Source: a virus. From it: a stretch of 28,516 nucleotides of DNA. The stretch lies in IMG/VR virus record IMGVR_UViG_3300031250_000006, positions 1-28,516 of that record. One strand, 5' to 3'. The position numbers were made by a program, and so were the translations under genes. Every line of letters begins with the position of its first letter. Positions within the stretch are counted from its first letter, which is position 1. Positions 1-28,516 of the stretch are shown piece by piece. Below the pieces are notes generated by a model that was given only the letters and a program-made list of their open reading frames with translations, did no database searches and was not told the origin of the DNA.

Positions 1-25
1 CTTCCTCATCCATTTTCGTCGACAT
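1..25 (-). CDS. Possible 5' end of a gene leaving the window on the left
   Basis: An ATG on the minus strand at 25-23 opens a frame (MSTKMDEE) that runs off the left edge. A GGGAG sequence about nine bases upstream could serve as its ribosome binding site. Only eight codons are visible, so neither function nor reality can be judged. If real, it is divergent from the fibre gene at 259 and would mark the left limit of the plus-strand tail block. Confidence 0.25.
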
Positions 26-258
26 GGCGAAAGGCTCCCGATTCGCTCGGAAGCCTATGAATCACGACAGATTCAACGCGGGAATCCCAAAAATATCGGT
101 CCAGCTAAATTCGTCCACACAGCCTAGGGTGAAACGTTTCTAGCCTCTCCACGGTGGAGGCAAAGTGAATAGTATACAATCAAGAGAGCCCATTACGATG
201 GTTTATAATACTTAATCGGCCCCTGACAAGGCGCCAGAAAAACTTTGAGAGGTTCAAG
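26..258. promoter_or_regulatory. AT-richer upstream region of the first fibre gene
   Basis: No convincing gene lies here. The DNA is less GC-rich than most of the window. TATAAT occurs at 204-209 and a TATACAAT stretch at 173-180, both usable as -10 elements, but no good -35 box is seen at the right distance. An imperfect inverted repeat (CCTCTCCAC/GGTGGAGG) lies at about 144-160. A GAGAGG ribosome binding site sits six bases before the ATG at 259. A promoter for the plus-strand block is a reasonable inference, not demonstrated. Confidence 0.35.
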
Positions 259-1617
259 ATGCCTACAGCTAATACCGCATATGGAGCCAATGCTCTAGCT
301 AGCGATACGACTGGCGATAACAACTCTGCATTCGGAGCGAGCGCGCTAGACAGCAACACGACCGGCGAAAACAACACTGCAGTCGGGACGAACGCGCTTA
401 ACAGCAATATAGCGGGCTCTCGAAATTCCGCCGTCGGCATGAAGGCGCTCGCTGATAACACAGGGGACGATAACTGCGCGGTCGGCTTTTGGGCGCTATA
501 CAGCAATACTGGGACCTACAACTCCGCAGTTGGAAATTACGCGCTATGTAACAACACGAGCGGATTTTACAACACTGCAGTCGGATCGAGCTCTCTCAAC
601 AGCAACACGACCGGGGGTTACAACTCCGCCGGCGGAGTGAGCGCGCTTTTTTCAAATACAACTGGCATTAGGAACTGCGCGTTCGGCTTCAATGCGTTGG
701 TGTCAAACACTACTGCCGGCTCGAATAACGCCTTTGGCGCAGACTGTCTTAATAATAATACGACAGGCGACCATAATAACGCCTTCGGCGATGAATGCAT
801 GCGCGTAAATCAAAGTGGGTCTTGGAATTCCGCATTTGGAGCCTACGCCCTCGAATACTCAATCGGAAGCTATAACGCAGCTTTTGGCGCTTCTGCGCTG
901 GGCACTGTTTCGGCTGGCGACGACAACACGGCGTTCGGATTCGGCGCTTTGAACGCCTTGGGGTGGGTGGGAGCGACGAGCGGCGGGAATCGCAATGTCG
1001 CCATGGGCTCTCGGTGCCTGGCATATGTAGCCGCCGGCAATTGCAATTCTGGATTAGGAAGTTTTGCTCTTTACGATCTGGGCGCGCCTCAGACGGCTGG
1101 TTCCTTCAACGCAGGAACCAGCTACACAATTGCGACCATCGGAACGACTGATTTCACGCTGATCGGCGCGTCGAGCAATACAATTGGAGTCGTCTTCACC
1201 GCGACTGGATCTGGAGCTGGAACTGGAACGGCGACCCCTGCAAATACCGATTACAATACTGTTGTTGGGTATAATACGGGGCGCGGAATACTCTACGGCG
1301 CCAGCAATACGATCGTCGGCGCAAATGTCACGGGCCTGGCGGCAGGGCTCACGGGCGCGATCATCCTCGCGAATGGAACGGGAGAGATCCTCTACGACTA
1401 TGGGAACTCCACCCCGAACGTCCACACTTTTGCGGGCGGTCCCGTGACGCTCCCGAGCTACACGGTCGGCGCATTGCCTGCCGCCGTTGGCGCTGGCGCC
1501 TGCGCTTATGTGACAGATCTGTCGGGCTCTTCCTATGTCTATGGCGCCCCGGCGGCGGGCGGCGGGTCGCGCGGCGGCAAGGTGTTCTTCACCGGCTCGG
1601 TCTGGCTCGAGGGGTAA
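259..1617 (+). CDS. Repeat-rich tail-fibre/appendage protein with NTAxGxxAL repeats
   Basis: The 452-residue protein is dominated by about sixteen copies of a roughly 22-24-residue repeat with consensus N[TS]A[VF]GxxAL, for example NSAFGASAL, NTAVGTNAL and NSAVGMKAL, in residues 1 to about 275. Such Asn/Gly/Ala repeats are typical of beta-helical or trimeric fibre shafts in phage and surface adhesins. Around residues 280-325 there is a second module (TIATIGTTDFTLIGAS, then TGSGAGTGTATPA) that I recognise from other phage fibre proteins. The C-terminus (GGKVFFTGSVWLEG) looks like the end of a virion structural protein. There is no signal peptide. A GAGAGG site precedes the ATG. Base composition is lower in GC than the neighbouring tail genes, suggesting separate acquisition. 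Its position directly before the connector is unusual for a receptor-binding fibre; a head fibre or decoration protein is the alternative. Confidence 0.7.
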   Translation: MPTANTAYGANALASDTTGDNNSAFGASALDSNTTGENNTAVGTNALNSNIAGSRNSAVGMKALADNTGDDNCAVGFWALYSNTGTYNSAVGNYALCNNTSGFYNTAVGSSSLNSNTTGGYNSAGGVSALFSNTTGIRNCAFGFNALVSNTTAGSNNAFGADCLNNNTTGDHNNAFGDECMRVNQSGSWNSAFGAYALEYSIGSYNAAFGASALGTVSAGDDNTAFGFGALNALGWVGATSGGNRNVAMGSRCLAYVAAGNCNSGLGSFALYDLGAPQTAGSFNAGTSYTIATIGTTDFTLIGASSNTIGVVFTATGSGAGTGTATPANTDYNTVVGYNTGRGILYGASNTIVGANVTGLAAGLTGAIILANGTGEILYDYGNSTPNVHTFAGGPVTLPSYTVGALPAAVGAGACAYVTDLSGSSYVYGAPAAGGGSRGGKVFFTGSVWLEG

Positions 1618-1892
1618 GGGCTCGCGACATGAGGTCGCGCAAGGTCGGAGAGCTCATCGCGCAGCGGCGGATCACCGTTGAAGCCAGTCGCGCCTCGCTG
1701 CGCGGCGTCGTCGCCCGAAAAAGGCGCGCCGACGCGGTTCAGCAGGACTCCTTATCGCGAGAACGCCAAAAGAATTCGGGGTTTCACAAGCGCTCATCGG
1801 CAAATTGCCGAGGACGAAATAGTCGTCGCCGATAGATAGAGGCGCGGTCGCTCAGGCCGCCGGGCCACCGACATACAACGGAGCATCCACGC
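1618..1892 (+). other. Gap between fibre and connector genes, possible small ORF 1629-1835
   Basis: A 68-codon frame (1629-1835) starts with ATG behind an AAGGG site, but its product is almost entirely Arg/Ser/Ala-rich and looks non-native. A different frame near 1765-1820 reads TPKEFGVSQALIGKLPRTK, which resembles the second half of a helix-turn-helix, so the stretch may be the worn remnant of a small DNA-binding gene. A short palindrome (TCGGCAA-A-TTGCCGA) lies near 1797-1811. I see no confident gene. Confidence 0.25.
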
Positions 1893-2717
1893 ATGACCAC
1901 CGGCGATCTCGTCGCGCTTGGCGCGGTGAAAAACTGGCTTGGCGTCGTGACAAACGACGACGACGCGCTGCTCGGCGCGCTGATTACGCAAATCAGCCGG
2001 GGCATATACAACTATATCAACCGTTCTTTCGTGCTGCCGACCGACGTGACCGAGGCCTATGATGGAACCGGGCGCGATCAACTGTTGCTGCGCAACTGGC
2101 CTGCCGGCGCGATTTCTTCTGTCCTCATCGACGGCAAGGCGATTCCGCCGGCGCCTTTGATGGTCGCGGGCGTCCATCCAACGCCGGGCTATGTGCTGGA
2201 GCAAAGCGACGACGCGCCGCCCGGCGCGATGCAGCAGCTGTTTTTGCGCGGGCCCCACGTGTTCCGCAAGGGTCGGCAGAACGTCATTGTCTCCTATCGC
2301 GCCGGCTATGAAATCGTCGGCGAAGCCCGGACGGTTCCGACGACGCCGTTCCAGGTCGCGGCGCTCGCGCCGTACGGCAATTGGGCGGTCGACACCGGCG
2401 TCGCCTATGCGAGCGGCGCGGCGATGACGCCCGTTTCGGGGACGCTCTCGCCGGGCCAATATTCGGTGAGCGGCGGCGTCTACACATTTGCAGCCGCCGA
2501 CGCTGGCGCGAGCGTGCTGATTTCCTACGGCTACATTCCCGCCGATCTCGAGCAATGCGCGCTCGAATGGGTCGCCGACCGTTACAAATACAAGGACCGC
2601 ATCGGCATGACGAGCAAGAGTCTCGGCGGCCAGGAGACGACGGCCTATCAGAACAAGGCCACGCCGGATTTCGTCGCGCTGTCGCTGATGAATTTCCGTA
2701 GAATCATAGCGAATTAA
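1893..2717 (+). CDS. Head-tail connector (gp6-like adaptor) with inserted module
   Basis: The 274-residue protein has an all-helical N-terminus (VKNWLGVVTNDDDALLGALI) followed by an IxxYxNRSF segment, the signature of phage gp6-like head-tail connector/adaptor proteins that bind under the portal. Residues 60-145 are beta-rich. Residues 150-215 carry an extra module (GVAYASG, GQYSVSGGVYTF, ADAG, VLISYGY) also present in the tail tube protein. The helical C-terminus (ALEWVADRYKYKDRIGMTSK) resumes the connector fold. Typical family members are shorter, the excess being this insertion. A CGGAGC site precedes the ATG. A long palindromic repeat follows the gene, so the neck genes downstream are not translationally coupled to it. 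Confidence 0.8.
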   Translation: MTTGDLVALGAVKNWLGVVTNDDDALLGALITQISRGIYNYINRSFVLPTDVTEAYDGTGRDQLLLRNWPAGAISSVLIDGKAIPPAPLMVAGVHPTPGYVLEQSDDAPPGAMQQLFLRGPHVFRKGRQNVIVSYRAGYEIVGEARTVPTTPFQVAALAPYGNWAVDTGVAYASGAAMTPVSGTLSPGQYSVSGGVYTFAAADAGASVLISYGYIPADLEQCALEWVADRYKYKDRIGMTSKSLGGQETTAYQNKATPDFVALSLMNFRRIIAN

Positions 2718-2729
2718 GGGGCGTCACTT

Positions 2730-2869
2730 CCTTCTCCCACAAGTGGAAGAACGCAGCCCCGCGAAGCGGGGTCGGATGAGGGTCCAAGGGAAGTTTCCGC
2801 CAAGTCGCGGCGCCCCTCATCCGACCCTTGCTACGCAAGGGCCACCTTCTCCCGTTCCACGGGAGAAGG
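2730..2869 (-). repeat. REPIN/MITE-like element, long copy A (inverted)
   Basis: A 140-bp element with terminal hairpins built on CCTTCTCCC...GGGAGAAGG and inner arms GGTCGGATGAGGG (left) and CCCTCATCCGACC (right) around an asymmetric core. Its reverse complement aligns with the copies at 7909, 12103 and 15645 through the core (GCCGCGACTTGGC), so this copy sits in the opposite orientation. The left terminal hairpin is decayed (CAAGTGGAAGAA). It occupies nearly the whole gap between the connector and neck genes. Confidence 0.85.
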
Positions 2870-2901
2870 ATGCGTTGTCCCTGGAATAAGCAGACTCGCT
2901 C

Positions 2902-3375
2902 ATGCTCAACGTCGAGATCGAAGGCGTGGCGGAACTCGCCGCGCGCTTCGACGCCTTGCCCGCCGCGATCCGCGCGGCGCTCAAAGACAAGATCGACGGT
3001 CTCGCCGATCGACTCGTCGACAAGATCAAAAACGACAAGCTCGGCGGCGAAGTTTTGCGCGCGCGCAGCGGGGCGTTGCAGGGGTCGATAGAAGTCAGCG
3101 TCGACGCCGCCGGCGCCAGCGTCTTCTCGGCGGGCGTCAAATACGCCTTCGCGCAGGAATATGGCTTCGACGGCGACGAGACCGCAGGGGCGCACAGCCG
3201 TGCGATCAAACAGGCCTTCGGCAGGGCGATCACGCCCAAGGCGATCTTCGTGCGCGCCTTTTCGCGCCACATGAATCTGCCGGAGCATAGCTTCCTGCGC
3301 TCGGCGCTGGACGAAATGCAGGACGAGATTGCAGAGGCGCTGAGCGAAGCGGTAAGTGAAGGGTTAGGGACATGA
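2902..3375 (+). CDS. HK97 gp10-like neck / head-closure protein
   Basis: The 157-residue protein has the pattern of the HK97-gp10 family: an N-terminal strand (MLNVEIEGVAELAARFDALP), a central RSGALQGSIEV segment, a KYAFAQEYG motif equivalent to the conserved 'yA.ivEyG' of the family, and a C-terminal amphipathic helix preceded by the phrase HSFLRSALDEM. These proteins act at the neck between portal/adaptor and tail. The stop overlaps the next start by ATGA (3372-3375), placing it in one translational unit with the tail terminator gene. The exact family is assigned from pattern recognition only. Confidence 0.75.
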   Translation: MLNVEIEGVAELAARFDALPAAIRAALKDKIDGLADRLVDKIKNDKLGGEVLRARSGALQGSIEVSVDAAGASVFSAGVKYAFAQEYGFDGDETAGAHSRAIKQAFGRAITPKAIFVRAFSRHMNLPEHSFLRSALDEMQDEIAEALSEAVSEGLGT

Positions 3376-3833
3376 ATGTCACGCGCGAAGCGGTGATGGC
3401 GGCGCTTGTCGCCTTGTTGGAGAGCGTGGTCTTCGCACAACCGGTCAATGGCCAGACGGGATTCGTCTCCGTCTCGCGGCGCTTGAAGCTTTGGGCCGAC
3501 GTGCCGAAGTCGCAGCGCCCGGCGCTGTTTATCGCCGAGCATCGCGAGCAGCAGAATTATCAAAGCGAGGCGTTGCCGACGAAGACGACGCTGAGCGTCG
3601 ATCTCTTCATTTACATCGACGCCAGCGACAGGAACTCCATTCCCGCCAGCGCGCTCAATGCGATGATGGACGCGCTGGAGGGCGCGCTGCAACCGACGCC
3701 GATGGCGGGCAACCGCCAGACGCTCGGCGGACTCGTCTCGCATTGCCGCATCGACGGCGCGGTCTTGAAAGACCCCGGCGATCTCGACGGCGACGGCCTG
3801 CTGTGGGTTCCGTTGAAGATTCTGGCGCTGTGA
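3372..3833 (+). CDS. Tail terminator / tail completion protein (gpU- or DUF3168-like)
   Basis: The 153-residue protein has the size and position of a siphovirus tail terminator, directly before the tail tube gene. An N-terminal helix (REAVMAALVALLESV) is followed by strands including RPALFIAEHREQ and LSVDLFIYIDASD, then a long helix (ALNAMMDALEGAL) and the C-terminal strand GLLWVPLKILAL. That alpha/beta order matches minor tail protein U and HK97 gp10-neighbour terminators, which cap the tail tube and dock it to the neck. Start chosen at the ATG overlapping the previous stop, behind AGGGA. A short palindromic repeat follows. Confidence 0.65.
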   Translation: MNVTREAVMAALVALLESVVFAQPVNGQTGFVSVSRRLKLWADVPKSQRPALFIAEHREQQNYQSEALPTKTTLSVDLFIYIDASDRNSIPASALNAMMDALEGALQPTPMAGNRQTLGGLVSHCRIDGAVLKDPGDLDGDGLLWVPLKILAL

Positions 3834-3842
3834 CGCGCTCTC

Positions 3843-3867
3843 CCTTCTCGCGTGGAACGGGAGAAGG
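3843..3867 (+). repeat. REP hairpin, short copy F
   Basis: A 25-bp hairpin (CCTTCTC-GCGTGGAACGG-GAGAAGG) nearly identical to the terminal hairpin of the 2730-2869 element, without the core or second hairpin. It lies between the tail terminator and tail tube genes and could act as a transcript-end or mRNA-stability hairpin. Confidence 0.75.
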
Positions 3868-3916
3868 ACGCGCCCATGATCATAATTCCACGCATGAACC
3901 TTGAGGAACCAAACCC

Positions 3917-4660
3917 ATGTCCAACAACACTTCCTTCGCTTTCGGCTCCGGCGTCTTGATCGGCACGACTTCGGCCGGCCCCCTGCAATTTGGAACCTTG
4001 CAGGATGTGTCGGTCGATTTTTCCTTTTCGCTGAAGTCGCTGATGGGCCAATATCAGTTTCCGGTCGCGGTGGCGCGCGGCGCCGGCAAAGTCTCGGGCA
4101 AAGCGAAATTCGCCAACATCGACGGGCCGGTGCTCAACCAGATTTTCTTTGGCAATACGCTGACGACGGGACAAAAACTCTGGTCCTACAACGAGGGCGC
4201 GACTGTCGGCGCGGCCTCGCCCTATACTGCGACAGTGGCCAACGCCGCGAATTTCGACGAAAACCTCGGCGTCGCCTATGCATCGAGCGGGTTGCAACTG
4301 ACGCCCGTGGCCAGCAGCCCGGCGGCGGGGCAATATAGCGTCGCCTCCGGCGTCTATACGTTCAGCTCCGCCGACGCCGGCAAGGCCGTGCTGATCACAT
4401 ACAGCTACACGCAGTCGGCCCTGGGCTCGAAGGCTGTGATCGGCAACAGGCTGATGGGCGTGGCGCCGACCTTTCAGATCGACTTTTATCAGACCAACCC
4501 CAATGTCGCCGGCGCGCAATGGTCGCTGCGGCTTTACGCCTGCATCTCGTCGAAGCTCTCGCTGGCGAGCAAGCTCGAAGACTTCACCATTCCCGAAATG
4601 GATTTCGAGGCCTTCGCCAATGCGTCGAACAACATCGGCGACGTGAACACCGCGATTTAA
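3917..4660 (+). CDS. Major tail tube protein
   Basis: The 247-residue protein lies between tail terminator and tail assembly chaperone, the conserved slot of the siphovirus tail tube gene. The N-terminus (GSGVLIGTTSAGPLQFGTLQ, then DVSVDFSFSLKSLMGQYQF) resembles transposable-siphophage tube proteins. Residues 101-165 are an inserted module (GVAYASSG, GQYSVASGVYTF, ADAGKAVLITYSY) homologous to residues 150-215 of the connector; after it the tube fold resumes (GVAPTFQIDFYQTN; SLASKLEDFTIPEMDFEAFA). The inserted module is likely displayed on the outer tail surface, as Ig-like insertions are in other tube proteins. A GAGGAAC site lies upstream. Tube assignment rests on position and pattern. Confidence 0.8.
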   Translation: MSNNTSFAFGSGVLIGTTSAGPLQFGTLQDVSVDFSFSLKSLMGQYQFPVAVARGAGKVSGKAKFANIDGPVLNQIFFGNTLTTGQKLWSYNEGATVGAASPYTATVANAANFDENLGVAYASSGLQLTPVASSPAAGQYSVASGVYTFSSADAGKAVLITYSYTQSALGSKAVIGNRLMGVAPTFQIDFYQTNPNVAGAQWSLRLYACISSKLSLASKLEDFTIPEMDFEAFANASNNIGDVNTAI

Positions 4661-4670
4661 AGGACGTTAG

Positions 4671-5099
4671 ATGAATCCCGATCCCAACATCGATTGCGCC
4701 GGCGCGCCGGTTGTGACGCTGGCCGGGCGCGAATGGTTCGTGCCCGTGCTGGCCATGCGCCAGGCGCGCGTCGTCGTGCCGGCCTTGATGCGGCTCATGC
4801 CGGTGCTGCAGGAGATGCAGAGCGGCCAGCCTTCGGCGATGGCGCGGCTCTCCGAGGAAAATTACGACGCGATCATCGCCGTCGTTCACGCCGCGCTGAC
4901 GCGCGCCTATCCCGAGTTGTCGCGCGAGAGGTTTTTGGACCTGCCGGCCTCGACGCCGGAGCTCGTCGCGGCGCTCGGCGTCGTCACGCGCCAGACCGGC
5001 TTCTTCAGACCTGCCGACGCAACGGGACAAGTTTTGGGGGAAACATTGGGGGAGACGGCGAAATCTGCGACGGCTCCCCAAAATTCTTCGACCGGCTGA
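4671..5099 (+). CDS. Tail assembly chaperone, upstream (G-like) product
   Basis: The 142-residue protein follows the tail tube gene after ten bases with an AGGA site. It contains GREWFVPVLAMRQARVVVPA, a helical middle with NYDAIIAVVHAALTRAYPEL, and ERFLDLPASTPELVAALGVV, a pattern I associate with tail assembly chaperones of transposable siphophages. In lambda-type tails this slot encodes gpG and the frameshifted gpGT, which coat the tape measure before tube polymerisation. The normal stop is at 5097-5099, but a canonical -1 slip site at 5033-5039 would divert some ribosomes after residue 123 into the overlapping frame ending at 5323, giving a fusion of about 217 residues. Confidence 0.75.
   Translation: MNPDPNIDCAGAPVVTLAGREWFVPVLAMRQARVVVPALMRLMPVLQEMQSGQPSAMARLSEENYDAIIAVVHAALTRAYPELSRERFLDLPASTPELVAALGVVTRQTGFFRPADATGQVLGETLGETAKSATAPQNSSTG
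5033..5039 (+). promoter_or_regulatory. Candidate -1 programmed ribosomal frameshift site (T TTG GGG)
   Basis: In the reading frame of the chaperone gene the codons are GTT TTG GGG GAA, so 5033-5039 reads T TTG GGG. This is the X XXY YYZ heptamer with X=T, Y=G, Z=G in exactly the frame needed for simultaneous -1 slippage. The -1 frame is open from here to 5323. A second G-run (GGGGG, 5048-5052) lies nearby. No obvious stimulatory hairpin was confirmed. Equivalent sites between G and T frames are a conserved feature of tailed-phage chaperone genes. Confidence 0.65.
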
Positions 5100-5323
5100 T
5101 CGCCCATTACTGCCAATGTTCGGGCGAGCGATGGGACGACGCGCTGGAGGCGAGCCTCACCTTTCCGCGCCTCTTCGCGCGTCAAAACTATTGGCGCGAG
5201 TTCCCGCCGACGCATGTGCTGGTGCGCGCGATCGCCGTGGGGCTGGGGGTGTTCAAGCCGGCGGCGCCGTCAAGGGATGCGATGGCGACATTGAGGGCGA
5301 TGTTTCCGGAGGGGAAGATTTAG
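5039..5323 (+). CDS. Tail assembly chaperone, T-like extension reached by -1 frameshift
   Basis: This 94-residue segment is open in the -1 frame relative to the upstream chaperone gene and has clear coding character: PKFFDRLIAHYCQCSGERWD, ASLTFPRLFARQNYWREFPP, HVLVRAIAVGLG. It lacks an ATG or GTG start with a ribosome site in the right place; an ATT at 5045 behind GGGGGA is the only weak internal start. It is therefore best read as the T domain of a G-T fusion made by slippage at 5033-5039. In lambda the T domain recruits tail tube subunits to the tape measure. Normally the tape measure gene follows directly; here two minus-strand cargo genes come first. Confidence 0.7.
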   Translation, partial: GNIGGDGEICDGSPKFFDRLIAHYCQCSGERWDDALEASLTFPRLFARQNYWREFPPTHVLVRAIAVGLGVFKPAAPSRDAMATLRAMFPEGKI

Positions 5324-5355
5324 GGATGCGCAATCCGCGTTGAAAGCGCCCCGCC

Positions 5356-5907
5356 TCAGCCCGCGTGCTTCTTCACCCAGGCGACATACCGGTCCATCCA
5401 ATTCTGCACAAACTGCCGGCTGGCGGGACCAATCTCGCCGTCTGCGTCGAACAGGCCCTCTTTCGCCTGGATGAAGGCTTCGGGCTGGCCCAGCGTCGGC
5501 GCGTCGAGATAGGCGAGAATGTTGCGCAAATGCTGCTGCGCCAGCGCTGTGCCGATGGCGCCCACCGAGGCGCCGATGACGCCGGCTGGCTTGCCGGCGA
5601 AGGCGTTGTCGCCGTAGGGACGCGACGCATGGTCGATGGCGTTCTTGAGCACCCCGGGAAGCGAACGATTGTACTCGGGCGTCACGAACAAAACGCCCTT
5701 GGCGGCGCGGATCTCGCCTTTCAGCCGCTTTACGGACGCAGCCTGGTTTGCGTCGTCGTCCTGATTGTAGAGCGGCAGATCGCCGATTTGCGCCTGGTGG
5801 AGGGAAAACTCCGGCGGCGCCAGTTTGGCGAGGGCGTTCGCCAGCTTGCGGTTGTAGGAGTCGCGGCGAAGGCTGCCGACCAGGACGAGGATTGGATAGG
5901 GGCTCAT
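5356..5907 (-). CDS. NADPH-dependent FMN reductase (flavodoxin-like, ChrR/SsuE type)
   Basis: The 183-residue protein is a complete member of the NADPH-dependent FMN reductase family. GSLRRDSYNRKLA (residues 11-23) forms the FMN-phosphate loop, and FVTPEYNRSLPGVLKNAIDH (74-93) is the family's signature flavin/dimer motif. Relatives reduce FMN, quinones, chromate or azo compounds using NAD(P)H; the substrate cannot be decided here. I start at the ATG at 5907, behind GGAG nine bases upstream, rather than the TTG five codons earlier. It runs opposite to the tail genes and lies between chaperone and tape measure, so it is cargo ('moron'), probably with its own promoter and possibly expressed in the lysogen. 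Confidence 0.88.
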   Translation of the reverse strand: MSPYPILVLVGSLRRDSYNRKLANALAKLAPPEFSLHQAQIGDLPLYNQDDDANQAASVKRLKGEIRAAKGVLFVTPEYNRSLPGVLKNAIDHASRPYGDNAFAGKPAGVIGASVGAIGTALAQQHLRNILAYLDAPTLGQPEAFIQAKEGLFDADGEIGPASRQFVQNWMDRYVAWVKKHAG

Positions 5908-5997
5908 ATCGATGATCTCCAAAAGCCGAGGATAAGCTGAGGCCTCAAAGCGTAATATTGTTTGGCCGCGCCAAAAGACCAGCCGTGGCTTTGCTCG

Positions 5998-6462
5998 TCA
6001 GTCGCACCCCGCGCCGACACTACGCCAATCCGTCCAGATGCGCCGCCGCGCCTCATCCAGCGCGAGCCGTCCGGCGCAAACCGCGCGGGCGAGACAGGCT
6101 TCCTTGCGGTCCTTTTCGAAGGCCTCGTCCCACGGCTGCAGCTCCAGATTGCTCGGTTCGTAAGGCGCGCCGCCGAGGCCCAGCGGAATGCGGTGGTCGA
6201 GTTCGAAGTCGCCGAGCATTTCTTGGGGAATCGCCAATTCGCGGGTCAGCGCGATTTTTACGCGCCGCGTGTAGGACGAAGAGGGCCGCGCCCCCCTCGT
6301 CCAACCGGGAACGCAAATCGTCGTCTCGACGGTCTCTTGCGTCACGGCGGGGTTATACAACATCTCCACACGAATAGGTTGTGCATGCAGTGGGCTGGCG
6401 ATCAGGACAAGAAGCAGCAATAATAGCGGCATACGCGGATTTCTCATGGGTTGGCGAATCAT
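5998..6462 (-). CDS. Secreted HNH-like protein (cargo)
   Basis: From the ATG at 6462 the product is 154 residues. Residues 1-27 form a signal peptide: basic start (MIRQPMRNPR), a poly-Leu core (MPLLLLLLVLIASP) and a cleavage site after LHA. The mature part holds ELDHRIPLGLGG (88-99), SNLELQPW (104-111) and a KD/E-containing helix with two cysteines (ACLARAVC). This D-H...N...K pattern is the degenerate HNH-type motif seen in a family of small exported proteins of Proteobacteria; nuclease activity is plausible but unproven. Starts at 6447 (ATG), 6432 (ATG) or 6483 (TTG) are alternatives; the ribosome site is weak for all. It is co-directional with the FMN reductase, 90 bases upstream of it. 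Confidence 0.7.
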   Translation of the reverse strand: MIRQPMRNPRMPLLLLLLVLIASPLHAQPIRVEMLYNPAVTQETVETTICVPGWTRGARPSSSYTRRVKIALTRELAIPQEMLGDFELDHRIPLGLGGAPYEPSNLELQPWDEAFEKDRKEACLARAVCAGRLALDEARRRIWTDWRSVGAGCD

Positions 6463-6563
6463 TGGCCCGGCGGGAATATACAACTCTATGGTTGCAGAGT
6501 CTCAAATTAAAAGAATAAAATCCGAGCCAGTTCCGGCGCGGCTCAAAAAGGGAAAATCCGCTC
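6463..6563. promoter_or_regulatory. Divergent intergenic region between HNH-like gene and tape measure gene
   Basis: This short stretch is markedly AT-richer than its surroundings (CAAATTAAAAGAATAAAATC at about 6503-6522), as expected of a promoter region between divergent genes. A small inverted repeat (CTCT...AGAG) lies at about 6484-6500. AAGGGAAAA is the ribosome binding site of the tape measure gene. No exact -35/-10 pair could be fixed. A promoter here would let the tape measure and baseplate genes be transcribed despite the opposing cargo genes upstream. Confidence 0.35.
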
Positions 6564-7859
6564 ATGGTCGACGATGTGACGATCCGCTTTAGCGCCGACA
6601 CCGGCAGTTTGGAGGACGGACTCGCCGACATGCGCGGCGCGGTCGGCTCGCTGACGCCGGACCTCAAAAAGCTTTCGGAGGGCGTGAGCGAGGCTGCGCA
6701 AAAGGCCGCGCCGGCGACAACGGCCTTTTCGCGCATGTCGCTCGCCATCGGCGACGGGTTGACCGGCGCGTTGCGGCCCGCCTCCGCCGCCTTCGCCGCG
6801 CTCGGCGACGACGCCGGCGCCGCCAAGACGCGCATCGACGGCGAGATCAAGGCGCTGCAAGAGCAGCTGGCGATCAAGAAGACGATCTTCGACGGCGAGG
6901 CGAAGCTCAAAAACATCAGCGAGGAGCAAAAAATCGCACTGGTGAAAGCCGCGACGCAAGAGGAATACGAGGCGCAGCGCGCGCTGCTCGAACAGGAGGC
7001 CGGGCTCGTTGATCAAAGCGTCCAGCAAAAGCAGCAGGCGCTGAACAAGATCGCGACGCTCGACGCGACGCATCAAAAGCAGATGCTGCAACTCGCCTAT
7101 CAGGCCGCCGAGGAGCAGAACAAAATCTGGCAGGGCCTTGCGAGCAGGATCGGCTCGTCGATGAGCTCCAGCATCATGGGGTTGTTGCAGCACACGACGA
7201 ATTTTCGCGAAGGCGTGCGCCAGATAGCGGTGCAGGCGACGCAATATTTCGTCAATATGGGCACGCAATGGGTAGCGAGTTTCGCGATGAACATAGCGAA
7301 AAACATCGCCACGCATGTGATGGGCGAACAGGCGATGACGGCCGCGACGCAGCTCGGCGTCTCCGAGCGCACGGCGAGCCAGGCGGCGGGAAGCGTCGCC
7401 GACATCGCCGGCAAGGCGGCGGCGGTGATCAAAAGCATCATGGCCTCGTCAGCCGAGGCCTTCGCCGGCGTGTTCGGCTTCATGGCGCCGCTCATGGGTC
7501 CGGCGGCGGCCGGTCCGGCGGCGGCGGCGCAGGCGACCGTGGCGGGCGCGGCCAGCATCGCCTCCTTCGACATCGGCGCCTGGAACATTCCGCAAGACCA
7601 GCTCGCGATGGTGCACAAGAACGAACTGGTGATGACCGCGAGCCAGGGCGACGCCTTCCGCAGCCTGGTCAACAACAGCTCCGCGCGGAGCGATAGCGCG
7701 CCGCGCGTCCACGCGCCGGTGAACTTCCACGTCCACGCGCTCGACACGCAGGGCGTCGCGAGCTTTTTGCAGGGCAATGGCCGCGAGATCATGAAGGCGG
7801 TCGGCCGCCATGTGCAGGACGGGTTGCATCTCGGCGTGCGGGGGCTGAACCCGACGTGA
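6564..7859 (+). CDS. Tail tape measure protein (short)
   Basis: The 431-residue protein begins with strand-rich VTIRFSADTGSLEDGLADMR, typical of tape measure N-termini, followed by long helical coiled-coil segments rich in Glu/Gln/Lys (about 95-190) and a hydrophobic, glycine/alanine-rich stretch (about 280-330). The C-terminal segment (DIGAWNIPQDQLAMVHKNEL, then VMTASQGDAF) matches the 'lvHkgE.vmp' motif that ends many lambdoid tape measures. Tape measure length sets tail length; 431 residues is short for a siphovirus and suggests a short tail, in keeping with GTA-like particles. An AAGGGAAAA site precedes the ATG. The position is conserved except for the two cargo genes between it and the chaperone. 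Confidence 0.82.
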   Translation: MVDDVTIRFSADTGSLEDGLADMRGAVGSLTPDLKKLSEGVSEAAQKAAPATTAFSRMSLAIGDGLTGALRPASAAFAALGDDAGAAKTRIDGEIKALQEQLAIKKTIFDGEAKLKNISEEQKIALVKAATQEEYEAQRALLEQEAGLVDQSVQQKQQALNKIATLDATHQKQMLQLAYQAAEEQNKIWQGLASRIGSSMSSSIMGLLQHTTNFREGVRQIAVQATQYFVNMGTQWVASFAMNIAKNIATHVMGEQAMTAATQLGVSERTASQAAGSVADIAGKAAAVIKSIMASSAEAFAGVFGFMAPLMGPAAAGPAAAAQATVAGAASIASFDIGAWNIPQDQLAMVHKNELVMTASQGDAFRSLVNNSSARSDSAPRVHAPVNFHVHALDTQGVASFLQGNGREIMKAVGRHVQDGLHLGVRGLNPT

Positions 7860-7908
7860 GGCGGACGGAGCCTTGTAGCCCATAAGCGACGAATCTGGCG
7901 GCGCGCCT

Positions 7909-8047
7909 CCTTCTCCCACTTGTGGGAGAAGGTGTCATGCGGAGCATGAAGGATGAGGGACGCCGCGACTTGGCTGAATCTTTCCCCAGAACCCTCATCC
8001 GACCCATGCTGACGCAAGGGCCACCTTCTCCCGCAGGCGGGAGAAGG
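7909..8047 (+). repeat. REPIN/MITE-like element, long copy B
   Basis: A 139-bp element. The left terminal hairpin is a perfect CCTTCTCCC...GGGAGAAGG palindrome, the centre contains GGATGAGGG, then the asymmetric core GCCGCGACTTGGC, then CCCTCATCCGACC, and the right end is a second CCTTCTCCC...GGGAGAAGG hairpin. It fills most of the gap between the tape measure and the TIM-barrel gene. Orientation matches copies at 12103 and 15645. Confidence 0.88.
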
Positions 8048-8070
8048 GAGCGACGATCCCGGAGGCCAAC

Positions 8071-10557
8071 ATGACCTTCCCCTATCTCTCCGCGATAAAC
8101 CTCATCCCCGCGTCGGGCGAGTTCGTGTACGACACGGTTGCTTACAGCGGCAGGCAGCCGGGCTCCTCGACCTTTCTGCCGATCAACACCTATCACGCGC
8201 CCGGCGGAACGCGCACCGACGTTATGTATGCGCTCGATCAGCTGCAGGCGACGCTGCCCAATTGCAACAGCGTCGCGCTCGTCGTGCAATGGCTGGGGAA
8301 CTCGCTCGACGCCTCGGCTTGCCAGGTCTATCCGGCGACGACCTATCTCTTTAACGGCGAGGTCGGCGCCTTCGAGCCGACCGCCGGCGGAACCGACTCC
8401 TGGCGCGTCTCCGACGTGACGCTCGCCACATCAGGGCTCATTCAGATCAGCCGGCCCGACGGCGTTCACGCCGCCTATGGCGGCACGCCGTCCGATCAAT
8501 CGGTCGTGCGCTGCATCGCGGAGCTTAAAGATCGCGGCTTCAAGGTCGCGCTTTATCTGATGATGAACATGGATGTGACCGGCAAGCCGTGGCGCGGCCT
8601 CGTCACCTATTCGCCCGATGTCTCCAGCGCGGCGACGACGGTTGTGAACAATTTTCTGGGAACCGCCGCGACCTCGCAGTTCACCCGCGACGCGACCAAT
8701 CTCACCGTGCATTACTCCGGCAATGTGCTCGACTTCACTTATCGCCGCTTCGTGCTGCATTACGCCAATCTCGCGACGCTCGCCGGCGGCGTCAATCTCT
8801 TCGCCTTCGGCTCGGAGCTGCGCGGGCTGGAGGCGATACGCGGCCCCGCCTGGACGCCCGCAGGAACTACGGACGGAAGCGGCAATGCTGTGTGGGATTA
8901 TCCCTTCGTCGCCGGGCTCGTCACGCTCGCCAATGATTGCCGCTCGGTTTTCGACGCGGCGGGCTTCACCAAGAATCTAGCGGCGCGCGAAAACCTCATC
9001 ACCTATTCCGCCGATTGGTCGCAATGGATGGGCGCGCAGCATTCGGGCGTAACGGGTGTCTTTCCGCATCTCGACACGCTGTATGCGTCGTCCAACATCG
9101 ATTTCGTGTCGATCGACAATTACATGCCGCTGTCGGATTGGACCACCGGAGAGGGCGGTCTCGACGCGCAAAACTGGCGCTTGCCGCCGCCGGCCTCCTG
9201 GCCGCTCGCCAGCCCGACGAGGCTTGGCTTTGGCCTCACCGGCGCGCCCGATGTTCACCGGGTCGATTATCTGAAGGCCAATATCGAGGGCGGAGAGAAA
9301 TATCACTACTGGTACGGCGACTACACATCCTCGGTGACGCTCGATCCCAATGGCACGCTGCAATATGTGACCGCGCCGCAGGGCGATCGGCTGGCGCAGG
9401 CGCGCAATCCATATTTCGCGGGTCAAGAACTGTTCGCCTTCAAGATGCTGCGTTGGTGGTGGCTCAACACGCATCAAGCCGTCTACGACGCCGGCGACGG
9501 CGCCGGGACTATTCCGCGCGGGCCGCGAACGCAATGGGTTCCGCAGTCGAAAAGCATCGGCTTTCTCGAATATGGCTTTCCGACCTCGGATCGATGCAGC
9601 AATGAAGAAAACGTGTTTTACGATCCGCAATCGATCTCCGGCGGGACGCCGTTCTGGACGATCTGGAACGCCGCCAAATCCGCGCCATTGATCGACGCGA
9701 CGCTGGCGCTGACCGCGCTGCAGGCCTTTTGGCAATATTGGACGACCGACGGCAATAATCAGACGTCGGGCGCCGGCCTGCCGATGATCGCCGACGATCT
9801 GATGTTCGCCTGGTGCTGGGATGCGCGGCCGCTGCCGGAGTTTCCGCTGCGCACTGACATTTGGTCGGACGGCGTCGAGTGGCGGAACGGCCATTGGCTC
9901 AACGGCAAGCTGCCTTCCTTGCCGCCGCAGACGCCGTCAAGCGCGCCGAGCTTCGGCCCGTTCCCAAGCTTCCCGACATTGATCGGGCAGGGCTGGTCGA
10001 GCAAGGTTACGCCGAAATTTTCGACGCTCGCGCATGAGCGCGCGTCGGGCAAGTCGTCGCGCCGCATGAAGATGCGCTGGCCGCTGTACGAGATCGAACT
10101 GACCTATGACTTTCTGCGCGCCGACCCCGGAACGCAAGAGCTGCAAAACATCCTCGGCTTCTTCGAGAGCGTGCAAGGCCAGGCGCAGCCGTTCTGGCTC
10201 GCGCCGCCGGGGCTTTCCGCGTTGACGAACCAGCTGGTGGGAACCGGCGACGGCGCGACGACCGCATTTGCGATGGTTCGCACGACCGGGGCTTTTACGG
10301 AACCGCTCGCCGGCGTCGCGTCGCTGTCCGCCGTGCGCGTGAATGGCGCGGCGCTGGCCTCTGGCGCGTGGAGCCTGTCGCCTGGCTATGAGCCCGTGCT
10401 GACGCTTGCGAGCGCGCCCGCATTGGGCGCTGGCGTCAACGTGGACGGCGTGGCCCTGTGGCTGTGCCGCTTTGCGGGCGACGCGCTGGACTTCGAGCAA
10501 TTCGCTTACAACCTGTTCAGGCTGAAGAGCGTGAAGCTGGTGACGGTGAAACTGTGA
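8071..10557 (+). CDS. GTA TIM-barrel-like domain fused to DUF2460 (distal tail) domain
   Basis: The 828-residue protein is a two-part fusion. Residues 1 to about 620 match the TIM-barrel-like domain of the R. capsulatus GTA tail-tip protein (gp15): LIPASGEFVYDT, ALDQLQATLPNCNSVALVVQ, AYGGTPSDQSVVRCI, KDRGFKVALYLMMNMDV and NIDFVSIDNYMPLSDW, then DDLMFAWCWDARPLPEFP near the end. Residues about 635-828 match DUF2460, the GTA gp12/distal tail protein family (FSTLAHERASGKSSRRMKMR, LTYDFLRADPGTQEL, FFESVQGQAQPFWLAPPG, then FDFEQF-like LDFEQFAYNLFRLKSVKL). In RcGTA these domains are in separate genes, and the TIM barrel is internal to the large tip protein. A GGAGG site lies five bases before the ATG. 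A glycoside-hydrolase-like fold is inferred for the barrel; activity is unknown. Confidence 0.85.
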   Translation: MTFPYLSAINLIPASGEFVYDTVAYSGRQPGSSTFLPINTYHAPGGTRTDVMYALDQLQATLPNCNSVALVVQWLGNSLDASACQVYPATTYLFNGEVGAFEPTAGGTDSWRVSDVTLATSGLIQISRPDGVHAAYGGTPSDQSVVRCIAELKDRGFKVALYLMMNMDVTGKPWRGLVTYSPDVSSAATTVVNNFLGTAATSQFTRDATNLTVHYSGNVLDFTYRRFVLHYANLATLAGGVNLFAFGSELRGLEAIRGPAWTPAGTTDGSGNAVWDYPFVAGLVTLANDCRSVFDAAGFTKNLAARENLITYSADWSQWMGAQHSGVTGVFPHLDTLYASSNIDFVSIDNYMPLSDWTTGEGGLDAQNWRLPPPASWPLASPTRLGFGLTGAPDVHRVDYLKANIEGGEKYHYWYGDYTSSVTLDPNGTLQYVTAPQGDRLAQARNPYFAGQELFAFKMLRWWWLNTHQAVYDAGDGAGTIPRGPRTQWVPQSKSIGFLEYGFPTSDRCSNEENVFYDPQSISGGTPFWTIWNAAKSAPLIDATLALTALQAFWQYWTTDGNNQTSGAGLPMIADDLMFAWCWDARPLPEFPLRTDIWSDGVEWRNGHWLNGKLPSLPPQTPSSAPSFGPFPSFPTLIGQGWSSKVTPKFSTLAHERASGKSSRRMKMRWPLYEIELTYDFLRADPGTQELQNILGFFESVQGQAQPFWLAPPGLSALTNQLVGTGDGATTAFAMVRTTGAFTEPLAGVASLSAVRVNGAALASGAWSLSPGYEPVLTLASAPALGAGVNVDGVALWLCRFAGDALDFEQFAYNLFRLKSVKLVTVKL

Positions 10558-10568
10558 GCGGGCTTTTT

Positions 10569-10592
10569 CCTTCTCCCACTTGTGGGAGAAGG
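10569..10592 (+). repeat. REP hairpin, short copy C
   Basis: A 24-bp perfect palindrome (CCTTCTCCC-ACTTGT-GGGAGAAGG), identical to the left terminal hairpin of the element at 7909, lying 12 bases after the stop of the TIM-barrel/DUF2460 gene. No core or partner hairpin is present. It could form a transcript hairpin between the two DUF2460-encoding genes. Confidence 0.85.
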
Positions 10593-10619
10593 AAGAGCGC
10601 CGATGCAATGTGAGGCCGC

Positions 10620-11222
10620 ATGACTCTTCCCTTTTTCCGCACGCTCGCAGGCCAGACCTTCGCGACCAAGAGCCCGATCACCGCGAGCATCGTCGCCGAG
10701 CATGACTCCGGGCGCACGGTGCGCACCGCGCTGTATCAAGGGCTTTACGAATTCGAGATCGGCTTTGACGCGCTCGCCTCGGACGCCTCAAGCAATCCCG
10801 GGCTCGGCGCGCAATCGCTGCAGGTCGTGATGGGGCTTTATCTGCAATGCGGCGGGTCTTACGGCGCGTTTCTTTACGTCGACCCAAACGACAACGCCGC
10901 GACCAACCAGACGATAGTGACCGGCGACGGCGCGACGACGCAATTTGCATTGCGGCGCTCGATTGGCGCGGGAACGGATTCGGATATTTACGCCACCGGC
11001 GTAACGAGCGTGACCGTCAACGGCGCCGCCGCTTCGAACTGGTCGCTCACTGCTCCGAACTTGCTCGCTTTCGCGAGCGCGCCGGCGAGCGGAGCCGTCG
11101 TCGCCGCGTCTTTCACTTACGCCTTCGTCTGCCGCTTTCTCGAAGACAGCCAGGACTTCGAAAACTTCATGCAAAATCTCTGGGCGGCGAAGACGATCAA
11201 ATTTCGGAGCGTGCGGCAATGA
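10620..11222 (+). CDS. DUF2460 distal tail protein (GTA gp12-like), second copy
   Basis: The 200-residue protein is a stand-alone DUF2460 protein: TASIVAEHDSGRTVRTALYQ, LYEFEIGFDAL, LQVVMGLYLQCGGSYGAFLY, then DPNDNAATNQTIVTGDGATT and the ending FVCRFLEDSQDFENFMQNLW. In RcGTA this family (gp12) forms the distal tail ring. It shares with the C-terminal domain of the preceding protein the order FxxVQGxxxPFW/GSYGAFLY, NQxxxTGDGATTxFA, VTVNGAA, CRF and a final FExF motif, so the two are paralogues. Both may occur in the ring, or the fused copy may anchor the TIM barrel to it. GTGAGG lies upstream of the ATG, and the stop overlaps the next ATG (ATGA). Confidence 0.88.
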   Translation: MTLPFFRTLAGQTFATKSPITASIVAEHDSGRTVRTALYQGLYEFEIGFDALASDASSNPGLGAQSLQVVMGLYLQCGGSYGAFLYVDPNDNAATNQTIVTGDGATTQFALRRSIGAGTDSDIYATGVTSVTVNGAAASNWSLTAPNLLAFASAPASGAVVAASFTYAFVCRFLEDSQDFENFMQNLWAAKTIKFRSVRQ

Positions 11223-12091
11223 AGACAGCTTCCTCGGCGCTGGTGAATTTTCTGACCGCCGCGCGCGCCAACCCGGATATTCAACTCGCCTTCGCCGACT
11301 GCTACACTTTCACGCTGATGAGCGGAACGGCGCTCACATACACCAACGCCGACGTGCCGATCGTTTATGCGGGCAAAGAGTTTCTAGCCAATGGGCCGCT
11401 GGTCTCCGGCCTCAAATATCGCGCCGCGACCGGGCTCAACGTCGACCGCCAGGAAATCACCGTGGCCGCAAGGCCCGGCGATTTAACCAGCGGCGCGGCG
11501 TTTCTCGTCGCCTTGCGCGACGGAGCTTTCGACGGCGCGATGGTGCAGCGCGACCGCGTGTTCTTCGCCGATGTCGTCGGCGGGACGCTCGTCGATGGCG
11601 TGACGCTGTTCTACGGCCGCGTCTCGACCGTGGACGAAGTGGGCCGCACCAAGGCGAAACTCTCCGTCGCCAATGAGCTTGTTCTGCTCGACATCGACAT
11701 GCCCCGCAACATCTTCGCGCCGACCTGCCTGCACACGCTGTTTGATCTCGGCTGCGGCCTGCCGGCGGGCGCCTTTTCGACCAATGGAGCCGTCGGCGCG
11801 GGCTCGACGACGAGCCTCATCAATTTTGGCGGCGCGCTGGCCGCGCATCTGCAGGGGAAGATCGTGTTCAGCTCCGGCGCCAACGCCGGCGTCGTCGCGA
11901 CGGTCAAATATGTTGTCGCCGGCGCGTCGCTGACGCTGATGTATCCACTGTCCGAGGCGCCAGCGGCCGGCGACGCGATCACCGTCTATCAGGGCTGCGA
12001 CCACACGATGGGCACATGCCAGACGAAGTTCGACAATCTCGCGAATTTTCGGGGCTTTCCGTTTGTGCCGCCGCCGCAGATGGCGGTGTGA
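11219..12091 (+). CDS. DUF2163 / phage_BR0599 baseplate hub protein (GTA gp13-like)
   Basis: The 290-residue protein carries an N-terminal DUF2163 domain (LADCYTFTL-like FADCYTFTLMSGTALTYTNA, then RQEITVAARPGD; FLVALRDGAFDGAMVQRDRV) and a C-terminal phage_BR0599 domain with the family's cysteine pattern (GCDHTMGTCQTKFDNLANFR, residues about 260-280). RcGTA gp13 is the hub protein of the baseplate. I start at the ATG at 11219 overlapping the previous stop; the open frame extends further upstream only as out-of-frame read of the previous gene. Gene order DUF2460-DUF2163-NlpC/P60 is exactly that of GTA clusters. A long repeat element follows. Confidence 0.9.
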   Translation: MKTASSALVNFLTAARANPDIQLAFADCYTFTLMSGTALTYTNADVPIVYAGKEFLANGPLVSGLKYRAATGLNVDRQEITVAARPGDLTSGAAFLVALRDGAFDGAMVQRDRVFFADVVGGTLVDGVTLFYGRVSTVDEVGRTKAKLSVANELVLLDIDMPRNIFAPTCLHTLFDLGCGLPAGAFSTNGAVGAGSTTSLINFGGALAAHLQGKIVFSSGANAGVVATVKYVVAGASLTLMYPLSEAPAAGDAITVYQGCDHTMGTCQTKFDNLANFRGFPFVPPPQMAV

Positions 12092-12102
12092 GCTGCGGAT
12101 CT

Positions 12103-12240
12103 CCTTCTCCAGTTTACGGGAGAAGGTGTCATGCGAAGCATGACGGATGACGGACGTTACGACTTGGCTGTATCCCTCCCACGGACCCTCATCCGACCCT
12201 TGCTTCGCAAGGGCCACCTTCTCCCACAAGTGGGAGAAGG
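12103..12240 (+). repeat. REPIN/MITE-like element, long copy D
   Basis: A 138-bp element in the same orientation as the copy at 7909, sharing GTGTCATGCG, the core GACTTGGCTG, and ACCCTCATCCGACC followed by GCAAGGGCCACC. The left hairpin has a variant loop (CCTTCTCC-AGTTTAC-GGGAGAAGG); the right hairpin is a perfect CCTTCTCCC...GGGAGAAGG. It fills most of the gap between the DUF2163 and peptidase genes. Confidence 0.88.
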
Positions 12241-12267
12241 GATTCGCCACCGCCAACGGAACCCCAC

Positions 12268-12705
12268 ATGCGCGAAAAAATCGTCGCCGAGGCGCGGTCC
12301 TGGATTGGCACGCCTTATCACAATTGCGCCGATATAAAGGGCGTCGGCGTCGATTGCGGGATGCTTTTGGTGCGCGTCTTTGTCGATCTTGGGCTGGTGA
12401 AGCCCTTCGATCCGCGCCCCTATACGCATGACTGGCACATGCACCGCGACGAAGAGCGTTACCTCAACCTCGTGCTGCCGCGCGCGCGCAAAACGTCATC
12501 GCCGCTTCCCGGCGACGTGATGCTGTTTCGCGTCGGGCGATCCTACAGCCATGGCGGGCTGATTTCCCGCCTCGAACCGCTGACGATCGTTCACGCGTCG
12601 CTGCCGTCGCGGATCGTTCTCGAAGAAGCCGTGGAGCGCAACGCCATGATGGCGGAGCGCGTCGCCACGGCGCTTTACGCCAGCGTCGTGGATGGACCGC
12701 TATGA
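12268..12705 (+). CDS. NlpC/P60-type tail peptidase (GTA gp14-like)
   Basis: The 145-residue protein matches the NlpC/P60 family peptidase of GTA and related tail tips. The nucleophile is Cys30 in VGVDCGMLLVRVF, the catalytic His is His95 in YSHGGLIS, and His109 (TIVHAS) is the probable third residue. The N-terminus (VAEARSWIGTPYHNCADIKG) is characteristic. The enzyme is expected to cut peptidoglycan stem peptides during DNA delivery. Length is normal for the family. The start lies just after a long repeat element and has only a weak ribosome site. The stop overlaps the next gene's start (ATGA at 12702-12705). Confidence 0.9.
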   Translation: MREKIVAEARSWIGTPYHNCADIKGVGVDCGMLLVRVFVDLGLVKPFDPRPYTHDWHMHRDEERYLNLVLPRARKTSSPLPGDVMLFRVGRSYSHGGLISRLEPLTIVHASLPSRIVLEEAVERNAMMAERVATALYASVVDGPL

Positions 12706-14948
12706 GTTTTCTCGCCGCCAAAAAGGCCTCGCCGCTGACCGCCGCGATCTGGCCGGCCTATACCGGGCTGCAACTGCAAACCGCGACGAACAGCTTGCCG
12801 ATTCCGCTGGTGTGGGGCATGAACAAGCTCGCGGTGAACATCTTCTTTTACGACAATTTCCGGGCGGTTCCGGTGTTCACGCCGCAGGCGTCGGCGGGCA
12901 AGGGGTCGATTTTCGGCGGAGGCGGCGGCGTCACCTGGAGTCTTTCCGGCTGGACCTATTCCGCCGATCTGATGATGGCGCTGTGCGAAGGGCCGATCGT
13001 CGGCGTCAATCAAATCTGGCAAAGCCAGTCGACTTACGGAACGCAATTCGCGACGACGGGCGGCGTCGTCTCGGGCGGCGGCTCGGGCCTTTCCTCGCTG
13101 GGACTCACGCTGTTTAACGGCGCGGCGGGCCAGGCGCCCTGGGGCTACCTCGCCGCGACTTATCCCACGCAAAGCCTCGCCTATCCCGGCACGGCCTATG
13201 TCTGCGCGGCCAACTTCGGGCTCGGCGCCTCGGCCAGCATCGGCACGCTGAACCTCGAAGTGCAGGGGCCGTTGTTCGGCACCGGCGCGAACGGGCTGGA
13301 CGCCGATCCCGCGCATGTGATCGCCGATTTTCTGCTCAATCCGCAATATGGCGTCGGCTTTCCCGGCGCCAATCTCGACGCGACGACGATCTACGGCGCC
13401 AGCGGCGGCGCGTCGCTGCAAAACTATTGCCGCGCGATGGGCCTGTGCTTCAGCCCGACGCTCAACCAGACCGAAACGGCGTCGAGTGTGTTGACGCGAT
13501 GGCTGCAATTGCTGAACGTCGCGGCGGTGTGGTCGGGCGACCGGCTGCGTTTCATTCCCTATGGCGACGAAGGCGTCACCGGCAATGGCGCGACCTTCGT
13601 TCCGAGCACGACGCCGGCCTATGCGCTCAGTGACGCCGATCTCGTCTATACGCCGGGCGACGATCCGATCAAAGTGTCGCGCGTCGATCCCTTCACCCTG
13701 CCCAATCTGCAGTGGATCGAGGCGCTCAACCGCACCGGAATCAGCACCGGCCCGTCTGGCCCGTCGAACATATTGGAGCCGCAGGGCCTGCCGGAATATC
13801 AGGCGACGCCCGTATCGGCGCGCGATCAGGCGATGATCGAACAATTCGGCCTGCGCGTCGGCTCGACAATCACCGCGCATGAGATTTGCGATCTTAATGT
13901 CGCGTCGGTGGTCGCGCAGACGATCCTGCAGCGCGGGCTCTATGTGCGCGCCAGTTTCAAATTCTCGCTGTCCTGGGAGTTTTGTCTGCTCGATCCGATG
14001 GACATTGTGAGTCTGACCGACGCCAATCTCGGCTTGAGCAATTACCCTGTCCGAATCGTCAGCATCGAGGAAGACGACAGCGGGAAGTTGAGCGTGACGG
14101 CGGAGGAAATGCCGCAGGGGGTCGCCACGCCTGCCTCCAATCCGATGGGCTCCACCGGCGGCGGCTCGATCAACGCCGCAGCGGTCGCCGATCCGGTCAA
14201 TACGCCGTTGATTTTCGAGCCGCCGCCGGGCCTGACCGGCAACACCGCCGAAATCTGGCTCGGCGCTTCGGGCGGCGCGAGCGGCGTCAACGATCCGAAC
14301 TGGGGCGGCGCGCTGGTCTGGGCTTCGCTCGACAATCTCGCCTTCCAGAAGATCGTCACGATCACCGCGCCGCTGCGCCAGGGCTTTTTGACCGCGCCGC
14401 TGCCTTTTGCGACGGGTTACGACACAGCCGACACGCTGAGCGTCGATCTCACCGAAAGCGCCGGCGCGCTCACCACCGCGACGCAGGCCGCGGCGCAGGC
14501 GGGGCAGACGCTGTGTCTCGTCGACGGCGAACTTTTGGGCTTCTCCAGCGCGACGCTGACAGCGACCTATAAATACAACCTCGCGGGCCTTCCGCGCGGT
14601 ATGTATGGAGCGACGGCGGCGGCGCATTCCACCGGCGCGCCCTTCGCGCGGCTGGACGGCGCGGTGGCGCAATATGCGCTGCCCTCCAACTTCATCGGCC
14701 AAACGATCTATCTCAAATTCCAGAGTTTCAACGTCTTCGGCGGGGGCGTCGAGGATTTGTCGAATTGCGCGGTTTACACCTATGTCCCCAGCGGCGCGGG
14801 CGTCGTCGGCCCGGTCACGACATCGCTGGAGCTTGGACAGGCGCAGGACTGGGGACTGGCCAGCGCGCCGGTTGGCGTTTCCGACGATTGGGGCACGGCG
14901 AACGGGGCGGTTTTCGCGAGGGTTGATCTGGGGAAGGTGGCGGCGTGA
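12702..14948 (+). CDS. Tail-tip protein with Phage-tail_3 domain (GTA gp15-like, lacking TIM barrel)
   Basis: The 748-residue protein corresponds to the tail-tip ('megatron') gp15 of GTAs but without the internal TIM barrel, which is encoded instead at 8071-10557. The N-terminal region has LVWGMNKLAVNIFFYDNF-like and MMALCEGPIVGVNQIW (about 90-105) segments as in GTA tips. Residues about 300-470 are the Phage-tail_3 domain (YTPGDDPIKVSRVDPFTLPN; RASFKFSLSWEFCLLDPMDI; NYPVRIVSIEEDDSGKLSVT). The C-terminal part is Ala/Gly/Thr-rich and beta-structured. RcGTA gp15 is about 1,300 residues, so this protein is close to the family minus one domain. The start overlaps the peptidase stop. Confidence 0.86.
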   Translation: MSFLAAKKASPLTAAIWPAYTGLQLQTATNSLPIPLVWGMNKLAVNIFFYDNFRAVPVFTPQASAGKGSIFGGGGGVTWSLSGWTYSADLMMALCEGPIVGVNQIWQSQSTYGTQFATTGGVVSGGGSGLSSLGLTLFNGAAGQAPWGYLAATYPTQSLAYPGTAYVCAANFGLGASASIGTLNLEVQGPLFGTGANGLDADPAHVIADFLLNPQYGVGFPGANLDATTIYGASGGASLQNYCRAMGLCFSPTLNQTETASSVLTRWLQLLNVAAVWSGDRLRFIPYGDEGVTGNGATFVPSTTPAYALSDADLVYTPGDDPIKVSRVDPFTLPNLQWIEALNRTGISTGPSGPSNILEPQGLPEYQATPVSARDQAMIEQFGLRVGSTITAHEICDLNVASVVAQTILQRGLYVRASFKFSLSWEFCLLDPMDIVSLTDANLGLSNYPVRIVSIEEDDSGKLSVTAEEMPQGVATPASNPMGSTGGGSINAAAVADPVNTPLIFEPPPGLTGNTAEIWLGASGGASGVNDPNWGGALVWASLDNLAFQKIVTITAPLRQGFLTAPLPFATGYDTADTLSVDLTESAGALTTATQAAAQAGQTLCLVDGELLGFSSATLTATYKYNLAGLPRGMYGATAAAHSTGAPFARLDGAVAQYALPSNFIGQTIYLKFQSFNVFGGGVEDLSNCAVYTYVPSGAGVVGPVTTSLELGQAQDWGLASAPVGVSDDWGTANGAVFARVDLGKVAA

Positions 14949-15017
14949 CATTGCCCGTCCACCTAAAAACTGTTAGTGCCTCGCGCGATCCACACTTCGC
15001 CCACGAGGTCCAGCCCC

Positions 15018-15614
15018 ATGAACGACTCCGCCCCGACGCGCGCCGATTTCGCGGTTATCGAGCGCTCGGACGCGCGTTGGGCGCGGCTGCGCGAGCTGAT
15101 CGAGCTGCATTCGCTCAAAAGGGGCGATTTCACGCTCTCGTCCGGCGGCAAGAGCACATATTTGTTCCAGCTGCGGCAGACGACGATGCTTCCCGAGGGC
15201 GCGAAGATTCTTGGCGATATCGTCGTCGATTTCATGAAGCGCCACGATCTGCGCTGCGTCGGCGGTCTTGCGGTCGGTGCGGTGCCGATGGTGTCCGCCG
15301 TGTCGGTGATGAGCTTCATCAAGGCGTTTCCGATCGGCGCCTTTTTCGTGCGCAAGGAAGCCAAGGCGCATGGCGCGCTGGAGCGCATCGACGGCTTTGT
15401 ATCCAGCGGCGAGGAAGCGCTGCTGATCGACGACGTGGCGACCTCGGGCAATTCGATCATCAAGGCGATGGAAGGAATGCGCGCGGAGCATCCGACCAGC
15501 TTCGCGCGCAAGGCGCTTGTGGTGATCGATCGTGAAGAGGGCGCGCGGGAGAATCTCGCAGGCCATGGGATCGAGCTGTTTTCGATTTTTACGCGACGCG
15601 ATTTCAACATCTAA
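15018..15614 (+). CDS. pyrE: Orotate phosphoribosyltransferase (cargo)
   Basis: The 198-residue protein is a complete orotate phosphoribosyltransferase, which makes orotidine monophosphate from orotate and PRPP in pyrimidine synthesis. The catalytic loop RKEAKAHG is at residues 112-119, and the PRPP-binding motif LLIDDVATSGNS at 135-146. FTLSSGGKSTYLFQLRQTT (38-56) is the N-terminal substrate loop. I start at ATG 15018, behind CGAGG, rather than the ATG at 14976. It lies 69 bases after the tail-tip gene and before the appendage genes, on the same strand, so it would be transcribed with the late tail genes. All active-site motifs are intact, so it could boost UMP supply during infection, or be a host gene captured at this site. 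A composite repeat element follows. Confidence 0.9.
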   Translation: MNDSAPTRADFAVIERSDARWARLRELIELHSLKRGDFTLSSGGKSTYLFQLRQTTMLPEGAKILGDIVVDFMKRHDLRCVGGLAVGAVPMVSAVSVMSFIKAFPIGAFFVRKEAKAHGALERIDGFVSSGEEALLIDDVATSGNSIIKAMEGMRAEHPTSFARKALVVIDREEGARENLAGHGIELFSIFTRRDFNI

Positions 15615-15644
15615 AGTCGCGATCAGCGGCCCTAGGCGCGCCTC

Positions 15645-15824
15645 CCTTCTCCCACTTGTGGGAGAAGGTGGGCCTCGCGTTAGCGAGGGTCGGATGAGGG
15701 ACGCGGGCGCTAGGTTGGAACTTCCCATCAACCCTCATCCGTCATGCCATAGCCCGTCATTTATGACGGGCGTTCTGTCGCACGCCCCATGGCGTGACGC
15801 CTTCTCCCGCTCCACGGGAGAAGG
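15645..15824 (+). repeat. REPIN/MITE-like element, long composite copy E
   Basis: A 180-bp copy. The left hairpin is a perfect CCTTCTCCC...GGGAGAAGG palindrome, followed by GGTCGGATGAGGG, the core, and CCCTCATCCG; the right hairpin is CCTTCTCCC-GCTCCAC-GGGAGAAGG-like. Before the right hairpin an extra ~60 bases replace the usual GACC...GGCC arm and carry two more hairpins: GCCCGTCAT-TT-ATGACGGGC at 15752-15771 and CACGCC-CCAT-GGCGTG at 15781-15796. It separates pyrE from the appendage genes. Confidence 0.85.
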
Positions 15825-15872
15825 AAGGACTCGCACGTCCCGTCGATCTTCACCCACAAGGAGCACGCTCGC

Positions 15873-16421
15873 ATGAGCACGCAGGTTCAGTTGCGGCGCG
15901 ACACCGCCGCCAATGTCGGCGCCTTCACCGGCGCGCAGGGCGAGGTCATCGTCGACACCACCAATAACCGCCTCGTCGTGCAGGATGGCGCGACGGTTGG
16001 CGGCTTTGCGGCGGCGAAGCTCTCCGAGGTGGTGACGGTGAGCGCCGCGACGCTGCTCTCGCAGGCGGCGCATGGCGGCGGCGTCACCGCCGGCTGTCTT
16101 GAGCAACTCGTCACGCTCTCCGGCGCGACGACGAGCTCGACCGCGCAGATTCCGAGCGGCGCGATTGTGCTCGCCGTGTCGAACCGCGTCGTTACGGCGA
16201 TCACCGGCGCGACCTCCTATAGTTGCGGCGTCGCCGGAAACGCCTCGCAGTTTGGAAGTTTGCTCGGCGTTTCCGCCGGCTCCGCCAATCTCGGACTCAT
16301 CGGCCCCAATCCATTCTACGCGGCGACCTCCGTGCTCTATACGGCGGCGGGTGGAAGTTTCACCGGCGGAACCGTGCGCATGACGATTCACTATCTCTTG
16401 CCGAACGTCGCGACGGCGTAG
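15873..16421 (+). CDS. Tail appendage protein with Mtd-like N-terminal domain
   Basis: The 182-residue protein starts with VQLRRDTAANVGAFTGAQGE followed by VDTTNNRLVVQDGATVGG. This is the phage-attachment domain found at the N-terminus of many tail appendages (as in the Bordetella phage Mtd family), which docks the appendage to the tail. The remainder (60-182) is small-residue-rich and beta-predicted, ending FTGGTVRMTIHYLLPNVATA. No known receptor domain is recognisable. A strong AAGGAG site precedes the ATG. It opens the distal appendage cluster that follows pyrE. Confidence 0.72.
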   Translation: MSTQVQLRRDTAANVGAFTGAQGEVIVDTTNNRLVVQDGATVGGFAAAKLSEVVTVSAATLLSQAAHGGGVTAGCLEQLVTLSGATTSSTAQIPSGAIVLAVSNRVVTAITGATSYSCGVAGNASQFGSLLGVSAGSANLGLIGPNPFYAATSVLYTAAGGSFTGGTVRMTIHYLLPNVATA

Positions 16422-16572
16422 GTCCTTTCGACCGTTTTCTTCGTGCGAACCGGCCTCCGCTTCGCTCGAAAACGCCGTAGCGCCGCAAGCAATTCCAGAA
16501 ATTCGAACGACATCGACGCGCCGGGCTCTCCCGGCGCGATCGCGAACGCGCGTCCAACCAGGAGCTTTAAAC
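16422..16572 (+). terminator. Intergenic region with strong GC hairpin
   Basis: Between the two appendage genes lies a perfect 9-bp stem with a 4-nt loop (CGCGCCGGG-CTCT-CCCGGCGCG, 16517-16538). It lacks a following T-tract, so it is not a classic intrinsic terminator, but could pause transcription or protect the transcript. The AGGAG ribosome site of the next gene follows. No gene is visible in the gap. Confidence 0.4.
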
Positions 16573-16941
16573 ATGCAATGGAAAAACCCGGACGGGTCCA
16601 TCACCGAGGGCGTCGTCATCGAGGATGGCGGCGGCAATAAGATCGCGTTCTACAACGTGCGACCGGTCGGCTCCGCCTCGCTCGCCACATCGCAGGCGTC
16701 GATTGGAACTACGGCCGCGCAGATCGTCGCGGCGCGCAACGGCGCGCCCGGGACCGGCCGCATCGCCGTGACGCTCTACAACTTCAGCTCGGCGACAGTG
16801 TTTTACGGCGCTTCCGGCGTGACGGCGACGACGGGATTTCCGCTCCCCGCCGGCGCGGCGGCGACAATCAACACGACGGCGGCGCTCTATGGGATCGCCG
16901 CCAGCGGAACCCAAACCATCGGCGTCATGGAGACATTCTGA
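16573..16941 (+). CDS. Small virion-associated protein of unknown function
   Basis: The 122-residue protein is not recognised. It begins MQWKNPDGSITEGVVIEDGG and ends ASGTQTIGVMETF; residues 60-122 are beta-strand-like (RIAVTLYNFSSATVFYGASG, then PLPAGAAATINTTAALYGIA), resembling a capping or receptor-proximal beta-sandwich domain. No signal peptide is present. An AGGAG site lies nine bases upstream. Its stop shares one base with the next start (TGATG), coupling it to the large fibre-like gene, so it is probably a component of the same appendage or an attachment adaptor. Confidence 0.6.
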   Translation: MQWKNPDGSITEGVVIEDGGGNKIAFYNVRPVGSASLATSQASIGTTAAQIVAARNGAPGTGRIAVTLYNFSSATVFYGASGVTATTGFPLPAGAAATINTTAALYGIAASGTQTIGVMETF

Positions 16942-19313
16942 TGCGCTCGAAACCTTTCTTCACCCTCATCGCGGTTTTGCTCGGCGCGGGTGCGGCGCTG
17001 GCGGACGACGTGCGTCCTCCGAGCGCGCCCAATTTTACCCTCGGCATGCCGCTGTCCGGCGGCGGCTGGACGGTCGGCGATTGTATTTCCGTCGCCACGG
17101 GACCCGTGGTCGGACAGCAAAGCTGCGGCGCCGCGAATCTCACCATCGGCACGACCAATGTCACGGGAGCCGCCGGCCTGCTCTTCTCGGATGGCGCGAA
17201 TCTGCAATCCTTTGCGGCGACGTATTCATCGACCAACGGGCCAAACCTGTCGTTCGCGAACAACGCCAGCTTTACTTTTAACGCCGATGGCACAGTTTCC
17301 GCGCCAAGTTTGAGATTCAATACTCCATCGGGGGACGGATATAACCTAGAAGAGTTCTGGAGCAGCGGCACAATCGGAGGATATATTACCTCTGGCGGTG
17401 CGTTGTTCACGACAACCGGTGTCGTCGTATCCGGGACGAGAGCCGGAAACGCGATCCAGTGGCCTAACAACCAAACCGGAATGATGGGCTGCTGGCAGGA
17501 CGTTAACGGATACTGCCTAGCCCTACGAGACCATTATTCTGAGGTCGGAAATATCACTCTTGTCACGCAGAACGCAAACGGAGCCTATGCGATCGGGCTT
17601 GAAGCCGCGAATGCACAGATAGATTTCGGAACCAGCTCGACGTGGAACACCTGGGCCGCGCGCTTTGGCCTCGGCAATCAATCGGCTCTGTTGCAGTTCG
17701 GCGGCGCGGACACGGTTTCGCCCGTCGCATATACGGCTGCGGCCTCAAGCGCCTCGGCCCCGGTCAATTTGACCGCCACAACTTCCGCCGCCGGTCAAAA
17801 CCAACTGAGCCTTAACGGCTCGCAATATCTCACGCAAGCCGTCCAGGTCGGAATGACCTGCACGGATACGACGCATCCGACCGTCATCCCGTCGAACACC
17901 ACGATAACCTCTATAGCCTGGGGCGCAGGTCCGATCACGCTCAGCGCCAACATCACGGGCGCGGGCGTTACTGCTGGCGACACGATCCAATGTAGCGCGC
18001 CCAATGTGGCCGGCGCCAATCTGACTATCGCCGGCGGACGCGGCACGGGAAATCAGCCGGGTGGCTCTTTGATCCTCGGCTATGCCCCGGCAGGGTCGTC
18101 GGGTTCGTCGCAAAACGCCTGGCTGGCCGCGGCGACGATCAATGGCTCCGGGTTGACACTCGGCGTGCAGGGGACTTTGCAAGGCGCGCTCACGCTCGCC
18201 AACACAAATTCAACCTATTCCGCGACGCTGAAAAGCTCGAACAGCGCGACGGCGGCGGTGACTTACACTCTGCCCGTCGCTCCCCCTGTCGCCAATGGCT
18301 ACATGCTCACCTCGACGACGGCAGGCGTCTGGTCGTGGGTTAATCCCGGCGCCGCCACGCTGTCTATTGGATCAGGAGTTTCCGGGTCAACGCCAAGCAG
18401 CCCGCTGTGCGTCGATGGCTCCGGCAACCTCGCCGACACCGGCTGCGCGACCGGGCTTTCCTTCCCCGCGACGATTTCCGGAGGCACGGCGGGGGGCGTT
18501 GCGTATTTCTCTGGGGCGACAACCCTCGCGTCCTCAGCGCTACTCGGCAACGGTCTGTTAATGACCGGTGGCGGCGCAAGTGGCGCGCCTTCGACGGTCA
18601 CGCTTGGCGGCGACTGCACTTTCATTTCTCCAAACATCACTTGCCTAAAAACCAGCGGCACGGCCTTTGGCTCTCTTGCAACGGCGTCGGTAGGAACTGG
18701 CGTTGTGACAGCGCTGGGGATTAACGCCGGCGCGCATGGCGGCATCATCATCGGCACCAACAACGGGACGAATGTCGGCATAGGAACATTTAACGTTTTC
18801 TCGGCTGGTAGTCAGAATGTGCTTGTCGGCCCTGGCACAATGGGCACATCCGGCGCGTCTAATATGACCGCAGTTGGCGGACAGGCGTTAACCTCGGCAA
18901 ATTCCACCGCTGGAGCAGATGCGGCTTTTGGTTACGAAGCTCTTACCGCGCTGACCACGGCAAACAATGTTACTGGCGTTGGACCATTTGCGTTCTTGCA
19001 TCTTACGACCGGAGGCAACAACGCTGGCCTTGGCTACAATGTCGGAACCAGCATAGTTGGCGGAACGGGGAACACCCTGCTTGGGGCCAGCGCCGATCCC
19101 GGCAGCGACGCAAGCAACACTATCGTGATTGCATCTGGGGGATCGAAAAAGATCGACTATGGCGCAACAACCGCGAGCGCCTGGACGCTCGCCGGGCAAC
19201 TCTATCTCTCGACGACTCCGACAACATCAACGGGATCGTCTGGGGCGAAATATCTCTGCTACTACCCGACGACCGGCCAAGTCCAGCTCGCGGCGTCTGG
19301 AACCTGTTCATAA
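16941..19313 (+). CDS. Large fibre-like protein with N-terminal signal peptide
   Basis: The 790-residue protein starts with a convincing Sec signal: MRSKPFFTLIAVLLGAGAAL ending ALA-DD at about residue 22. The rest is a fibre-like beta-rich sequence, dominated by Gly/Ala/Ser/Thr/Asn. A middle motif (LKSSNSATAAVTYTLPVAPP, then MLTSTTAGVWSWV) is common in phage fibres, and residues about 600-720 contain degenerate NxAxGxxAL repeats like those of the protein at 259. The C-terminus has YLCYYPTTGQVQLAASGTCS. Base composition from about 17.3 to 19.2 kb is less GC-rich than the tail genes. A secretion signal is unexpected for a cytoplasmically assembled tail fibre; it could instead be a surface protein expressed by the lysogen, or the hydrophobic segment may be a virion-anchor. 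Translation is coupled to the upstream gene (TGATG). Confidence 0.68.
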   Translation: MRSKPFFTLIAVLLGAGAALADDVRPPSAPNFTLGMPLSGGGWTVGDCISVATGPVVGQQSCGAANLTIGTTNVTGAAGLLFSDGANLQSFAATYSSTNGPNLSFANNASFTFNADGTVSAPSLRFNTPSGDGYNLEEFWSSGTIGGYITSGGALFTTTGVVVSGTRAGNAIQWPNNQTGMMGCWQDVNGYCLALRDHYSEVGNITLVTQNANGAYAIGLEAANAQIDFGTSSTWNTWAARFGLGNQSALLQFGGADTVSPVAYTAAASSASAPVNLTATTSAAGQNQLSLNGSQYLTQAVQVGMTCTDTTHPTVIPSNTTITSIAWGAGPITLSANITGAGVTAGDTIQCSAPNVAGANLTIAGGRGTGNQPGGSLILGYAPAGSSGSSQNAWLAAATINGSGLTLGVQGTLQGALTLANTNSTYSATLKSSNSATAAVTYTLPVAPPVANGYMLTSTTAGVWSWVNPGAATLSIGSGVSGSTPSSPLCVDGSGNLADTGCATGLSFPATISGGTAGGVAYFSGATTLASSALLGNGLLMTGGGASGAPSTVTLGGDCTFISPNITCLKTSGTAFGSLATASVGTGVVTALGINAGAHGGIIIGTNNGTNVGIGTFNVFSAGSQNVLVGPGTMGTSGASNMTAVGGQALTSANSTAGADAAFGYEALTALTTANNVTGVGPFAFLHLTTGGNNAGLGYNVGTSIVGGTGNTLLGASADPGSDASNTIVIASGGSKKIDYGATTASAWTLAGQLYLSTTPTTSTGSSGAKYLCYYPTTGQVQLAASGTCS

Positions 19314-19326
19314 AGGGAAAATCGCA

Positions 19327-19797
19327 ATGAAACGCATCGCATATGCCGCTCTCTTTTCGCTGCTGGCCTCGCCGTCCCTGGCCGAGCCGATGAAGCTCAC
19401 CGTCAACCAGGCGTTCTCGGTTTCGGTCGGGATCGACCAACTCGACAAGGGTTTCGAGGAGCCGACCAAAAACGACGGCAAGGATATCCTCCTGCATCGC
19501 GCTTTCGTTTTCAATCCGGCGGTTCGCATCGCCTTGGCGGTCGACGCCTCGCACATCAGCGACGCCCTCGCGCCGGCGCAAAAGGCGCTCAAGGCGGCGC
19601 GCGAAAAGGTCGCGCCGAACGAAGCACAGCTTGACGCAGAAACACGCAAGGCCTTCGAGGCCGAAGTCGAGAAAATCGGCGCCGCGATTGTTGAAATCGA
19701 CCTGACGCCGCTTTCGGAAGGCGACCTCGCTCTCGACAAGAACACCGGCATTACGTCGGCGACGATTCAGGCGCTGTTGCCGATCTTCAAGAAATAG
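19327..19797 (+). CDS. Small secreted protein of unknown function
   Basis: The 156-residue product has a Sec signal peptide (MKRIAYAALFSLLASPSLAE, cleavage after SLA). The mature part holds a beta-like segment (MKLTVNQAFSVSVGIDQLD), a middle (FVFNPAVRIALAVDASHISD) and a long charged helix with KAAREKVAPNEAQLDAETRK, followed by AAIVEIDLTPLSEGDL and a C-terminal ATIQALLPIFKK. I do not recognise the family. The ATG at 19327 is behind AAGGGAAAA, 13 bases after the large fibre-like gene; the open frame upstream of it overlaps that gene and is not used. It is the last plus-strand gene before the convergent packaging operon. A role outside the cytoplasm, with or against the upstream secreted protein, is inferred only. 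Confidence 0.65.
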   Translation: MKRIAYAALFSLLASPSLAEPMKLTVNQAFSVSVGIDQLDKGFEEPTKNDGKDILLHRAFVFNPAVRIALAVDASHISDALAPAQKALKAAREKVAPNEAQLDAETRKAFEAEVEKIGAAIVEIDLTPLSEGDLALDKNTGITSATIQALLPIFKK

Positions 19798-19989
19798 GGC
19801 GGTGTGTATCGACGGGCTGATCGGGAAATTATCGTGACTTGCGCGCGCCATGGCGCGCCCTCCCGCTTGGGCGTCGCGCGCGCGCTCTTAAATCGCGCGT
19901 TAAAAGGCCATTGAAAGCCCTGGGTAGGTCTTTTGGATTTTTGCGAGCCAGCGCGCCTTGAAAGGGCTGCGTCGCTCCACGGGCCGTTT
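19798..19989. terminator. Convergent intergenic region with palindromes
   Basis: The last plus-strand gene and the last minus-strand gene (gpF) face each other across 192 bases. The region contains a perfect 16-bp palindrome (GCGCGCCATGGCGCGC, 19843-19858), a GC-alternating stretch (CGCGCGCGCGC near 19875) and AT-rich patches. No canonical hairpin plus T-tract was identified in either direction, but a transcription stop is expected here. No gene is visible. Confidence 0.35.
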
Positions 19990-21156
19990 CTAGGGCTCGC
20001 CGTCGCTCTTCTCGATCCCCTCGACATAGACCGCCGACCCGCCTCCCTGCACCCGCAGCGACAGCGTCCAGGAGACGCCGGCGATCGTCGCCATCACCGT
20101 CCCGTCCGCCTCGGCCGACCCGGCGTCGAGGATTTTTTGGACAAGCTCGTAATCCATGCCCGGGCCGATCGCCGCCGCGTCGGCGACCGAAAGCCGCACC
20201 GTCCTCGCCTGCGCGCCGATCGCCTCGGCGGTCTTGTCGGGCAGCTGCGCGAAGGGCGTGGCGATCTGGCCGCGCGCCACCATGGCCGGATCGCTCGACG
20301 CCGCATCGAAGTGGAAGCCGTCGTCGGCGATGTGCCTGAACAGGGCCGAGCCCGTGATGTCCTTGACCGCGATGCGCCGGGCCTCCGGCTCCATCTGGTC
20401 GATCTTGCCGGCGAGGAGGTCAACGGCCGTCTGCATGCGGAACTTGCCGGGGTTGTTGTTCCAGCCGGGGTCTATGCCGACCGGCACGCGCGTGACCTCG
20501 CCGGTGGCCTTGTTGACGAAATCGCGCACGCCAAAACTGACGGGCCGATCGCCATAGCGAGGGCGCGCCTTGGCCTCGCGCTCGGAGAGCTGGCGCACCC
20601 GGCACTGGCAGCCCCAGCGGTTGGGGGGATAGTGGCTGTCCCACCAGATGTCCTCGACGGCGAGAACCGTGCCGACCCAGGCGAGATGCTCCAGGCGTTT
20701 GTGCTCGGCGGTGGAGATCAGATATTCGAGATATGGCAGCACGCGCCGCGTGCGCCAGGTGCGCTCCCATTCGCCGGCGGCATAGGCGGTGTTGACGTTG
20801 GCCCAATAGATCGTCTCCAGCCGGCGCGGCGAGCCGAGCTGAACCTCGTGCTCCTTGCCGGTCAGCGGGTCGATCCCGGTCTTCTTGCCCCACCAGCCCT
20901 TGGCCTTCAAAAGCGGTTCAAGTCCCTTTTGAAACTCGCCAAAATTCTGCCGCTCCTCGATGGCCTTGGCCAGCGCCTCGTTGATGTCCTTGAGGACGTC
21001 ATAGCCGGCGCTCTTGGCCACCGTGAAGGCGTGGGCGTGTTCGTCGCCCATCATCTCCTGCCAATGATGGCTCTCCTTGAGCCCCTTCTCCTTGAAGAAG
21101 CGCAGCACCTCCCGCGGGGGCTTGGCGAATTCCTCCGGGGCGAAGGGGTCAGCCAT
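19990..21156 (-). CDS. Mu gpF-like head morphogenesis protein with possible C-terminal nuclease-like domain
   Basis: Residues about 30-235 of this 388-residue protein form the Mu gpF/SPP1 gp7 head-morphogenesis domain: WANVNTAYAAGEWERTW (118-134), HLAWVGTVLAVEDIWWDSHY, and the signature PPNRWGCQCRVRQLSEREA (177-195) with its CxC pair. These minor head proteins are packaged through the portal-associated assembly. The extra C-terminal ~130 residues (about 255-388: AIGAQARTVRLSVADAAAIG, MDYELVQKILDAGSAEADGT, VSWTLSLRVQGGGSAVYVEG) resemble the PBECR-type (Barnase/EndoU/ColicinE5-D/RelE-like) domains known to be attached to gpF proteins. The start is the ATG at 21156, overlapping the upstream 64-aa gene by eight bases. 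It is the last gene of the minus-strand packaging operon. Confidence 0.85.
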   Translation of the reverse strand: MADPFAPEEFAKPPREVLRFFKEKGLKESHHWQEMMGDEHAHAFTVAKSAGYDVLKDINEALAKAIEERQNFGEFQKGLEPLLKAKGWWGKKTGIDPLTGKEHEVQLGSPRRLETIYWANVNTAYAAGEWERTWRTRRVLPYLEYLISTAEHKRLEHLAWVGTVLAVEDIWWDSHYPPNRWGCQCRVRQLSEREAKARPRYGDRPVSFGVRDFVNKATGEVTRVPVGIDPGWNNNPGKFRMQTAVDLLAGKIDQMEPEARRIAVKDITGSALFRHIADDGFHFDAASSDPAMVARGQIATPFAQLPDKTAEAIGAQARTVRLSVADAAAIGPGMDYELVQKILDAGSAEADGTVMATIAGVSWTLSLRVQGGGSAVYVEGIEKSDGEP

Positions 21157-21343
21157 TGGCGACGATCGGCACGTCGCGCCATTCGAAGACGGTCACCACG
21201 TCGACAGCGCTGTCCTCGAAAGGCGCGCGCAGCTCGACGATCCGCCACTTCTGCCGCAGCACGCCGTTCTCCCAGCGCAGCTCGGCCATCGGCTCCCCCA
21301 AGCGGACCGGAGCCGCGTCGAGTGGATGTTTATCCCTGTCCAT
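21149..21343 (-). CDS. Small phage protein between portal and gpF
   Basis: The 64-residue product (MDRDKHPLDAAPVRLGEPMA, then ELRWENGVLRQKWRIVELRA and VVTVFEWRDVPIVANG) has normal composition for a folded beta-rich protein. Its start overlaps the portal stop by 14 bases and its stop overlaps the gpF start by eight, behind GAGGG, matching the coupled style of the operon. No family is recognised. A role in portal or head assembly is suggested only by position. Confidence 0.6.
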   Translation of the reverse strand: MDRDKHPLDAAPVRLGEPMAELRWENGVLRQKWRIVELRAPFEDSAVDVVTVFEWRDVPIVANG

Positions 21344-23009
21344 AGGCCCTCGCCTTAAGTTGCGCGATGGCGACCCTGCGCGCCAGCGGCGCGATGTCGA
21401 GCGTCCCCGTGAGCTCGACGAGCAGCGCCTGGAACTCCTCGAAACTTTTCGCCTTGGCGCCGGCCGTCAGGATCATCTCGATCATCGGCGAGAGCACCGG
21501 CTCCCAGTCCTCGGCTTCATCGGCGCCGATCGCCTCGACCTCGTCCTCCTGCGCGACACTGGCGTTGAGCGCGAGGCGGCCGTCGCGGCGTCGGGTCTCG
21601 CCGCAGCACGGGCAGCCGGAGAGATGATAGGTTTGCGCATTGGTCGCGGCGTTGGCGAGCGCCCCGTCGCCGGGCGGCTTGTTCTGCGGCGCGTCCGGCG
21701 CCTTCGGCGGTTCGAGAAGATCGTCTCCGTCCTCGGGCTCGGACATGCCGATCTTTTCGCGCACCTCCGCCATCTTCACCTTGAGGCCGATTGGCACGAG
21801 CCGCGCCAGCGCATTGGACAGCGCCTCCACGTCCTGCGGCTCGGCCACAGGAAAGACCACGCGCGGCGGCGCAGCCTGCGCGCCGAAATTGACCGCCACG
21901 AAATGGGCGACGAGATCGCGGTTGATGGTGACGGCGAGCTGGCGGGCGTCGTCCTGCAATATGTCGATGCGGATTTGATTATGCACCTGCGCCTGGGCCA
22001 GCGAGCCGCCGTTCTCGACCGTCATCGTCTGGCCGAGGATAGCTTTGCTCATCTCCTCATTGCAAAACCGCGCCATCTGTTCGAACGGCGTCGATTGTCC
22101 GGAGCCCGAGCCCTTGGCCTCCAGGAACTCGATCATCATGCTCTCGGGGATGATCGCCGCGGCGTCGGAGGCGATGCGCATGACTGCCTGGAGCAACTTG
22201 CGGCGTTCGTCGGCCGTCGCCGAGGGGTGATATTTGCCGACGCGGATCGGCATGCCGAACACATCGAGGAACGACGCCCAATCTTTCACCGCGTAATTCT
22301 TGAATAAATAAAACCAGCCGACCAGCCTTGCGAAGCCGCCGCGAATGGGAATGCCGGATTTGATCTTCGGCGCATGGACGATCCATTTGCCGGGATCGAG
22401 CGCGGCGCCGTCGATCGTGCCGAGCACCTGCAGCCGCAGCTCGGAGCGCGAGATATAATCGAAGGTGAAATATTTGGGGTCGCGCCAGACATAGGCCGGC
22501 CACCACAGCCCGTCCCTCTCATGCCAGACGATCTCAATCGCCGAGAACCCCTTGCCGAATGCGTCCAGCAGCTGCGGCAGCATATCCGCGAACATCGGGT
22601 CCTCGACCAGATCGCGCACGGCGTCCTCGATCCTGGCGTCGGGCTTCTCGCCGGGCTCGACCGAAGGGCGCAGCTGCGACAGCGCGCGCTTGCGCGTGCC
22701 GAGCACGGAGAGATAGTGGGTGTCGCGCTCCTCCATCTCCTCGGCGAGTTCGAGGTAGAAGCGATGGTCGCCGCGAATGCTGTCGCGCAACAGCATGGCC
22801 AGTTTTTCGGGCGTCAGGCCCGCGGCGACCGAGACGTCCCACAGCGTGCGCACGCCGGCCATTTCCGGCGAGGCGACCTCCGATGTGAGTTCGCGCGCGG
22901 GCGTCTTGCCGAGCAGCGCTTGGCCGAACGACTTTAAGCGATCGAGGATCGGCGTCGGACCGTGGATTCCGGTGGTCCCGTTTTCGTTCCTGTTGGGAAA
23001 GCCCAGCAT
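21330..23009 (-). CDS. Portal protein (Mu gp29-like, DUF935)
   Basis: The 559-residue protein has the hallmarks of the DUF935 portal family of Mu-like phages: THYLSVLGTRKRALSQLRPS, FGKGFSAIEIVWHERDGLWW, YVWRDPKYFTFDYISRSELR, KSGIPIRGGFARLVGWFYLF, KNYAVKDWASFLDVFGMPIR, and ILGQTMTVENGGSLAQAQVH. Portal dodecamers form the DNA channel and bind terminase. A CxxC segment (SGCPCCGETRRRDG) lies in the C-terminal third, in the linker seen in several family members. I start at the ATG at 23009, which shares one base with the terminase stop (TGATG) behind GAGGGG, rather than the GTG three codons earlier. Confidence 0.92.
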   Translation of the reverse strand: MLGFPNRNENGTTGIHGPTPILDRLKSFGQALLGKTPARELTSEVASPEMAGVRTLWDVSVAAGLTPEKLAMLLRDSIRGDHRFYLELAEEMEERDTHYLSVLGTRKRALSQLRPSVEPGEKPDARIEDAVRDLVEDPMFADMLPQLLDAFGKGFSAIEIVWHERDGLWWPAYVWRDPKYFTFDYISRSELRLQVLGTIDGAALDPGKWIVHAPKIKSGIPIRGGFARLVGWFYLFKNYAVKDWASFLDVFGMPIRVGKYHPSATADERRKLLQAVMRIASDAAAIIPESMMIEFLEAKGSGSGQSTPFEQMARFCNEEMSKAILGQTMTVENGGSLAQAQVHNQIRIDILQDDARQLAVTINRDLVAHFVAVNFGAQAAPPRVVFPVAEPQDVEALSNALARLVPIGLKVKMAEVREKIGMSEPEDGDDLLEPPKAPDAPQNKPPGDGALANAATNAQTYHLSGCPCCGETRRRDGRLALNASVAQEDEVEAIGADEAEDWEPVLSPMIEMILTAGAKAKSFEEFQALLVELTGTLDIAPLARRVAIAQLKARAYGQG

Positions 23010-24631
23010 CACCAACACCCCTCACGCGGCAGTTTGAAATCGTCGTCGTCGTCGGGGCGGTCGCGCCGCTCCATCTGCTCGCGCATCGTGCCGGCGCTTT
23101 CATAGTCGTAGAGCGCGACCAGCGCCCTGGTGGCCGCATAGGCCAGGAACAGCGCCACCGCCGCGTCGCCGTGACGATCCTTGTGAACGCCGCTTTTAAG
23201 TGCGGGCACATGCGGGACGCCGGCCTTGACGGCGACGAGGCGCAAATCCGAATGGATATCGGCGTCGGCGGGGATTTCGATCGCGTCGTCTTCGAAGGCG
23301 GTCTTCACCGGCTGGGCGTTCTCCCGATACCACGGGATGTTGAGCATCACCGCCTCGGTGCGCTCCTTGCCGAACTCCTGCACGGCAAATTCGGCGATCG
23401 ACATGCCGAGGCCGGTCGCGTCGTGTTTGCTCGCCGAGAAACGCGGCAGCCGCTTGCCGATATATTTCAGAACCTGCTTTTGCTGATCGAAGGGAATATT
23501 GCGCATCTCGACGACGAAGGGGGTGATCCGCCGCGTGGTGCGCGAGATCGCCAGGGGCCACAATACGGTCAGGTCGGAGACGCGGCCATAATCGCCGCCG
23601 AGGAAATGCGCGAGATGGGGGTCGAGAGTCATGAGGATGGGCAGCAGCTCGCGCTCGCACCATTCCTCGATATCCGCCTCGCGCAGCCGCGCCGGCCAAT
23701 GCATGAAGGCGTCGTTGCGCTTCAGGCGTAGCACGGGGATGTCGGGGTTCGAGCGCGCCTCGATCAACGGCGCGGGCAGGAACTGGCCTTCGCCCTCCGA
23801 GGGGATGCAGAACAGCTCTTCGTCGGCGGCGTCGCCGTAATCCCTGATGATGCCGGCGCGCCACTCGGCTTCCGCCTCGGCGCTCCACGGCTGACGCGTG
23901 CGCATGCAGACGCGCTGATAGAGGCCGTCCGTCAGCGCGTCGTCGAAATCGAAGCGCACGAGCCCGTAGCCATTGCCGCCGCGCGCCGCCTTGACCAGCA
24001 CGTTGAAGTGGTTGTCCTCGCCGTTGTGCGTGGAGATCACGAGAACCCGGCCGCCCCAGATGAGCAGCGCGATCGCCGCCTTCATCAGCTCCTTCAATTC
24101 TTCATGGAACGCCGCCTCGTCGATGATGACGAAGCCCTGCATGCCGCGTAGCGAGCGGGGCCGCGAAGACAGAGCGATGATCTGGAAGCCCGAGGCGAAT
24201 TTGATGCGGAAGGCGCGGATCTGCTTGTCCGGGTCGCCGTCGTCGAACAGGAATTCCTCCAGCTCGGACGCCGCCTCGTTAAAGATTTTGGCCCACATGG
24301 CTGCGGTGTCGATGAACTCGCGCGACATTTCCAGATTGTAGCCGATGTAGAAGCTGTCCATGCCGCCGGCCGATTCCGCCGCGGCGGAGGTCAGCACGGC
24401 GTCGGCGGCTATGCCCCAAGTGGCTCCGGTGCGGCGCGACTTTTCGCAGATGGTGACGCGGTTTTCATGGACCGCGAAGACGAGCTTTTTCTGATAGCCG
24501 AGAAACACGCCGTCGACGCCGCCCATCGCGGCGAGCATGTCGGCGGTCATTGACGCATGATCGCGGCGCAACTCGCGCCATTCGGCCTCGGTGATGAGGC
24601 GAGGCGACTGGATTTCCCGGCGCGGGTTCAT
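23009..24631 (-). CDS. Terminase large subunit (Mu gp28-like)
   Basis: The 540-residue ATPase/nuclease carries EKSRRTGATW (residues 63-72) as the Walker A-like motif, FVIIDEAAF (167-175) as Walker B, and ISTHNGEDNHF (199-209) as the coupling motif. The RNase H-like nuclease half begins at GGDYGRVSDLTVLWP (345-359), with a later acidic pair at SKHDATGLGMS and DRHGDAAVALFLAY. Together these mark a packaging motor of the Mu gp28 group, which fills heads from replicated or integrated DNA. Length is normal. The start overlaps the stop of the winged-helix gene by ATGA. Confidence 0.93.
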   Translation of the reverse strand: MNPRREIQSPRLITEAEWRELRRDHASMTADMLAAMGGVDGVFLGYQKKLVFAVHENRVTICEKSRRTGATWGIAADAVLTSAAAESAGGMDSFYIGYNLEMSREFIDTAAMWAKIFNEAASELEEFLFDDGDPDKQIRAFRIKFASGFQIIALSSRPRSLRGMQGFVIIDEAAFHEELKELMKAAIALLIWGGRVLVISTHNGEDNHFNVLVKAARGGNGYGLVRFDFDDALTDGLYQRVCMRTRQPWSAEAEAEWRAGIIRDYGDAADEELFCIPSEGEGQFLPAPLIEARSNPDIPVLRLKRNDAFMHWPARLREADIEEWCERELLPILMTLDPHLAHFLGGDYGRVSDLTVLWPLAISRTTRRITPFVVEMRNIPFDQQKQVLKYIGKRLPRFSASKHDATGLGMSIAEFAVQEFGKERTEAVMLNIPWYRENAQPVKTAFEDDAIEIPADADIHSDLRLVAVKAGVPHVPALKSGVHKDRHGDAAVALFLAYAATRALVALYDYESAGTMREQMERRDRPDDDDDFKLPREGCW

Positions 24632-24993
24632 GGCTGCGCCCCCTTAAGTAGCTCGCGCAGCCGCGCGGCGGAGGCGTTGTCCATCCAGAACCCTTCGCCC
24701 CATTGCACGTGGATATGCACGCCGCAAGGCGAGAGAGCGCGTCGGGCCTTATAGATGTGGACATCGACGACTTTAAGCGTCGTATCTTCGTGCAGGCAGC
24801 TCATGCGAAGAATCTCGCGCGGCATGATGTTGGGCGCGCGCGCCATAAGCATCGCGGTGACGCGCCTCGCAGCTCCAGTCATCCGCACCCCCAGAAAGCT
24901 CGGCCACGCCAGGTTCGGCGTCAACGCCTCTTTAAGTTGGCGGACCTCCTCCTCCAGCTCGTCGCTCCGCTCGCGCAGCGCCCGCTCGTTCAT
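24628..24993 (-). CDS. Winged-helix DNA-binding protein beside terminase
   Basis: The 121-residue protein begins with a short coiled coil (MNERALRERSDELEEEVRQL) followed by a winged helix-turn-helix of the OmpR/PhoB C-terminal type at about 36-107: PNIMPREILRMSC, the recognition helix KVVDVHIYKARRALSP, and the wing VHIHVQWGEGFWMD. There is no receiver domain. It lies between the zinc-finger gene and the large terminase, overlapping both by ATGA. It could regulate late expression or help packaging-site recognition; the latter is suggested only by its place next to terminase. The ATG at 24993 is preferred over the upstream one because of the overlap and GGGG ribosome site. Confidence 0.78.
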   Translation of the reverse strand: MNERALRERSDELEEEVRQLKEALTPNLAWPSFLGVRMTGAARRVTAMLMARAPNIMPREILRMSCLHEDTTLKVVDVHIYKARRALSPCGVHIHVQWGEGFWMDNASAARLRELLKGAQP

Positions 24994-25244
24994 ATCAACC
25001 CCGCCGCGGCTTCGATCGCCTGGCGCTTGGCGCGCCGCCAATTCAAATCATGGAGCCGAAATAGACGTTCGTCGTCGGGCCATTTTTTGAGCTTGCGGTT
25101 GATCCCGCGATATTGCTGCTTCGTGCGCGGCCCGATGGCGCGAAAATGCTTGCCGCATATGATTTCGCGCGGAAAGCCGACCTTCTCCCGGGAGAAGGTT
25201 CGCCCGCAAAAGGGGACGCAACAGCGGATGCGCTCTGCGTTCAT
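24990..25244 (-). CDS. Small zinc-finger protein
   Basis: The 84-residue product has Cys8/Cys9, Cys13, Cys30 and His33 in IRCCVPFCGRTF and IICGKHFRAI, the arrangement of a single zinc-binding site, followed by a basic helical tail (TKQQYRGINRKLKKW, then WRRAKRQAIEA). Similar small zinc proteins occur in packaging operons of alphaproteobacterial phages. The ATG at 25244 overlaps the methylase stop (ATGA) and is preferred to the one 13 codons upstream. Residues 16-22 (TFSREKV) are encoded by an 18-bp palindrome identical to the arms of the intergenic repeat family found in the tail block. Confidence 0.72.
   Translation of the reverse strand: MNAERIRCCVPFCGRTFSREKVGFPREIICGKHFRAIGPRTKQQYRGINRKLKKWPDDERLFRLHDLNWRRAKRQAIEAAAGLI
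25181..25198. repeat. REP-arm palindrome inside the zinc-finger gene, copy G
   Basis: CCTTCTCCCGGGAGAAGG is a perfect 18-bp palindrome equal to the two arms of the CCTTCTCCC...GGGAGAAGG repeats with no loop. It lies in frame within the linker between the cysteine pairs of the zinc-finger protein. It may be a captured repeat or a coincidence of coding sequence. Confidence 0.6.
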
Positions 25245-25828
25245 GGCGCCGCCTCGAACATATCGACCTGATCGCCCCAGCAATCCCAGCCCTCGCGGCG
25301 CTGCCGCGCGAAAAGCTCTATCTTCGGGACGCGCGGGAACATCCGCTCCAGCGCCTCGCGGGCTTCATCGGGCTTTCGCGAATGTTCGCGCAGCGGCGCC
25401 TCGATGAAATTGCGTTCGCCGTGCGAGCAGATCAACGGCGCGCCGCGCGCCGCCATCAGATAGATTTCCAGCGTGCTGCGCTGCCAGCGCCCGGTGCCGA
25501 AGGCCCATTTCGGCTCCTTGCAATCCGGGCTCCACTGCGGGCTGCGTTTGCCCCAGCCGCCGTAGCTTTTATATTCGAAACCCCAGACGCGGATGCACTC
25601 CATCATCTGGCCGAGATGCGTTGAGGTGCTCCACAGGACCAGCGCGCAATTGGGCGCGGCGAGCCTGCCCACCGGCAGCGTCAGCAGGTCGTAGCGGCTC
25701 ATCGTGGGATAGGGCGGCGCCTTGGCCTGTCCTCTGGGGCTGTAGCTCTCGGTCCGCGTCGGCGGATCGACATAGATCAGCCCGTAGCGGCCTTCGCGCT
25801 CCGGCGTGATCAGCGGGCCGGCGCTCAC
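25241..25828 (-). CDS. MT-A70-family DNA adenine methyltransferase with variant DPPT motif
   Basis: The 195-residue protein has the layout of bacteriophage MT-A70 methylases: YGLIYVDPPT (15-24) at the catalytic motif, MSRYDLLTLPVGRLAAPNCA as the following conserved segment, ALVLWSTSTHLGQMMECIRV, then GFEYKSYGGWGKRS, HGERNFIEAPLREHSRKPDE and KIELFARQRREGWDCWGDQV at the end. The last two are the family's S-adenosylmethionine-binding signature. The catalytic tetrapeptide, normally DPPW, reads DPPT here. Activity may be retained or altered. It is coupled by ATGA overlaps to the small terminase gene upstream and the zinc-finger gene downstream, and probably protects phage DNA from restriction or marks it. 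Confidence 0.88.
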   Translation of the reverse strand: MSAGPLITPEREGRYGLIYVDPPTRTESYSPRGQAKAPPYPTMSRYDLLTLPVGRLAAPNCALVLWSTSTHLGQMMECIRVWGFEYKSYGGWGKRSPQWSPDCKEPKWAFGTGRWQRSTLEIYLMAARGAPLICSHGERNFIEAPLREHSRKPDEAREALERMFPRVPKIELFARQRREGWDCWGDQVDMFEAAP

Positions 25829-26406
25829 GGCGTCCTCGGAATGCCGAGGATTTCCGCCTTGAGTTTGTCGACGGTCGCGGAAGTCAGGCCCGCCTTGCGC
25901 GCCACCGCGCCGGCGGCGTCTGCGGCTTTCTTCTTGGCGTCCTGCTCCATTTCGACATGGCTGCGGCGGGCGGATGAGAGCTTGGTGCCGGAGATCACCA
26001 GCGCGAACGCATGCGCCAACTCCTTGACGCCTTTCGGGGTCAGCGTGCCTTCTTCCTTCGAGACGATCTCGGCGATCAACGTCTTGATGAATTCGGCCAG
26101 CGCGACATTGCCGCTATCGATGCTCTCCGCCGTCAATTGATCGGCTATGCCGGCGAAGATCGCGCGTTGCTCCTTGATCCGCGCGGAGGCGCGCGAGATC
26201 GCCACCGCCTTGCGATTGAAGGCGCTCGGCGAGATCAGATAATCGGAAAGCCCCTTGTCGATGAGGCGCCTGTTGAGTTCTTCGAGGATATCGACCTGCG
26301 TCCGTATGCGGGCATTGAGCTGCGCCAGCGCCCACAGCAGATCGTCCTGTGCCTCCTCGGGCAGCAGATCGAGGCTGGAGAGCCGCCCGCGTCCCTCGCG
26401 CGCCAT
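25825..26406 (-). CDS. Terminase small subunit (Mu gp27-like, DUF3486)
   Basis: The 193-residue helical protein matches the DUF3486/Mu gp27 family: REGRGRLSSLDLLPEEAQDD at the N-terminus, LNRRLIDKGLSDYLISPSAF and NRKAVAISRASARIKEQRAI in the middle, and a Lys/Ala-rich C-terminal helix ending LTSATVDKLKAEILGIPRTP. The family acts with gp28 in recognising phage DNA for packaging. Length is typical. It starts three bases after the upstream gene's stop and overlaps the methylase by ATGA, so three genes separate it from the large subunit. Confidence 0.88.
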   Translation of the reverse strand: MAREGRGRLSSLDLLPEEAQDDLLWALAQLNARIRTQVDILEELNRRLIDKGLSDYLISPSAFNRKAVAISRASARIKEQRAIFAGIADQLTAESIDSGNVALAEFIKTLIAEIVSKEEGTLTPKGVKELAHAFALVISGTKLSSARRSHVEMEQDAKKKAADAAGAVARKAGLTSATVDKLKAEILGIPRTP

Positions 26407-26409
26407 GGG

Positions 26410-26709
26410 TTAGACCTTCGGGCTCGGGCGCTTGACGCCGGTGATGACGACGCGCTCCTCGAGGTGATCGAGGCCCTTCTGGGTCAGCGTGGCGATCAGC
26501 ACGCTGGCGGATTCGAGCAGGGTCACGCCGCCCATTTCGGCGAGAAAGCGCAGTTCCTCGTGAACCCACTCCCGCGTTTTGTTGATCGCCCAGCGCAGGG
26601 AGAGGTTCTCCTGCAGCATGGCGCTATTGAGCCGGCGGTCCGATTGCTCCTCCAGATCGCGCAGGATGATCAGCCGCGCATGTTCGCGCTGGATGTCGAT
26701 GGCGCTCAT
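26410..26709 (-). CDS. VpaChn25_0724-type phage protein (Mu gp26-like position)
   Basis: The 99-residue protein matches a winged-helix-like family of transposable phages: IDIQREHARLIILRDLEEQS, LNSAMLQENLSLRW, TREWVHEELRFLAEMGGVTL, ATLTQKGLDHLEER and the closing GVKRPSP motif. It normally lies between DUF2730 and DUF3486 genes, as here. Function is unknown; a packaging-complex or DNA-binding role is commonly supposed. It overlaps the upstream DUF2730 gene by ATGA. Confidence 0.82.
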   Translation of the reverse strand: MSAIDIQREHARLIILRDLEEQSDRRLNSAMLQENLSLRWAINKTREWVHEELRFLAEMGGVTLLESASVLIATLTQKGLDHLEERVVITGVKRPSPKV

Positions 26710-27092
26710 CGCGTTTTCCTTTCGGCCTCATTGGCGCGGCGCTCGGCCTCGATGACGCGCTCCTCGGCGCGGGCGTTCTGGCCTATCAGCGTGCCGATCT
26801 TGTCGAGCATCGCGTCCATTTTGCCGTCTATGCCCACGACTTTCATTTCGAGATCGTGCATCTCGTCCTTGGTCGGCAGATGCTCGATCTCCGACTCGAC
26901 GCGCGCGAGTTGCCTGTCGATGCCGTCGACCCGCTTAAAAAGCGTGCTCCGGTCGCTCTTCAGCTCGCCGATCTCCTTGCCGAGTCCCTCGATCTGCTTG
27001 TCGTTGCGTTTGCTCATCGCGCCCCAGATCGCGATGGTTATCGCGGCTATGACGCCGGCCCATTGTCCCGCAGTGCCCCAGTCCATGTTCAT
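26706..27092 (-). CDS. DUF2730 membrane-anchored coiled-coil protein (Mu gp25-like)
   Basis: The 128-residue protein has one N-terminal membrane helix (WAGVIAAITIAIWGAMS) and a long coiled coil (about 30-125: IEGLGKEIGELKSDRSTLFK, VDGIDRQLARVESEIEHLPT, MHDLEMKVVGIDGKMDAMLD). This is the DUF2730 pattern found at the start of Mu-like packaging modules. The ATG at 27092 is chosen because it overlaps the upstream stop (ATGA); the longer open frame upstream is Arg-rich, unlike a real protein. Membrane topology with the coil in the cytoplasm suggests a role at the inner membrane, perhaps as an i-spanin-like partner of the lipoproteins upstream; that is inference. Confidence 0.8.
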   Translation of the reverse strand: MNMDWGTAGQWAGVIAAITIAIWGAMSKRNDKQIEGLGKEIGELKSDRSTLFKRVDGIDRQLARVESEIEHLPTKDEMHDLEMKVVGIDGKMDAMLDKIGTLIGQNARAEERVIEAERRANEAERKTR

Positions 27093-27193
27093 TTTGCGCC
27101 GAAGAAATAAGAGAGGAGGGTGATCCATACCGGCGAGAGCGCCAGCGCGGTCCCGACGAGCAGGGCGCCGGCGCAGAAGGCGATGTCTTTCAC
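27089..27193 (-). CDS. 34-residue single-span membrane protein
   Basis: From the GTG at 27193 the product is MKDIAFCAGALLVGTALALS followed by PVWITLLSYFFGAK: a single hydrophobic span and little else. The start overlaps the lipoprotein stop (GTGA) and the stop overlaps the DUF2730 start (ATGA), the coupling style of all neighbours. A longer frame upstream has an Arg-rich N-terminus that does not look real. It could be a holin-like or antiholin peptide in the lysis cluster. Confidence 0.55.
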   Translation of the reverse strand: MKDIAFCAGALLVGTALALSPVWITLLSYFFGAK

Positions 27194-27630
27194 GTCGGAG
27201 CCGCCGTCGCGGCGGGAATGGCCTGGATCGGCGCGCCGCTCGGCGGGCTGGCGGGCACGGCGCCAACGGTCGCGACGATCGACTGGTAGAGCGGGCACAG
27301 CGCCGCGGCGATGGCGGCGTTGGTCGCCAGGGCGTTTTGCGCCGCGGACGCGGCGGAGCTCGACGGCGCGATGATCTTGATCGCCGTGACCGTCGCATTG
27401 GTCGCGGGATTAAGGATCGGCGAACATTCCGCCTGCACGATGATATTGCCGATCGCCAGCAAATCCTTGCCGACCAGCGGCGCATATTTGGCGATGGCGA
27501 GATTGGCGGCGTTGACGCGGTCCGACGCGTTGGTGAACGAGCGGCCCCAGTCGATCGAGCCGTTCGGATTGAGCGAGCATCCCGCGAGCAGGGCGCAGGC
27601 GGCGAAACAGGCGGCGAGCAAGGGTTTCAT
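27190..27630 (-). CDS. Lipoprotein of unknown function in lysis cluster
   Basis: The 146-residue protein has a lipoprotein signal with lipobox LLAGC (Cys18) after MKPLLAACFAACA. The mature part holds NPNGSIDWGRSFTNASDRVN, a helical middle (LAIAKYAPLVGKDLLAIGNI) and two more cysteines (AECSPILN; ALCPLYQS), ending in an Ala/Pro-rich tail (PASPPSGAPIQAIPAATAAP). A TAGGGA site lies seven bases before the ATG. I do not recognise a family. Its place between the spanin-like lipoprotein and the 34-aa membrane protein suggests lysis or superinfection control. Confidence 0.7.
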   Translation of the reverse strand: MKPLLAACFAACALLAGCSLNPNGSIDWGRSFTNASDRVNAANLAIAKYAPLVGKDLLAIGNIIVQAECSPILNPATNATVTAIKIIAPSSSAASAAQNALATNAAIAAALCPLYQSIVATVGAVPASPPSGAPIQAIPAATAAPT

Positions 27631-27640
27631 GGCGGCGTCC

Positions 27641-27865
27641 CTATTTTTGGCCGCAGAAGCGGCGCAGGTTGCGGTCCTCGACGATCACCTTCGCGCTCAC
27701 CTCGTTCGGGGGCAGCGCGCGCAGGTCTTTGGCGAGTTGCGCGATCTCCGCCGCGCTATATTGATTGAGCGGCGGGCATTTCGGAGCCGCCGGCTCAAGG
27801 CTTGGCAAAGCGCAGCCGCCGAGCAGACTAAAAGCGGCCAGCGTCAAGATCGGTCTGAACCTCAT
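27641..27865 (-). CDS. Spanin-like outer-membrane lipoprotein
   Basis: The 74-residue protein has a lipobox LLGGC (Cys18) after MRFRPILTLAAFS. The mature peptide (PKCPPLNQYSAAEIAQLAKD, then LRALPPNEVSAKVIVEDRNL and RRFCGQK) matches small o-spanin-like lipoproteins of alphaproteobacterial phages, which share the CPPL...YS...L..LPP...V.D...LR..C pattern. These join an inner-membrane partner to disrupt the outer membrane at lysis. A GGAG/GAGAG stretch precedes the ATG. The start overlaps the end of the upstream gene by 38 bases. Confidence 0.75.
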   Translation of the reverse strand: MRFRPILTLAAFSLLGGCALPSLEPAAPKCPPLNQYSAAEIAQLAKDLRALPPNEVSAKVIVEDRNLRRFCGQK

Positions 27866-28136
27866 CTCTCGTCTCCGGTTTGATGACGCCGGCGGCGGCG
27901 TCGAAGGCCATGCCGAGCCGATGGGTAAGGCGGCCGATCAACCCCTTGGCCTTCGCGCCCTCGGGCGAATTGAGCCAGGTCACGGTCGCCTGTTCGAGCT
28001 TGATCCCGTCCTCGGCGATGGCGATGCCGGCCCCGGCCGCCGCGACGGCGGGGCCGACGCCGGGGATGAACGCCGCTCCCGCCGTGATGATCGGCAGCAG
28101 CGAGCCGACGAGATTGATATCGTCCTGGATCGACAT
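27828..28136 (-). CDS. Hydrophobic glycine-rich phage protein
   Basis: The 102-residue product has a hydrophobic segment (LLPIITAGAAFIPGVGPAVA, then AAGAGIAIAE) resembling a membrane hairpin, followed by an amphipathic part (LEQATVTWLNSPEGAKAKGL, then IGRLTHRLGMAFDAAAGVIK). It is not recognised. It starts three bases after the holin gene and overlaps the spanin-like lipoprotein gene by 38 bases. A membrane role in lysis, such as a second holin or antiholin, is plausible. Confidence 0.6.
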   Translation of the reverse strand: MSIQDDINLVGSLLPIITAGAAFIPGVGPAVAAAGAGIAIAEDGIKLEQATVTWLNSPEGAKAKGLIGRLTHRLGMAFDAAAGVIKPETRDEVQTDLDAGRF

Positions 28137-28139
28137 GGC

Positions 28140-28367
28140 TCACCCGATCTTGTGGGTGGCGCGCACACGTCCCCATAGCGCGATGGCGCTGGAGAGGAGC
28201 CCGAATGCGGATGTCGCGATCTGCGCGCTCTTGGCGACGCCCTGCGCGATCTGCGCCTGATCGTCGGGCGTCAGCGTATAGCCGGCGAGCGACGCGGCGC
28301 CGGCGGCCATCGCGCCGATGCAGCCAAGGACGCCGGCCGATTGCCACCAGGGTTTAGTCTTGTCCAT
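28140..28367 (-). CDS. Holin
   Basis: The 75-residue protein has a short basic/aromatic N-terminus (MDKTKPWWQSAG), a first span (VLGCIGAMAAGAASLAG), a polar loop (YTLTPDDQAQIAQGVAKSA), a second span (TSAFGLLSSAIALWG) and a basic tail ending RVRATHKIG. This two-span layout and ending are characteristic of holins in alphaproteobacterial Mu-like phages. Holins form inner-membrane lesions that time lysis. The ATG at 28367 behind GAGAAG is chosen over the GTG four codons upstream. The endolysin itself is not in the window and would be expected further right. Confidence 0.75.
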   Translation of the reverse strand: MDKTKPWWQSAGVLGCIGAMAAGAASLAGYTLTPDDQAQIAQGVAKSAQIATSAFGLLSSAIALWGRVRATHKIG

Positions 28368-28375
28368 TGTGCTTC

Positions 28376-28513
28376 TCACTTCCTTTGGCGCCGGGGAGCC
28401 GCCCGGCGCGGTTGACCAGCGCCGGGGGGGGGCGGCTCCTCCCAGATCGGGCTAATGACGAGCGCCAGCAGCAGCATCGCGAGATAGACGAGATACCAGG
28501 GCTCGAACGGCAT
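28376..28513 (-). CDS. 45-residue membrane protein with Pro/Arg-rich tail
   Basis: Reading the minus strand from ATG at 28513-28511 gives MPFEPWYLVYLAMLLLALVI, then SPIWEEPPPPGAGQPRRAAP and RRQRK before a stop at 28376. One hydrophobic span is followed by a proline- and arginine-rich tail. The end of the gene carries the ribosome site of the holin. The coding strand includes nine consecutive C (28424-28432 on the plus strand as G), which could be a slip or sequencing-error point. Only three bases upstream are visible, so the true start may lie outside the window. Confidence 0.5.
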   Translation of the reverse strand: MPFEPWYLVYLAMLLLALVISPIWEEPPPPGAGQPRRAAPRRQRK

Positions 28514-28516
28514 GAT

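Follow-up and report, generated by a model that had tools for sequence, protein, structure and literature searches.

A TIM barrel joined to a duplicated DUF2460 distal tail protein in phages whose tail-tip protein lacks the barrel

In RcGTA and roseophage R4C, a TIM barrel lies within the large tip protein called the megatron (Rcc01698, gp15), and a 2026 preprint describes the exact function of this peripheral barrel in RcGTA as unknown (PMC13420450). The distal tail protein (Dit) of RcGTA turns its N terminus toward the hub/megatron layer, which it contacts, and carries an insertion domain that resembles oligosaccharide-binding domains (PMC7296036). In phage JBD30, the Dit (gp49) is one chain with two beta-sandwich domains and forms a trimer under the six-fold tube (PMC11445458). 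In siphophages of Gram-positive hosts, “evolved” Dits have carbohydrate-active domains that promote adsorption to polysaccharide-coated cells (PMC10688798).

The stretch of DNA analyzed here, hereafter the window, is a 28,516-base IMG/VR virus record. Its tail genes are arranged in the order tape measure, barrel-DUF2460, DUF2460, hub, NlpC, tip, two short genes and Mtd_N protein, with the following features:

6564 to 7859, + strand: tape measure protein, 431 aa, upstream neighbor (phrog_2854, E 1.2e-13; position kept in relatives)
8071 to 10557, + strand: 828-aa fusion gene, GTA_TIM barrel and DUF2460 distal-tail domain (Pfam, fold matches)
8092 to 9822, + strand: barrel proper, residues 8-584, eight strands (AlphaFold strands, conservation, GH113 and megatron fold matches)
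9823 to 9969, + strand: barrel C-terminal tail and proline-rich linker, about residues 585-633 (low-confidence model stretches, profile gap)
9970 to 10551, + strand: fused DUF2460 domain, residues 634-827 (Pfam, DUF2460 tree, fold match to an R4C protein)
10620 to 11222, + strand: free DUF2460 paralogue, 200 aa (PF09343, E 4.2e-31; DUF2460 tree)
11219 to 12091, + strand: baseplate hub protein, 290 aa, RcGTA gp13 type (TIGR02218 above cut-off; PF09931 and PF09356 in the same frame)
12268 to 12705, + strand: NlpC/P60-like tail peptidase, 145 aa, RcGTA gp14 type (TIGR02219, E 1.2e-14, and PF00877, E 0.0042, both below cut-off)
12702 to 14948, + strand: barrel-less tail-tip protein, 748 aa (Pfam, model, tip tree)
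15873 to 16421, + strand: Mtd_N-bearing protein, 182 aa, probable fiber, conserved downstream neighbor (PF18454, E 1.3e-12; recurs in relatives)

A sequence-only reading of this DNA had described the 828-aa protein as a TIM barrel followed by a DUF2460 domain, and the 748-aa protein as a Phage-tail_3 protein devoid of the barrel. Domain searches on both proteins agree with this description. The 828-aa protein matches GTA_TIM (PF13547) at E 3.9e-86 over residues 222-592 and the complete profile (1-299), scoring 289.5 bits against a curated cut-off of 27, which makes it a member of this family, and it matches DUF2460 (PF09343) at E 2.3e-26 over residues 634-827 and nearly the whole profile. Both the fused domain (92.9 bits) and the free gene (108.4 bits) exceed the PF09343 cut-off of 30.4 bits, and their place between tape measure and hub fits this family as well. 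The 748-aa protein matches PF13550 (Phage-tail_3, E 3.9e-28) and PF23666 (Rcc01698_C, E 9.7e-16), and no barrel domain was found in it by the Pfam search. Against the megatron equivalog NF048004 (cut-off 800 bits), the 828-aa protein reaches 401.6 bits through its barrel part, and the 748-aa protein 98.9 bits with its best stretch at the C terminus, so that neither counts as a megatron. In 99 of 104 fusions, 15 residues, about one third of them proline, separate the barrel profile from the DUF2460 profile, and AlphaFold confidence in the 828-aa protein is low at residues 585-594 and 610-627.

Using the fusion protein as query, we found 12 IMG/VR loci and one locus in a Methylocystaceae MAG; 12 of these 13 have the fusion frame, the remaining one ending inside the barrel at the contig end, and 11 of the 12 continue in the same order into the tip gene or close by. 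In the alphaproteobacterial family of this MAG, the barrel is present in 116 of 149 genomes, about 100 of the matches being megatron-sized and roughly 24 lying in frames of 750-900 aa, and reading of the loci gave the fusion layout in 20 of the 149 genomes, the MAG included (one of them, L067, is frameshifted). With a profile built from 23 fusions, at least 570 relatives were confirmed in IMG/VR, and nearly all of the best 80 of these loci have the layout. A PF13547 search of 385 genomes drawn from the class found the barrel in 36, the fusion being known only in the starting genome, so that it is concentrated in a few host groups; the order-wide barrel list consists of the strongest matches and gives no fusion frequency. 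The layout tape measure/barrel-DUF2460/free DUF2460/hub/NlpC/barrel-less tip/Mtd_N is thus found in about 100 loci, and the split proposed in the sequence-only reading, with a barrel-DUF2460 protein beside a barrel-less tip, is conserved among relatives. Chance or an artifact as the source of the fusion was ruled out by the same reading frame in over 100 loci, and its presence in IMG/VR contigs as well as in bacterial genomes excludes an assembly artifact in particular. None of the deposited phage and plasmid records covers 80% of the 828-aa protein, no deposited phage record has the layout, and a search of the open literature returned no paper describing a barrel-Dit fusion, the DUF2460 papers appearing unrelated. 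The barrel-Dit fusion is a real and widespread variant of known tail-tip parts that is apparently undescribed.

Directly downstream of the fusion gene lies the free DUF2460 gene (10620-11222), overlooked in the sequence-only reading and 37% identical to the fused domain. This duplication of the Dit alters the interpretation of the fusion, as the phage continues to produce a DUF2460 ring subunit that lacks the barrel. On TIGR02217, which defines the Rcc01695 subfamily (cut-off 136.65 bits), the free copy scores 28.4 bits, and the fused copy is not among the listed matches. The DUF2460 tree unites 54 fused domains in a single clade (100% support) adjoining the free copies, with a branch of length 1.98 leading away to 13 RcGTA-type Dits, so that the fused and free domains are paralogues of this lineage. 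The insertion domain of DUF2460 is missing in 21 of 104 fused copies vs. none of 99 free copies, its state changing seven times on the barrel tree. Such a loss, confined to fused copies, suggests different roles for the two.

Loci L143 and L145 (L168 shows the latter a second time) lack the free gene and have the barrel joined to a free-type DUF2460, with GGAGG or AGAGG located five bases upstream of the old start codon of this domain; judged from its sequence, this purine-rich site could let translation start internally and so give a bare subunit. The barrel is on a free-type domain in L170 and L172 as well, with no clear ribosome site at the old start, so that a bare subunit is perhaps not always needed and the internal-start argument is suggestive only. 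An arrangement of the barrel with two DUF2460 domains in one chain, which would have proved a 1:1 pair covalently, was considered for L143 and L145 and rejected: each has one free-type DUF2460 with extra internal sequence. A frameshift affects the DUF2460 domain of L172, and the tape measure/barrel region of L170 is interrupted by three in-frame TAGs (279-281, 701-703 and 1724-1726). In L010, a contig closely related to the window, residue E500 of the barrel is replaced by Gly, and stop codons interrupt the tip gene (TAA, 13379-13381) and the next gene (TAG, 15366-15368). Decay, sequencing error or recoding are possible origins of the in-frame stops in L170 and L010 and of the E500 change.

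We modeled the fusion protein with AlphaFold (67 sequences, pLDDT 84.6). The barrel spans residues 8-584, the Pfam match covering its second half only, with eight strands at 8-12, 67-76, 158-167, 243-247, 309-315, 345-349, 496-501 and 573-584; the linker is poorly ordered and the DUF2460 domain well predicted. In Foldseek searches the model matched the R4C megatron (E 7.6e-27), the R4C distal tail protein 8gtc_G (E 5.0e-9) and GH113 mannanases (from E 2.4e-5, TM about 0.6-0.66 by target length), GH113 being the nearest enzyme fold to the barrel. Residues 6-618 align to 220-765 of the RcGTA megatron. Enzymes of clan GH-A have their acid/base and nucleophile glutamates at strands 4 and 7. In the model, E249 comes just after strand 4 (243-247) and E500 lies within strand 7 (496-501), which gives, by computation, the (beta/alpha)8 barrel with glutamates at the ends of strands 4 and 7 that characterizes the clan. 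Neither residue varies among the 94 barrels of the tree, whether fused, megatron or stand-alone, and many aromatic and acidic residues are likewise invariant; the residue preceding the putative acid/base glutamate is Ser in the fusions and Thr in the RcGTA and R4C megatrons. On the GH113 profile PF22612 (cut-off 27 bits) the window protein scores 23.6 bits, below the cut-off, and two relatives pass, L046 with 29.4 bits and the stand-alone barrel L158 with 29.5 bits. A sequence-profile search of the PDB matched megatrons and Dits and returned no GH113 structure, so that the case for a catalytic role is built on the fold match and the strand positions.

The 748-aa tip protein was modeled with a pLDDT of 76. 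Its best fold match is the JBD30 hub gp53 (E 2.8e-24), followed by Chi, lambda J and T5 pb3, the RcGTA megatron ranking further down, and on this model it is an ordinary barrel-less hub of the J/gp53/pb3 type. In a tree of tip C-terminal regions, the barrel-containing megatrons all fall on one side (100% support), and the tips of the fusion phages cluster with those of Polewnik, KT1, AbaSI_5 and L171, which have no barrel either; the 748-aa tip thereby stands with barrel-less tips from phages of Brevundimonas, Acinetobacter and Pseudomonas. Both the tree and the fold matches indicate that a barrel-less tip is the common state. L171 has a single DUF2460, of the free type, next to its barrel-less tip, and no barrel was found in the stretch read.

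We propose that the Dit (DUF2460) gene was duplicated in this lineage and that one copy gained an N-terminal barrel. The near-constant 15-residue proline-rich linker would tie the barrel to the N terminus of the fused DUF2460. Together with its bare counterpart, this domain would be part of the distal ring or lie beside it, with the tail tube on one side and the hub/tip complex on the other. The barrel would then project at the level of ring and tip, where it would bind, and probably cleave, host-surface polysaccharide during adsorption. Taken as a whole, a barrel-bearing Dit paralogue in or near the distal ring, its barrel acting on a host-surface glycan, is in our judgment the likely explanation; L065, a relative on the fused side of the barrel tree without any DUF2460, counts against it, as do the replacement of E500 in L010 and the Ser/Thr difference before the putative acid/base glutamate. 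By homology, the fused DUF2460 very probably belongs to the distal ring. A regular alternation of three barrel-bearing and three bare subunits, drawn from the same homology, is put forward tentatively, and we would be still more guarded about a hetero-oligomeric ring of three bare Dits and three Dits with a glycan-cleaving barrel, an attachment of the GTA barrel that would be independent of the one in the megatron. If true, such a ring would solve the mismatch between six-fold tube and three-fold baseplate genetically, and would give phages of Gram-negative hosts a distal-ring enzyme. The claim that the barrel hangs from the ring rather than the tip stands insofar as the barrel is on a distal-tail domain, but the spatial difference was perhaps overstated: given that the N terminus of the RcGTA Dit is at the hub/megatron layer, the fused barrel could sit in nearly the same belt as the megatron barrel.

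Two other readings concern where the fused copy sits and what its barrel does. The fused DUF2460 could form an additional ring or collar of its own or dock one by one on the outer side, the free DUF2460 alone building the true ring and the barrel being a peripheral decoration; the fused copy indeed evolves faster and repeatedly loses the insertion domain, which the free copy never does, and the free copy stands alone in the barrel-less stretch of L171. We nevertheless regard this placement as less likely, as the sole DUF2460 of L143 and L145 is of the free type and bears the barrel, so that a barrel on the main ring looks tolerated, and as the linker is nearly constant in length, as in a fixed geometry. 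As for function, the barrel may be a catalytically dead carbohydrate-binding or structural domain, a conceivable but less favored reading, consistent with the weak sequence similarity to GH113 and with the function of the RcGTA barrel being called unknown (PMC13420450). The invariance of the glutamates at GH-A positions and of many aromatic and acidic residues across three architectures argues against it, as does GH113 being the nearest enzyme fold. On the strength of the model, we thus lean toward a GH113-like glycoside hydrolase of clan GH-A type, with hydrolase activity somewhat favored.

The history of the module can be read in the same manner. In the tree of 94 barrels, a single branch (100% support) separates all fused barrels, together with three relatives without a detected or intact DUF2460, from all megatron barrels and the stand-alone L158 and L161; with the DUF2460 tree, this means that one origin suffices for the fusion. 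The sequence-only reading had inferred a re-modularized tail tip, and in this it captured a barrel covalently tied to a distal-tail domain instead of the tip, in a conserved combination unlike that of RcGTA. Its proposed direction of change, with the tip as the source of the barrel, is not supported and is probably wrong, given that the 748-aa tip groups with barrel-less tips and folds like barrel-less hubs. A scenario in which the barrel was cut out of the tip of an ancestor resembling RcGTA and transferred onto the Dit would fit with the homology of fused and megatron barrels over their whole length and with the position of the megatron barrel between two stretches matching the barrel-less tip, but we consider it very improbable: the barrel-less tips of Polewnik, KT1, AbaSI_5 and L171 group with fusion-phage tips against all barrel-containing megatrons, the tips of JBD30, Chi, lambda and T5 are barrel-less too, and the fused/free DUF2460 pair is not of RcGTA type. 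Most likely, the tip never had the barrel and the same module was placed twice, separately, a reading that rests on parsimony, all trees being unrooted.

Other attachments were seen among the loci. L065 (8244-10823, - strand) has a fusion-side barrel without DUF2460, which follows the Mtd_N gene and seems to be a module that was secondarily re-attached. In four genomes from the same taxonomic order (L158, 6708-8909; L159; L160; L161), the barrel is a stand-alone gene with its own N-terminal region, in frames of 734-789 aa; the surroundings look prophage-like, with portal-like and spike-like neighbors (a guess from reading), and no DUF2460, hub or tip was found within the stretch read. Brevundimonas phage Polewnik (L148, 4125-6575) has another N-terminal fusion to DUF2460, an 816-aa protein annotated as hypothetical (USN16582.1) whose N-terminal part is rich in glycine and ALK_LTK_GRD-like; the tip of this phage has no barrel.

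The REP-like palindrome CTTCTCCCRCNNGYGGGAGAAG occurs in five exact copies in the window (7910-7931, 8025-8046, 10570-10591, 12218-12239 and 15646-15667; 0 expected by chance), mostly between tail genes and once between the fused and free DUF2460 genes, with a degenerate copy at 2731-2752; among the fetched loci it is present only in the closest relatives of the window. A 790-aa protein (16941-19313) has a signal-like hydrophobic N terminus and no match in Pfam or PHROG; in contigs that share 72-96% identity in their tail genes, the identity of this protein is only 37-42%, so that this gene beside the Mtd_N protein appears, by sequence comparison, to be fast-changing. The head genes are of Mu type (Mu F, Mu portal, terminase and Gp27; 19990-28347, - strand) and converge on the tail cluster (259-19313, + strand). 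The three of them tested (F, portal, terminase) and the gene at 259-1617 were found in none of the fetched loci, and in relatives the same tail genes are preceded by a different head module, whose portal is of PF04860 type; either a head swap or misassembly of the contig could account for this. With Mu-type head genes, no full megatron and no TIGR02217-type Dit, the window falls outside the RcGTA-type gene transfer agents.

One barrel with an invariant glutamate pair on three carriers, namely a tip protein, a Dit paralogue and a stand-alone gene, constitutes a portable unit that can be tested alone, and the Dit fusion makes a convenient construct, as it comes without the other parts of the megatron. 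The paired-Dit phages, a large and apparently undescribed family, offer a test of the transition from six-fold tube to three-fold baseplate in siphophages. Compared with GH113 beta-1,4-mannanases (clan GH-A), the window barrel has the same fold and the two glutamates at strands 4 and 7, but it has long inserts, is about 10% identical in fold alignments and is encoded in a virion gene module. As in the evolved Dits, a distal tail protein is enlarged by a carbohydrate-active extension; these have internal carbohydrate-binding insertions in a single Dit, whereas the extra domain here, placed outside the Dit domain, is N-terminal, of enzyme fold, and carried by a second copy of the Dit, in phages that infect Gram-negative bacteria, so that the fusion falls outside the definition of an evolved Dit. 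The JBD30 Dit is a precedent for two non-identical Dit halves, which here are separate genes, one with an enzyme-like barrel, and the window tip is barrel-less as is gp53, its best fold match. Like Rcc01695 (gp12) of RcGTA, the Dits of the window belong to the DUF2460 family and are encoded between tape measure and hub, but one short gene there corresponds to two copies here, one of them barrel-bearing and both far off in the tree. With the RcGTA and R4C megatron, finally, the fusion shares the same barrel family over its full length, the same putative catalytic glutamates and, downstream, the same genes for hub, NlpC peptidase and tip; there the tip protein contains the barrel internally, while here it is the N-terminal part of a Dit paralogue beside a barrel-less tip, and phages carry the same barrel module in two different places at the end of the tail, probably for work on the host sugar coat.
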